Below are positions 1 through 53,499 of a stretch of DNA of 53,499 nt, piece after piece (the stretch's first letter is position 1; every line of letters begins with the position of its first letter). This DNA is from Candidatus Scalindua sp. (GTDB lineage Bacteria; Planctomycetota; Brocadiia; Brocadiales; Scalinduaceae), in assembly GCA_021777035.1 (NCBI GenBank), contig JAIQZR010000019.1, positions 1-53,499 of the forward strand, given 5' to 3'. A program made the translations under genes and the position numbers. A model generated the notes under the pieces. It was not told the origin of the DNA. It was given only the letters and a program-made list of their open reading frames with translations, and ran no database searches.

Positions 1-2
1 GT

Positions 3-470
3 GCAATGAGAGACATCACCGAGCGTAAAACGGCAGTTAAAGCATTGGAGGAGCAAAAAATTGCTTTAGAGCAAAAAAATATAGCTCTTCATGAAGTTCT
101 TGGGCTGATTGAGATTGAAAAGAAACAGATAAAGGATAATGTAATGGCCAGCGCAGAGAATCTGATCATGCCTGTTATACAAAAGCTCAGATTAAAAGGA
201 GAATCACTTAAATATGTAAAACTACTGCAAAAGACAATGCAAGAGTTAACATCTTCATTCGGCACAAAGCTAACCGAGAAATCAGCCGGATTAACTTCCA
301 GAGAAATTGAGGTTTGCAATATGATAAAGAACGGTCTTACAAGCAAAGAGATAGCCCGTCTTTTAAATATAAACTTGCGAACTACAGAGAAACACCGTGC
401 CAATATTCGAAACAAACTAGGCATCATTAACAAAGATATCAACCTTACATCATACCTGAAAACACTTTAA
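3..470 (+). CDS. PAS-linked LuxR-family transcriptional regulator, C-terminal part
   Basis: The reading frame is open to the left window edge, so the true start lies outside. The first visible residues, A-M-R-D-I-T-E-R-K, are the usual end of a PAS domain. A coiled-coil linker follows (about residues 10-85), then a LuxR/GerE helix-turn-helix (about 95-150) with the family signature L-T-S-R-E-I-E-V and S-K-E-I-A-R-L-L-N-I. The protein is therefore a PAS-sensing DNA-binding regulator; its ligand and targets cannot be seen. The architecture is certain, the function only general. A weak AT-rich inverted repeat (TACGTAT/ATACGTA) followed by a T-run lies about 25 bases after the stop and may be a poor terminator. 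Confidence 0.85.
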   Translation, partial: AMRDITERKTAVKALEEQKIALEQKNIALHEVLGLIEIEKKQIKDNVMASAENLIMPVIQKLRLKGESLKYVKLLQKTMQELTSSFGTKLTEKSAGLTSREIEVCNMIKNGLTSKEIARLLNINLRTTEKHRANIRNKLGIINKDINLTSYLKTL

Positions 471-589
471 CCAAACACGCTCTTCTTATAAATGCTACGT
501 ATGTTTAATACGTATTGCTTTTTTACTTGGTACGGAATATAATGCCCCGGTCATTGTATTCCGAAATCTATAGAACAGATTAGTTAAAT

Positions 590-2878
590 ATGAAAAAAGA
601 GCAAAGAACCAGTAGCGTGAATGATGAGTTAAGCAAATCTTGTGCAATCCTTGTGGTGGAAGATAATAAGATTTTGTCTCATCTAATTGAGGTGTGCCTG
701 AAAGAGATGGGTCATAGTGTAGATGTGGCCAATAGTGGAACGATGGCAATTGACATGATTACTAATAACCCTCCTGACCTTATACTGATGGATTCTAAGT
801 TACCGGATATATCTGCCAGACAGATTATTGAAAGCATTAGAGAGTGTCAGTTTGAAATTCCGTTCGTCATAATGACTGAGCACGGTGATGAGAGAGTCGC
901 AGTAGAAATGATGAAGGCAGGCGCCAGAGACCATATGGTGAAAGGTGGAAATTTCATGGATCTTTTGCCTCTGGTAGTAAAACAGATACTTAAGCAGATA
1001 GTTAACGAGAAAAAATTGATTGAGACGGAGGATCATCTTCTCAAACTGTCTCATGCCGTGAAACAAAGCCCCGCTATAGTTGTAATTACGGATACTGATG
1101 CCAACATAAAATATGTTAATGCCAAATTCACAAAAGTAACTGGCTATACAAGTGAAGAAGCTATCCGGAAGAATATGAGTATCCTGAAATCACATAAAAC
1201 GACTCCTGAAGTATACAAAGAGTTATGGGACACTATTTTGTCAGGAAACGAATGGCAGGGAGAATTATGTAATAAAAAGAAGAACGGAGAACTCTATTGG
1301 GAGCATACATCTATTTCATCAGTTAAGAATTATGACGGTGTTATTACTGATTTCATTGCGGTTAAGGAAGATATCACTGCGCGCAAACAGGCTGAAACAC
1401 TGGCCACAGGCCTTGGCCAGATACTGGATGATTCATTAAATGAAATTTATATCTTTGATGCAAAAACTTTTAAATTTATTCAAGCAAATAAAGGTGCCAG
1501 AAAAAACCTGGGGTATTCAATTGATGAACTTAGTGGACTTACTCCATTAGACATAAAACCTGAATTTACGAAAAAACTTTTTGAAAGCAAGATAGAGCCT
1601 CTTCAAACACAAAAAAAATCAAAGATGCAATTTGTGACTGTCCATCAACGCAAAGACGGTTCTTTATATGATGTTGAAGTACATCTTCAACTTTCTAGCT
1701 TTCTGGCTCTTCCTGTCTTCGTTGCAATCGTTCTTGATATTACTGAGCGCAAGAAGATTGAGAAGAGTCTTATACAGTCAGAAAAATTAAAATCTATAGG
1801 GATAATAACCTTAGGAATTGCACATGAGTTTAATAATATCCTTGCAATCATTGCCGGCAATGTACATTTACTGGAAGAGTATTACAAAGACGATAAAAAA
1901 TTGATGGAGAGACTTCGCACTATTAAGACAGCAACCGATGATGGAGTAGGAATATCCAGTAGGATGCTTGAATTTACTAGAACGGAAAGCAAAACCACAG
2001 AGTATGTAACTTTTGATTTAATAGATTTGATAAAACAGACTATAGATTTTACAACGCCCAGATGGAAGAGTATGGCCCAGGCCAGCACCATACAATACCA
2101 CATGGATATGGACGGTATTAAAGAGGCATCCTCCATCATATTGTGCAATCCGACAGAAATAAGAGAGGTGTTTATAAATATAATATACAACTCACTTGAT
2201 GCAATGCCTAATGGCGGCCGGATTTCATTTAATACATGGAGTAAAATGGATATTGTGTTTGTAAGCGTTAGTGATACTGGCAACGGAATGACAGAATACG
2301 CAAAGACGAATATCTTTGTCCCCTTCTTTACCACAAGAAAACCGAAAGGGATCGGATTGGGAATGAGTAACTCTTTCGGTATTATAAAAAGGCATGGTGG
2401 TTGTATAGAGGTGGATAGTGAGAAAGGAAAAGGGAGTACATTTACCCTGCAATTCCCGACTACCAGGAAAACCGTTAGTCCAAAAGTTTCATCTCGACCA
2501 GAAATGCGATGTGGTAACATCCGCATTCTTGTGGTAGACGATGAGGAGGCAATATGTAGACTGTTGTACAAATTCCTTTCAGATAAATGCCGAGAAGTTA
2601 AGACTGTTCTTGACGGCACTAAAGCGATAGAATTGGCAAGGAAGGAAAGATTTGACCTTGTTTTATGTGACATGTCCATGCCAAATGTTTGTGGATATGA
2701 TGTGGTAAAAGCCTTGAACAAACTGGATGAGAGACCAAAGATTGGCATAATTACAGGATGGGGAGAGAAACTCAAGTCCATGGATACTGACAAAATGAAG
2801 GTTGACTTCATTGCCAAAAAGCCTTTTAATTTCCAGAAGTTAGCAATGCTGATAAATAATCTATTTAGTGATAGTTAG
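590..2878 (+). CDS. Hybrid sensor histidine kinase, REC-PAS-PAS-HisKA-HATPase-REC
   Basis: This 762-residue soluble protein has no membrane segment. In order it has a receiver (about 18-135, phospho-acceptor D68, Lys118), a PAS domain (about 150-268, ending DITARK), a second PAS (about 275-390, ending DITERKK), a HisKA helix with H412 in the motif AHEFNNILA, an HATPase domain with the N-box NIIYNSLDAMPNGG, and a C-terminal receiver containing LVVDDEE and LCDMSMP. The N-terminal receiver lets another kinase or phosphotransferase feed into it. It resembles the kinase at 4595 in layout and H-box, so the two are probably paralogues. The input signal is unknown. No sigma-54 site precedes it. Confidence 0.93.
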   Translation: MKKEQRTSSVNDELSKSCAILVVEDNKILSHLIEVCLKEMGHSVDVANSGTMAIDMITNNPPDLILMDSKLPDISARQIIESIRECQFEIPFVIMTEHGDERVAVEMMKAGARDHMVKGGNFMDLLPLVVKQILKQIVNEKKLIETEDHLLKLSHAVKQSPAIVVITDTDANIKYVNAKFTKVTGYTSEEAIRKNMSILKSHKTTPEVYKELWDTILSGNEWQGELCNKKKNGELYWEHTSISSVKNYDGVITDFIAVKEDITARKQAETLATGLGQILDDSLNEIYIFDAKTFKFIQANKGARKNLGYSIDELSGLTPLDIKPEFTKKLFESKIEPLQTQKKSKMQFVTVHQRKDGSLYDVEVHLQLSSFLALPVFVAIVLDITERKKIEKSLIQSEKLKSIGIITLGIAHEFNNILAIIAGNVHLLEEYYKDDKKLMERLRTIKTATDDGVGISSRMLEFTRTESKTTEYVTFDLIDLIKQTIDFTTPRWKSMAQASTIQYHMDMDGIKEASSIILCNPTEIREVFINIIYNSLDAMPNGGRISFNTWSKMDIVFVSVSDTGNGMTEYAKTNIFVPFFTTRKPKGIGLGMSNSFGIIKRHGGCIEVDSEKGKGSTFTLQFPTTRKTVSPKVSSRPEMRCGNIRILVVDDEEAICRLLYKFLSDKCREVKTVLDGTKAIELARKERFDLVLCDMSMPNVCGYDVVKALNKLDERPKIGIITGWGEKLKSMDTDKMKVDFIAKKPFNFQKLAMLINNLFSDS

Positions 2879-3217
2879 ACCCTTTTGATCAGCAGGATTT
2901 TATCCCACCTGACCGAATCTCGCGCGTACTTCTTTCTTTTAATATAAGCATTCGGATATCAACATTCCTATACGCCTTAGTCCACTTTTGATATCTACTA
3001 AACAAAAATTTATTATAAGCCGCCGGATAAATTACAAAAGCTGAGAATCTATGTAGTTTGTCGGTAATTTAAACGCATAGTAGATATTTTACTGCCTCCA
3101 ATCCAACGTAATGATATTTGGTTAGTTGAAATACTAAGGTAATAAAGTATTAAAATAATTAACCTTATGAAGTATAATCTCATAAACACAGAAACAGTCT
3201 AGATTGCACAATTTAAG
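2879..3217. other. Non-coding stretch between kinase gene and sigma-54 promoter
   Basis: I see no supported gene in this AT-rich stretch. A loose inverted repeat (TAAGGTAAT near 3138 and ATTAACCTTA near 3160) lies 60-80 bases upstream of the -24 element at 3218. It could be an activator site, but it is imperfect and may be chance. Confidence 0.4.
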
Positions 3218-3233
3218 TGGCATGTTTATTGCT
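3218..3233 (+). promoter_or_regulatory. Sigma-54 (-24/-12) promoter before secreted protein
   Basis: The sequence TGGCATGTTTATTGCT fits the consensus TGGCAC-N5-TTGCW with the invariant GG and GC at exact spacing. The predicted transcript start is near 3244, about 34 bases before the first ATG of the next gene. Confidence 0.7.
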
Positions 3234-3277
3234 ATTATACTAGCTGTAAAATTGAGATTTAAAAATATCTTTAAAAC

Positions 3278-3823
3278 ATGACGATTATAGTTATGGAACA
3301 GATTAAAACGAAATATCTATTATTAAGAAGAATCTTCTTTACGCTTTTACTAAACGTAGTGGTAGTGCTTGCCTTTGTAATACTTGAGCAAGAAGGTGTT
3401 ATGGCAGGGGAAAATGAACATTCATTTAATCTACCTGGCATTTTTAAGCATGACAATGATTTACATTCAAGGGAAATCTTATTCACTGTAAAATACCCAG
3501 GTGTTATTAATGTTGATGTTTCATGGGAGCCCCCTGAAAGAAAACTGGAAGTAACACTCTATGATCAAAGCTGGCAATCACTCGTATGCAAGAAAGAGAA
3601 GAGCCCTGTTCACCTTGACTATCAATATTCACGAGAGCATTATGAGAAAGCAAAATTTGTAGGCAATACATTCAGGGTAGGGATTTCACAGTCCCTTTTT
3701 AAGACGGTAATTGGAAGTGTTAAGATCAGTACTCCAGACAGGAAAGTAATTAAAGAAAACGGTCGCGATGAAATTCGTGGCCCTTTCGGAACCTTTATTG
3801 AAGAAGAAACTCCAGAAAACTAA
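3278..3823 (+). CDS. Small exported protein of unknown function
   Basis: The protein is up to 181 residues with an N-terminal hydrophobic segment (about residues 17-37 from the first ATG) that reads as a signal peptide or membrane anchor ending near V-M-A-G-E. The rest is about 140 residues rich in beta-forming sequence with no motif I recognise. It could be a small beta-sandwich domain. Two starts are possible, ATG 3278 or ATG 3293 (M-E-Q-I-K-T-K), and neither has a good ribosome-binding site; the second gives a more standard signal peptide. A well-matched sigma-54 promoter lies just upstream, so it may be co-regulated with the flagellar genes. Function is unknown. Confidence 0.75.
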   Translation: MTIIVMEQIKTKYLLLRRIFFTLLLNVVVVLAFVILEQEGVMAGENEHSFNLPGIFKHDNDLHSREILFTVKYPGVINVDVSWEPPERKLEVTLYDQSWQSLVCKKEKSPVHLDYQYSREHYEKAKFVGNTFRVGISQSLFKTVIGSVKISTPDRKVIKENGRDEIRGPFGTFIEEETPEN

Positions 3824-4152
3824 TGTCTTCATAAGGGACTAATAAAGTATCCTCACATTTAAAATAACCAGATGAAGGAAGAAGATCTTTTGTTATAAAA
3901 AGAAGACATTGTACGGAAGTGCCCTCTTGAAACGATAATTATGTTTTAATTCTTTCTGTGTTAAGGCACCTCGCACCAGGATGAATTTCTGCCTGACAAA
4001 TAGCATGCGGACGGCTACTCTGTTCTGAATGGAACGGCAGCAGTTTCGCCCGACACACTTTTGACAGGCTTGAAATACACATATGTCCGGATGTAGGGCT
4101 AACCTATTAATAAGCCATTATCGTCTTTGTAGCGCTTTGTTTCTTGCGAGCA
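3824..4152. other. Non-coding stretch
   Basis: I see no convincing gene, RNA or promoter here. It separates a plus-strand gene from the end of a minus-strand gene, so it should hold transcription ends, but no clear hairpin with a T-run is visible. Confidence 0.4.
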
Positions 4153-4377
4153 CTACAATCCTTCATTATATGGCGGATAATATTTAGGCTTTATACCATA
4201 TTTTTGGCGAAGGAGTTCTATGGTCCATTGTTTTTCCATTTTAGAAACTACCTGCATGAGTTTTGCTTGTTCCTCCTGCAGAATCTCATCAAATGTTTTA
4301 CCTATTTTATTGTTGGTAATTTCTTCGCCACAAATCTTTGTGCTGAAATTTCCCAGAAAAAGCCTGTTAATTGCCAC
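4153..4377 (-). CDS. Small conserved-looking protein, unknown function (74 aa)
   Basis: A GTG start (reading M-A-I-N-R-L-F-L-G) is preceded by a near-perfect AAGGAGGT with about five bases of spacing, much better than most starts nearby. The protein is hydrophilic with a predicted amphipathic helix (T-F-D-E-I-L-Q-E-E-Q-A-K-L-M) and a Pro/Tyr-rich tail (K-P-K-Y-Y-P-P-Y). The short F-D-E-I-L-Q-E motif resembles segments in small flagellar-operon proteins, but that is too little to name it. It stands alone on the minus strand. The strong ribosome-binding site is the main reason to call it real. Confidence 0.65.
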   Translation of the reverse strand: MAINRLFLGNFSTKICGEEITNNKIGKTFDEILQEEQAKLMQVVSKMEKQWTIELLRQKYGIKPKYYPPYNEGL

Positions 4378-4594
4378 CTCTGACCTCCTTTCTAATCTCT
4401 TTGGTATATTATGTATTAGTTAGAAAATGCTCATGCTTAAAGTATCGGATTTATCTACAGAAACTTTAATTTAATTAGAAATTGTGTCAGCAGCATCTGG
4501 GTAGGTTGATTATCCTTTTGTAGCCTGTTGCACAGCTGGCAAAAGAATGCGTTAGTTGCAGGTGGGTCGAATGTAAATTGTGGAGGTATTTATT

Positions 4595-6526
4595 ATGAAT
4601 TCAAATCCTTTAAAGATACTAATTGTTGATGACAATAATGATCATCAAATATTAGTACAGGAGCGACTGGTAGAATGCTCACATAATATAGATGTAGTGT
4701 TTGCCGGAACTGGTAAAGAATGCATGCTTAGACTGTCAACAGAAACGTATGATGCAATAATTATTGATTTTAATCTTCCTGATATGAATGGATTGGATAT
4801 ATTGAAAGAAATGAGTCATAAAGGATACGATTACCCCGTGTTAATAGTAACAGCACATGGAGATGAAAACATTGCAGTTGAAGCGATGAAGCTTGGCGCT
4901 CAAAATTATGTTGTCAAATCAGAAGGTTATTCAGAGCAATTGCCTGCACTATTAAATAAAATAATACAGGAATATAAGTTAAGAGAGGAAAATAGATTAA
5001 TTGAAAGTAAATTGAAAATATCTGAGTTGAAATATAAAGCGTTGGTTGACAATATGATTGATGTCGTCTTTACCGCTGATACTCAGTTAAACATTTCTTC
5101 GATTAATCCTGCCGGTCAAAGAGTATTTGAGTATTCCGGCAAAGACATTATACACTTAAGTTTTTATGATTTAATACATGAATCAGATAAAGAAAAGATT
5201 AGAAATTATCTCAATGTTTCTTTTGCAGATCACAGGAAGTTTATAGAAGGGTTAGAATTTAGAATAATGACCGGAAACGGTATAACAAAAGACATCCAGT
5301 TGAATGCCATAGCTGACTACGATAAGAGTGGCAATGTTGTACAAATTGAATGTGTTGTAAGAGATATTACTGCAAGAAAAGACTTCGAACAGAAGTTGTT
5401 TCAAATAGAAAAATTAAATGCTTTAGGATTAATGTCAAGCGGCTTTGCCCATGAATTCAATAATATTCTGGCAACAATACTTGGGTATCTGGAAATTGCA
5501 AAAACGGAACTAGATGGTACTGGCGCACAGGTCTTAGATACACTGAAAATAATAGAGAAGGCTGCGAGAGGTGGTGAGACGGTTGTAGACAAAATTCAGC
5601 AATTTTCAAGGATTAAGCAAGAATATGAAAGAGCAGAGGAGGTAGTTGACCTGCATGAAATTGTTGATGAAGCATTGACATTTACTATGCCAAGATGGAA
5701 GGTTGAAGCGCAATCAAAAGGAACTGAATATGAAATTATCACAAACGGCTTCACCAATGCTAAGTACCATGTAAAATTTAACCCTTCAGAATTACGAGAT
5801 GTAATAATAAACATTATTAATAACAGCATTGATGCAATGCCGAATGGGGGAAAAATTGAATTCTCTGCAAAAAAAGATAATGAGAATGTCGTAATTTCTA
5901 TTTCAGATAATGGGATAGGAATAAAGGAAGAGGTTAAATACAAGATGTTCGATCCTTTTTTTACGACAAAAGGTGTAAAACGATCAGGGTTAGGCATGAG
6001 TTTATCACATAGTGTAATGATCCGGTACGGTGGCAATATTATAGTCGATACCCACCAGGATAATGGTGTAACAATACATTTAAGAATACCTTTGTGTACA
6101 GCAGAGACAGCAAGGAGTGATAAAAAGGAAGAAGTAGTTTCCAGCCGTGGTGTAAATATACTTATGATAGACGACGATAAAACAATATTGGAAATGATGA
6201 AGATTATTCTTGAGTCAAAGGGACATAGTGTATTTACAACAACAGATGCGAATATTGGTCTGAAAATGTATGAGGATAATCTCTATGAAATTGTATTGTG
6301 TGATCTGGCAATGCCAAAGATAAATGGTTGGAAGGTTGCCAAATATATAAAAGAATATGATGCTGTCAGGAAAGAGTCTAAAACACCTGTCGTCTTAATT
6401 ACCGGTTATGAACTAGATACGGAAATGCTCAACCACAAGGGAGATGGAGTTGATTTCATTCTTAACAAACCGATATCATTCGAAAAATTGTATAAATTAA
6501 TAAATGATTTTACAAACGCTAATTAA
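4595..6526 (+). CDS. Hybrid sensor histidine kinase, REC-PAS-HisKA-HATPase-REC
   Basis: The ATG at 4595 is chosen over an in-frame GTG at 4580 because GGAGG sits eight bases before the ATG. The 643-residue soluble protein has an N-terminal receiver (D58, K108), a PAS domain (about 145-262, ending RDITARK), a HisKA helix with H286 in FAHEFNNILAT, an HATPase domain with N-box NIINNSIDAMPNGG and G-box FTTKGVKRSGLGMS, and a C-terminal receiver with MIDDDK and LCDLAMP. Layout and motifs match the kinase at 590, which has one extra PAS. The signal is unknown. Receivers at both ends suggest a node that integrates another phosphorelay. Confidence 0.93.
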   Translation: MNSNPLKILIVDDNNDHQILVQERLVECSHNIDVVFAGTGKECMLRLSTETYDAIIIDFNLPDMNGLDILKEMSHKGYDYPVLIVTAHGDENIAVEAMKLGAQNYVVKSEGYSEQLPALLNKIIQEYKLREENRLIESKLKISELKYKALVDNMIDVVFTADTQLNISSINPAGQRVFEYSGKDIIHLSFYDLIHESDKEKIRNYLNVSFADHRKFIEGLEFRIMTGNGITKDIQLNAIADYDKSGNVVQIECVVRDITARKDFEQKLFQIEKLNALGLMSSGFAHEFNNILATILGYLEIAKTELDGTGAQVLDTLKIIEKAARGGETVVDKIQQFSRIKQEYERAEEVVDLHEIVDEALTFTMPRWKVEAQSKGTEYEIITNGFTNAKYHVKFNPSELRDVIINIINNSIDAMPNGGKIEFSAKKDNENVVISISDNGIGIKEEVKYKMFDPFFTTKGVKRSGLGMSLSHSVMIRYGGNIIVDTHQDNGVTIHLRIPLCTAETARSDKKEEVVSSRGVNILMIDDDKTILEMMKIILESKGHSVFTTTDANIGLKMYEDNLYEIVLCDLAMPKINGWKVAKYIKEYDAVRKESKTPVVLITGYELDTEMLNHKGDGVDFILNKPISFEKLYKLINDFTNAN

Positions 6527-6677
6527 CAAATTACGTTCTGTTGATTGACAATAAGACTAACTATGTATCTCCAACCATGTCTAATAATGTCATTTTTTAC
6601 CTTTATTCTGTTAATATTTTCTACTAGTTTATACTATTAGCCATAAACATGAGTTCTACATCCCTGGCGCAGGTGTT

Positions 6678-6711
6678 ATAAGCCAAGATACACAGAACAC
6701 TTATGGCTTAT
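6678..6711. repeat. Inverted repeat upstream of sigma-54 promoter
   Basis: ATAAGCCA (6678-6685) and TGGCTTAT (6704-6711) are perfect inverted arms separated by 18 bases. The centre is about 70 bases before the predicted start of the sigma-54 transcript. It could be an enhancer-binding site for an NtrC-type activator, or a weak terminator for the upstream kinase gene. Confidence 0.45.
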
Positions 6712-6739
6712 TTTGATCGGTGATGGTCTTTTGGTTTTG

Positions 6740-6755
6740 TGGCATTATTTTTGCA
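6740..6755 (+). promoter_or_regulatory. Sigma-54 (-24/-12) promoter
   Basis: TGGCATTATTTTTGCA has TGGCA and TTGCA at exact -24/-12 spacing. The predicted transcript start is near 6766, about four bases before a short open frame and about 59 bases before the start of the 350-aa gene. Confidence 0.72.
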
Positions 6756-6769
6756 CTGTATTGTCAATT

Positions 6770-6835
6770 ATGGATATTAATAACTTTCAAGTTTTTAATA
6801 AGGCATTCTCTAAGGGGGACAACTATGGATCTTGA
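6770..6835 (+). CDS. Short upstream open frame duplicating the N-terminus of the next gene
   Basis: This frame encodes 21 residues beginning M-D-I-N-N-F-Q-V-F-N-K-A-F-S-K-G, against M-D-L-D-N-I-N-N-S-Q-V-F-T-K-A-F-S-K-G at the start of the gene at 6825. It overlaps that gene's start by 11 bases in another frame. No ribosome-binding site precedes it, but the ATG lies within a few bases of the predicted sigma-54 transcript start, so leaderless translation is conceivable. It may be only a remnant of a duplication, or it may act as a leader peptide coupling into the main gene. Confidence 0.35.
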   Translation: MDINNFQVFNKAFSKGDNYGS

Positions 6836-6880
6836 TAATATTAACAACTCTCAAGTTTTTACGAAGGCATTTTCTAAGGG
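6777..6880 (+). repeat. Two-copy imperfect direct repeat (40 bp, 64-bp offset)
   Basis: Positions 6777-6816 and 6841-6880 match at 35 of 40 bases. The first copy lies in the leader and the second inside the coding region at 6825. The offset of 64 bases is not a multiple of three. The AAGGGGG that acts as ribosome-binding site for the main gene sits at the end of copy one and corresponds to codons for Ser-Lys-Gly in copy two. Confidence 0.8.
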
Positions 6881-7877
6881 TATGGTAAGATTTAACGATC
6901 CTAACCTTGTATCCTTCAATGATACATTAAGAACACAGCCCTTCGGTGGCGTTCTATATAAAGAATTGGGTGCCATAAATGACAATAATGCTCTACAGAA
7001 AAATAAAGGGAATGTTAAATCTGCAAATAATATAAAATTAAAAAATTACCCTGAAATCTATGATCCTGGCAAGAATGTAAATAAGCCACCATCTTCAGCA
7101 ATATTAAAGCAGTACAAAATATATAAAGAGGATCAGCTAATGTCTAACCCGGGTGGTGATAATTTTTTCTTAAGTAAAACTTCCGAGGTCATTGATAATA
7201 ATTATGATCATTCCAGGATTACCAAGAGAGTGGGTAAAGATTTGGCAGATGCAGGCAATAACCTCTTGAATGTAGTAAAGGATCTTGGTGCTGGGGCAAC
7301 ATTTAAGTATGTGGATAAACAAGGTCGCATAAAGGAAGGAAAGAAAGTAGGCCTTGCAGGAACAGTCATAAACTTCTTTAAAAATGTTGCAAGTGGCTTG
7401 ACTTTTGGTTTATATAGCCCTAAAGGAGAGACAAAACCTCAAGGAGGAATCGCTAGAATCAAACACCTGTTTAAGAAAATAATTGGGGATGCAATAATTG
7501 GCGATATTGTGAAAGGAGTACCCAATAGTGCAATACATATTGGTGAAGATGTAATGTTTGCCGGTTTAAATGCTGCAGAGGTTATACCAGATGCAACAAT
7601 AGGCAACTTTAAGGCTGGTAGAGAGGCAACAACTGCGATTTTTGATAATGCTCAAGTTGCTATGGATTTTATAACTGATATATTACCTGGTGGTGAAGCA
7701 TCTCAGAGAACACGTTCATTCAAATTGGCAAAAGGCCTTAAGGGTCTACCAATTATAAATAACATTACAACTCCTGAGAATGCTAATGAAGATGAAAATG
7801 AGTGGAAATATGTCAGGAATACAAGCTTCAGAAAAGTGATAGAATCAATTCCGTCTCTAATACCCATGAAGATATAA
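6825..7877 (+). CDS. Uncharacterised sigma-54-controlled protein (350 aa)
   Basis: ATG 6825 follows AAGGGGG at good spacing; the open frame continues upstream, but those codons lie around the promoter. The protein has no signal peptide. The N-terminal third is Asn-rich and low in hydrophobics. The middle (about 165-285) is a run of Gly/Ala-rich amphipathic stretches such as G-T-V-I-N-F-F-K-N-V-A-S-G-L and G-D-A-I-I-G-D-I-V-K-G-V that could insert in or lie on membranes. The C-terminus ends F-R-K-V-I-E-S-I-P-S-L-I-P. I do not recognise the family. The sigma-54 promoter and the position beside the chemotaxis cluster suggest a motility- or surface-related role, but this is inference. Confidence 0.8.
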   Translation: MDLDNINNSQVFTKAFSKGMVRFNDPNLVSFNDTLRTQPFGGVLYKELGAINDNNALQKNKGNVKSANNIKLKNYPEIYDPGKNVNKPPSSAILKQYKIYKEDQLMSNPGGDNFFLSKTSEVIDNNYDHSRITKRVGKDLADAGNNLLNVVKDLGAGATFKYVDKQGRIKEGKKVGLAGTVINFFKNVASGLTFGLYSPKGETKPQGGIARIKHLFKKIIGDAIIGDIVKGVPNSAIHIGEDVMFAGLNAAEVIPDATIGNFKAGREATTAIFDNAQVAMDFITDILPGGEASQRTRSFKLAKGLKGLPIINNITTPENANEDENEWKYVRNTSFRKVIESIPSLIPMKI

Positions 7878-7935
7878 TTAATATTATGTGTTGCGCAAAT
7901 TCGATCCTAAGAAACCTGTTTGACAGACTCACTGC

Positions 7936-8511
7936 CTATTTTTTTACCCATTTGTTAAGCTTTTCTAATAGCATATTTCCTTCAAATGGTTTGGTAATAT
8001 AATCATCTGCCCCTGCTCCCACTGCATTAATTATATCTTTTTTCATTTGCCTGGCAGAGCATATAATTACAGGTACGTTTATTTTCAATCTCTTCTTTAT
8101 CTCCTGGCATAAAGATATACCACTCATACCAGGTAAAGTAATATCTAATAACACTACGTCTATTTGTTTGATGCTACTTCCTGTATTACCCATTGTACGT
8201 ATCATGTTTAAGGCTTCGATACCATTTCCTGCATCGATTACGTTGTATTCGTTGCTAATTATATCTGTTAAAATTTGAACGGTATCATAATTGTCATCGA
8301 CAAGAAGAACATATGGAAGGTATCTCTCTCGAAGATTCCGGAGATTTACACTCAGATAAACATTAGTAGATTTTAGGTGTAATATTTCATTCTTTAGTTT
8401 TCTTACCAAATCGACTTCATCATCATCATTGTGATTGTCGCTATTAATAATGCGAACGTCCGCGTCTATTATAACTTCATTTTCACTATTCTGTTTATTA
8501 TGATTTTTCAT
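7936..8511 (-). CDS. Single-domain response regulator with acidic N-terminal extension
   Basis: The 191-residue protein has an acidic, low-complexity N-terminus (about 1-35, rich in N, D, E), a short helix (about 36-65) and a C-terminal receiver (about 67-190) with LLVDDNYDT, the phospho-acceptor motif VVLLDITLPGMSG and YITKPF. There is no output domain, so it probably acts by protein contact as an adaptor or sink for phosphate. Its start shares one base with the stop of cheB (TGATG), so it is the last gene of the chemotaxis operon and is translationally coupled to it. Confidence 0.88.
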   Translation of the reverse strand: MKNHNKQNSENEVIIDADVRIINSDNHNDDDEVDLVRKLKNEILHLKSTNVYLSVNLRNLRERYLPYVLLVDDNYDTVQILTDIISNEYNVIDAGNGIEALNMIRTMGNTGSSIKQIDVVLLDITLPGMSGISLCQEIKKRLKINVPVIICSARQMKKDIINAVGAGADDYITKPFEGNMLLEKLNKWVKK

Positions 8512-9596
8512 CAGCTTTGTATAAACTTGAAAATACTGGCCGGAATATTGTGCAATGGGACTATTTTGTCTGCCGCATCCAATTTAATAGCTTCTTTTGG
8601 CATACCAAACACCACACAGCTATCCTCGTCCTGTGCTATTGTTTTTGCACCGGATTCCTTCATTTTAAGCAATCCGGTGGCACCATCACTACCCATTCCA
8701 GTCATGATTACGCCGATAGCGTTAGGTCCTACATATTTCGCCGCTGAATCAAACAAAACATCCACTGCCGGTCTTTGATGGTGTATGGGTGATCCCTGGC
8801 TTGTTTGAATACTATACATTGCTCCATCTCTTTTTATGCTCATATGATAATTTCCTGGCGCTATTATTGCCTGCCCAGGTATAAGACTATCACCACTCTT
8901 ACCTTCTATTACTTTGATAGAGCACAATGAATCCAGTCTGTTTGCAAATGACTTTGTAAATATTTTCGGCATGTGTTGGACGATAGCTATTGCCGGAGAG
9001 TCAGGGGGCATCTGCATTAATACGTCCTTCACGGCTTCTGTACCTCCGGTTGATGCGCCGATGAATATAACTTTGTGAGTGCCCTTAAATAACGTATAAT
9101 TATGCCCATCTCCGTCATTTGTTCCGGAGCGGACTGTTTGAACAGAACTATTATTGTTGGAATCTCTTAAATGACTACGGCCGGCTTTTAACTTCGCACT
9201 GGATGCATTTTTTATTTTGATATATAACTCGTCAATTACATCATTCACATCACTGGAAAGGCTACCGGTAGGTTTGGCCACATAGTCTATGGCGCCTATT
9301 TCCAGGGCCTTTAATGTAGCATCGCAACCATCCTGGGTAAGAGAGCTTACCATTATCGTTGGTATAGGATAGTATGTCATTATTTTTTTCAAGAATGTGA
9401 GCCCATCCATCCTCGGCATCTCAACATCGAGAGTAAGTACATCCGGTTTTAGTTCTATAATTTTATTTCTGGCGACGAATGGATCAGGCGCGGTACCAAC
9501 TATTTCAATGTCACTGTATTTGCTCAATGCGCCGGACAGAACCTTTCTAACGACAGCAGAATCATCAACTATTAATACTTTTATTTTATTATTCAT
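8511..9596 (-). CDS. cheB: Chemotaxis protein-glutamate methylesterase/deamidase
   Basis: CheB removes methyl groups from receptor glutamates and deamidates glutamines when phosphorylated by CheA. The 361 residues comprise a receiver (1-125, D57 in LTLDVEMPRMDG) and a methylesterase domain (about 172-360). The catalytic triad is visible as S182 in IGASTGG, H208 in QHMP and D304 in GMGSDGA. GGGGA lies about seven bases before the ATG. It sits downstream of a GGDEF gene and upstream of a REC gene on the minus strand. Confidence 0.97.
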   Translation of the reverse strand: MNNKIKVLIVDDSAVVRKVLSGALSKYSDIEIVGTAPDPFVARNKIIELKPDVLTLDVEMPRMDGLTFLKKIMTYYPIPTIMVSSLTQDGCDATLKALEIGAIDYVAKPTGSLSSDVNDVIDELYIKIKNASSAKLKAGRSHLRDSNNNSSVQTVRSGTNDGDGHNYTLFKGTHKVIFIGASTGGTEAVKDVLMQMPPDSPAIAIVQHMPKIFTKSFANRLDSLCSIKVIEGKSGDSLIPGQAIIAPGNYHMSIKRDGAMYSIQTSQGSPIHHQRPAVDVLFDSAAKYVGPNAIGVIMTGMGSDGATGLLKMKESGAKTIAQDEDSCVVFGMPKEAIKLDAADKIVPLHNIPASIFKFIQS

Positions 9597-9622
9597 TTTA
9601 GTTCCCCTAAATAGACACTATT

Positions 9623-11146
9623 TCAGCTTGAAACCGTTTTCAGCTCAGTTTTAGGTAAATCAACTTCTGATTTAATTACATTTCTACCGTTTTGTTTCGC
9701 AAAATAGAGGGCCTTGTCTGCTCTGTCTATTAACGTTTTAGGCGTATCCGAATGGTTACAGAATGCTATTCCAATACTTGCAGATGTAGGTATGCTTTCT
9801 GAGTTAACCGTAAAGTTTATTGCTTCAATATCAGCACGTAATCTTTCACATACTTCCATAATATAATGACTATCAATCCTGTCTATTATTACAGAGAACT
9901 CCTCTCCACCATATCTTGCTACAAAATCATTTAACCTGAAAGTGTTTTTAATTGTGCTGGCAATTTTCTTCAATACATCATCACCCACTGTGTGCCCGTA
10001 TTCATCATTAATTTTCTTGAAATAATCTATATCCACCATGGCAAGAGTAAATGGACGTTTCTTTCTTGTTTTCTTTCCAAAAGCATCATTTATTTTTTTA
10101 TCAAAAGCCTTTCTATTATAAATTTGAGTTAAACCGTCTATCAGTACTTCTTCCTTAGCTGAAGCAAGCTCTCCTCGGATTATTTTGACTTTATTTGTTA
10201 ATGTATCAATGATTAAAGAGTCTTTCTCCTGCTTTCTAGTGATTGTTTTGCGAAGTGAAGCTGTTTCCAGTGTTATCTTTTTTCTGATTTCCTTTATTTC
10301 GTCCAATTCAATAGCTTCTTCAATATATGACATGCTGTCTTTTATTTGATCTGTAAAATTGGTATTGCCTTTTGTTATCGATCCAAAGTCTTCCGCCAAT
10401 TCATTTAACATCGCCATTAATTCTTTAAATTTTATATTTACTAAGCTTTTCGTTGTTTCGAAGTGTTTGGGAATTGTTTTGTTAATATTGCTTTCTACTG
10501 TTAGCAAATCTTCCAAAGTTGAAGATGTCTTAATCTTAGATACTTGCTCATTTGTAAAAATATCAAGAGAGTTTTGTTTTGGTGTAATATTGCTATCTGA
10601 ATGTTTATTGATTATTTGAAGTATTTCACAAATAATTTCCTTTGATTTGTTGAGGATCTGGTCGCTACTTAATAATTTATTCATCTCAGCACTCTCTATC
10701 GGCTCTTCTTTATCGTTTGTATTTACTCGACCATAAAAGAGAGTTTCTGATTGATCTGTTTGTCTCTTTTTTATCGCGACAAGACAAATGACTGAAAAAC
10801 CTGATATGATAACCAGGCAATTAAAAATTAAAAAAAAGAGTGAACCTTTTTTTGATGGCACTAGCGCCTCTTGTACCTCAGACTCAAGTTGCCGAAACGG
10901 AATTACAAGTCTATTCTCTGCTTCTAAACTGGCGATTATGCTCTCACTTGCACTTATGTAGTGGTTCCTCATTCGCTCTACAGCCATTCGGTTCTTATTT
11001 ATCCATATTTCATTATCAGGTGTTTTATATGTAAATAAGTTTTCGGTTTCATAAGCCTGTTTTCCCGTCGCAGAACCATAAAACAGGTAAATGGTATTAC
11101 TCAAGAGTGTAATCGTGAATATTAGACTTATTATTATGTACTTCAA
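9623..11146 (-). CDS. Membrane-anchored diguanylate cyclase (GGDEF)
   Basis: A TTG start with AAGGAA just upstream gives 507 residues. Two hydrophobic helices (about 4-24 and 103-125) bracket a roughly 75-residue periplasmic loop. A long helical, Ser/Asn-rich linker (about 140-340) with a coiled coil leads to a GGDEF domain (about 342-495). The active-site motif is GGEEF at 413-417, and an RxxD inhibitory site (R-L-N-D) lies five residues before it, so product inhibition is expected. The enzyme should make c-di-GMP from two GTP. Its place between cheR and cheB ties c-di-GMP synthesis to the chemotaxis operon. Confidence 0.92.
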   Translation of the reverse strand: MKYIIISLIFTITLLSNTIYLFYGSATGKQAYETENLFTYKTPDNEIWINKNRMAVERMRNHYISASESIIASLEAENRLVIPFRQLESEVQEALVPSKKGSLFFLIFNCLVIISGFSVICLVAIKKRQTDQSETLFYGRVNTNDKEEPIESAEMNKLLSSDQILNKSKEIICEILQIINKHSDSNITPKQNSLDIFTNEQVSKIKTSSTLEDLLTVESNINKTIPKHFETTKSLVNIKFKELMAMLNELAEDFGSITKGNTNFTDQIKDSMSYIEEAIELDEIKEIRKKITLETASLRKTITRKQEKDSLIIDTLTNKVKIIRGELASAKEEVLIDGLTQIYNRKAFDKKINDAFGKKTRKKRPFTLAMVDIDYFKKINDEYGHTVGDDVLKKIASTIKNTFRLNDFVARYGGEEFSVIIDRIDSHYIMEVCERLRADIEAINFTVNSESIPTSASIGIAFCNHSDTPKTLIDRADKALYFAKQNGRNVIKSEVDLPKTELKTVSS

Positions 11147-11239
11147 AATTGTTCCTTTTCAATATGACTGTTGTTACGAAAAATATCAATCCAACAACCT
11201 GTTTTATCTTTTTAACAAAGAAACACAAGACTGGCGCTT

Positions 11240-12073
11240 CTATTTCCGATAAGCAGCCGGCAATACATATTTAAATTTACTATTACTCCTGGATAGTGTT
11301 TCAGAGTGCCCGATAAAAAGATGACCATCTTTTGGCAGACAATCATAGAATTTTGAAACAAGTCGCTGTTGCGTATCAGGATCGAAATATATCATTACAT
11401 TCCTGCAGAAAATAAAATCAAAAGGATACTTAAATGGAAACTTCTCTGTCATAAGATTAAATCTCCTGAAAGTGATAACATCCTTGAGATGATCCTTTGC
11501 CTTATAACAGTTTGTCTTGTCAACAAGTACAGGGGAAAAGTGTGAAGAGATAGTTTCCGGCGGAATATCTTTCAATAACTTCTTATCGTAAACACCATTA
11601 ATCGCTTTTTGCAGGACCCTTGTGGAGATGTCGGTTGCCAGAATTTTTACATCCCATCCATTGCCTGGCTTTATATGATTAAATACGGTCATGGCCAGAG
11701 TGTATGGCTCTTCACCTGATGACGCAGCAGCACACCAAATACGTAATTTTCTGTTTTTACTCTTTTCTTTACTCGAAATAAGAGAGGGCAAGAGGTTGGT
11801 ATCTAAGAAGTCAAAGTGTTTCTTTTCTCTAAAAAAATCTGTCTTGTTTGTTGAGATGCTGTCAACGAGTTGGACTAATTCCTTTCCGGTTTTCTCGCTT
11901 TTTGTTACGTATTGATAATAATCACTAAATGTGTCTATACCCAGCGTCGAAAGACGCTTAGCTAATCTTGATTTTACCAACTCCTTTTTTGACAACGTTA
12001 AACTTATCCCACAAGTGTCGTAAATCAGACCTCTAAACATTTCAAATTCTTTGTTTGATAAGACATATTGCAT
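11240..12073 (-). CDS. cheR: Chemotaxis protein methyltransferase
   Basis: CheR transfers methyl groups from S-adenosylmethionine to receptor glutamates. The 277-residue protein has the helical N-terminal domain (about 5-75), the motif TNKTDFFRE (75-83), and the SAM-binding fold with CAAASSGEEPYTLAM (114-128) and DFIFCRNVMIYFD. Length is normal for the family. GGAG precedes the ATG. No MCP substrate is encoded in this window, so its receptors must lie elsewhere. Confidence 0.97.
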   Translation of the reverse strand: MQYVLSNKEFEMFRGLIYDTCGISLTLSKKELVKSRLAKRLSTLGIDTFSDYYQYVTKSEKTGKELVQLVDSISTNKTDFFREKKHFDFLDTNLLPSLISSKEKSKNRKLRIWCAAASSGEEPYTLAMTVFNHIKPGNGWDVKILATDISTRVLQKAINGVYDKKLLKDIPPETISSHFSPVLVDKTNCYKAKDHLKDVITFRRFNLMTEKFPFKYPFDFIFCRNVMIYFDPDTQQRLVSKFYDCLPKDGHLFIGHSETLSRSNSKFKYVLPAAYRK

Positions 12074-12237
12074 AGTTTACTCCATTTGTAATTTATAAAT
12101 TAATTATGTTCACCGCAAGACTTCAATTAAAAACAGAAGTGTTTAAAAGTAAAATACACCCTACACTGCCCACAAATAAGGCTTTGCGAGCTTTATAATG
12201 AGAGATTACTTCATTTCATATATTTTGGAATCCACAA

Positions 12238-12603
12238 TTACTTGCCTATAATCACTTCATTCAGCGTTGATATTAATCTTTCTTTTTCAAACGGTTTCAC
12301 GATGTATGATGCTGCCCCTGCTTTGATTGCCTGCCATAACATCTCTTTCTGGTCTATGCCGGACATGATTACCACTTTTGCATTCTTATCAAACGCTATT
12401 ATGTCCCTGGTGGCCTGAATACCATCCACTTCCGGCATTGTTATATCCATTGTAACTACGTCAGGCATCAGTTCTTTATATTTTGCAAGTGCATCTATTC
12501 CGTTTATCGCCTCAACGGCCATCTCAAAACCACTTTGTGCCAGGATCTTTCTTATCATTAATCTTACAACACTCGCGTCATCGACTATTAATACTCTTTT
12601 CAT
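12238..12603 (-). CDS. cheY: CheY-type single-domain response regulator
   Basis: The 121-residue protein is a bare receiver with the acidic pair D8-D9, phospho-acceptor D53 (VTMDITMPEVDG), the conserved Ser/Thr after VVIM and Lys in YIVKPF. It has no output domain, as expected for a protein that binds the flagellar switch. A GGGGA sequence precedes the ATG. It is one of three short CheY-like receivers in the window (others at 18658 and 27017), so which one signals to the motor cannot be told from sequence. Confidence 0.92.
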   Translation of the reverse strand: MKRVLIVDDASVVRLMIRKILAQSGFEMAVEAINGIDALAKYKELMPDVVTMDITMPEVDGIQATRDIIAFDKNAKVVIMSGIDQKEMLWQAIKAGAASYIVKPFEKERLISTLNEVIIGK

Positions 12604-12707
12604 AACTATCCCCTGCTTTATAAAGCTGAAATATATCCCCTCTCACGGTAATATAATATTTGTGATCCTAATTATTTTCTGTCAGCAATTTTATTAGTAC
12701 TAAATAT

Positions 12708-13322
12708 TCAGAACATACTATCTGAACTTTCTAATTTATTCAGCGACTTCTCCAACGAATTTAATTCCGGAAGCAGAAAGAAATAGCAGTTCATTTCCGC
12801 ATCGTGTATTTTGAATATTGTTTCTGTCAACAGTATCTTGTCATTGTCAACGCCATCTTCAAAAATCAGTGATGAAAATATAACACCGGCAAAATCGCAT
12901 ACAACCTGTGGCGGTGTTGGTAAAAGTGCAGAACCCAGGTCTGACGCAAATGAATTACCGATGGCACTGGCAAGAATATTTCCAATCTCCTGTATTGTAC
13001 CTTCCGTAAATTCATCAAATTCTTTAGAAGTTCCTTGTGGTTCCCCCATATAGAAGTCCTGTAGTATCAGAGCTGAATCAAGTGAGACCATGAACAATAA
13101 CTTACCGTTCAATGTACCTTCAAGCGACAACATAGCTGCCACCATTTCGCGAAAATCATTATTCATCTCCTCCGTTATCTCACTGATATCCATAAGCTCG
13201 GTCTTAACCAGTTCTATTAATGCTGCATGTTTTATTGTCTTGGAAAACGTGCGCGAAGCATTGTCCATACCCATTTTCACGACAATATCTAATATCCTCA
13301 AATGTTCTTTAGAAATCTGCAT
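12708..13322 (-). CDS. cheC: CheC-family CheY-P phosphatase, one active site degenerate
   Basis: CheC proteins dephosphorylate CheY-P through paired ExxN...P sites. In this 204-residue protein the second site is intact: E112-I-G-N115 followed by Pro 23 residues later. The first half (D-I-V-V-K-M-G-M-D-N-A-S) has lost the Glu and Asn and should be inactive, as in some FliY/CheC variants. It lies between cheD and cheY, the usual partners: CheC is stimulated by CheD. The family assignment is good; activity is inferred. Confidence 0.85.
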   Translation of the reverse strand: MQISKEHLRILDIVVKMGMDNASRTFSKTIKHAALIELVKTELMDISEITEEMNNDFREMVAAMLSLEGTLNGKLLFMVSLDSALILQDFYMGEPQGTSKEFDEFTEGTIQEIGNILASAIGNSFASDLGSALLPTPPQVVCDFAGVIFSSLIFEDGVDNDKILLTETIFKIHDAEMNCYFFLLPELNSLEKSLNKLESSDSMF

Positions 13323-13479
13323 GTTTTTAAACCCTTTCTTTAGATACAGGATTCAGTGATTTATTCATTGTAAAATATATAAGTAACAGTCAGAGATTAT
13401 TCCCCGTAAAGTCCTCGGCATATTCAGTCAGGAAAAGCGGCACCTACAATTGCTCCGGAGAAAAAATCTACAATTATTA

Positions 13480-13968
13480 TTAGCATGGCTGTACTGATTC
13501 TCCAAAAATACGGCTTTGTACAATACCGGTTTCTGTATCAAGCGAAATCTGATGCCCTTTTGTACCTCCTACTCTGGAAGCTGTAATCTTAATATTATAG
13601 TGCATCAAAAGCCTCTTTGTTTCTGCAATATTTGTCTTTCCGATGTCGAATAATTCACTACTGACTTTAAACATCTTTCCTCCACCAAAGATTTTAGCAG
13701 TAAGTATATTTTTATTTGATTTGGCCCGGTTTATCATTAGGTCTAGTAATAAAGGGATACCGGTATCAGCATATTTACCCGGTTTGCCATCTCGGTCGTT
13801 ACAATTAGGCAGCATTAAATGTAGCATCCCTCCAATCTTCTGGATCCTATCATACAAAACAACACCTACGCATGAGCCGAGACTTGTTCTTATTATTTTA
13901 GGTGATCTGGCAATCTTTAAGTCACCAACACCCACTGTAACAATATTTTCGTTATTATATAATTCCAT
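13480..13968 (-). CDS. cheD: Chemoreceptor glutamine deamidase CheD
   Basis: CheD deamidates receptor glutamines and binds CheC. The key features are the catalytic Cys in T-S-L-G-S-C-V-G-V, His in G-G-M-L-H-L-M-L-P, and K-Y-A-D-T-G-I-P-L-L. The frame is open further to a GTG at 14031, adding 21 residues. I prefer ATG 13968 because it starts about 10 residues before the conserved V-G-V-G-D-L-K, as in other CheD proteins. Neither start has a clear ribosome-binding site. It follows cheW on the minus strand. Confidence 0.92.
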   Translation of the reverse strand: MELYNNENIVTVGVGDLKIARSPKIIRTSLGSCVGVVLYDRIQKIGGMLHLMLPNCNDRDGKPGKYADTGIPLLLDLMINRAKSNKNILTAKIFGGGKMFKVSSELFDIGKTNIAETKRLLMHYNIKITASRVGGTKGHQISLDTETGIVQSRIFGESVQPC

Positions 13969-14080
13969 TGTTAATATTCTACCATAGTCAATATCATGTT
14001 TTAAAATTGTCTTTTCATCAAAACCTAACACACTCGGCCAGTTGGGAAAACGTGTAACAATACCTGAGCGACATCTATTT

Positions 14081-14569
14081 TTATTCTGCCAATCCCTCTA
14101 CCATTGCCGATTCTTCAACTGACAGAACCTGCTCAATATCAAGGAGTATTATTAACTTATCTTTTGTTTTGCCTAGACCCATTATAAAGTCAGTGTCTAT
14201 TTTTTTTTCAAAATCCGGTGTCACTTCAATCTCTTTGCCACTAATGTCAACAACTTCTGAAACACTGTCAACTACGATCCCTATCAATGCGTTGTCGACT
14301 TCTACTACAATTGTACACGTTTCCTGAGTATAACCCCGCTCAGACATTGCGAACTTCAATCTCAAGTCAACTACCGGTATGACCTTTCCCCTCAGGTTAA
14401 AGACACCTTTCATATAATCCGGGGTTTGTGGTACGGATGTAATATCCATGAGGCCGATTATCTCCCTGACCTTGAGTATTTCGATTCCGTATTCTTCTGT
14501 ACCCAGGACAAATGTTAAATACTTACCTTCATAAACTGATATTTCTTTATTCTCCCCTACTGCTTCCAT
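14081..14569 (-). CDS. cheW: Chemotaxis coupling protein CheW
   Basis: CheW bridges receptors and CheA. The 162 residues are a single CheW domain (about 14-155) with the signatures Y-L-T-F-V-L-G-T-E-E-Y-G-I-E-I-L-K-V-R-E-I and N-L-R-G-K-V-I-P-V-V-D-L-R. The GAGGAG before the ATG is well placed. It follows cheA on the minus strand after a gap of about 120 bases. Confidence 0.96.
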   Translation of the reverse strand: MEAVGENKEISVYEGKYLTFVLGTEEYGIEILKVREIIGLMDITSVPQTPDYMKGVFNLRGKVIPVVDLRLKFAMSERGYTQETCTIVVEVDNALIGIVVDSVSEVVDISGKEIEVTPDFEKKIDTDFIMGLGKTKDKLIILLDIEQVLSVEESAMVEGLAE

Positions 14570-14688
14570 TTTGTCTCCTCTTTCAATAGATTACCGAATG
14601 CGGATTTAGGATCCGAGAAACTACAGATTATTCAGATAATTATTTGTGAAATCCGCATAACAATATTCAATAGTGAAGTTTCGAAATT

Positions 14689-16746
14689 CTAATTACTCCC
14701 AATAAATGCTGAGCGGACCCCACTGACATCCAGAATCAAGCCTGCTTTTCCATCACCTAATATTGCACTTCCTGTAATTCCTTTAACATTTTTAAATCTT
14801 TCTCCCAGACTCTTGATAACAACCTGTTGCTGTCCCAGAAGCTCATCAACCAGCACACCATATCGTCCATCAGCACCCTCTACAACAACTACGATTGATT
14901 CCCAGGGGTTGATTTTGGTTGTCTCAATATCAAATAGTTTGTGTAGGCGTACCAGTGATAACAGGCTTCCTCTTATATTAACTACTTCACCCTGATTTTT
15001 GACTGTACTGATATCTTCTTTCTTTGGCCGTAGCGACTCTTCGATAGAGATCGTTGGTATAATGTATTTTGTGGTGCCCACGGTTACGACAATTCCATCT
15101 ATAATTGCGAGAGTCAGAGGCAACATGATGGTAAAAGTAGATCCCCTTCCTTCCTGTGAAGTGACTTCAACTTTACCACGAAGTTTCTCTATATTTTTCT
15201 TTACCACATCCATACCAACACCACGACCCGAAATACTGGTAACCTTTTCAGCAGTCGACAACCCCGGCGAGAATATTAAATTGTATATCTGGTTATCGGT
15301 CAGGGGTGTTTGGTTATTTACCAATCCTCTATCTATCGCTTTCTTTAATATCCTGTCCTTTTGCAACCCCTTACCGTCATCTTGAATTTCTATAATTATG
15401 TTTCCACCTCTATGGAAGGCACTTAACCTTACAGAACCTTCTTTTAACTTGCCACTGACAAGCCTGTCTTCTTCCGATTCAATACCATGGTCTATTGAGT
15501 TTCTGAGAATATGTACCAACGGATCGGCAATTTCTTCAATCACATTCTTGTCGAGTTCCGTATCTTCACCGGAGATTGTCAATTTAACCTTCTTTCCGGA
15601 ACGTGAAGAGACATCCCTTACCAGTCTTGACATTTTCTGAAAAGTCTGTTTCAAAGTAACCATTCTCATAGACATTACCTGATCCTGAATATCCTTGGTA
15701 ATCTTGGTTAATTGTGAGAGATTCTTGCTTGCTACGTTATTATTTATTGACTTCATTTCTCCACAAATCAGGGTATTGGAAATAACAAGTTCACCTACCA
15801 GGTCGAACAGATTATCAAGTTTGATGGTATCCACCTTGACAGTTCTGGACTGCAATTTTGTTTTTTGTTGAGTTTGTTGAACCTCTAAAGCGGAGTTTAC
15901 CTCTCCAACAGATACCGCTCCTTCTTCAACGAGTATTTCTCCCACCTTTCTACCTTGCTGTTTCAGTGCTTCTTCCAGTTGGGATTCTGTAATTCCGCCT
16001 TTATCCACAAGAATTTCTCCTACCTGTTTTTGTTCCTTTAAGGCACTTTCAACCTCTCCGGAACTCACTACTCCCTCTTCGACGAGTATTTCTCCCACCT
16101 TTCTGCCTTGCTGTTTCAGCGCTTCTTCCAATTGGAATTCTGTAATTTCGTCTTTATCCAGAAGTATTTCACCCAGTGATGTACCCCCTGATAATACAGG
16201 GATCTTCACATCCCCGGTGTTTTCCGCCTGTTGAACACTCTCCTGTGTTTCAGGCTTATCATTCAATATGGTTGTTATCCTGTCTATAAAAGGTTGGATG
16301 TTTATAGACTGCTCTTTCGGGGCGGAATCACAATCTGCAATTCTTCCAAGTTCTCTATCTACTCTGATAGCCAGATTATCTCTGGTTTTCCTGAGTGCGT
16401 CTATTGTCTTTAAGGATATGTCAACTATTTCCTGTGTAATAGCAACTTCTCCTTTTCTCGCCTTATCCAGAAGGGCCTCCAGTTCATGACTGAGTTTTTG
16501 CATATCGGTTAGCCCCAGAAAACCGGCACTTCCCTTTATACTATGGATGCTCCTGAAGATTGAGTTAATTACCTCATAATCACACTCACCATCCTCTATA
16601 CTGAGAATGTTGCTTTCTGAATCTTCCAGATGGTCATGTGCCTCTGATAAGAATTCCAGAAATATTTCAGAATCCTCTTTGATATCCAGAGTAAACTCGC
16701 TACTATCAGTACCTGTAGATTGTGCCTCTGTTTTAAGTACACTCAT
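14689..16746 (-). CDS. cheA: Chemotaxis histidine kinase CheA carrying four MshEN-type repeats
   Basis: The 685-residue protein has an N-terminal Hpt domain with phosphorylated H68 (S-I-H-S-I-K-G-S), a dimerisation domain (about 300-365), an HATPase domain (H-I-L-R-N-S-I-D-H-G and G-R-G-V-G-M-D-V-V), and a C-terminal CheW-like regulatory domain (about 550-680). No P2 CheY-binding domain is recognisable. In its place residues 190-290 hold four 24-residue repeats (190-213, 216-239, 241-264, 267-290) of the form x-x-G-E-I-L-hydrophobic ... L/V-x-x-x-L-x-x-Q. These match the pattern of MshEN/GspE-N modules, which can bind c-di-GMP in MshE. The core kinase is standard. The repeat insertion is unusual for CheA. 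Confidence 0.96.
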   Translation of the reverse strand: MSVLKTEAQSTGTDSSEFTLDIKEDSEIFLEFLSEAHDHLEDSESNILSIEDGECDYEVINSIFRSIHSIKGSAGFLGLTDMQKLSHELEALLDKARKGEVAITQEIVDISLKTIDALRKTRDNLAIRVDRELGRIADCDSAPKEQSINIQPFIDRITTILNDKPETQESVQQAENTGDVKIPVLSGGTSLGEILLDKDEITEFQLEEALKQQGRKVGEILVEEGVVSSGEVESALKEQKQVGEILVDKGGITESQLEEALKQQGRKVGEILVEEGAVSVGEVNSALEVQQTQQKTKLQSRTVKVDTIKLDNLFDLVGELVISNTLICGEMKSINNNVASKNLSQLTKITKDIQDQVMSMRMVTLKQTFQKMSRLVRDVSSRSGKKVKLTISGEDTELDKNVIEEIADPLVHILRNSIDHGIESEEDRLVSGKLKEGSVRLSAFHRGGNIIIEIQDDGKGLQKDRILKKAIDRGLVNNQTPLTDNQIYNLIFSPGLSTAEKVTSISGRGVGMDVVKKNIEKLRGKVEVTSQEGRGSTFTIMLPLTLAIIDGIVVTVGTTKYIIPTISIEESLRPKKEDISTVKNQGEVVNIRGSLLSLVRLHKLFDIETTKINPWESIVVVVEGADGRYGVLVDELLGQQQVVIKSLGERFKNVKGITGSAILGDGKAGLILDVSGVRSAFIGSN
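15922..16175 (-). repeat. DNA-level direct repeat inside cheA (153-bp period)
   Basis: Positions 15922-16022 and 16075-16175 are near-identical direct copies with a 153-bp (51-codon) offset. Each encodes parts of two of the 24-residue repeats. Similarity at DNA level points to a fairly recent in-frame tandem duplication, and copy number could vary between strains. Confidence 0.85.
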
Positions 16747-16879
16747 TAAAAACCCCCTTTCTCTCTTCCTGGTTTTGCTGCCCGCAATACAGCCAACCGG
16801 ATATGTCCGGCAAATAAGTTAGTTTCTCAATATTCTTCCGGGAATATCAGCAGAAAATCATTTTATATTCTTTTACTTA

Positions 16880-17875
16880 TTAAAACAGCCTTGCAAGCTT
16901 CTTTTTAACTTTATATTTACTTATTTTTTGTAAAAGTTTTTCTTTATTAAATGGTTTGACAAGGAAATCTCGTGCACCTGCCTGTAGTGACTCCACTACT
17001 GTCTCATGTGTTGGTGCAGAAGAGATCATTACTAACGGAATTCCTCTTGTATATGGCGTTTTTTTGATTTTTTTACATAATTCAATACCGGATTGTTCCG
17101 GTAAAACTAAGTCCATAAGTATCAAGTGTATTTTCTCTTTCTGTAATATAGTAAATGTTTCGCTGGCATCATATGCACTCATCACCTTGAATTCCGTATT
17201 TGATAGATATTTTTTGATAATCCTTATATCGGTCAAAGAGTCATCCGTAACAAGGACATTTGTATTTTTTTCGTGAATCATTTCTCCAAAGAACTCGTCT
17301 GCTAATTCAATAGGCAAGAACATATTATATTTTCCTGTATCGAAACCTTTAATTAACAGGAGAGACGTAAGGTTAAAATATTCACTAAAAAGATTATCCT
17401 GTAAAATTTCACTTGCGTTGTCTTTATTTATTGCTGTGCATGATGAAAGCTTTACATGTACCTGTTTTGGCAATTTATTCCTGAATACGGCATCAATTAT
17501 GCCTGAAAACTGTCCACTGAACTCCGTAATTCCGTCAGTGCAATCTGCGTCAAGATCCTCCTTCTCTATTTTATTTTTTATCTCCTTTTCATCAGAACCC
17601 AGGAGCACACCGCCAATCTTAATAGCATCACTCAGCCGTATTATAGTGAGAATATTGCCTTGATAAGACTCCTCAAGTTCTGAACTAATTAAGTAATAAT
17701 TACCCTCATTGCTTGCTATAAATTCGTCAATGGTTGTTATTTGCCAGTCAGGCTTTGAAATGCCAAAGTTTCTGCCTAAAAGGCTGGTACAGTCTGAATT
17801 CAGTTTACTTATCGTAGCATCTAATAATTCCTTGAGCCTTGGTGGGCAAATATCGTTATCTTGTGTTTTTACCAT
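16880..17875 (-). CDS. CheC/CheX-like domain fused to a receiver; catalytic Asn missing
   Basis: The 331 residues hold an N-terminal alpha/beta domain (about 20-200) that resembles CheC/CheX/FliY folds, then a receiver (about 206-325) with V-T-D-D-S, the phospho-acceptor motif L-I-L-M-D-L-V-L-P-E-Q-S-G and F-L-V-K-P-F. At the expected ExxN phosphatase site the sequence is E118-F-S-G121, so Asn is replaced by Gly and phosphatase activity is doubtful. A receiver fused to a dead CheX-like domain could be a phosphorylation-gated binding or dimerisation module. It lies between cheX and cheA on the minus strand. The N-terminal assignment is by pattern and less sure than the receiver. Confidence 0.75.
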   Translation of the reverse strand: MVKTQDNDICPPRLKELLDATISKLNSDCTSLLGRNFGISKPDWQITTIDEFIASNEGNYYLISSELEESYQGNILTIIRLSDAIKIGGVLLGSDEKEIKNKIEKEDLDADCTDGITEFSGQFSGIIDAVFRNKLPKQVHVKLSSCTAINKDNASEILQDNLFSEYFNLTSLLLIKGFDTGKYNMFLPIELADEFFGEMIHEKNTNVLVTDDSLTDIRIIKKYLSNTEFKVMSAYDASETFTILQKEKIHLILMDLVLPEQSGIELCKKIKKTPYTRGIPLVMISSAPTHETVVESLQAGARDFLVKPFNKEKLLQKISKYKVKKKLARLF

Positions 17876-18099
17876 TCTTATTTGGGTTTGTTGTTTTGTA
17901 ATTTAGTTGGTAGAAACTGTCCCGCATAAAAAAAGGACAATAAAACCATTATAACCTAGCGCTTTTCTTACAAGTCCTTAAAATCTTTAATTGACCCTGA
18001 TTGTTTTGGTCTAGCACTAGATATCCAATCATGTAAACTGGCACCACTTAACATAAATGTCAGTAATTGCGAATCTGGAATCCAGACCAGTCTGTGTTC

Positions 18100-18633
18100 T
18101 CAGTCATTCTTTTTAATTACAATACCGATGTTAAAAATTTCTTCTCCAGAGGTAAATGGTGTCATCAACCACGAATTTTGACTGTTGCATGTTACACCGG
18201 GAGAGATCTTGACACTTTGTTCATCTTTACTATTGCTGGATGATGATATTGAAAGATCAGCGCCTGCTATAACTATCGGAACAGAGAGATGCATTTCACC
18301 AAATTTTTCATAAATTTTGTTCTTTAAGGTGCCGGCAATCATGTTCGCTACCTCTCCCATAGCATCCTTTGTATCCTGATCCATTTCTAAAACTTCAATA
18401 CCCAGCATGCTTGACGTAATCTTAAGCGCGATATTCCTGGAACAAAAGATGGAAACTATACCGGAATGTTCTCCGGTAAAGCTGACGAGAGATATTACAT
18501 CTGTCGATATCATATCTTCTTTTTGATAGAACGAGCCGTCAGAGTAAATCTCCATTGGTATCATTGTTGAAAATATTTCATTAGTACAACTGACAATGTC
18601 TTCTTGAATATCATCGTAAGCGGTTGTCATCAT
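18100..18633 (-). CDS. cheX: CheX-type CheY-P phosphatase
   Basis: The 177-residue protein is a single CheX-like domain. The phosphatase motif D90-A-M-G-E94-V-A-N97 is intact, with Pro 22 residues after the Asn. GAGGAG precedes an ATGATG start. It directly follows cheY on the minus strand with a gap of 24 bases, so the two are expressed together as a regulator and its eraser. CheX normally acts as a dimer. Confidence 0.88.
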   Translation of the reverse strand: MMTTAYDDIQEDIVSCTNEIFSTMIPMEIYSDGSFYQKEDMISTDVISLVSFTGEHSGIVSIFCSRNIALKITSSMLGIEVLEMDQDTKDAMGEVANMIAGTLKNKIYEKFGEMHLSVPIVIAGADLSISSSSNSKDEQSVKISPGVTCNSQNSWLMTPFTSGEEIFNIGIVIKKND

Positions 18634-18657
18634 TATTAATCTCCTCTTATAGATGAA

Positions 18658-19038
18658 TTATCCTACTAAAAGATAACTTCCGAGTGTGTCACGTAGTTGG
18701 TCTGCAGTAAACGGCTTTGTAAGATAACCGTCAGCGCCACTCTCCTTTGCTTCACTTACTTTAGAATCAGATCCCTCAGTAGTGACCATTACAACCGGTA
18801 TCCTTTTTGGCATATTTAAGGATCTTAAGGTTCTGACGAACTCGATCCCTGACATGTTTGGCATATTCCAATCGAGCAATATTAAATCTAAATCTCCACT
18901 ATCAGATATTCTCTCCAATGCTTGTTTACCGTCTCCCGCTTCTACGAATTCATCAACAATTAGACCGGTTTCCTTTATGTTTCTTTGAATAATCTTTCTC
19001 ATTACGGCAGAATCATCAACCAACAATACTTTTGACAT
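18658..19038 (-). CDS. cheY: CheY-type single-domain response regulator, first gene of che cluster
   Basis: ATG 19038 is preferred to an in-frame GTG at 19047 because AGGAAGGG sits eight bases before it. The 126 residues form a bare receiver with V-D-D, D56 (L-I-L-L-D-W-N-M-P-N-M-S-G), and Y-L-T-K-P-F. This L-L-D-W-N-M-P type of receiver is common in CheY proteins paired with CheX. A sigma-54 site about 214-230 bases upstream on the same strand probably starts the whole leftward chemotaxis transcript here. Confidence 0.92.
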   Translation of the reverse strand: MSKVLLVDDSAVMRKIIQRNIKETGLIVDEFVEAGDGKQALERISDSGDLDLILLDWNMPNMSGIEFVRTLRSLNMPKRIPVVMVTTEGSDSKVSEAKESGADGYLTKPFTADQLRDTLGSYLLVG

Positions 19039-19262
19039 ACAGATCACCCTTCCTTTCTTTTGAAATCTATAAATTAAGTTTTTCTTGCTTCCCCTTTCAA
19101 TGGATCATCTATTTCATGATCATTAAGTCTCAAATTAAGACCATTTTCAACAAACATCATTAAGGGAATATTAGAGTATCGGAACAAGTGGCATAAAATT
19201 TAGAAACAATTCCTACTAACTTAATCTTAATTTTACTGAAGTAAGATTTGAGAAGTTTACTA

Positions 19263-19278
19263 CGCAAAATAGTTGCCA
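19263..19278 (-). promoter_or_regulatory. Sigma-54 (-24/-12) promoter of the chemotaxis cluster
   Basis: Read on the minus strand, TGGCAACTATTTTGCG has TGGCA and TTGC at exact spacing. The predicted transcript start is near 19252, leaving a leader of about 214 bases before cheY. It faces away from a second sigma-54 promoter at 19567. Confidence 0.68.
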
Positions 19279-19566
19279 AATTTACAAATCACAATTAATT
19301 ACTTTCATGCAATACTGGATAATACTTTCAAAACAAGCACATAGAAAAATACTTCCATATTAAAATTTTTATGCTTTGTTAAATAATGGATCTTTAAATC
19401 TACAGCTCGATGGAAAATATTTCCCGGTACGGTTGATATATTAGGCATAACGTACACTATATAGACATTCTTTGGTCTCTTTGAGTTGCCTGCTATCACC
19501 TAAGCCTATGTTCACAGTGGAATATAGTATAATTAGAATGTTTCACAACATTTGAGCGCAACATAA
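19279..19566. other. Region between divergent sigma-54 promoters
   Basis: I see no supported gene. A 64-codon minus-strand open frame (19305-19499) lacks a ribosome-binding site and is probably chance. A shared activator-binding site would be expected here, but I cannot point to one. Confidence 0.45.
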
Positions 19567-19582
19567 TGGCACATGTATTGCG
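19567..19582 (+). promoter_or_regulatory. Sigma-54 (-24/-12) promoter before the microprotein and flgM
   Basis: TGGCACATGTATTGCG is the best match to the sigma-54 consensus in the window (TGGCAC-N5-TTGC). The predicted start is near 19593, about 75 bases before the 48-aa gene. flgM, about 470 bases downstream, may be on the same transcript. Confidence 0.82.
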
Positions 19583-19667
19583 TCGAGAAGTAATTTGTTT
19601 TTCTGCTAAAGTACATTACTAATTTTACGATAATATAATGGAGGAGATTTTTTTAAGGAGATTGATA

Positions 19668-19814
19668 ATGAGACAGTCAGAATGCGAGTTTTATTACGAT
19701 GATATTTATCCCTCAAGTTTAAAGAGGAGACCATCAACTCTTAAAAGTGTTTTGCTATATGTTTCATGGTTTGTAAAGTACTTTTGGCAAAAACTATTAA
19801 AGCTGTCATTGTAA
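19668..19814 (+). CDS. 48-aa microprotein behind a strong sigma-54 promoter
   Basis: AAGGAG lies seven bases before the ATG, an almost ideal start. The protein begins M-R-Q-S-E-C-E-F-Y-Y-D-D-I-Y, continues with a basic patch (L-K-R-R-P), and ends in an aromatic, hydrophobic helix (V-L-L-Y-V-S-W-F-V-K-Y-F-W-Q-K-L-L). The last part could be a short membrane-binding amphipathic helix. I do not recognise the family. The promoter and the position upstream of flgM suggest a motility-linked small regulator or membrane peptide; this is inference. Confidence 0.65.
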   Translation: MRQSECEFYYDDIYPSSLKRRPSTLKSVLLYVSWFVKYFWQKLLKLSL

Positions 19815-20065
19815 TACAAAACGACTATGAAGTGCGCGTGATTAGCAAGTGTACTATTCCATTATTTAAGAAATTATTGAATATGGAACTGAGCGGTCAC
19901 CGTTTTTACAAAAAGATGGCCTGGCATAGCGATTTGGTCGGGTAATGACGATCTCCCGGCTTGAAAGAAAAGATTAGTGACTGTATACTTATATTTGGTA
20001 CATTGTAGCAGAGATATTTTCTTTAGAATAATTATCGGTTTTATACATAGAATGGGGGTTTGAAA

Positions 20066-20401
20066 ATGTCCGTAGATAAAACATCAGGTATTACTCACGC
20101 CCTTCAGGGGAAGATTGCGGGACATCAAAATATCGCAAAATCTGAGGATATTTATAAAGCAGTATCTTCCTCTTCTAAGGACGTACATCAGCTGAAAGTC
20201 GGTGACAAAGTGGAAATTTCCAATGAAGCCAGAGAGCTACAGAAAAAGTTGTCAGACCTGAAGGCAGAGGTAAAGAATATGCCAGATACCAGAGAGGAAA
20301 AGCTAAAGAGTGTTAAGGCACGCATAGAAAGTGGTTTTTACGATCGAGATGCCGTTATAAAAGAAGTTGCCAGGTCAATAAAAGACTCCGGCCAGCTATA
20401 A
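20066..20401 (+). CDS. flgM: Anti-sigma-28 factor FlgM
   Basis: The 111-residue protein starts at ATG 20066 after GGGGG; an in-frame TTG two codons earlier is less likely. The C-terminal half has the FlgM signature: V-E-I-S-N-E-A-R-E-L-Q near the middle, then E-K-L-K-S-V-K-A-R-I-E-S-G-F-Y-D-R-D-A-V-I-K-E-V-A. FlgM holds sigma-28 (FliA) until the hook is complete and is then exported. Its presence implies a sigma-28 late tier of flagellar genes somewhere outside this window. The N-terminus (about 1-50) is disordered, as usual. Confidence 0.93.
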   Translation: MSVDKTSGITHALQGKIAGHQNIAKSEDIYKAVSSSSKDVHQLKVGDKVEISNEARELQKKLSDLKAEVKNMPDTREEKLKSVKARIESGFYDRDAVIKEVARSIKDSGQL

Positions 20402-20481
20402 TGGCAAAGGTGAACTTGCTGGGTCATTCTTCTGTCAAGCAAGACCTTCTACGAAATTATATTGTCTTCATCCTGTCTGAT

Positions 20482-20507
20482 AAAAAAAATCGGGTAATTA
20501 ACCCGAT
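20482..20507 (-). terminator. Intrinsic terminator on the minus strand downstream of flgM
   Basis: On the minus strand a 7-bp perfect stem (ATCGGGT / ACCCGAT, loop of 5) is followed directly by a run of eight T. It points toward flgM. No minus-strand gene is visible upstream of it, so it may block antisense transcription into flgM. On the plus strand the hairpin has no T-run. Confidence 0.7.
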
Positions 20508-20568
20508 CTACACATAAATATACAATATTTAATATTTTTGTATACTTTAACTATAGACACAGTAAGTC

Positions 20569-20781
20569 ATGAGTACGATAAAGTGCGGATCCACATTAAC
20601 GGTTAATTCTCAAAATAAGAAGAAATATCTGGGGATTTATTTTGCGTGTTGTAATGTGTATGGACGAATATATAACCACTCTTCGACCCATTATGAAGGG
20701 AAATGCCCCAGATGCCTTCGCCGTTTAACGATAAAGATTGGTGAGGGTGGAGTGAATAGTAGGATTTTTGTTGCATCTTGA
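20569..20781 (+). CDS. Small conserved CxxC protein, unknown function (70 aa)
   Basis: The protein has two Cys clusters, F-A-C-C-N-V-Y-G-R-I-Y near residues 25-35 and G-K-C-P-R-C-L-R-R-L near 46-55, followed by K-I-G-E-G-G. The paired Cys suggest a zinc-ribbon fold. I recall short proteins with F-x-C-C-x-V-Y-G-R-I-Y and G-R-C-P-R-C from planctomycete genomes, but I cannot verify that here. There is no clear ribosome-binding site. Function is unknown. It lies after flgM and before a long non-coding stretch. Confidence 0.7.
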   Translation: MSTIKCGSTLTVNSQNKKKYLGIYFACCNVYGRIYNHSSTHYEGKCPRCLRRLTIKIGEGGVNSRIFVAS

Positions 20782-21252
20782 ATGGTTAACAGGAACATGT
20801 GTTACAGTTTTGTTCTCTTCTCTTCTCTATAGCTTTAACGTCCTCATATCTTCGTTTCCAGTGATAATAAGAGTTCCGAAAACACCGGAGATAGAGCCGG
20901 ATTTTATAAACAATGTGCCATGTTACTCCAGGTTCAACTGTAGAATCCTTTCAAAATCAGAGAGAAAATTTTCTCCTTACAGCCAAATTCCACCTTAATA
21001 GTCAGCTATTTCTCAATGTCTTTTCATGTACAATAATATAAAAGTTTTCTTCTAATATCGTCCGGAATATCAACGCTGTGGTTAAAATAACTACAAATAT
21101 TGCGATAATCTTTTTGCTCGCTACATATTTATACAAAATTTATGAGATAAAAATTGAATGTTATTCATCCTGATAACCCTATAGGTTCAGGTCTTGTTTA
21201 AAACAGGAAACCTCCAAGCTGTTCTGTCACTAAAATCATCAATACCAGAAAT
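20782..21252. other. Non-coding stretch
   Basis: I see no gene I can support. Open frames here are short, lack ribosome-binding sites and show no protein-like pattern. No tRNA or rRNA pattern is visible. Confidence 0.45.
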
Positions 21253-21268
21253 TGGCAACAGTTTTGCG
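21253..21268 (+). promoter_or_regulatory. Sigma-54 (-24/-12) promoter upstream of the giant hybrid kinase
   Basis: TGGCAACAGTTTTGCG has TGGCA and TTGC at exact spacing; it is nearly the same as the minus-strand che promoter (TGGCAACTATTTTGCG). The predicted start is near 21279. A MITE now sits between this promoter and the coding region. Confidence 0.68.
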
Positions 21269-21334
21269 ATACGATCCATATGGAATATTATTAAATTTCT
21301 CTCAGAACGAGTTATAAAGGAAAATTATATTATG

Positions 21335-21492
21335 TCAGCAGTGTCCGGTTAGGTTTTTGCGAGTACGGTTTTTTATGCCGATCTGTTGGAAGATACGTAG
21401 GGCGAGGCTTTAGCCTTGCGCTTAATGTACGAAAGCAAACCTAAAGGATTGCCCTACGTGCTACATACAAAAACCTAACCGGACACTGCTGA
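21335..21492. mobile_element. 158-bp MITE with 25-bp terminal inverted repeats and 7-bp target duplication
   Basis: The ends are perfect 25-bp inverted repeats (21335-21359 and 21468-21492), beginning TCAGCAGTGTCCGGTTAGG. They are flanked by the direct repeat TATTATG (21328-21334 and 21493-21499). The interior is self-complementary (ACGTAGGGC with GCCCTACGT, and a GGC-TTTA-GCC hairpin) and encodes no transposase. This is a non-autonomous transposable element, movable in trans by a full-length element with the same ends. It sits in the leader between a sigma-54 promoter and the genes at 21513 and 21710. Confidence 0.9.
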
Positions 21493-21512
21493 TATTATGC
21501 GGAAAAAACAAA

Positions 21513-21713
21513 ATGGAAGATTTTGCCACTTACTATGAAACAAAAGCACATGAAATTTATTGGGTAAGGTTTGCTGATAGAAGAACGTATTTTTCCAATA
21601 ATCCATATATTTTGGATGACGGAGAAGAGGTGATACTTTGTTTGGCAGGAGCCGTTTCCCGATGGCGAGCGATTAACAATTACCACGTATATCCAATATT
21701 CAGCAGACCATGA
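21513..21713 (+). CDS. Short open frame coupled to the giant kinase gene (66 aa)
   Basis: The frame begins [11 protein letters not shown] and reads as a plausible soluble protein with many aromatic residues. Its stop overlaps the kinase start as ATGA, the usual pattern for coupled genes, and the kinase itself has no ribosome-binding site. However, this frame has no ribosome-binding site either, and it starts only 21 bases after the MITE. I do not recognise it. It could instead be non-coding leader of the kinase gene. Confidence 0.45.
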
Positions 21714-24700
21714 ATATCCAAAAGTTTAAAACACTAAAATATCAAATCTTCTTTATTTCGACGATTTTATTCTGTGTACTGGTTGCACTGTCAGGAATGT
21801 CAATAAAAAGATCATTTGAAACGAAAAGGCTATCGGAAGAGTATGCGACAAAGAATAAAATTGCCGGTCACTTGAATGCTGCGGCAGGGTGGCAGGCCAT
21901 TGAACGTGGTTATGGAGCCACGATAATAGGGAACAGTGAAGTAGACTCACCTCCCCTATTCTCAAAATTCCTTGAAATGGCAGGGAATGGTGACTCTGAA
22001 GTCGAACAGGCTGAAGAGCACATAAGAAAACTATCAAGTACCTGGAAAAACGACGCATTTGAAAAGAGGCTGAATATATGGCGTAAAAGTTATGAGACTC
22101 TCACGCTTACCCGCCTCAGGATTCAAAATAAAGAGATTTCTAAAGATGAATGGATTGATATTATTACTCTTAACATCACTAATGAATTTAACTTGCGTAA
22201 TATCACCTTTGCTCCGCAAGAAAATGAAGAAAAATTACTCTATTTGAATAATGTCATACGTCCCAATGTTGCAAGGTTATGCGAATATGCGGGAAGGGAG
22301 AGGGCTCTTATCGGCAATACTATCGCATCCGAAACACCTTTCTGTAACGAGACAATTAACAGGATCGAGCGCTACCGTTCCATAGTAGACCAATCCCTTG
22401 AACAGGTTATGATTTTAAAAAAGTTGCCATCTACTTCAAGTCAGACGAAACAGGCGATAGAGATATTTGAGAAGGAGTTCCTGGAATCATTTCAACTATT
22501 AAGGAAGGAGGTTTTCTCGTCAAGCGAAAGACAATGTGAAGATAAAAAGAGAGCCAAAAACCAGATTGTGGAGAGACGTCTGAACTTTCGTAATTATTCA
22601 TACGAAATATCTTCAGATTTGTTGAATATAAGCAGACACAAAAACGTAATAGCATTAGCAAGATCTTTGAAAGGAGAAGAAAACCCTCATATCTCTGAAC
22701 GGCTGATAGCAGTGGAAAATCTATTTAGCACTTTTTCTAAAATAAAAAGAAACTTTGCACAAATTCGGTATCTGGATAACTTCGGGTACGAGCGTGTACG
22801 TGTTGATTTTGATGGCAATGACACCAAAATAATTCCCGATACGCAGTTACAGGACAAAAGCGACAGATATTATTTCAAAGAATCCGTAAACCTATTACCT
22901 GGAGTAACATATACATCTCCCCTCGATCTTAACATAGATCATGGAGCTATTGAATACCCATACAAACCTGTTATTCGCTTTGCTACACCCGTTTTCGTGG
23001 ATGGAGAGAAAATCGGAGTTATCGTCTTTAATCTGCTGGCAAATACTACCTTTTTATTACACAAGGCTCCGGAGAAAGAAGGAGAAGGAGAGTATATTTT
23101 AGCAAATCAAGATGGGTTTTATCTCCATCACCCGGATGAAGCGAAAGAGTGGGGAATGATGGCGTTACTTGACAAATCTCACCATAATATAAGACAAGAC
23201 TATCCTGATGTTGCAGAACAAATCCTTTCAGGCAGAGTTGGGGATGTGCGTTTAACATCCGGAGAATTGTTGGTTTATGAACCGTTCTTTCTCAATTCTG
23301 AGTTTGACACAGATAAATTCTGGGTAATTGTTAAACGAGTTCAAGGAGTAAAATATCCGGTTGGAGCTTCAGCCTGGATTGATGCGGCAACGAAGGCAAT
23401 CGATACCGGATTAGCTATATCAAATATTGCCGGTGAAGAGGCAAATACGGCCACGTTAAGAATGAAGTCTGCTGCAAAGAGAAGCATGTGGATCAGTTAC
23501 ATTATTCTTTGTTCTACAACTTCTGTTTTCTTCCTCTTCATTCGATGGTCAAGGAACCGGGTTTTAAATCCCATTCAAAACCTGACCAGGATTACTCAAA
23601 AAATAGCAGGAGGTAGCTATCTACAAAGAGCAGAGGTTAAGACAATAGACGAGATTGGTACACTGGCCAACAACTTTAACATAATGACGAATAAACTTAC
23701 TAACGAAATCGCCGAAAGAAAGAGGCTATCTTGCGCCGTTGAAAACAGCGCCACTTCGGTAATGATTACTGATAGAAGAGGCAGAATTGAATATGTCAAT
23801 CCCAGGTTCACAGAACTGACCGGTTATACTCCCGAAGAAGTGCTTGGACAAAGCCCGAGTATATTAAAATCCGGCAAGACCCCAATCGAGGAATACGAGA
23901 AATTGTTGGAGACTATTAAACCCGGCGGTACATGGCGAGGAGAATTTTGCAATAAGAAAAAAAACAGCGTACTCTACTGGGAGTATTCGTCTATTTCATC
24001 AGTCTGCGACGATAAAGGCGACATTATCAATTTTATTTCTGTTAATGAGGATATTTCAAAACGCAAGCAAATGGAGAGTATGTTGAGAAGGAGTGAAAAG
24101 ACTGCTCTGGTTAAGAGAAAAGAAGCATTCGATGCCCAAAAAAGAGCGGAAGCAGTTGCGCTTTCAGAGGAAATCCTTGGTAGGCTCCTGCACCTGACAC
24201 ATCAAACTCTCACTATGCAGGAATTTCTCAAGCAGGCATTGGATATAATACTGAGCTCCATAACATGGCTGGGCGTGCTCCCCAGCGGAGGTATCTTTCT
24301 CACTGACAAAACAGAACAAGTAGAGACCCTGAAACTCGTAACTGTGCACCATCTTCCGCCCGAACTACAGACATTATGCGCACAGGTCTCTTTCGGGAAA
24401 TGTATGTGTGGCCGTGCTGCATCGACACGTGACGTTCAATACTCTGATTGCATAGACGACCGTCATGAAGTTCGATTTGAAGGCATGATGCCGCACGGGC
24501 ACTATAACGTACCCATAACGCAGGAAGATAATGTACTCGGTGTTTTAGTGCTGTATCTCCGGGAAGGCCACAAGCAGGTGGAGGACGAGATAATATTTCT
24601 GCGTAAACTTTCAAATGTGTTGAGCATAGGTATTTCACAAAGGCATGCAGAAGATGCGCGGAAGAAGGCAGAAGCAGCATTACATAAGGAGACGTCGCTT

Positions 24701-26860
24701 ATTCGTTTGTTGCAGCAAATAGCGGTTACGGCCAATGAAGCCTCTTCTGTAGATGAAGTCATGCGGGTCTGTTTAGGTAAAGTGTGCGAGTTTACAAAAT
24801 TCACACTTGGGCATGTATACCTGTTGGATTTAAATGAAAACCTGGTACCTTCGGGACTGTGGTTTTCCAACCGCTATCAGAAGTATAAAGTATTTATGGA
24901 AATTACTAACTCTACCACATTTGTTAAAGGTGTCGGTCTACCGGGGATGGTATTTCAAGGTAGAAAACCCGTGTGGATTACCGATTTAACAAAACATTCT
25001 AATTTCCCCCGGGCAAAATTAACGAAGAATCTCAACATTCAAAGTGGGTTTGCTTTTCCTGTTTTGGAACAAAATAAAGTTGTGGCAGTGTTAGAGTTCT
25101 TTTCCGCCGAAAGGCTAGAGCCGGATGAGTCTTTACTGCAGATAATATCGCCGCTTGCTACTCAACTTGGAAGGGTAACAGAGAGAAAACGGGCAGAAAA
25201 ACAGCTGTATCTGGCCAAGAATGCAGCCGAAGCCGCCAACAATGCCAAGAGTGAGTTCCTGGCCAATATGAGTCATGAGATACGCACACCGATGAACGGT
25301 ATAATGGGAATGACGGAACTCTTGATTGACACAACGCTGACTCATGAACAGCGAGATTATATCTACACAGTTCGTGAAAGCTCAGATGCTCTGTTGACCA
25401 TTATCAACGATATTCTTGACTTCACCAAGATAGAATCGGGAAAAATGGAATTGGAGAATATAGATTTTGATCTGCGCATTACCGTGGAAAGTACCATCGA
25501 TATTCTAGCCATTAAAGCAAACGAGAAAGAACTGGAATTATCCTGTTTTATAGACCCGGAAGTTCCAGCTCTCTTGCGTGGTGATCCGGGAAGATTGCGG
25601 CAGGTACTGATTAACCTCATCGGCAACGCACTCAAGTTTACCAGTAAAGGTGAGGTGGCAATCAGCATTGTCCTGGAGGAAGAGACAAAATCACATGCAA
25701 TTGTAAAATTTACCGTTCGAGACACCGGTATTGGTATTCCTGCCGATCGAATGGATCTTCTGTTCGAATCATTTTCCCAGATGGATGCCTCTACAACCAG
25801 AAAATATGGTGGTACCGGCCTGGGGCTGGCAATCTCTCAAAAGATCGTCGAGTTAATGGGTAGTCAAATAGATGTGGAAAGTAATGAGGGAAAGGGTTCA
25901 ACCTTCCGGTTTACAATCTTGCTGGACAAACAGCCTGATGAACAGCGACAGGTACCACTTGAACCAGGCAATTTAGAAAATCTGAGAGTGCTTATCGTCG
26001 ATGACAACGATACAAATCGACAAATCTTCAGGACATACCTGGAATCCTGTAATTGCCGGGTTGAAGAAGCTGACTCGGCGAAGGAAGCCATGAAGAAACT
26101 GTATGATGCTGTTAACGGAAAGAATGCTTTCCAAGTTGCTTTGCTTGATCGATCTATGCCTGAAATGGATGGAGAATTGCTTGGCAAGAAGATAAAGGCT
26201 GATCCTCAACTTAAAAACCTGAATCTCGTTATGCTGACTTCTGCCGGTCAGCAAGGAGATGCTGAGCACTTCAGGAACTTGGGGTTTGCGGCATACCTGA
26301 CTAAACCGATAAAGCAGCTACCGTTATTAGAATGTCTCAGGATTGCCACAGGGAAGCATAAGGGAGTTGAAGAAGAGACCTCCAGACAGATAGTTACACA
26401 GTATTCTATCCCTGAATATCACAAACAACGTGCTCGCATACTTCTCGCGGAGGACAATCTAATTAATCAAAAAGTAGCTTTACGTATTTTAGAAAAGAAA
26501 CTTGGATACCATGCTGATGTTGTTACTACTGGCAAAGAGGTAATAGACTTGCTGGAGAAATTTGATTACGACCTGCTATTGATGGACTGCCAGATGCCGG
26601 AAATGGACGGTTATGAGGCTACGCGTAATATACGTGATAAGAATTCACCTGTCAGAAATCACAGTATTCCGATTATAGCCATGACTGCCCACACCATGAA
26701 AGGTGACAGGGAGAAATGTCTTGAGGCTGGTATGGACGATTACATTTCCAAGCCGATTAATACAAAAAAACTTGGAGAAGCGATAGAGAGTTTTCTTCAC
26801 GCGAGTAGCACGGAACAACAATCTTTGCGGACAGCAAAACCGGTTATACAGAAGTCATAA
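21710..26860 (+). CDS. Giant membrane hybrid histidine kinase (NIT-Cache-HAMP-PAS-GAF-GAF-HisKA-HATPase-REC-REC)
   Basis: The 1716-residue protein is anchored by helices near 10-30 and 593-613. The extracytoplasmic part (about 32-590) begins with helices resembling a NIT nitrate/nitrite-sensing domain ([10 protein letters not shown] and [10 protein letters not shown]), then a Cache-like domain (about 340-500). Inside the cell follow HAMP (about 615-665), PAS (about 675-790), two GAF domains (about 820-980 and 1005-1160), HisKA with H1189 in [12 protein letters not shown], HATPase, and two receivers (D1480, D1626), both with intact key residues. The kinase has no ribosome-binding site, and its start overlaps the previous open frame by ATGA. 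If the NIT call is right the ligand may be nitrate or nitrite; that is inference. Confidence 0.93.
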
Positions 26861-26905
26861 ACACAAAAATGTTACAGGTGACAAATAGCAGTAAATAATC
26901 GATAC

Positions 26906-26937
26906 TCCTTCTATCGCATACTGACCTGATAGAAGGA
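26906..26937. repeat. Perfect 10-bp inverted repeat between kinase and cheY
   Basis: TCCTTCTATC and GATAGAAGGA form a 10-bp stem with a 12-base loop, 46 bases after the kinase stop. No T-run follows, so it is a poor intrinsic terminator; it may be an mRNA-stability hairpin or protein-binding site. Confidence 0.55.
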
Positions 26938-27016
26938 AGGGTAACAGGATAAAAAATGGAACATCTGAATATTAGTTTTTCACTTGATAAATTCTGTCTA
27001 ATTTTAGGAGAGCGTT

Positions 27017-27400
27017 ATGGCAAAAACATTATTGATAGTCGATGATTCACCGATTGCACGAAAAATAACGAAAAGAATCCTTCCCAAGGAAGACGAGTTT
27101 GAAATATTCGAAGCAACAAACGGATTGGAAGGATTGGATAAGTTTAAGGAGATAAGTCCTGACATCACGTTTATGGATCTTACCATGCCCGTAATGGATG
27201 GACTGGAAGCGCTTGAAGAAATAATAAAGATTGATAGAAACGCCATAGTTATCGTATCTACGGCAGATGTACAGCCAAAATCCATTGAAAAGGTAATGTC
27301 GCTGGGAGCATTTGACGTAATAAGGAAACCGCCGAAACAAGAAAATGTTAAAAAAGTTTTATTAAAGGCTTATGAAAAAATTAGTAGTGGAGGGCAATGA
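27017..27400 (+). CDS. cheY: CheY-type single-domain response regulator
   Basis: The 127-residue bare receiver has V-D-D-S, D54 (T-F-M-D-L-T-M-P-V-M-D-G) and a Lys in V-I-R-K-P-P. It overlaps the CheC gene that follows by four bases (ATGA), so regulator and phosphatase are made together. AGGAG precedes the ATG. Confidence 0.92.
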   Translation: MAKTLLIVDDSPIARKITKRILPKEDEFEIFEATNGLEGLDKFKEISPDITFMDLTMPVMDGLEALEEIIKIDRNAIVIVSTADVQPKSIEKVMSLGAFDVIRKPPKQENVKKVLLKAYEKISSGGQ

Positions 27401-28044
27401 TGAATATGCCTCATAACGAAGATTTTTCTGAAGAAGAGTTAGATATATTACAAGAAGTCATGAATATTGCTTTCGGACAGGCCACGTCTGACCTTGCTGA
27501 GCTTATTGATATTTATGTTGTTCTTAGTGTACCGGAAATCAAATTAATCCAGGCCGAGAAACTGCCAGATTATATCAAGGAGACAATCAAAGATTATAAA
27601 GCAACAAGCATAGTTTCCCAAAACTATTGGGGCAAATTTAAAGGAAATGCGCTTTTGATTTTTCCGTTAGGGGCAGGACGTGAACTCATTACGATGCTTG
27701 ATCCCGAGTCGGGAGAACGAACACCAGGTAATCATTTTAACGTACTGGAAAAGGAAACACTTATTGAAGTAGGAAACATTCTTATCGGCGCCTGTATCGG
27801 CAAATTAACTGAATTGCTTAAAGACCATGTGACCTATTCGCCTCCTAGTGTGATTAATCATAATACTCCTGAAAGCAGTTTATTTGAAAATATTATAAAA
27901 CCAAATCATACGGCAATAACAATGAAAACCGTCTTTGGTTTTGATGGTCGTGATATTAACGGATATTTATTCCTTGTCAACGACCCGGAATCAATAAAAT
28001 GGTTAAAGATGGCGCTGCATACGTTTATGGAGGAATATGAATAG
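27397..28044 (+). CDS. cheC: CheC-family CheY-P phosphatase with two sites
   Basis: The 215-residue protein has both CheC half-sites: E20-V-M-N23 and E124-V-G-N127, each followed by Pro 23 residues later. D at -4 of the first site is kept; the second has Glu there. The protein is therefore likely to remove phosphate from CheY-P, most directly from its overlapping neighbour at 27017. GGAGG precedes ATGATG. The stop shares its last base with the GTG of the next kinase gene. Confidence 0.9.
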
Positions 28045-30050
28045 TGTTTGAACAGATATATAATATGGTAGATATAGGGATTATTATCCTGGACAAGGAC
28101 ATGAAAGTAACCCACTGGAACCGCTGGATGGAAACCCACAGTGATATTAGCAGTGGAGATATTACAGGCACATCAATTTTAGATTCTTTCCCGAACCTGA
28201 ACAATAAACGTTTTCTTCGAAATGTAAAAGCGGTACTTGCCTTCGGAAATTTCTGCTTTTTTACCCAAAAGTTACATCAATATTTACTTCCTTTCAAACC
28301 TGTTTGTTCATTTGAATCAGAATTTGAATTTATGCAACAGAGCTGCACCATGGGGCCGCTCCGTAATGACAATAACGATATTACTCACCTTCATATCTCA
28401 ATTCAAGATGTTACAGAAATAACCAATCTTGTTCAAAGCCTTGAAATATCAAAAAACAGAGCTGAGATTGCCAATTTAGCGAAGAGTGATTTTCTGGCTA
28501 ATATGAGTCACGAGATACGCACACCGATGAACGGTATCGTGGGCATGACGGATCTGCTCCTGGATACTAAATTAACACGTGAACAGCTCGACTACGCGGA
28601 AACGGTACGTAGCAGCTCGGATGCTTTGCTAACCATTATCAATGACATCCTGGACTTCTCCAAGATTGAAGCGGGAAAACTGGAGATGGAGAATATCGAT
28701 TTCGATCTGCACATTGCGGTAGAAAGTACCTTAGATCTGTTTTCTGCCCAGGCCGAGAAGACAAATATTGAGTTTTCCTGCTTTATTAGTCCGGAAGTCC
28801 CTTCCTTTTTGCATGGTGATCCCGGGAGATTGCGACAGGTATTGATTAACCTTACCGGCAATGCCTTTAAATTTACTAAAAATGGTGAGATCGGTATCAG
28901 TGTAACCATGGCAGAAGAAACAGAGTCGCATGTTACTGTAAAATTTGCTGTGCGAGATACCGGTATCGGTATACCTGCTGATCATATGGATCGTTTGTTC
29001 AAGTCATTTTCCCAGGCAGACGCATCTACCACCAGAAAATACGGTGGTACCGGCCTGGGGTTGTCAATTTCCAAACAGATTTCCGAGTTGATGGGCGGTC
29101 AAATTAGTGTGGAAAGCGAAGAAAGCAAGGGATCAACCTTCTGGTTTACGGCCGTTTTTGAAAAACAACCTTCTCGCGAGCATAAGTCTCCTTTTGAACT
29201 TGGTGATATAAAGGACATGCGGATACTGGTCGTTGGCGAAAACTGTACGTCCCGGCATATTCTTAAGACGTATCTCGAATCATGGCACTGCCGTGTTAAG
29301 GAGGTTGATTCTATAGATAAGGTGATAACAACTCTTCAGACCGCTGTTACTAAGGATGATCCGTTCAAGATTATTCTTTTAGACAGTTGCATGTTGAAAT
29401 TGGATGTAGAGGATTTAGGAAGGAAAATCAAGGCAGAACCGCAGCTACAAAATGTGCAACTGGTAATACTGGTCTCAGTCGGCAAACGAGGTGATGCGGA
29501 GCATTTCAGGAAGCTGGGATTTGCGGCATATCTGATTACGCCGATAAAACAATCACCGTTGTTTGATTGTCTCAGTATGGTTGTGGGGAGTCCTGCAAAT
29601 GCAGGAAAAGATACTTCCAAACAGATAATTACACGACATTCTATTTCCGAGGATCATAAACAACGTGTCCGCATACTTCTGGCAGAGGATAATGTTGTCA
29701 ATCAGAAGGTTGTTTTACGTATTGTAGAAAAAAAACTTGGATACCATGCGGATATAGTTGCCAATGGCAAAGAAGCACTTGAACATCTGGAGAGTACGGA
29801 TTACGACATTGTTTTGATGGATTGCCAGATGCCGGAAATAGACGGTTATGAAGCTACTCGAAGAATTCGTGATGAAAGCTCATCTATCAGGAACCACAGA
29901 ATCCCTATTATAGCCATGACGGCGAATGCCATGAAAGGTGATCGTGAGAAATGCCTTGAGGCTGGTATGGACGATTATGTTTCCAAGCCGGTTAACACAA
30001 AGAAGCTTGCAGATGTGATAGAACGTTATCTTCACAACAACAACAGGTAG
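28044..30050 (+). CDS. Soluble hybrid histidine kinase, PAS-HisKA-HATPase-pseudoREC-REC
   Basis: A GTG start overlaps the stop of the CheC gene (TAGTG). The 668 residues have an N-terminal PAS-like domain (about 5-135), HisKA with H156 in [12 protein letters not shown], HATPase (N-T-F-K-like N-box in L-T-G-N-A-F-K-F and G-G-T-G-L-G-L), then two receivers. In the first receiver the acidic pair is Gly-Glu (V-V-G-E-N) instead of Asp-Asp and the conserved Lys is lost (L-I-T-P-I-K against L-T-K-P-I-K in the giant kinase), although D447 remains. The second receiver (D593) is intact. From HisKA on, it is clearly paralogous to the giant kinase, including stretches of near-identical DNA. Confidence 0.93.
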
Positions 30051-30074
30051 CAACAACCATAGAAAGGAGGTTTA

Positions 30075-30200
30075 GTGATAAAAAAGGCGTGGTTATTGGC
30101 AAGTACATCTTGTCTTCTGAAGGAGGATACGGTCCTTGCCCGACGGCAGGTGGGGAAGGAATTTAACAATCTAAATAACATACATGGTTTTGTATTGTGA
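30075..30200 (+). CDS. Possible 41-aa leader peptide before cheV
   Basis: A GTG start lies four bases after AAAGGAGG. The frame reads M-I-K-K-A-W-L-L-A-S-T-S-C-L-L, like a short signal or lipoprotein leader, and ends three bases after the in-frame GTG at 30197 of the cheV frame. No family is known to me. The tight spacing and short length make it uncertain; it could be a leader peptide or only leader RNA. Confidence 0.3.
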   Translation: MIKKAWLLASTSCLLKEDTVLARRQVGKEFNNLNNIHGFVL

Positions 30201-30217
30201 AGGAGGTGGAAAGATTT

Positions 30218-31201
30218 ATGGATAAACAGGAAATTTTGTTAGCGAGTGGCACCAATGAATTAGAGCTTCTGACATTTTTGCTTGGTAATCAGCTATTTGG
30301 CATGAACGTTCTTAAGGTTCAGTCAATCCAGCAGTATGATGCATCATCGTTAACTAAAATACCCATGACCCATCACGCCTTGTTAGGTATGATGTTGTAT
30401 CGAGATAAAACCATTTCTTTAATTGATCTGTCTACGGCATTAGATTTAGAAAAAAAACATGAAACTAAAGAGAAACAGATAGTGATAGTAACTGAATTCA
30501 ATAGTGTCGTTAATGGCTTTCTGGTAGATAATGTGAATCGAATTAACAGACTAAATTGGAAAAATTTTATTCCTTTGGACGATACATTAGGAAGTGCCGG
30601 AAAAAGTATTACAGGGTCGATCCGAATTGATGACGCGGATATCATGGTAGTTGATTTTGAGTATATTCTTTCGGTAATCTCGCCAAACCTTGCTATTGGT
30701 GATATAAATGAAGAAACAGCAAAATTATCGAGCCAAAAATCACGGGAAGAGGTTAACATTTTCTTTGCGGAAGATTCTAAGACAATCCGTAATAATGTTA
30801 TCCGTATACTGAATAAAGCCGGTTATAAAAATGTAAGGAGTTTTGAAGACGGGCAACAAGCTTTTGATGCTTTGGTAAAACTGCGAGGCCAGACGGATAC
30901 AAATGGGTCAGATAATACACCGCTGCCACATGTACTGATTAGTGACATTGAGATGCCTCAGATGGATGGATTGTCTCTATGTAAAAAAATAAAGGAAGAT
31001 AGTATGCTTGAGCAAATAAACGTCATAATGTTTTCCAGTCTTGTTAGTAAACAGATGATTTTCAAATGCAAGAGTGTTGGCGCGGATGATTCCATTGCTA
31101 AACCTGAAATGGATAAACTGGTAACTATGCTCGATGAACTGTGCCTGAAAGGCAAAAAACCGTATACGGACAATAGGGTTCTGGAAATATCTAAATCCTG
31201 A
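30218..31201 (+). CDS. cheV: Chemotaxis protein CheV (CheW-receiver fusion)
   Basis: ATG 30218 follows AAGGAGGTG at good spacing, so I prefer it to GTG 30197. The 327 residues have a CheW domain (about 10-165, L-T-F-L-L-G-N-Q-L-F-G-M-N-V-L-K-V) and a receiver (about 180-320) with A-E-D-S and I-S-D-I-E-M-P-Q-M-D-G. CheV couples receptors to CheA and tunes this by phosphorylation. It is a second coupler beside CheW at 14081. Confidence 0.95.
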   Translation: MDKQEILLASGTNELELLTFLLGNQLFGMNVLKVQSIQQYDASSLTKIPMTHHALLGMMLYRDKTISLIDLSTALDLEKKHETKEKQIVIVTEFNSVVNGFLVDNVNRINRLNWKNFIPLDDTLGSAGKSITGSIRIDDADIMVVDFEYILSVISPNLAIGDINEETAKLSSQKSREEVNIFFAEDSKTIRNNVIRILNKAGYKNVRSFEDGQQAFDALVKLRGQTDTNGSDNTPLPHVLISDIEMPQMDGLSLCKKIKEDSMLEQINVIMFSSLVSKQMIFKCKSVGADDSIAKPEMDKLVTMLDELCLKGKKPYTDNRVLEISKS

Positions 31202-31377
31202 GCAAAGTAATTGAAAATTGTTATGAAAAACACGTTATTAAGGCTGGTTTTATTTTTTGTTCTCATTATTGGACTTATGCTGGGGAAAAGCAGAAAATCA
31301 AGGCCGCCTATATAACGCTCGCAGATCATTATGCAGAAGTTGTGGCCTATGAAAATGGAGAAAAGAGAGGTGCAAAG

Positions 31378-31716
31378 ATGAAAGATAAAATAGTCTTTGA
31401 TAAGAGCGATGCGCTAAAAATGATCGAAGACGATGAGGAATTCTTAAAAGAGCTGGCTGAAATATTTATTAACGATGCTCCTGAACAAATGTCAGCAATA
31501 AAAGAGGCTGTTATTAGCCGTAATAATGAAACCCTGGAAAAAGCAGCTCATAAACTGAAAGGGGCTGTGGCCAATTTCGGAAGAAATACAACAACTGACA
31601 CTGCCTCTAAATTGGAGAAAATGGCTAAGGAGAACAAACTGGATGGGGTTGAAGAGGTTTACAGTTACCTGGTTAAGGATATAGAAAATTTAATAAACGC
31701 ATTAAGTGCATTATAA
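31378..31716 (+). CDS. Stand-alone histidine phosphotransfer (Hpt) protein
   Basis: The 112 residues are a single Hpt domain with phosphorylated H58 in A-A-H-K-L-K-G-A-V. ATG 31378 is chosen because GAGAGGTG precedes it. Hpt proteins pass phosphate between hybrid-kinase receivers and final regulators. The hybrid kinases at 21710 and 28044 have no C-terminal Hpt, so this protein is a natural partner for them and for the receivers encoded next. Confidence 0.9.
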   Translation: MKDKIVFDKSDALKMIEDDEEFLKELAEIFINDAPEQMSAIKEAVISRNNETLEKAAHKLKGAVANFGRNTTTDTASKLEKMAKENKLDGVEEVYSYLVKDIENLINALSAL

Positions 31717-31754
31717 GATAACGATTATTACTATTATTGTAAATAATTGAGTTG

Positions 31755-31782
31755 GGTTTGCCACCGCTTCTCCGGACAAACC
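31755..31782. repeat. Hairpin in the leader of the REC-Cys4 gene
   Basis: GGTTTG (31755-31760) pairs with CAAACC (31777-31782), with a further CCG/CGG pairing inside. It sits between the Hpt gene and the receiver gene. No T-run follows, so it is not a standard terminator, and it does not match a riboswitch that I know. Confidence 0.4.
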
Positions 31783-31832
31783 AGACGCCGAGAACCTTAA
31801 TCCACTCTCATCATGTAACATAAAGTTTAATT

Positions 31833-32450
31833 ATGAAAATATTAATAGCAGAAGATGACCGCACCTCACTCCACAGACTGGGAACGGTACTGACCAAATG
31901 GGGTTATGAGGTAATTTCATGCTCAGATGGGAAACAGGCATGGGAGGGGTTACAGAGCACACATGCACCTAAATTGACCATTCTGGACTGGATGATGCCG
32001 GAAATGAATGGAATTGAGATATGCCACCGATTGCGTAAAACTGACACACATAATCCCGTCTACGTAATCTTGTTAACATCGCGACATGAAAAAAAGAATA
32101 TCGTTGAAGGTCTTGATGCAGGTGCTAATGACTATATTGCAAAACCCTTTGAATCAAATGAACTGCGTGCTCGGATTCGTGTAGGCACCAGGGTACTTCG
32201 ATTGCAGGCGGAACTGTCTAACCGTATCAAAGATCTTCAGGACTCATTAACACATATAAAAACTCTGCAGGGTATTATGCCGATTTGTTCGTATTGTAAA
32301 CGAATCAGGGATGACAGTAATTACTGGCAGGAGGTTGAAGCATATGTAAAAAAACATTCAGATGCCGATTTTACCCATTCAGTATGTCCGGAATGTTATG
32401 AAAAACGTGTTATACCGGAAATGGATAATTTCTTTAAGAAGAGAGACTAA
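31833..32450 (+). CDS. Response regulator with C-terminal Cys4 (zinc-ribbon-like) tail
   Basis: The 205 residues hold a receiver (1-125, D52 in I-L-D-W-M-M-P-E-M-N-G, Y-I-A-K-P-F) and, after a short coiled coil (about 126-148), a tail with C152-x-x-C155 and C185-x-x-C188 in P-I-C-S-Y-C-K-R-I-R and V-C-P-E-C-Y. This tail occurs on other response regulators and sensor proteins that I recall; it probably binds a metal, but its function is not known. The receiver is closely related to that of the next gene (W-M-M-P-x-M), so the two genes arose by duplication. Confidence 0.88.
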   Translation: MKILIAEDDRTSLHRLGTVLTKWGYEVISCSDGKQAWEGLQSTHAPKLTILDWMMPEMNGIEICHRLRKTDTHNPVYVILLTSRHEKKNIVEGLDAGANDYIAKPFESNELRARIRVGTRVLRLQAELSNRIKDLQDSLTHIKTLQGIMPICSYCKRIRDDSNYWQEVEAYVKKHSDADFTHSVCPECYEKRVIPEMDNFFKKRD

Positions 32451-32484
32451 ATAGCTGACTTCTCAATAAAAAAGGATCTTAGAT

Positions 32485-34056
32485 ATGAAAGTGTTAATTG
32501 CTGATGATGACAATATCTCACGACGCAGGCTTGAAAAATTTCTAGAATGTATGGATTATAATGTTCTCTCATGTAAAGACGGCCTTGAAGCCTGGGAGAT
32601 TATTCAATCTGAAAATACGCCAAACCTCCTGATCCTTGATTGGATGATGCCTGGCATGGACGGTCTTGAGATATGCCGTCAGGTCAGAAAACTGGATAAA
32701 GAACCATATATCTTTATCTTATTACTTACCTCAAAAAACGAAACGAATGATATCGTCAAGGGCATGGAAGCCGGAGCTGACGACTATATCACCAAACCAT
32801 TCAACAAAAATGAACTGAGTGTACGCTTGAGGGCCGGAAAGCGTATAGTAACGTTGAATAAAGAGCTTCTGTACATGCGGGATATGCTACAAAAAGAGGC
32901 TATTCGCGACGAACTAACCGGTCTGTATAACCGTCGTTATATGACAGAAATACTTGAAAAGGAATTTGCCGGTGCTTTAAGATACAAAACTGATTTATCA
33001 TGCCTTTTAGTTGATTTAGATTTTTTCAAAGATGTAAACGACACATTTGGACATCTCTTTGGTGATTTAGTATTGCGTGAGTTTTCTGCCTGTATAAAAC
33101 GTGTAGCAAGAAAGACGGATATCCCCATTCGTTATGGCGGTGAAGAATTTATGATGCTACTTACAAATACTAATATTGAAGGGGCAATGGCTGTGGCAGA
33201 AACCATTCGTTCTGCCTGTGAGGCGCTAAAATTCGACGATGGAGACAACTCAACAACTGCAACAGTGAGTATTGGTGTCGCGTCTGTTAAATATCATAAA
33301 TTACTTGAAAGTAAAGAACTCATAACCCTTGCGGATAAAGCCCTTTACCGAGCCAAGTCAGAAGGAAGAAACAGAGTTAAAGTTTACACCAGAGAACCTT
33401 CCGGGCAGTATGTTGATGTTAAAACCAGTGAAGACAAGGATCTCAAATGCATGAAAGAGGATCTTTCATCGGTTTTGGAAAAAACAAAGCAATCGTCTAT
33501 AGACGCTTTGACGCTTTTAGCCAACAAAACAGGAGGTAACGGACACAAGCAACACAACCGCAATACAAGGCAATACATCTGTCTCATTGGGAAAAAACTT
33601 GCTCTGCCCCCTTCTGTTATTGATACCTTTAAACGTTCGTCAATTCTGCATGACACCTTTAAAATTTTGCTGAAAAAAACGTTAAAAGCAGAAAACAGAG
33701 AGTTGAACAGAGAGGAAAAGGCTGCAATTGAAGACCATCCCTATCATCTGTCAGAACTGATCGAATTGTTCAACTTTTTTGACAATGAAAAGTCGATACT
33801 TCAGTACCATCATGAAAACTTTGATGGGACCGGTTGGCCTGATGGCCTTAAAGAAAATGAAATCCCTTTTGGTGCTCGGATATTTACCATAGCAGATACA
33901 ATTGCGGATATGTTAACTGAACAGCCATACAGGAATAAATTTCGCCCGGATGAGATCGTTCAAGAGCTTGCAAATAGAGCCGGAAAGCAGTTTGATCCAA
34001 ATCTTGTTTCTCTATTTATTGAAATCATAGAGAAACAAAATCTACTTCCTGTCTAA
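32485..34056 (+). CDS. Response regulator with GGDEF and HD-GYP-like domains (c-di-GMP turnover)
   Basis: The 523 residues have a receiver (1-120, D52), a GGDEF domain (about 135-300) with intact GGEEF (218-222) and RxxD inhibitory site (209-212), and a C-terminal HD-GYP-like domain (about 335-520). The latter has H389-D390, a His near 418, H442-H443 and F-D-G-T-G-W-P in place of the GYP signature. The usual HDxGK is HDTFK here, so hydrolysis is uncertain. Synthesis and breakdown modules in one phosphorylation-controlled protein would allow switching of c-di-GMP level. AAGGAT precedes the ATG. Confidence 0.92.
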   Translation: MKVLIADDDNISRRRLEKFLECMDYNVLSCKDGLEAWEIIQSENTPNLLILDWMMPGMDGLEICRQVRKLDKEPYIFILLLTSKNETNDIVKGMEAGADDYITKPFNKNELSVRLRAGKRIVTLNKELLYMRDMLQKEAIRDELTGLYNRRYMTEILEKEFAGALRYKTDLSCLLVDLDFFKDVNDTFGHLFGDLVLREFSACIKRVARKTDIPIRYGGEEFMMLLTNTNIEGAMAVAETIRSACEALKFDDGDNSTTATVSIGVASVKYHKLLESKELITLADKALYRAKSEGRNRVKVYTREPSGQYVDVKTSEDKDLKCMKEDLSSVLEKTKQSSIDALTLLANKTGGNGHKQHNRNTRQYICLIGKKLALPPSVIDTFKRSSILHDTFKILLKKTLKAENRELNREEKAAIEDHPYHLSELIELFNFFDNEKSILQYHHENFDGTGWPDGLKENEIPFGARIFTIADTIADMLTEQPYRNKFRPDEIVQELANRAGKQFDPNLVSLFIEIIEKQNLLPV

Positions 34057-34059
34057 CAT

Positions 34060-34971
34060 TTGGAGGAACTAACCATCATAGATACTAGTACAGTTTTCAC
34101 ATTCATGACCAAAATTGAATCTTTGCCAGCTTTACCAACTGTCGCATTTCGTATCATGCGCATTACTGCAGATCCGAAAAGCACGGCAAATGATCTTATG
34201 AAAGTTATCAACCGGGACGTATCACTTACTGCTAAGATACTTAAGATTGCCAATTCCCCATTTTATGGTTTGGCCAGGGAAATATCCTCCCTGCAACACG
34301 CAGTAACCGTGTTGGGTTTCAAAGAAATTAGAAATCTGGTTATATCTACAGTAGCATTTGATAGTTTTAAAAGTCTTAAGCAGAGTGAGAAATTTAATAT
34401 TAATAAATTCTGGAAACACTCTTTTTCTTGCGGCATAGCGGCAAAAATTATTGCGACCGACTTAAAATGTTCTGGTAATGAACTATTTGTAGCAGGTCTT
34501 ATTCACGACATTGGAAAACTGGCCATGTATATTGCCTTTCCTTTTCAATTTGAGAAATATATAGAATTGATCAATCCTCTAAAATTTAAATATACGGCAT
34601 TTGAGGTAGAAAAAGATATTTTCGGGATGACCCATGATGAAGCGGGAATGAAGCTTCTGGAAAAGTGGTTATTTCCGAAAAATTTAATCTCTGCTGTTGG
34701 TTTTCATCATCACCCCGAAAAAGCAGATCACGAGTCTCTTTCTCCGGTAATTGTACACATTGCTGATATTCTTACTCATATTTACGAAATGTCGGTTGAT
34801 GAGAAAGATGACGAATGCGATATCGTAGATGTAGAGATCTTTTACAACGATGTTATAAATCTGTTCCGATCATATGAAATAGACTGGAATGTTTCTGATC
34901 TGAGAAGGCTCCAAATTACTCTAGCGGAGAGTATGGAAAAAGAGAGTGGAGCTATGGACATATTTATATAG
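34060..34971 (+). CDS. HDOD-domain signalling protein, start codon unclear
   Basis: The protein (303 residues from TTG 34060) has an HDOD domain at about 18-215 with L-P-A-L-P-T-V-A, A-N-S-P-F-Y-G and G-L-I-H-D-I-G-K. HDOD proteins often work with c-di-GMP regulators. The start is odd: GGAGGA at 34062-34067 overlaps the TTG itself, and the only codons at the right distance after it are ATC 34075 or ATA 34078, both in frame. The first ATG (34105) has no ribosome-binding site. A non-AUG start is possible. It lies three bases after the REC-GGDEF-HD-GYP gene. Confidence 0.88.
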   Translation: MEELTIIDTSTVFTFMTKIESLPALPTVAFRIMRITADPKSTANDLMKVINRDVSLTAKILKIANSPFYGLAREISSLQHAVTVLGFKEIRNLVISTVAFDSFKSLKQSEKFNINKFWKHSFSCGIAAKIIATDLKCSGNELFVAGLIHDIGKLAMYIAFPFQFEKYIELINPLKFKYTAFEVEKDIFGMTHDEAGMKLLEKWLFPKNLISAVGFHHHPEKADHESLSPVIVHIADILTHIYEMSVDEKDDECDIVDVEIFYNDVINLFRSYEIDWNVSDLRRLQITLAESMEKESGAMDIFI

Positions 34972-35056
34972 TAATAATTTGCACTATTTCAAGACTATTA
35001 TTCAAGCTTTCTCTTTATTAAATAAATACTTGAATTAAGGGATAATTAGCTTTTTT

Positions 35057-35072
35057 AGGTACACAATATGCG
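35057..35072 (+). promoter_or_regulatory. Weak sigma-54-like element
   Basis: AGGTACACAATATGCG keeps GG and GC at exact spacing but departs from consensus elsewhere. It is 38 bases before the exported TPR gene. I list it as possible only. Confidence 0.3.
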
Positions 35073-35109
35073 TACATAAAAAAACGATTATAATTTATAA
35101 GGTGTATAC

Positions 35110-36318
35110 ATGACTGTTTCAACCGGCATAACATTATTATCAGGAAGGATAATTTCTATTAAAACGACATTGATTATTTTCATTTTACTATTTTTTGTCA
35201 CTCATAAGTGTGAAGCTAAAAAGAGTTACAAGATCGTTATCATGCCGTTCAGGGACTATGCTCAAATAAACATGGAAGAGATGGTCCCCGATATCTTAAG
35301 GAGTACACTTAAGCAAACAGGGTATTTTGATCCTGTGGACAGAGAAATTATTTATGAAAAGATTTCTACTGTGATACCGAGTGACATGATAAAAATTGAT
35401 AATGTGAAAAAAGGCATTGATGGATCCTGGACTGCCGATCAGGTGGATTTAATGTCGCGTTTAGATACGAAAAAGATTCAACGATTAGGCAAAAATATGA
35501 AGGCAGATTATGCTTTGAAAGGCAATATATCTTTAATCGGAAGTAGTTTAAGGATAGATACAGAAATAATTGGGGTTAAGGCAAGGAAAACGTTGGGTTT
35601 TGTTACTGTAGAGGGCAGTCTTGAAGAGCTATCTTCCAACATCTTAAACAAGCTGTCTGTTAAGATTACAAATTTTTGTAGAAATCTAAATGCATATGAT
35701 GACGCACTAAGCATTATAGGATTATATAACCAGGGCCAATACACCTTTGACGTATCTGAAAAAAAACTCAAGGAAATACTTTTGATTACTAATGATGCGG
35801 TTGGCATACGTGCCTCATTGATGGTGCTATATCTCTCTAAAATTCGCAAAGAAGAGGATTCTTTGCTGGAAGACAAGGTTATAGTCGAAGGAGTCATGAT
35901 TCTAAGGCATTTAGATCAAAATTTTGAAGAGAAGGTTCTTGAAGTGTTCTCAACTTCCGGTTTTGATCCATTTGATGAAGTAGCAAAGATTTTTCACAAA
36001 AGAGGAGATAACCATAAAGCAGCAGAAATATATAAGAAGACAATTAGTGTGTACCCTATGAATATTGCCGGTCACTATAAAGATTTGGGGTTGATATACT
36101 TGGAAGAAGGTGCAGAAGATGAAGCTATAGATGCTTTTGAGAAATCACTTGATACAAATCAAGGTGACTATGAGATAAATTTAATTTTAGCCTCCATATA
36201 CGAAAAAAGAAATTTGCCCAATAAGGCCAGTGAATATTTTGAAAAATGCCTTAGACATGCCCGAAATATTGGCGAGATTAATCTGGCCAAAAAAAAGATT
36301 GAGGAATTGAGGAATTGA
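35110..36318 (+). CDS. Exported FlgO/TolB-like protein with TPR repeats
   Basis: The 402 residues begin with a signal peptide (about 1-36, cleaved near C-E-A). The next domain (about 38-190) opens with K-I-V-I-M-P-F-R-D-Y and contains L-R-S-T-L-K-Q-T-G-Y-F and A-D-Y-A-L-K-G, a pattern shared by FlgO, CsgG and TolB N-terminal-type domains. A helical region (about 200-290) and TPR repeats (about 295-400) follow. It probably works in the periplasm or at the outer membrane. Position before the NtrC regulator suggests a motility-linked role. A run of three GAGGAATT units spans the stop. AAGGTG precedes the ATG. Confidence 0.85.
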   Translation: MTVSTGITLLSGRIISIKTTLIIFILLFFVTHKCEAKKSYKIVIMPFRDYAQINMEEMVPDILRSTLKQTGYFDPVDREIIYEKISTVIPSDMIKIDNVKKGIDGSWTADQVDLMSRLDTKKIQRLGKNMKADYALKGNISLIGSSLRIDTEIIGVKARKTLGFVTVEGSLEELSSNILNKLSVKITNFCRNLNAYDDALSIIGLYNQGQYTFDVSEKKLKEILLITNDAVGIRASLMVLYLSKIRKEEDSLLEDKVIVEGVMILRHLDQNFEEKVLEVFSTSGFDPFDEVAKIFHKRGDNHKAAEIYKKTISVYPMNIAGHYKDLGLIYLEEGAEDEAIDAFEKSLDTNQGDYEINLILASIYEKRNLPNKASEYFEKCLRHARNIGEINLAKKKIEELRN

Positions 36319-36500
36319 GGAATTGGGGTTTTTTAACAATATAAAAAAATCAATTTAAGGTATCATACTTTTCTATGGCATCGTAAACAACACGATGATA
36401 CTGTACATTTATTCAACACTATGTATAACTTGCAAACATCAATCGCAAGTAATTGAAAATTGTATAATTAGAAAAAAATGGTTTTATTCAGAGGATTTAA

Positions 36501-37910
36501 ATGAACGACACAAAATCAGTGAAAAGCGAGAAAAACCGGGATGGCATTAGTCCGGTAATTTTGGTGGTAGATGATGAAGAGACTATTAGATTTTGTTTAA
36601 AAGAAGCGCTGGAAGCGGAAAGATATAAAGTCTATACAGAAGAGAGTGGAGAGAATGCATTACGACTTTTGAAGAAGTTGGTCCCTGACCTGGTCATATT
36701 GGATTTAAAGTTGCCGGGAATTAATGGCCTGGATTTATTAAATGAAATAAAGCTGCATGATCCAAACATACTCGTAATTCTTTTAACTGGGCATTCTTCC
36801 ACAGATTCGGTAGTACGCGCAATGAAGGCAGGGGCTTTTGATTATCTTGAAAAACCATTTAAGATGGAACATATCAAGATAGTAGTTGACAAGGCACTAA
36901 ATACTCAATCGCTGATGAGAGAGGTATCGAGGCTAAGGGCAAAAACAAATATTGCAGATGATGCTAATATCATTGCTGCAAGTAAAGAAATGAAAGATAT
37001 CTTCGAACATGTAAAGATAATCGCACAGAGCCCATCAAGCACAGTATTAATACAGGGAGAGAGTGGAACCGGCAAAGAGTTGATAGCTAACTATGTCCAT
37101 ATGATGAGTGCAAGAAATAGGTACAGGTTTATGGAAGTTAATTGTGCCGCTTTGACAGAGAGTTTACTTGAATCAGAGTTGTTTGGTTATGAAAAAGGTT
37201 CTTTTACCGGCGCCTCTTCCACAGGGAAGGCCGGCCTGTTTGAGGCCGCACAGAGAGGCACCATGTTCCTTGATGAGATTGGAGAGATGAGTATATCCCT
37301 ACAGGCCAAACTGCTGAGAGTGTTACAGGAAAAGAAATTTAAGAGAGTAGGTGGGATAGATGATATATTTGTGGACGTAAGGATTATTGCGTCAACAAAT
37401 CGTGATCTTGAGGAGGAAGTAAAGAAAGGAAATTTCAGAAAGGATCTTTATTATCGTTTAAAGGTATTACCAGTATATTTATGTGCTTTGAGGGAGAGAA
37501 GAGATGACATCATTCCACTTGCAAAACACAACATTCATCTTTTTAATAAAGAGTTTAACAAGAACGTTAATGAAATCCCGCCAGAGATAGAAGCTCTTTT
37601 GAAAAACTATAATTGGCCTGGAAATGTAAGAGAGCTGAAAAATGTTATTGAGAGGGCAATACTTCTTTCAAACAATTCTACACTATCTGCAGAGCACCTG
37701 TTATTGGGTACTAAAGCACGCACTAATGACGAAGGGCAGGATAGTGAAAAAGATGAAGATGAGGAAAAATGTCTTTCTACAGTTGAGAAACTGCATATAG
37801 AGAAAATCCTCAAGGAAACATCCTGGCGCATGACCAAGACATCAAAGATTCTGGGTATAAACCGTACCACTTTATACAATAAGATAAAGCAGTATGGGCT
37901 TAAGCAGTAA
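36501..37910 (+). CDS. NtrC-family sigma-54-dependent response regulator
   Basis: The 469 residues have a receiver (D68 in L-V-I-L-D-L-K-L-P-G), an AAA+ domain with Walker A G-E-S-G-T-G-K-E (about 186-193) and the sigma-54 contact loop written GSFTGA (about 233-238) instead of GAFTGA, and a C-terminal Fis-type helix-turn-helix (about 430-469, R-M-T-K-T-S-K-I-L-G-I-N-R-T-T-L). It activates sigma-54 promoters by ATP hydrolysis. It could control some of those found here. Its own kinase is not adjacent, but an orphan HisKA protein follows. GAGGAT precedes the ATG. Confidence 0.95.
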   Translation: MNDTKSVKSEKNRDGISPVILVVDDEETIRFCLKEALEAERYKVYTEESGENALRLLKKLVPDLVILDLKLPGINGLDLLNEIKLHDPNILVILLTGHSSTDSVVRAMKAGAFDYLEKPFKMEHIKIVVDKALNTQSLMREVSRLRAKTNIADDANIIAASKEMKDIFEHVKIIAQSPSSTVLIQGESGTGKELIANYVHMMSARNRYRFMEVNCAALTESLLESELFGYEKGSFTGASSTGKAGLFEAAQRGTMFLDEIGEMSISLQAKLLRVLQEKKFKRVGGIDDIFVDVRIIASTNRDLEEEVKKGNFRKDLYYRLKVLPVYLCALRERRDDIIPLAKHNIHLFNKEFNKNVNEIPPEIEALLKNYNWPGNVRELKNVIERAILLSNNSTLSAEHLLLGTKARTNDEGQDSEKDEDEEKCLSTVEKLHIEKILKETSWRMTKTSKILGINRTTLYNKIKQYGLKQ

Positions 37911-37970
37911 GCGTGCCATGCACGGTAGTCAAGTTACCGGATGCCACAGGTAAAAATCAGAGCAGAGGAG

Positions 37971-38009
37971 TTAAGGATTTCCGGGTCTACCGACACCAGA
38001 AATTCTTAA
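37971..38009. repeat. Inverted repeat after the NtrC-type gene
   Basis: TTAAGGATTTC (37971-37981) and GAAATTCTTAA (37999-38009) form an 11-bp stem with one G-T wobble and a 17-base loop. There is no T-run. It may be a weak terminator or processing hairpin. Confidence 0.45.
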
Positions 38010-38061
38010 TTAGCGTATAACGAGCGGGTCTACCAGGATAAACAAGTAATTTAGATTAGCA

Positions 38062-38601
38062 ATGTACACAATGTCGCAAAGGAGATCTAATAAAGTGATC
38101 TATATAGACAAAGATAATGATTCATGTCAAAAAAAGCTGGGGCAGATCTTAGTTGAAGACGGCAAGGTTAAAGATGCTGATATTCAAAAGGCATTAAGTG
38201 TGCAAAAGAATTCTGAGCATCAACTTCTTGGCGCGATTCTGATGGCTGCAGATTTAATAACCAGAGAGGAGTTGTTCGCCGCATTGAACAAACAAATTGA
38301 GCTTTCAAAACATGAAAAAAAGTCCGGAACTGATATGAGTGACGATGAAAGAATAAGAATGATTATAAGCAAGAATAAGGGGACTGAACAGTTTAATGAC
38401 CTGCACGAGCTTATAGGTATTGTTACCCATAAAGTGAGGAATCCACTGGCGGGTATTTCTGCTGCTGTAGAAGTACTCAAAGGGAGAGTCGGGAATGATG
38501 ATTCTAATGAGGTGTTTTTTAAGATGATTTCTAAAGAAATTGATCGTCTGGGAAGCATAGTGAAGGATCTTTTTAAGGAATTTCAGGCAAATAAAAGATG
38601 A
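38062..38601 (+). CDS. MshEN-like repeats plus lone HisKA domain, no kinase ATPase
   Basis: Residues (from ATG 38062) 25-48 and 55-78 are two 24-residue repeats of the MshEN type (K-L-G-Q-I-L-V-E-D-G ... Q and L-L-G-A-I-L-M-A-A-D ... Q) with a 6-residue spacer, close to the c-di-GMP-binding arrangement of MshE. Residues about 112-175 form a HisKA-type helical pair with H123 in V-T-H-K-V-R-N-P-L-A-G; the usual Glu after His is Lys. There is no HATPase domain, and the next gene begins at once (ATGA), so none was lost by a frameshift. It may be a phosphotransfer or dimerisation protein. GTG 38095, ten bases after AAGGAG, may be the real start. Confidence 0.82.
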   Translation: MYTMSQRRSNKVIYIDKDNDSCQKKLGQILVEDGKVKDADIQKALSVQKNSEHQLLGAILMAADLITREELFAALNKQIELSKHEKKSGTDMSDDERIRMIISKNKGTEQFNDLHELIGIVTHKVRNPLAGISAAVEVLKGRVGNDDSNEVFFKMISKEIDRLGSIVKDLFKEFQANKR

Positions 38602-39359
38602 TAAAGAGATTAAAACAGAAAATTAATTCATTAATTGGAAACACCAGCGGGTTTAAGGGTATAATATTTATAAACCTCAGTATTCTGGTGTTGGTATTGT
38701 TACTGATGTTTATGCAGCAAAGCTGGATCAGTAAAGAACGGGACTCTCTTATATCAATGATAGACAAGCAAACTGTAGGCAAAAAGGTTAAAGAAGCCGT
38801 CACCCCGAAAGAGCCGGAAAAGTTGACAGATGAAACCGTTAATAAGAATAAGCAGAGTAATATTTTCTATAAATCGTCACAAGGAAGAAAGGTAACTAAA
38901 TTAAATATTAAGAATACAATAAAAGAAGCTGATATGTATTTTGATTATAGTCAGTACGATAAGGCATTAGTTGTATATGAAAGGATAATAGATTCAAGGA
39001 TTGCTTTTGACGATATTGATAGAATTTTCAACCGCTTAGCTGAAAGTTATTATAAATCAGGAGATTATGATAAGGCTTCGGGAGCATATAGAAGAGTGGT
39101 AAACCATTTCATAAACAGTTCCTATCGGCTAAGCGCTCAGCTAGGATTAGGTGAATGCTTGACCTTGACTGGTAATTACGATGAATCCCGTAGAATCTTA
39201 TATGCAATAGTCGGCCAGGAAGCCAGCTATAGAGAAGAAAAAGATAAAAATATAGCGATAGAAGCGTATTATAAGATTGCCGATAGTTATATTAAACAGG
39301 CAAGACAGCACTTGAAGAAAGAAGATCCACGTCAAAGGGTTGTCGCAAAAATGAATTGA
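38598..39359 (+). CDS. Membrane-anchored TPR protein
   Basis: The 253 residues have one hydrophobic helix (about 20-43), a charged linker and TPR-like helical repeats (about 105-235; Y-D-K-A-L-V-V-Y-E-R, Y-D-K-A-S-G-A-Y-R-R). The basic N-terminus and single helix suggest that the TPR part faces the periplasm. It overlaps the HisKA gene by four bases (ATGA), so the two are co-translated and may work together. No name can be given. Confidence 0.8.
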   Translation: MIKRLKQKINSLIGNTSGFKGIIFINLSILVLVLLLMFMQQSWISKERDSLISMIDKQTVGKKVKEAVTPKEPEKLTDETVNKNKQSNIFYKSSQGRKVTKLNIKNTIKEADMYFDYSQYDKALVVYERIIDSRIAFDDIDRIFNRLAESYYKSGDYDKASGAYRRVVNHFINSSYRLSAQLGLGECLTLTGNYDESRRILYAIVGQEASYREEKDKNIAIEAYYKIADSYIKQARQHLKKEDPRQRVVAKMN

Positions 39360-39582
39360 AGAGTGTACCTGCTTAGCTTGGCAATTCTCAAAAACAGATT
39401 GCTTGCCATTGCCATTTAGGCTCTGAACGTGCATCATTTTATCTTTATAATTCACTTGATAAGATAATCTTGCCAGGCAAAACAATCCGCAGGCGGTGTT
39501 GTCGTAACATTATCAGGTATACATCTTTAAGCTGTGGGGAAGAAATAAAGGTTTTGTTGCTGATAATCAAAGAGGTCTATTT

Positions 39583-41421
39583 ATGATATTTAAACTTAAG
39601 ACGATTATATATGTGTTAATGGTGTTTCCTTTTCTGATTGTTACGGAGGAACACATAAACGCAAATGAACAAGGAAGCGCAAACGCAGAGTTATTGAATA
39701 TCTCCATAGATGAGTGTAAAGATATGGTAGCTGATGAGGAGAGGATATTAGATGGTTTAAAGAATCTGTTGGAATTAAAGCAGAAAGAAGCCTTGCTTGA
39801 CGATGATACTGCCGTAGAACCAATTACCAGGAATGAGAACTTATCCATAAACAGAAAAAATGGTAATTATGGGATAGTCTTATATTCAATTAAAGCTGAT
39901 TTAGTATCAATTCATGAGATCCTGCAAGCATTAGTCTCTGAGAGCGGAAAGAAGAAGGTTGTAATTGATGAAGATATCGATAAAGATCAATTATCTTCGA
40001 TTATTTCTATTAATATGGACAATGCTCCTTTTGCGGACATAATCGATGTGATCCTGGGCGCAAAAGGGTTTGAAACAATTGTAAGTGACGGCTTAGTATT
40101 CGTTACATTACCTGCAAAATTGAATATGCCTTCCTATGGTTATTATCGGGAAAAGGCAATACAGACATATCAAAAGGCAATGATAAAATATCCGGATTAT
40201 AAGGAAATAGCGAAAGCATATTATGAATTGGGAAACTTTTACCTTGCATTGAATCTTCCAACAATAGCATTACAGGAGTACAAGACTATCATAACAGATT
40301 ATCCAGACCATTCACTGGCAAAAGAGTCTATGTTCAATGTAGGAAAGTGCTTTGAACTGCTGGATGATCTGGAAAATGCAAAGGAGAGTTATTTAAATTA
40401 TGTAAAGAGCTATCCCCAGACATCTAATGTGGACGACACCTATCTTATTATAGGTGATTTATTGGAAAAACAAAAAAACCATGTTATGGCGATAGAAATT
40501 TATAATTATATAATTTCAGAATATCGTGATAGAGATACAGCCATGTTTGCATTTATGAGGCTGGGAAATACCTACATTAATGCAGGGAACTATTCCTCGG
40601 CATTACAAACATTCTTGAATATGAAGAAGGAATACTCGACTAAGGATCATCAATCCAAACCATCTGAAAACATCTCTTTAGAACACAAGTCAGAAAATAT
40701 TCCATCAACATTCCAATCAGACCGGGTGGAGAATACTACACCAGGACATGACCGTTTAATCTTGCCTGATAAATTACATTATGAATTAGAATATCAAATA
40801 GGTTATTGCTACTACTTATTAGACCAATACAGTAAAGCAATTAAGACACTGAGCGATGTTGTCTTTTACGAAAAGAGCAGTGATATATTGGATAAATTTT
40901 ATTATAAACTGGCAGATTGTTTCTTTGAATCTGGAGATTTCTTAACAGCATTTCAATTATACAAAAGTGCATTGGCAGAGTATCCCAACAGCAACTTCTC
41001 TGCACACGGTATTCTATATAGCGGAAAATCATTACGCCAGATGAAGATGTTGGATAACGCAGTAGAAATACTCAACTATGGTTTAAGTCAACATCATAAT
41101 GGTTTATATGCAGAAAAAATCAAATTTGAAATTGGATTATGCTATCTTGATGATGAAAATAACAAAAGGGCTTTTGATATATTTCAAGAAATTACCAAAA
41201 GTAACAAGTATAACGATTTGATAATTGAATCTTACATTTATATGGGTATTTGTTTGAAGCAGGACAAACAGTTTGAGAAGGCAATAAAATACTTCAAAGA
41301 GACTTTTAACGAAGAAATGACAGAGAAACAGAGGAATTGGGTTTCCCGATTAGCTGGTGATTGCTTTATCGAGCTTGGCTTACTTGAGAATGCGGTTAAG
41401 GCTTACCAGCAAGATATATAG
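39583..41421 (+). CDS. Exported protein with secretin-like STN domain and TPR repeats
   Basis: The 612 residues start with a signal peptide (about 1-27). Residues about 95-178 resemble an STN domain as found at the N-terminus of secretins and TonB-dependent receptors (V-S-I-H-E-I-L-Q-A-L-V-S-E-S-G-K and D-N-A-P-F-A-D-I-I-D-V-I-L). The rest (about 185-610) is a long series of TPR repeats. An STN domain without a secretin barrel suggests a periplasmic adaptor. Family and partners are unknown. The ribosome-binding site is only AAGAGG. Confidence 0.82.
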   Translation: MIFKLKTIIYVLMVFPFLIVTEEHINANEQGSANAELLNISIDECKDMVADEERILDGLKNLLELKQKEALLDDDTAVEPITRNENLSINRKNGNYGIVLYSIKADLVSIHEILQALVSESGKKKVVIDEDIDKDQLSSIISINMDNAPFADIIDVILGAKGFETIVSDGLVFVTLPAKLNMPSYGYYREKAIQTYQKAMIKYPDYKEIAKAYYELGNFYLALNLPTIALQEYKTIITDYPDHSLAKESMFNVGKCFELLDDLENAKESYLNYVKSYPQTSNVDDTYLIIGDLLEKQKNHVMAIEIYNYIISEYRDRDTAMFAFMRLGNTYINAGNYSSALQTFLNMKKEYSTKDHQSKPSENISLEHKSENIPSTFQSDRVENTTPGHDRLILPDKLHYELEYQIGYCYYLLDQYSKAIKTLSDVVFYEKSSDILDKFYYKLADCFFESGDFLTAFQLYKSALAEYPNSNFSAHGILYSGKSLRQMKMLDNAVEILNYGLSQHHNGLYAEKIKFEIGLCYLDDENNKRAFDIFQEITKSNKYNDLIIESYIYMGICLKQDKQFEKAIKYFKETFNEEMTEKQRNWVSRLAGDCFIELGLLENAVKAYQQDI

Positions 41422-41823
41422 TAACAATGCCGCCTGCCAGTCACAAATCAAAGGAAGAGACAAAAAAGATTTTCTTGAGTCTGTCACGTATTTTGTGTAA
41501 ACCTCAGATTATGTTTCACGCAATATATATTACACTATCCTTTTCTCTTGCCCACATACACACCTGAAGCCCCCCCCTAATCCAATCACATTGCACTAAA
41601 GAAGTCTGATAGACTGTGTTAATAATATACAAAAAGTACAATAAACAGACAGAAGCACTCATACAAGATTTACCATCTTGATTATTCCTGCAAAACAATT
41701 TTAATTTTCAATCTTTATTTATGTACTCTCTTTTTATCTCAACTACAAAACCGTATGTCAGCTTAGGAAAGCTCAGCACCAATCTTATATTTAGATTTCT
41801 AATACATGAATGTTTGATGGCCA
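41422..41823. other. Non-coding stretch with a C8 run
   Basis: I see no supported gene. A run of eight C (41570-41577) lies in a C-rich patch, unlike the A/G-rich coding strand nearby. It is a possible slippage site but is far from any start codon. Confidence 0.45.
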
Positions 41824-41839
41824 TGGCATTTCATTTGCT
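41824..41839 (+). promoter_or_regulatory. Sigma-54 (-24/-12) promoter of the TPR-FlrB-FlrC operon
   Basis: TGGCATTTCATTTGCT has TGGCA and TTGCT at exact spacing. The predicted start is near 41850, about 74 bases before the TPR gene at 41924. Confidence 0.72.
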
Positions 41840-41923
41840 TTAATCATTACCAGTTGAGTGCATTACCAAAACAATGGTTAATTTTTTCAGTTCTTTGCGC
41901 TTGTACAGATAAGCGGCAACGTT

Positions 41924-42691
41924 ATGGAATTTACAATGGGTATGTATAAACGAATCATGATCTTAATTATCGTTGGCATGTTAAGTCTCTGTGTCCTGAA
42001 TGATGCAATAAGCAGTGAGAAGAATTCAGGCGACAGTGATTCTAGTGGAGATGAAATGGAAGAGATGCTCGAAACATTAGAAAAAGAGAGAAGGATCCTG
42101 AGAGAGTTAAAATCAAGACTCCGGGACACTGCCCAGTTACCAGGTGATACGGCGAAAAACATGACCGGTGAGGCCATAAAAACACAGAAAGAAAAAGCCG
42201 TCAAGAAGGCAAGTAAAAGTGTGGCCACAAACGTAAAAAAGGAAATAGAAAACAAGGAAAAAGCAGTAAAAGAAGAGGATAGATTTCCACCTTATATAGA
42301 AAAAAAAGTGGCAAAGGTGATAATTACTCCGGAACCTGAAGACGAAAAAATAGTAAAAATCAAAGAGGCTGTTAAGAATGGAGAAGAGATAGTACATCCT
42401 TTTGAACTTGCAGAAAGTTTATACAAATTGGGTGGATACAATTCAGCTTTGGATCTTTATAAATTGATCAATAAGAACTCTCTTGAGAAAGACAAGAAAG
42501 CGTGGATAACTTATCAAATTGCAAATTGCTACAGAAAACAGAGATTATTTGATGATGCAGTAAAAGTTTACAGAAAAATGCTTAATGAATTTGAAGGTAC
42601 TTATTGGGCTAAGCAGGCGCAATGGTACATTCAGGACATACAGTGGCGTACCAAGGCAGAAGGTATACTGGAAAAGGTCATAAAAGGATGA
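41924..42691 (+). CDS. Exported coiled-coil/TPR protein upstream of the FlrB-like kinase
   Basis: The 255 residues have a signal peptide (about 6-30), a long charged helical segment (about 40-130, rich in K and E) and a short TPR region (about 155-250) with A-E-S-L-Y-K-L-G-G-Y-N-S-A-L-D-L-Y and D-A-V-K-V-Y-R-K-M. There is no clear ribosome-binding site, and ATG 41936 or 41942 could be the start. Its stop overlaps the kinase start (ATGA). It may sense or scaffold something in the periplasm linked to flagellar assembly. Confidence 0.78.
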   Translation: MEFTMGMYKRIMILIIVGMLSLCVLNDAISSEKNSGDSDSSGDEMEEMLETLEKERRILRELKSRLRDTAQLPGDTAKNMTGEAIKTQKEKAVKKASKSVATNVKKEIENKEKAVKEEDRFPPYIEKKVAKVIITPEPEDEKIVKIKEAVKNGEEIVHPFELAESLYKLGGYNSALDLYKLINKNSLEKDKKAWITYQIANCYRKQRLFDDAVKVYRKMLNEFEGTYWAKQAQWYIQDIQWRTKAEGILEKVIKG

Positions 42692-43998
42692 AAAATTTAC
42701 AATCTTACAAAGAAAAAATTAAGCAATTCAATAATATTAAAGAACTGTTGACCATATTTGACAGTTTTAATAATTACGCGCAAAAGCTTGAAAACTCCTA
42801 TGAGCAGTTACTAAATAGAGTTAAAGAGATTGATCAGAAAATGGCTTATACAAATGAATGCCTTAATAAGAAGGTACATGAGCTTGATAATTTGACACGA
42901 TTCCTAAACAGTGTGCTAGGGAGTATGCATAGTAGTGTGGTTGCTGTGGATACTGAGGGTAAGATAGTAACGTTTAATAATCTTGCAGGGAAGACCCTGG
43001 GTGTAGATTCGGAGACAGTATTAGGAAAAGATATTAGAACTGTTCTGGGTAGTATAGGAGGATTTGTTGATCTGCTATTGGAAGCGTTATCAAAAAGAAA
43101 AAATGTAAAGAATATGGAAAGAATAATTGAGATAGATGACAGAGAAATCAAACATATCGAAAGTAGTATTTCAGTTTTAAAGGATGAAAACGGAACAATT
43201 ACCGGTGCAGTAGAGATCTTTCATGACTTATCGGAAATATGTGAATTGAAGGGGCGTTTAAATAGTGCAAACGATCTTATATCTGTCGGAACCATGGCTG
43301 CAAGTATTGCTCATGAGATAAGAAATCCGTTAAACGGTATAGAAGGTTTTGCATGTCTGCTTGAACGCGACCTTGAAGGTGACAGTCTCAGGCTTGTTAA
43401 GCATATTATCAAGGGGACAAAGAACATAAACAAAATAGTAACCGATTTATTGTTTGTCGCTCGTCCGATCAAACTGAACATGAGAAGATACGAACTGTCA
43501 AAAATAATTGACAAGGCACTGCTTTTTGCTTATCAGGAATTGGGGCAGAAAGGTAGTCGGGACATTCAGGTAGTAAATGATTATGATAATTGCGATGATT
43601 TTGTTTTGTGTGATCCTGATAGATTACAGCAGGCATTTCTCAATATTATGCTCAATGCTATCCAGTCAATGCCAAGGGGTGGTCAGATTAAAATATTTAC
43701 AAAAAAGAACAATAACCACAATATACCTAAGATACAAATCGGTTTTGTTGACACGGGAAATGGTATTAATGACAGCACTATTGAAAAGATTTTTGAACCA
43801 TTCTTTACTACAAAGGATGATGGAACGGGATTAGGGCTGGCAATAGTCCGTAAAATTATTGAACTTCATGAGGGAAGTATAAATATTGTCAGTGAATTTA
43901 AGAAAGGTACAGAAATTATAGTGAATTTGCCAGCCGATCAATATACAACTTTGAGTGCATCCAGAGAAACGAGTTTTTTGAACAAGGTAATGGCCTGA
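42688..43998 (+). CDS. FlrB/AtoS-like sensor histidine kinase
   Basis: ATG 42688 is used because it overlaps the previous stop (ATGA); an in-frame GTG-type extension to 42622 lies inside the upstream gene. The 436 residues are soluble: an N-terminal coiled coil (about 5-75), a PAS domain (about 80-190, S-S-V-V-A-V-D-T-E-G-K-I-V-T-F-N-N), HisKA with H209 in I-A-H-E-I-R-N-P-L-N-G, and HATPase with N-box N-I-M-L-N-A-I-Q-S-M-P and G-T-G-L-G-L-A-I. It is next to a sigma-54 activator, as with FlrB-FlrC, FleS-FleR and AtoS-AtoC, so it probably phosphorylates the product at 44013. Confidence 0.92.
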   Translation: MKNLQSYKEKIKQFNNIKELLTIFDSFNNYAQKLENSYEQLLNRVKEIDQKMAYTNECLNKKVHELDNLTRFLNSVLGSMHSSVVAVDTEGKIVTFNNLAGKTLGVDSETVLGKDIRTVLGSIGGFVDLLLEALSKRKNVKNMERIIEIDDREIKHIESSISVLKDENGTITGAVEIFHDLSEICELKGRLNSANDLISVGTMAASIAHEIRNPLNGIEGFACLLERDLEGDSLRLVKHIIKGTKNINKIVTDLLFVARPIKLNMRRYELSKIIDKALLFAYQELGQKGSRDIQVVNDYDNCDDFVLCDPDRLQQAFLNIMLNAIQSMPRGGQIKIFTKKNNNHNIPKIQIGFVDTGNGINDSTIEKIFEPFFTTKDDGTGLGLAIVRKIIELHEGSINIVSEFKKGTEIIVNLPADQYTTLSASRETSFLNKVMA

Positions 43999-44012
43999 AT
44001 GGAGGGGTTGAA

Positions 44013-45434
44013 ATGAGCATCGAAAGAATACTGGTAGTGGATGATGACGAACTGAGCAGAGGGTATTTGAGCGAGGCATTACAAAGAAACGGCTACTCAG
44101 TTGATAACGCGCAGGACGGGCAGGAAGCCGTCAGTATGACTGACGGACAGAACTATGATATGATATTCCTCGACATGAGGATGCCGGGAATGAGTGGACT
44201 CAGGGTATTAGAAAAGGTCAAGAAAACTTCGAAGGAGACTACGGTTGTAATTATGACGGCTTATGGCAGTATTGAGTCTGCTGTTGAAGCAATGCAGAAA
44301 GGCGCGTACGATTATATCATAAAACCATTTTCACTTGACGATATTGAGTCGCTTCTTAAAAGAGTCCAAGAACGCCAGAAGTTGATTGATGAAAATAAAT
44401 ACTGGAGATCACAACTGAATAATAATGGGGAAGGTGAACTTGTTATTGACAAGCACTCTGTGATGAATGAAGTTTACAAAAATGTAAAAAGAATTGCACA
44501 GAGTAAGGCCAGTGTCTTGATACAGGGGGAAAGTGGCACAGGAAAAGAACTTGTCGCTCACTCTATTTATCTAAACAGTCAGAGAAAATCAAAACCGTTT
44601 ATCAAGGTTAACTGTGCCGCGCTTTCCGAAAACTTGTTAGAGAGCGAGTTGTTTGGGCATGAGAAAGGCGCATTTACCGGTGCGGACATAAAGAGAACGG
44701 GACGCTTTGAACTTGCTCATGGCGGTACCTTACTGCTGGATGAAATCAGTGAAGTCTCCCCGAAGATTCAGGCAAAACTGCTGAGGGTACTGGAACAGGA
44801 AGAATTTGAAAGGGTTGGAGGCTCTAAGACGCTTAAAATCGATGTAAGGATTATCGCTACTACAAATAGAGATATACTTCAGGAAATTGAGAAGAACAAC
44901 TTCAGGCAGGATCTATATTTCAGGCTTAACGTAATTCCTGTAATCGTGCCTCCTTTAAGGGAGAGAAAAGAGGACATACCTGTTTTAGCCGAGTATTTCT
45001 TAAGTAAATATAAAGCCGGGATAGAAACCTCTTTGAAAAGCATAAGTAAAGAGGCAAAGAGTGTACTGTCTCAATATAGCTGGCCCGGAAATGTCAGGGA
45101 AATAAGAAATCTCATACACAGGTGTACCGTTATGATTGACGCCGACGTTTTACTGCCAGAGCATTTTGAAAATATGTTAAATGTAAAGAAACCGGTAAAG
45201 AATAATGGAGTGTCTGTTGGACAGACAATAGAGGATGTCGAAAGAGAGCTTATAATCAAGACACTGGAAAATACTGGAGGCAACAAAACCAGGGCCGCTG
45301 AAATACTGGACGTCACCGCTCGCACATTAAGAAACAAACTCAATAGATATAAAGACTTACAGTCTGATTATAATCTGGATGATGATATTGATAATGAAAG
45401 TAATATTGAAGTAGAAAGTTTTTCCCAGTTGTAG
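44013..45434 (+). CDS. FlrC-like sigma-54-dependent response regulator of flagellar genes
   Basis: The 473 residues have a receiver (D54 in I-F-L-D-M-R-M-P-G-M-S-G), an AAA+ domain with Walker A G-E-S-G-T-G-K-E and a standard GAFTGA loop, and a Fis-type helix-turn-helix (about 405-445, N-K-T-R-A-A-E-I-L-D-V-T-A-R-T-L). GGAGGGG precedes the ATG, 14 bases after the kinase stop. It lies directly before flgB, whose upstream region has a sigma-54 promoter, so it very likely switches on flgB-flgC-fliE and fliF onward, like FlrC/FleR. Confidence 0.94.
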   Translation: MSIERILVVDDDELSRGYLSEALQRNGYSVDNAQDGQEAVSMTDGQNYDMIFLDMRMPGMSGLRVLEKVKKTSKETTVVIMTAYGSIESAVEAMQKGAYDYIIKPFSLDDIESLLKRVQERQKLIDENKYWRSQLNNNGEGELVIDKHSVMNEVYKNVKRIAQSKASVLIQGESGTGKELVAHSIYLNSQRKSKPFIKVNCAALSENLLESELFGHEKGAFTGADIKRTGRFELAHGGTLLLDEISEVSPKIQAKLLRVLEQEEFERVGGSKTLKIDVRIIATTNRDILQEIEKNNFRQDLYFRLNVIPVIVPPLRERKEDIPVLAEYFLSKYKAGIETSLKSISKEAKSVLSQYSWPGNVREIRNLIHRCTVMIDADVLLPEHFENMLNVKKPVKNNGVSVGQTIEDVERELIIKTLENTGGNKTRAAEILDVTARTLRNKLNRYKDLQSDYNLDDDIDNESNIEVESFSQL

Positions 45435-45571
45435 TCAATTTTTTCCTTTTTTGTAGAAATAATGAAATAATGTTCATTTTTTTATCTCAAACTTTTTTTT
45501 ATGAGACTATTGAGTGAATAATACACGCAACTTAAGTAATTGTTTCGTAAACAGAGGGTTGAAGCCTGGCG

Positions 45572-45587
45572 TGGTATACGTTTTGCT
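45572..45587 (+). promoter_or_regulatory. Sigma-54 (-24/-12) promoter of flgB-flgC-fliE
   Basis: TGGTATACGTTTTGCT has GG and TTGCT at exact spacing. The predicted start is near 45598, about 43 bases before flgB. Confidence 0.72.
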
Positions 45588-45640
45588 AATTACTTTTGAT
45601 AGAGAACAGATGTATAAATGCATATTGGAGGAGACGAAAA

Positions 45641-45997
45641 ATGAAAATGGATAATAACGTTGTACTTCTCTCAAAATTACTGGATTTAACACAAACAAAG
45701 AATAAGGTACTTGCCAATAATATTGCTAATGCAAACACACCGGGATTCAAAAAATTTGATGTTACGTTTCATAATGAGTTACAAAAGGCGGTTGAAAGCA
45801 AGAATATCGGTAAGATTAAACAGTTACAGGAGAAAATAGCCATATCCAGTGAAAAGAGCTCAAGAAAGGATGGAAACAATGTTGATCTGGACAAAGAACT
45901 GGTAAGTTTTTATCGAACGTCTGACAGACATAATATCTATCTTGAAATTTTATCCAAGAAGTTCAAGGGTATGCTTGCTGCGATTAACGGAAGATAG
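45641..45997 (+). CDS. flgB: Flagellar basal-body rod protein FlgB
   Basis: ATG 45641 follows GGAGG at good spacing; upstream in-frame codons lie in the leader. The 118-residue protein has the rod-family N-terminal motif N-I-A-N-A-N-T-P-G-F-K-K-F-D-V. FlgB is part of the proximal rod. It is slightly shorter than usual. It opens the structural operon flgB-flgC-fliE. Confidence 0.95.
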   Translation: MKMDNNVVLLSKLLDLTQTKNKVLANNIANANTPGFKKFDVTFHNELQKAVESKNIGKIKQLQEKIAISSEKSSRKDGNNVDLDKELVSFYRTSDRHNIYLEILSKKFKGMLAAINGR

Positions 45998-46069
45998 AAT
46001 CGTGATATTTTCCTGGTCGGTTTTGATACCACTGTATTTTTAATTTTAGTAACGGAAAGGAGAGAACAT

Positions 46070-46516
46070 ATGCCGATATTTGATAAGCCTTTTTCTGTGT
46101 TAGACATCAGCGCTTCCGGCCTTACGGCTGAAAGAATAAAAATGGGTGTTATAGCCAGCAACATTGCAAATGCACAGGTAAGTGAAACTCAAGATGGCGG
46201 TCCATACAAGAGAAAAGAGGTAGAGTTTGCCACCGTGTTGAGTAAATCAATGATAGGTGGCAAGTCAAATAATAAAATGATGCTGAATGGTGTAAAAGTA
46301 AATGGAGTGACCGAATCTAAACTACCTCCCAATATGGTTCATATGCCCGGGCATCCACAGGCGAATAAGGATGGATTTGTAAGTATGCCGAATGTGAGTG
46401 TTGCAAAAGAGATGGTAGACATGATTGCCGCATCAAGGTCTTACGAGGCCAATACTTCTGTTATTTCATCATTTAGAAAGATGAGCGACAGAGCACTTAA
46501 TATAATCAGGAGATAA
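46070..46516 (+). CDS. flgC: Flagellar basal-body rod protein FlgC
   Basis: The 148-residue protein carries the rod-family motif A-S-N-I-A-N-A-Q and the C-terminal helix K-E-M-V-D-M-I-A-A-S-R-S-Y-E-A-N. It makes up the proximal rod with FlgB and FliE. AAAGGAG precedes the ATG. Confidence 0.97.
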   Translation: MPIFDKPFSVLDISASGLTAERIKMGVIASNIANAQVSETQDGGPYKRKEVEFATVLSKSMIGGKSNNKMMLNGVKVNGVTESKLPPNMVHMPGHPQANKDGFVSMPNVSVAKEMVDMIAASRSYEANTSVISSFRKMSDRALNIIRR

Positions 46517-46521
46517 AAAAC

Positions 46522-46821
46522 ATGGATATAATACCAATTAATCCGATACAAGGCGGTAATAAGGTTGAACAGAAACTTGATAAGGCCGCGCAAAAGAGTG
46601 GCACAGGTTTCAAGGAAACATTTAGCAACTATGTTAATGAAGTAAATGATCTCCAGGTAAAAGCAGGAGAATCAATCGAAAATTTTGCTGTTGGAAAAGT
46701 TGAAAATGTCCATGAAGTAATGATTGCAATGTCCAAGGCAGAAGTAAGTTTTAAGTTTATGATGGAGACTCGTAATAAACTTGTTGATGCTTATAAAGAA
46801 ATAATGAAGATGAGTGTCTAG
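46522..46821 (+). CDS. fliE: Flagellar hook-basal body protein FliE
   Basis: The 99 residues show the FliE pattern: F-K-E-T-F-S-N-Y-V-N-E-V-N-D-L-Q and the C-terminal M-I-A-M-S-K-A-E-V-S-F-K-F-M-M-E-T-R-N-K-L-V-D-A-Y-K-E-I-M. FliE joins the MS ring to the rod. It follows flgC after five bases, with AGGAG overlapping the flgC stop region. Confidence 0.97.
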   Translation: MDIIPINPIQGGNKVEQKLDKAAQKSGTGFKETFSNYVNEVNDLQVKAGESIENFAVGKVENVHEVMIAMSKAEVSFKFMMETRNKLVDAYKEIMKMSV

Positions 46822-47381
46822 CTCCTCATGAATTCCTACACTATCAATATAGGTAAAAATTTAATACTTATTATTATAGATTTACGATTGATAGACCGGT
46901 TATTTTGATAGACAAGCATCCTCTTCTGAAGCCGGAGCTGTATACAGAAAACCAACTAAAGTTTCTAATACCAAGTTCGGCATGTATAGATATTTTCTCA
47001 CCTATACTACCTACGTTCAAATAACCCTGAATCTTCTTGTCTGCTTACCCACCCCCTCTCTCTTTGCAGTCTACCCCCCCCCACCTCCGATTCACCCTGA
47101 CTACATTCCCTGTATTACATGTCAGCACCTGGCCTACAACCCTTATGCCGGTGAGCAGAGACGGGAACGTTTAAAATATCCTGCCCCTTTTCTCAGCCTC
47201 TTATATTTGTCCAATAAAACCACGATTAGTTCAAAAATCCTACGATTTTTACTACATAAATATTAGAAAGAAATTAGACGCCTGAATCTAAATGTATTGA
47301 TGGAGAGGGAATCGTTTGTCTTATGGTGTTTTAGGATTTTATATATATGAGAAAACCATTATGGGTGGAATTATATAATTG
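46822..47381. other. Non-coding region between fliE and fliF with a C-rich patch
   Basis: Most of the stretch is AT-rich and empty, but about 47040-47100 is strongly C-rich and contains a run of nine C (47074-47082). On the minus strand this is a set of G-runs that could form a G-quadruplex. A 94-codon open frame (46982-47266) covers it; it has no ribosome-binding site and an odd composition, and I do not call it a gene. Confidence 0.5.
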
Positions 47382-47397
47382 TGGTATGTGATTTGCA
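47382..47397 (+). promoter_or_regulatory. Sigma-54 (-24/-12) promoter of fliF operon
   Basis: TGGTATGTGATTTGCA has GG and TTGCA at exact spacing, closely like the flgB promoter. The predicted start is near 47408, about 60 bases before fliF. Confidence 0.72.
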
Positions 47398-47467
47398 AAA
47401 TACAAAAACAGACTTAATATTCAAATTCAACAAACCGATATTATTCTAAAAAAAAGGAGTCAGGTAA

Positions 47468-49021
47468 TTGAATCAGGTAACGGATCAATTTGGTGCTATA
47501 TGGAAGGGAACAAGTTTCGGACAGCGGCTCGTATTTATTATTGTGATTCTGGGGTTCTTAGCCGGTTTATTAGGAGTTACCTTTTGGGCAAGGACACCGG
47601 AGCTTGGACTTTTGTATAGTGACTTGGGACAAAAAGAAGCGTCAGAGGTTATTGAGTATTTAAAGGATAATAATATAGCTTACAAAATAAAGGATGGTGG
47701 CTCTACAATATTAGTACCTTCGAATAGAATATATGAGTCAAGGATGGCACTCGCCAAGAATAGTTTACCAAGAGGAGAAGTCGGGTTTGAATTATTTGAT
47801 AAGGTCAAGTTTGGCATGTCAGACCTGGCACAAAAGGTCAATTACAGAAGAGCTCTTCAAGGAGAATTAGCCAAGACAATCACACAATTGGATGGAGTTG
47901 AATGGGCAAAGGTACAAATCGTAGTTCCGGAAACTTCGATATTCCGCAAGGACGAGAAGCCCTCTACTGCTTCAGTTGTTATAAAAATGAGGAGCAGAAA
48001 TACATTAAATACCGCAAAAATATCAGGTATTACTCACCTTGTGAGTACCAGTGTTGAGGGTCTGAATCCTGAAAATATTACTATTACTGATAGCAAAGGC
48101 AATTTATTGTCACGGGTAGGAGAGTCGAAAATGTCCGGAGCAATAACAAATCAATTTGATTTGAGCAGAAAGATAGAAGATTATTACGCATCAAAAGCGA
48201 TGAGTATAATCGAAAAGATGACAGGCCCAGGCAAAGCAATTGTTAAAGTAAGTGCGGATTTGGATTTTAAGCATGTTGACGAGAGGCAAATAGAATATGA
48301 CCAGGATAATAGAGTGCCGGTCAGCCAGGTTATTACCGCTCAATCAACAGAAATGCCACAGGGAGGTGGAGGCAAGGACGCTGCTAATATGTCTAAAGAG
48401 TCAGAAGAGACTGAGACTACGCAATATGCATTAAGTAAAGTGGAACGTGATGTTTCTCAACACGAAGCAAGTATTAAGAGAATAACCGTTGCCGTCCTTG
48501 TTGATGGTAATTATGAAGAAGAACTTGAAGACGGCAAGATGGACAGTAAATATATACCAAGAACTGAAGAAGAGTTGAACAAAATGGCAGCCATTATAAA
48601 ACAAGCATTAGGGCTTAATGAATCACCACCAAGGAATGATAAGTTTGAAATCCAGAGTGTTAAGTTTCAACATAATCTTCCCGTTTTTGTAGATGAAGAG
48701 AGTCTTAAAAAGGACAATAAAAAGGAATTCATATTATCAATTGCCAGAAGCAGCTCTCTCGGAATCGCTGTGCTGGCATTCCTGTTGTTTGCCACAAAAG
48801 CATTAAAGCGGATATTAATACCAAAACAACAACAGGTTGGATATGCGACATATAATGCTCCTGTTGAGATTGAGGATCATGCGGATGAAGCAGAAGCGGC
48901 AAGGCAGGGTAGAATGAGTGAGAAACGTGTAGCAGCCAGAGATGGTGTAATTGACAACGCAAAAAACGATCCGAGGACTACTACTAATCTTGTTAGAAAA
49001 TGGTTGAGGGAGAATGAATAA
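47468..49021 (+). CDS. fliF: Flagellar MS-ring protein FliF
   Basis: A TTG start with AAAGGAG eight bases before it gives 517 residues. Two membrane helices (about 20-42 and 425-445) flank the periplasmic ring-building domains (L-G-Q-K-E-A-S-E-V-I-E-Y-L and E-L-A-K-T-I-T-Q-L-D-G-V-E-W-A). The C-terminal tail (about 490-517) has the FliG-binding pattern D-P-R-T-T-T-N-L-V-R-K-W-L. Its stop shares a base with the fliG start (TAATG). Confidence 0.97.
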   Translation: MNQVTDQFGAIWKGTSFGQRLVFIIVILGFLAGLLGVTFWARTPELGLLYSDLGQKEASEVIEYLKDNNIAYKIKDGGSTILVPSNRIYESRMALAKNSLPRGEVGFELFDKVKFGMSDLAQKVNYRRALQGELAKTITQLDGVEWAKVQIVVPETSIFRKDEKPSTASVVIKMRSRNTLNTAKISGITHLVSTSVEGLNPENITITDSKGNLLSRVGESKMSGAITNQFDLSRKIEDYYASKAMSIIEKMTGPGKAIVKVSADLDFKHVDERQIEYDQDNRVPVSQVITAQSTEMPQGGGGKDAANMSKESEETETTQYALSKVERDVSQHEASIKRITVAVLVDGNYEEELEDGKMDSKYIPRTEEELNKMAAIIKQALGLNESPPRNDKFEIQSVKFQHNLPVFVDEESLKKDNKKEFILSIARSSSLGIAVLAFLLFATKALKRILIPKQQQVGYATYNAPVEIEDHADEAEAARQGRMSEKRVAARDGVIDNAKNDPRTTTNLVRKWLRENE

Positions 49022-49968
49022 TGAATACTGCACTTTCAAGTAAGGAGAAGATTGCAATTCTGCTTTTAAATCTGGGCCCGGAGATCGCGGCTGATATCCT
49101 TGGCGGCTTTGGAGAAAATGAAATTGCGGAGATTAGTGATATTATCAGCAAAATGAGAAATGTTAACGATGAAGTTTCTTATATGGTACTTAATGAGTTC
49201 AAGGACGAATTTCAATCATGGAGTAAAAGTGAAGAAATAATTGATGTAATTAAGGACTATAGGCCAAATATTGTACCGTTTAGATATTTCAAACATCTTA
49301 CCGGTGAAGAGATCATGTCAATACTTTCCGGAGAACATACTCAATTGATTGCATTAGTAATGTCTTACCTTGAACCACATCAATCTGCAGAAGTAGTGGG
49401 CATAATGCCTGACGTCTTAAGGCTTGATGTGCTAAACAGGATGGCCACCTCTACACCACCACCTATTCAAATAATTAAGCAGATCGATCAGGTTTTAGAA
49501 CAAAAAGTCGTTTCATTAGGAGACAGGTTAGATACACCAAACGAAAGAAAATACAGAGCGATAGCGGAGATACTAAATCGAAGCGATTCTGCCACAGAGA
49601 AAACTACCATGCAGCGTATAAAAGAAGAGCATCCTGAAATTGCGCAGGAGATCAAGCAACTCATGTTTGTCTTTGAGGACATTGTGACAGTGGAAGACAA
49701 GGCTTTAAGGCAAATGCTATCAGAGATAGATACCGCCACTATTGCCCTCAGCATGAAGACTGCCAGTAAGGAAGTAAGAAATAAAATCTTCGACAACATG
49801 TCCAAACGCATGGGAGACATGGTAAGCGAGGAAGAGCAGGTATTAGGTCCAAAACCGCTGTCTGAAGTCGAAACCGCACAGAAAAAAATAGTTGATACTT
49901 TGAGTAAGATGGAGTCTCAGGGTGAAACTGTAAGAATAAAAAACCAAGACCTTGGCCCAATGGTATGA
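49021..49968 (+). CDS. fliG: Flagellar motor switch protein FliG
   Basis: The 315 residues have the N-terminal FliF-binding domain, the middle domain with E-H-T-Q-L-I-A-L-V-M-S-Y-L-E-P (the FliG pattern of EHPQ) and the C-terminal torque domain with F-E-D-I-V-T-V-E-D-K-A-L-R-Q-M-L. It couples MotA to the rotor. The C-terminal domain has the expected charged ridge. It is translated with fliF and overlaps fliH by ATGA. Confidence 0.97.
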   Translation: MNTALSSKEKIAILLLNLGPEIAADILGGFGENEIAEISDIISKMRNVNDEVSYMVLNEFKDEFQSWSKSEEIIDVIKDYRPNIVPFRYFKHLTGEEIMSILSGEHTQLIALVMSYLEPHQSAEVVGIMPDVLRLDVLNRMATSTPPPIQIIKQIDQVLEQKVVSLGDRLDTPNERKYRAIAEILNRSDSATEKTTMQRIKEEHPEIAQEIKQLMFVFEDIVTVEDKALRQMLSEIDTATIALSMKTASKEVRNKIFDNMSKRMGDMVSEEEQVLGPKPLSEVETAQKKIVDTLSKMESQGETVRIKNQDLGPMV

Positions 49969-50579
49969 TTATGATGAGGAAGAACATTTTTAAATTACCG
50001 GTTATAGAGAAGATATTTGTTCTGGAATCTAAATTTCCAGTCTCTGAAGATGAGGAAAATAAGAAGGTATTAAAGGAGAATGCACAGGTATCTTACCAAA
50101 AAGGCAGGGATGATGCATTAAGGGACAACCAGGAGCGTGTGGAACTTCTATGTCAAAGCCTGAGAAAGGCAATCTCCGAGTTGACGCAGGAAAAGAATGA
50201 TATTATGGGTAAGTGTGAGAAAATAATTATCAAGCTGGCTATTGCAATTGCAAGGAAGGCAGTGCACGAAGAGATCTCTCAAAACAGCTGTAAAATAATT
50301 GAAAGTGTTGTAAAAGATACACTTTCTAAAGTGAAGGACAAGAAAATATTGAAGATCATTTTAAATCCAGGTGACATCGGGAAGCTGGAACAGATGAGAG
50401 ATGTGGGGATTTCTCTTAGTGGTAAGGATTATGAAGTTGTAAGTGATGTTGATATATCCAGAGGAGGCTGTAGAGTTGTCACAGATTGTGGTGGTGTAGA
50501 TGCTACAATGGAAACATGCTGGGACGAAATAATTTCTGTTTTTGGAGAGCATGGAACGGAAACGAAAGAAATAGAATGA
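49965..50579 (+). CDS. fliH: Flagellar export regulator FliH
   Basis: The 204-residue protein is helical in its middle (about 60-125) and has the FliH/YscL C-terminal pattern R-K-A-V-H-E-E-I and L-N-P-G-D. It binds FliI and controls the export ATPase. It overlaps fliG (ATGA) and fliI (ATGA), so translation of the three is coupled. Similarity is by position and pattern; FliH diverges quickly. Confidence 0.88.
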   Translation: MIMMRKNIFKLPVIEKIFVLESKFPVSEDEENKKVLKENAQVSYQKGRDDALRDNQERVELLCQSLRKAISELTQEKNDIMGKCEKIIIKLAIAIARKAVHEEISQNSCKIIESVVKDTLSKVKDKKILKIILNPGDIGKLEQMRDVGISLSGKDYEVVSDVDISRGGCRVVTDCGGVDATMETCWDEIISVFGEHGTETKEIE

Positions 50580-51919
50580 CAGAAATAGAAAAAATTTTTG
50601 AAAAATATCACAAGAGGCTTTTAGACGCCAACACAACAAACTTGACAGGAACCGTTTCAAGGGCAACCAGCATGCTGATAGAATCACATGGCCCCGAGGT
50701 TCATATAGGAGAGTTATGCAAGCTGACAACTCAATCTAATGATGAACCTGTTTTGGCTGAGGTAGTTGGGTTTAAGAACAATAAAACACTATTAATGCCA
50801 ATTGCGGATATGAATGGAATCAGCCCTAAGAGTGAAGTAGTTGCGACTGGGCAACAGCTTACAGTAAAACTGGGGATGTCATTAAAAGGCAGAATCCTTG
50901 ATGGTTTGGGAAATCCTATGGATAATAAAGGTCCTATTGATTATGACGAAGTAAGACCATTGCATAATGAAGCACCGGGGCCACTGGATCGGCCACTGAT
51001 AGCAGAGCCAATTAGCACCGGTGTAAGAGCTATAGATAGTCTCCTGACATGTGGTAAAGGACAGAGGATGGGAATATTTGCCGGTAGCGGTGTCGGGAAG
51101 AGCACGCTACTTGGAAAAATTGCAAAATCATCCATGGCTGATGTTAATGTCATTGCCTTAATAGGTGAGAGGGGAAGAGAGGTACGTGAGTTTATTGAGA
51201 ATAATCTGGGAGAAGAGGGTATAAAAAAATCAATTGTGGTAGTAGTAACCTCTGATAAGCCGGTTGTCACAAGATTGAAGGGTGCATTTGTCGCTACAAC
51301 AATTGCGGAGTATTTGAGAGATCAAGGATTAAACGTAATGTTATTAGTAGACTCAATTACCAGACTGGCAAATGCTCAAAGGGAACTGGGGCTGGCGATA
51401 GGCGAACCCCCCACTACAAAAGGATATACACCTTCAGTATTCTCAATGCTTCCAAAGATTCTGGAGAGAACAGGCATTACTTCAAAAGGAAGTATTACGG
51501 CACTGTATACTGTACTGGTTGATGGAGATGATTTTAATGAACCGGTTACTGATGCAGTGCGTGCAACGCTGGATGGCCATATTATACTATCAAGAAAGGT
51601 GGCAGCACAAAACCACTATCCGGCAATTGACATACTCAACAGCGTGAGCAGATGTATGATTGATATCGTATCACCTGAGCATATGCAGGCGGCACAAAGG
51701 ATGAGGTCTGCTTATGCAATTTATAAAGAGGCTGAGGACATGATAAATGTAGGCGCTTACGTAGAAGGAAAAAACCGCCGCATTGATTATGCAATTAGCA
51801 GGTATGATTTAATTACCGGTTTTCTCAAACAGGGTGTTGATGAGACAAATAACTTTGAAGAAGATATAGATAAATTAAAAAACATGATGATAGGCCATGA
51901 CGAGGAAGTTTTACCGTAG
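50576..51919 (+). CDS. fliI: Flagellar export ATPase FliI
   Basis: ATG 50576 overlaps the fliH stop by four bases; the longer in-frame start at 50486 lies inside fliH. The 447 residues contain Walker A G-S-G-V-G-K-S-T, Walker B L-L-V-D-S-I-T-R, and G-E-P-P-T-T-K-G-Y-T-P-S-V-F, as in the F1-beta-like type III export ATPases. Length is standard. Confidence 0.97.
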   Translation: MTEIEKIFEKYHKRLLDANTTNLTGTVSRATSMLIESHGPEVHIGELCKLTTQSNDEPVLAEVVGFKNNKTLLMPIADMNGISPKSEVVATGQQLTVKLGMSLKGRILDGLGNPMDNKGPIDYDEVRPLHNEAPGPLDRPLIAEPISTGVRAIDSLLTCGKGQRMGIFAGSGVGKSTLLGKIAKSSMADVNVIALIGERGREVREFIENNLGEEGIKKSIVVVVTSDKPVVTRLKGAFVATTIAEYLRDQGLNVMLLVDSITRLANAQRELGLAIGEPPTTKGYTPSVFSMLPKILERTGITSKGSITALYTVLVDGDDFNEPVTDAVRATLDGHIILSRKVAAQNHYPAIDILNSVSRCMIDIVSPEHMQAAQRMRSAYAIYKEAEDMINVGAYVEGKNRRIDYAISRYDLITGFLKQGVDETNNFEEDIDKLKNMMIGHDEEVLP

Positions 51920-52020
51920 AAGATGATAATAACGACTTAGACGCCTACTATCTTAATTGTAAATTTAAGCAACTCAAGCAAGAGTAAGCAGGAATTCTCA
52001 TAATATATTTATAAAATAAA

Positions 52021-52479
52021 ATGCAGAATTTTCATTTTAAATTACAGCCGTTGCTCAATAAAGAGCGTATTTACGAGAACGAATGCGTCGGGAAATTGGC
52101 AACTATTCAAGAAAAATTCGTGGATGAGAATGATAAACTAGAAACCTTGAGGAAGCGCAAGGTAACTTGCCAGGGAGACCTGGAACTAAAAAAACAACAT
52201 TACATTGCTCCTGATGAACTTAGAGCATATGAAGAATATTTCATGACACTTGGTAGTAACATTAATGCCGGCAATCTAAGGCTGAAAGAGCTGGCGGATG
52301 AATTGAGAACTGTACAAGAGGAACTGGGGAAAAGAGTTAAAAAGAGAAAGGCATTAGAAAAACTCAGGGACAGGTGGGAAGAAGAGTATAAAAGTTATCT
52401 GGTATCAATGTCAAATATCGAAATGGACGATATTGCTATGACAAAATTTATTAACGAACTGGTGGCCAAAAATGATTAA
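52021..52479 (+). CDS. fliJ: Flagellar export chaperone FliJ
   Basis: The 152 residues begin F-H-F-K-L-Q-P-L-L-N and form a coiled coil to the end, as FliJ does. It acts with FliI and the export gate. No ribosome-binding site is visible, and a 101-base gap separates it from fliI. The start is the first ATG in frame. Confidence 0.88.
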   Translation: MQNFHFKLQPLLNKERIYENECVGKLATIQEKFVDENDKLETLRKRKVTCQGDLELKKQHYIAPDELRAYEEYFMTLGSNINAGNLRLKELADELRTVQEELGKRVKKRKALEKLRDRWEEEYKSYLVSMSNIEMDDIAMTKFINELVAKND

Positions 52480-53419
52480 AATTAAGTTAAATATAAAAAA
52501 GCACATTACTTATATACTTTTATTCGTCATATCCTTCACCTTATCATCTGCAACCATGATTCTCGTGAAAAAAAGAACCAAAGAGAGTGCAGAGCGAGTT
52601 TACTCCACGAAACTGTTAGAGATAACCAGCGAAAAGAGTCACAAGGAAAGCGACAATAATGCTACTGATGGGTCAAAAAACGCGGTCAGGAGGCTAAAGG
52701 AGTTTTCACCTGAAGAGATCAGACGTTACCTGTCTGAACTGCGCCAGAGAACAGAATTGTATCAGAATAAATCGGCACTGCTTGATAAAAAGGAAAAAGA
52801 GATAGATGCTTTCAAAATAGATATAGAAAACCGCAAGCATGAAATCATCGCTATGAGAAAGAAACTGGATGAGGAGTTGATATTAATAAGTAAAGCACGG
52901 ATTGATTTTGACAGCGATCTTATCGCTTTTAACGAAAGTGAACAGAAAAACCTGAAGCGTTTAGCTGACATTTATGGATCGATGGAGGCATCAAAGGCCG
53001 CAGATGTCCTGAATAAAATGAAAAATGAGACCAGTGCAAAGGTTTTGGCAAGTATGCCATCAAAAAAATCAGCAAAAATTCTTTCTGAAATAAACCCTGC
53101 CAGTGCGGCGACAATAAGTGAACAAATAAAAAGATTACAAATGCCGAATCGAATATCAGATGAATCGTTTAAGGAAAGAAACATCAAAAAACTTGCTACA
53201 ATTTACCAGCAAATGGATATAGAAAGAGCTATCTCTATTATAGAGGCGCTGGATAACGAAACAGCTGTTAGTATCCTGTCAAAAATGAATGAGAAAAGAT
53301 TAGCCAGGATATTGGAATTGGTAGAAACGGATGAAGCCTCAAAACTGATTGGAGAAATCAGAGAAATAATGAAGAAAGAAACTCAGAAGAATAATAATAA
53401 AAATTTAAAAGGAGCATAA
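52472..53419 (+). CDS. motE: MotE-like (MgtE_N) flagellar chaperone
   Basis: The 315 residues have an N-terminal membrane helix (about 12-32), a coiled coil (about 80-160), and two repeats with the MgtE-N pattern (A-D-V-L-N-K-M and A-K-V-L-A-S-M-P-S-K-K-S-A-K-I-L; then a second at about 240-300). MotE-like proteins act as chaperones or partners for MotC/MotA. The gene overlaps fliJ by eight bases and precedes motA, as expected. Confidence 0.85.
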   Translation: MIKIKLNIKKHITYILLFVISFTLSSATMILVKKRTKESAERVYSTKLLEITSEKSHKESDNNATDGSKNAVRRLKEFSPEEIRRYLSELRQRTELYQNKSALLDKKEKEIDAFKIDIENRKHEIIAMRKKLDEELILISKARIDFDSDLIAFNESEQKNLKRLADIYGSMEASKAADVLNKMKNETSAKVLASMPSKKSAKILSEINPASAATISEQIKRLQMPNRISDESFKERNIKKLATIYQQMDIERAISIIEALDNETAVSILSKMNEKRLARILELVETDEASKLIGEIREIMKKETQKNNNKNLKGA

Positions 53420-53420
53420 A

Positions 53421-53499
53421 ATGGACATAGCAACTCCTGCAGGTATATTAATTGGAGCACTTCTACTCATAGTATCTATCATTTTGGGTGGAGGTATGG
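53421..53499 (+). CDS. motA: Flagellar motor stator protein MotA, N-terminal fragment
   Basis: AAAGGAG precedes ATG 53421. The 26 visible residues, M-D-I-A-T-P-A-G-I-L-I-G-A-L-L-L-I-V-S-I, followed by G-G-G, match the first membrane helix of MotA. The rest lies beyond the right edge. Confidence 0.8.
   Translation, partial: MDIATPAGILIGALLLIVSIILGGGM

Follow-up and report, generated by a model that had tools for sequence, protein, structure and literature searches.

The window analysed here, 53,499 nucleotides of contig JAIQZR010000019.1 from Candidatus Scalindua sp., a Scalindua-type anammox bacterium, holds a chemotaxis gene cluster with the following features.

8511..9596, minus strand: cheB (PF01339, 1.8e-63)
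9623..11146, minus strand: GGDEF protein of 507 aa between cheR and cheB, TTG start as listed (PF00990, 5e-46)
11240..12073, minus strand: cheR, named from sequence
12238..12603, minus strand: CheY-like single receiver, named from sequence
12708..13322, minus strand: CheX/CheC-like protein, with matches under both Pfam cut-offs
13480..14031, minus strand: presumably cheD, a name given from sequence resemblance and not from a profile; similar genes occur in neighbouring clusters
14081..14569, minus strand: cheW (PF01584)
14689..16746, minus strand: cheA, 685 aa, with Hpt, two MshEN_N-type units, P3, HATPase and CheW (open reading frame and profile searches)
14716..15096, minus strand: CheW-like domain (P5) of CheA, residues 551-677 (PF01584)
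15112..15528, minus strand: HATPase_c (P4), residues 407-545 (PF02518)
15667..15849, minus strand: dimerisation domain P3 (H-kinase_dim), residues 300-360 (PF02895)
15877..15948, minus strand: repeat r4, residues 267-290, motif-II type, Lys1 and Gln24 (sequence and alignment)
15955..16026, minus strand: repeat r3, residues 241-264, motif-I type, Gln1 and Gln24 (sequence and alignment)
16030..16101, minus strand: repeat r2, residues 216-239, motif-II type, Lys1 and Gln24 (sequence and alignment)
16108..16179, minus strand: repeat r1, residues 190-213, motif-I type, Ser1, Asp10 and Gln24 (sequence and alignment)
16390..16662, minus strand: Hpt (P1), residues 29-119 (Pfam PF01627)
18100..18633, minus strand: cheX (PF13690, 1.2e-21)
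18658..19047, minus strand: CheY-like receiver, named from sequence
32485-34056: REC-GGDEF-HD gene (profile search)

All four core domains of CheA (Hpt, H-kinase_dim, HATPase_c and CheW) lie above their Pfam cut-offs, and Hpt contains a phospho-acceptor segment, named from the sequence, that reads SIHSIKGSAGF. The domain boundaries confirm the position given to the repeats in the initial annotation, between Hpt and the dimerisation domain, with P3 setting in about 10 residues past r4. The same annotation recognised no P2 domain, and indeed no P2 or CheY-binding family of Pfam matched the window CheA at E values up to 1. This absence is ordinary, since one survey states that P2 is missing from more than half of CheA sequences (PMC10782961).

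GGDEF and HD-GYP genes had also been noted nearby; the GGDEF gene is in the same gene string as cheA, and a REC-GGDEF-HD gene is further off. The GGDEF protein carries GGEEF and, five residues upstream, the segment RLND, which we take to be I-site-like from its spacing; the protein is likely a local source of c-di-GMP. Of the 9 readable Scalindua-family clusters, 8 have a GGEEF cyclase gene flanked by cheR and cheB and one does not; four clusters from the same order but outside the family have no such cyclase gene there, although their CheA has the module. c-di-GMP is likely present in the host, because 14 GGDEF matches in the genome exceed the cut-off.

The four 24-residue repeats proved to lie at exactly the residues originally described (window coordinates 15877-16179), with Asp at the second Gly of r1 and with Ser, Lys, Gln and Lys instead of the leading Arg in r1 to r4, as had been pointed out. 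Gly3 and Gln24, both ligand-contact positions in MshEN, occur in all four. The repeats form two units, r1r2 and r3r4, each composed of a motif I and a motif II, and the units share 80% DNA identity across 147 nt. When compared with CheA proteins that have a single pair, r1 is nearer to motif I in 9 out of 9 proteins and r3 in 7 out of 9, the type-I assignment of r3 having a small margin (mean 48.1 vs 45.5%), and r2 and r4 are nearer to motif II in 7 out of 9 and 9 out of 9, respectively. This comparison covers the window and eight named relatives, with L042 and G005 left out. The alternation of motif I and motif II is kept across genomes. We also considered r2 and r3 as the binding unit, because their junction, Lys-led and then mostly Pro-led, resembles the single pairs with a 2-residue spacer; this pairing was rejected by the per-protein similarities, which assign r1 and r3 to motif I and r2 and r4 to motif II.

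Profile searches place the repeats in the MshE-related family far beyond chance. NF053729 (NCBIfam c-di-GMP_motif), whose curated cut-off is 38 bits, scored 128.9 bits (4.4e-38) on residues 173-299 and 81.8 bits (2.2e-23) on the whole of CheA. A genome-wide scan with it also finds CheA, with matches at 16030-16176 (r1r2) and 15877-16023 (r3r4), and it placed all seven related CheA linkers that it was given, from 23 fetched by name, above the cut-off. On the same stretches NF053729 stands far above DUF4388 (PF14332), which reached 25.8 bits on the whole protein against a cut-off of 25 and 29.8 bits on the fragment, over profile positions 30-105 out of 122. A FumaraseC_C match of 30.4 bits on the fragment, which falls short of the family's 32.5-bit cut-off, was taken as chance, as were the other weak Pfam matches. 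However, the proposed check against MshEN profiles succeeded only with NF053729: Pfam MshEN (PF05157) gave no match on CheA at E values up to 1 or in the genome scan. In two frames of contig C105, of 578 and 592 aa, PF05157 matches directly C-terminal to the NF053729 matches, and we infer from this adjacency that PF05157 models the C-terminal subdomain of MshEN, which CheA lacks and which is dispensable for c-di-GMP binding. PF05157 was thus dropped as uninformative for the motif, since in this genome it matches beside the motif and not on it. In addition, a profile built from 18 CheA linkers was compared with the PDB, and alignment A2 covers 18 out of 24 linkers (the window and 23 named loci, without L038, L046, L049, L051, L052 and L054). 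The profile matched PilF at 1.4e-27, PilB at about 2e-8 and MshE at 5.3e-8; among the 24 matches listed, all 14 distinct sequences at E of 4e-5 or less are MshE, PilB or PilF.

The predicted fold, a check that had also been suggested, agrees. In an AlphaFold2 model of the repeats (pLDDT 77.6), r2 and r3 are joined by one continuous helix (44-63), and the whole looks like two four-helix bundles of the MshEN_N kind. The top 6 of its 29 Foldseek matches are MshE, PilF and PilB, and c-di-GMP-bound PilF and MshE are its best PDB matches; the first five superpose with an rmsd of 1.0-1.8 A across 53 columns. The E values of the MshE and PilF matches (0.02-0.75) are not significant alone, with probabilities of 0.94-1.00. 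For a model of r3r4 with P3, c-di-GMP-bound MshE ranked first and CheA P3P4 took ranks 3-6.

The search for other CheA proteins with the same insertion was also successful. Brocadia and Kuenenia CheA have one repeat pair, and in Brocadia the second motif of this pair is Arg-led or Lys-led; CheA of the Scalindua family has two pairs, doubled and partly altered. Since a regular expression fixes Gly3 and the hydrophobic positions, their conservation was taken from MAFFT alignments, A1 (10 out of 11 family CheA, without G002, whose frame is broken) and A3 (23 out of 24 linkers, without L038, and with L048 missing the start of motif I). Position 1 was taken from a pattern search, because MAFFT misplaces r3 position 1 at longer r2-r3 junctions. 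In that search, additional stretches resembling the motif lie upstream in L077 and L085, at spacers of 18 and 25; they are probably spurious and were unused. Another pattern search found motifs in 25 out of 30 loci; L078, L079, L081, L083 and L084 gave none and were counted neither way. The CheA of L048 and L056, labelled 'Proteobacteria bacterium' and 'bacterium', were taken from the one scan of named genomes. Among the 10 Scalindua-family proteins, Gln24 is found in 1 (r1), 10 (r2), 10 (r3) and 9 (r4). r1 has kept Gly3 and Leu17 in 10 out of 10 and holds its other core positions, so Gln24 seems, from this sequence pattern, dispensable for the fold. Across 23 aligned related CheA, motif I (r3) has Gln24 in 23 out of 23 and Gly3 in 22 out of 22 readable, and motif II (r4) has Gly3 in 23 out of 23 and Gln24 in 20 out of 23; these counts are not independent, since the proteins are kin. 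In the pair beside P3, motif I has Gln24 in 36 out of 37 distinct CheA frames (the exception, L061, has Lys), and motif II is without it in 5 out of 37 (L024, L025, L053, L073 and L080). Position 1 is unusually free, being His, Pro, Lys, Arg, Tyr, Phe or others.

The profile, the predicted fold and the conservation of ligand-contact Gly and Gln thus support kinship of the repeats with the c-di-GMP-binding subdomain of MshEN. The idea of a c-di-GMP-reading CheA is partly supported. Against binding, only r2 and r4, compared by eye, pass the relaxed motif of Wang et al. 2016. r1 departs from it through Ser1, Asp10 and Glu11, and r3 through Gln1 and Gly11, although that motif, as presented in their text, was a search pattern with later manual checks and not a definition. 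Likewise, the extended position-1 consensus (Arg, Lys or Leu) fits r2 and r4 but not r1 and r3.

The initial annotation had raised two points against c-di-GMP binding, neither of which is decisive. The spacers are short, as it stated, at 2 residues (r1-r2), 1 (r2-r3) and 2 (r3-r4), that is, 2 within units and 1 between them, and the prototype spacer of about 5 non-conserved residues is absent. However, the within-pair spacer ranges from 2 to 10 residues among related CheA and is 7 in PilF GSPII-C, as counted from the alignment; no tested c-di-GMP binder with a 2-residue spacer was found in the literature. As for the leading Arg, the residue at position 1 of MshEN stacks on the guanine base, whose Hoogsteen edge is read by contacts from the backbone; Gly and Gln make other contacts with the ligand. 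Nanomolar binding tolerates Lys or Leu at position 1, and PilF GSPII-C, to which its authors assign the weaker of two measured sites, has a Pro-led motif II (Pro335), so that Arg, Lys or Leu there is no strict requirement of the family. Against binding, Ser at motif II position 1 abolished it in a PilF GSPII-A construct that had been partly restored and was already weak (19 uM). The continuous helix through r2 and r3 in the model also counts against it, as a stabilised helix that enters the site helps to block binding in PilF GSPII-A.

What the module does can be read in several ways. One reading is a domain derived from MshEN_N that no longer binds c-di-GMP and serves as a spacer or dock, for instance tethering CheY, CheX or another protein of the cluster near Hpt. 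PilF GSPII-A offers a precedent, as it has kept the fold, has lost binding and was proposed to be a landing pad. Moreover, the module occupies the location of P2, r1 and r3 have Ser and Gln at position 1 and fail the relaxed motif, r1 is without Gln24 in 9 out of 10 family proteins, and the spacers are short. On the other side, no replacement of P2 is required where so many of the surveyed CheA have none (PMC10782961), and Gln24, a polar residue that the fold can apparently do without, nevertheless persists in r3 and in the repeats equivalent to it (23 out of 23; 36 out of 37). We regard a dock or spacer as possible but unlikely. That the pocket might accept a different nucleotide or small ligand is improbable: the guanine-stacking position 1 is unusually variable in related CheA, but the Hoogsteen edge of guanine is read by backbone contacts, the Gly and Gln contact positions are mostly kept and c-di-GMP itself is likely at hand. 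The stretch is also helical and rich in Lys, Glu and Gln, with several weak unrelated Pfam matches, as a low-complexity or coincidental linker might be; in our view NF053729 at more than 120 bits, the PDB matches and the residue conservation, with the two-motif alternation kept across genomes, refute this reading, to which we give hardly any probability.

Our favoured reading, which taken as a whole we find somewhat more probable than not, is a tandem MshEN_N module, inserted between Hpt and P3 of a flagellar-cluster CheA, with a c-di-GMP site in r3r4 and direct control of kinase output. r3r4 is the likelier site, and r1r2 would be a weaker or lost one. At least part of the c-di-GMP might come from the diguanylate cyclase whose gene lies between those of CheR and CheB. 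We propose that binding beside the dimerisation hairpin would alter the frequency of encounters between Hpt and the ATPase domain, and therefore that c-di-GMP would directly set kinase output and swimming bias. We further speculate, with considerable doubt, that CheA of the Scalindua family might be a two-site, two-affinity sensor, r3r4 being of high affinity and r1r2, whose motif I is altered, of low affinity, in a local loop with the cluster-encoded cyclase that gates the kinase in a graded manner.

If this is true, a c-di-GMP site built into the kinase would bring the sessile-motile signal to the central node of chemotaxis, and c-di-GMP may tune swimming decisions directly. The anammox CheA proteins offer clean test material, as the single pairs of Brocadia can be set against the doubled, partly altered pairs of the Scalindua family.

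The idea of an MshEN-CheA protein is not new, since Wang et al. 2016 listed MshEN-CheA and MshEN-CheX fusions and mentioned a tandem (MshEN_N)2 (PMC5013675). Their fusions have the same domain partnership and are only listed in the text; here we describe how the module is built in anammox bacteria, which of its residues are conserved, its duplication and the genes around it. We found no published study or test of any MshEN-CheA fusion, and the domain architectures of CheA were surveyed in 2023 in a paper whose main text does not mention MshEN, T2SS or c-di-GMP (PMC10782961). Like MshEN_N of V. cholerae MshE (PDB 5HTL; NF053729), the module has its 24-residue motifs in pairs, keeps Gly3, Gln24 and most of the hydrophobic positions, and is predicted to form a four-helix bundle. 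However, MshE has two Arg-led motifs with a spacer of 5, whereas CheA has four, spaced 2/1/2 and led by Ser, Lys, Gln and Lys; r1 and r3 have a polar residue or Gly at position 11, the C-terminal subdomain is absent, and the module is part of CheA instead of an ATPase. T. thermophilus PilF likewise has several GSPII units per protein with unequal sites, including Lys at position 1 in GSPII-B motif I and, in GSPII-C, a Pro-led motif and a 7-residue spacer, but it is a pilus ATPase and its GSPII-B unit has a C-terminal subdomain. The links between c-di-GMP and chemotaxis that we met in the literature run through receptors, methyltransferase adaptors, CheY-like proteins and an enzyme tied to CheA. 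In the PilZ chemoreceptors (Azorhizobium Cbp1, Azospirillum) the sensor is the receptor, and in P. aeruginosa MapZ couples c-di-GMP to a chemotaxis methyltransferase as an adaptor and not through a motif within the kinase. The CheY-like c-di-GMP-dependent regulators, which we take to be the Cle proteins of Caulobacter, act through a CheY-like protein and not the kinase. Finally, the Pch phosphodiesterase of P. aeruginosa is an enzyme bound to CheA, whereas in Scalindua the motif lies inside the kinase itself.

Our results establish the presence of an MshE-related c-di-GMP module in the CheA linker of the window, together with its position, its conservation and its closeness to the dimerisation domain (P3). 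The gene is located as follows:

14689-16746, minus strand: cheA, 685 residues, with Hpt, dimerisation, ATPase and CheW domains, each over the Pfam cut-off

Between the Hpt and dimerisation domains lie four 24-residue repeats, exactly where the initial annotation had placed them (r1, 190-213; r2, 216-239; r3, 241-264; r4, 267-290), with the short spacers it had described (2, 1 and 2 residues) and without a leading Arg, position 1 being Ser, Lys, Gln and Lys in r1 to r4. Gly3 and Gln24 are present in all four; r1 combines Ser1 with Asp10 and Glu11, and r3 combines Gln1 with Gly11. In 37 CheA frames, 6-14 residues separate the last motif from the TVKVD start of P3. The proposed kinship with MshEN held for one profile and not for the other. 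NF053729, the NCBIfam profile of the MshE-related c-di-GMP motif (53 positions, curated cut-off 38 bits), matched full-length CheA at E = 2.2e-23 and the repeat region, far over the cut-off, at E = 4.4e-38 (128.9 bits). A whole-genome scan with it matched the units r1r2 and r3r4, each a motif I followed by a motif II, separately at 48.6 and 48.9 bits, and all seven related CheA linkers given to the library, of 23 named related loci, exceeded the cut-off. PF05157, the Pfam MshEN profile, matched CheA neither in a Pfam search of the protein nor in the genome scan. Because PF05157 matches adjoin NF053729 matches directly on the C-terminal side in two frames of contig C105 of the same genome, we infer that it models the C-terminal subdomain of MshEN, a part that CheA lacks. 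A profile of 18 CheA linkers recovered PilF (1.4e-27), PilB (~2e-8) and MshE (5.3e-8) from PDB sequences; of 24 distinct sequences at E <= 1, all 14 with E <= 4e-5 were MshE, PilB or PilF.

The AlphaFold2 model of residues 186-296 (18 sequences, pLDDT 77.6, pTM 0.58) contains seven helices, a predicted pattern that fits two four-helix units, with the closing helix of r2 running on unbroken into the opening helix of r3 (44-63). MshE, PilF and PilB lead its Foldseek matches in the PDB: the first six of 29 were c-di-GMP-bound PilF GSPII-B (four entries), MshE with c-di-GMP and X. citri PilB, the first five with rmsd of 1.0-1.8 Å over 53 columns and weak E-values (0.2-0.75). For a second, low-confidence model of r3r4 with P3 (23 sequences, pLDDT 69, pTM 0.35), the top match was MshE with c-di-GMP (E = 0.023); PilF came next, and T. 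maritima CheA P3P4 took ranks 3-6. These Foldseek E-values alone are not significant, and the weight of the predicted folds lies in their accord with the profile evidence.

Among named relatives, the nearest (60-69% over the linker and P3) come from genomes of Candidatus Scalindua, joined by L038, which carries the label Candidatus Brocadiaceae. A CheA of the window type is found in 11 of 17 family genomes searched, the window's included (E <= 1e-60), with four repeats in one frame in 10 of the 11. In the eleventh (genome G002; L025 / L042 / L060), an in-frame stop in the linker cuts Hpt off from the repeats and kinase domains, which stand in a separate frame downstream with three repeats; either the assembly is wrong here or the gene is split. 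Five of the six family genomes without such a CheA at 1e-60 (G006, G008, G010, G012, G013, G014) are 2.1-2.7 Mb, yet G003, G007 and G011 (2.5-2.7 Mb) have it; a tie between loss and genome size is only a guess, as some genomes are incomplete. The proposed search for other CheA proteins with the insertion thus succeeded within the family, and also outside it, with a single pair in Brocadia, Kuenenia and related Planctomycetota. Among 392 Planctomycetota genomes scanned, 115 had any match at <= 1e-8, many not CheA-like in extent, and 46 by hand count had matches spanning the repeats into P3 (from profile position <= 57 to >= 169); motifs were recognised by pattern in 25 of the best 30 loci, which were read. 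Since four repeats with 6-residue spacers occur in a CheA labelled 'Proteobacteria bacterium' (L048), and two in one labelled 'bacterium' (L056), the architecture is not limited to the family of the window.

How the array arose is suggested by comparing nine Scalindua-family proteins with 18 single-pair CheA. On average, r1 scores 50.0% against motif I and 41.6% against motif II, r2 46.9% and 53.7%, r3 48.1% and 45.5%, and r4 39.5% and 46.7%; the expected motif type is closer in 9/9, 7/9, 7/9 and 9/9 proteins for r1 to r4. Because the repeats side with their expected types, the array would most simply derive from duplication of one I+II pair, r3 being the least clear case. The DNA identity between r1r2 and r3r4 is 77% over 150 nt in the window (15877-16176, minus strand) against 51-66% in eight relatives, which suggests recent homogenisation by gene conversion, or re-duplication, inside cheA in this lineage. 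A single-pair CheA of the same order (L061 / L098, genome G264) may stand midway from the one-pair to the two-pair form: it has Lys for Gln at motif I position 24, and its che cluster lacks the GGDEF gene but otherwise resembles that of Scalindua.

Which unit might bind c-di-GMP can be judged from known sites, as described in the available portions of three papers. Each MshEN motif contacts the ligand through Arg1 (stacking), Leu2, the backbone of Gly3 and of the next residue, Leu17, Leu21 and Gln24 (PMC5013675). Binding does not need the C-terminal subdomain, because isolated MshEN_N, the N-terminal subdomain, binds at 0.35 µM (PMC5013675) and PilF 159-221 at 54 nM (PMC11731258). PilF GSPII-B, which has Lys and Leu as its position 1 residues, shows 6 nM affinity, and its authors widened the consensus there to Arg/Lys/Leu (PMC11731258); Lys1 of r2 and r4 falls within it, whereas Ser1 of r1 and Gln1 of r3 fall outside. 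Likewise, r2 and r4 pass the relaxed search motif of Wang et al. (PMC5013675), and r1 and r3 fail. A weaker site was assigned to PilF GSPII-C, whose motif II is Pro-led (PMC11731258) after a spacer of 7 residues by our count in the alignment. Evidence in the other direction comes from GSPII-A, a non-binder whose site is entered by an extended, stabilised helix; in a partly restored, already weak construct (19 µM) the return of Ser to motif II position 1 abolished binding (PMC12002112).

Conservation separates the two units, bearing in mind that the CheA sequences are related and the rows not independent. Among 10 family CheA, Gly3 is invariant in each repeat, and Gln24 is found in 1/10 for r1, 10/10 for r2 and r3, and 9/10 for r4. 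Across 23 CheA, Gln24 is kept in 23/23 for motif I, to which r3 corresponds in the Scalindua family, and in 20/23 for motif II; Gly3 is kept in 22/22 readable rows and 23/23, respectively. In the P3-adjacent pair of 37 distinct frames, our count of Gln24 was 36/37 in motif I (Lys in L061) and 32/37 in motif II. Since r1 of the family keeps Gly3 and hydrophobic positions 2, 6, 7, 12, 17 and 21 although Gln24 is mostly lost, this residue seems dispensable for the fold, and its retention elsewhere therefore points to the ligand. From these sequence patterns we judge r3r4 the likelier c-di-GMP site and r1r2 a weak or lost one; the continuous r2-r3 helix and Gln at r3 position 1 are real reasons for doubt.

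The surroundings of cheA include GGDEF genes, as had been reported. Following cheA on the same strand are cheW, cheD, a CheX/CheC-like gene, a CheY-like gene, cheR, a GGDEF gene, cheB and a receiver gene. The upstream side has a gene for a receiver protein, then cheX and another CheY-like gene; flgM, fliF and fliG also lie in the window. The names cheD, cheR and CheY-like come from sequence rather than from a profile. In the diguanylate cyclase-like GGDEF protein (9623-11146, minus) the signature reads GGEEF, and RLND precedes it by five residues; GGEEF and RLND are seen in all seven copies readable at that place. The gene stands between cheR and cheB in eight of nine Scalindua-family clusters readable after cheR, the window's included; it is missing there in cluster L089, L092 has only a 394-residue GGDEF match within the fetched stretch, and L095 ends short of the place. 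Between cheR and cheB no match to the GGDEF protein was seen in L096, L097, L098 and L101, four clusters that belong to the same order but not to the family. A REC-GGDEF-HD protein (32485-34056, plus) is followed by an HDOD protein (34060-34971, plus); the window also encodes a CheC/CheX-like protein (27397-28044) and a CheV-like CheW-REC protein (30197-31201).

In the genome, estimated at 95.2% completeness and 5.5% contamination, there are three CheA-type dimerisation domains, 14 GGDEF matches and three PilZ matches over cut-off. In the whole-genome scan, NF053729 matched nowhere on the contigs that carry the two remaining dimerisation domains, and therefore only the window CheA of the three carries the module. 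Elsewhere, about 21 kb from cheA and near an NtrC-type regulator gene (36501-37910), a 179-aa protein (38062-38601, plus) has one MshEN_N pair (NF053729, 44.4 bits) and then a lone HisKA with no ATPase match. NF053729 also matches frames of 165-180 aa ~8-10 kb from cheA in relatives G002, G005, G009 and G015, and a 171-aa frame on a contig other than that of cheA in G001. On contig C148 of the window's genome (L007 / L016), a 586-aa open frame has overlapping c-di-GMP-motif matches; among ORFs contained wholly within the fetched locus, the sole one of at least 300 aa lies on the opposite strand and is Sel1/TPR-like in appearance.

In our preferred reading, c-di-GMP would bind CheA at r3r4, binding would stiffen or reorient the stretch that joins Hpt to the dimerisation hairpin, and this would change Hpt access to the ATPase domain, in either direction. 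No test of an MshEN-CheA came up among the papers listed from the open-licence literature on MshEN, CheA, GSPII, P2, anammox c-di-GMP and Scalindua motility. The available text of Wang et al. 2016 (PMC5013675) already describes MshEN with CheA and CheX, as well as (MshEN_N)2 forms, and the window CheA thus belongs to a known type. It is described here as an instance of this fusion, with a candidate function that can be tested.
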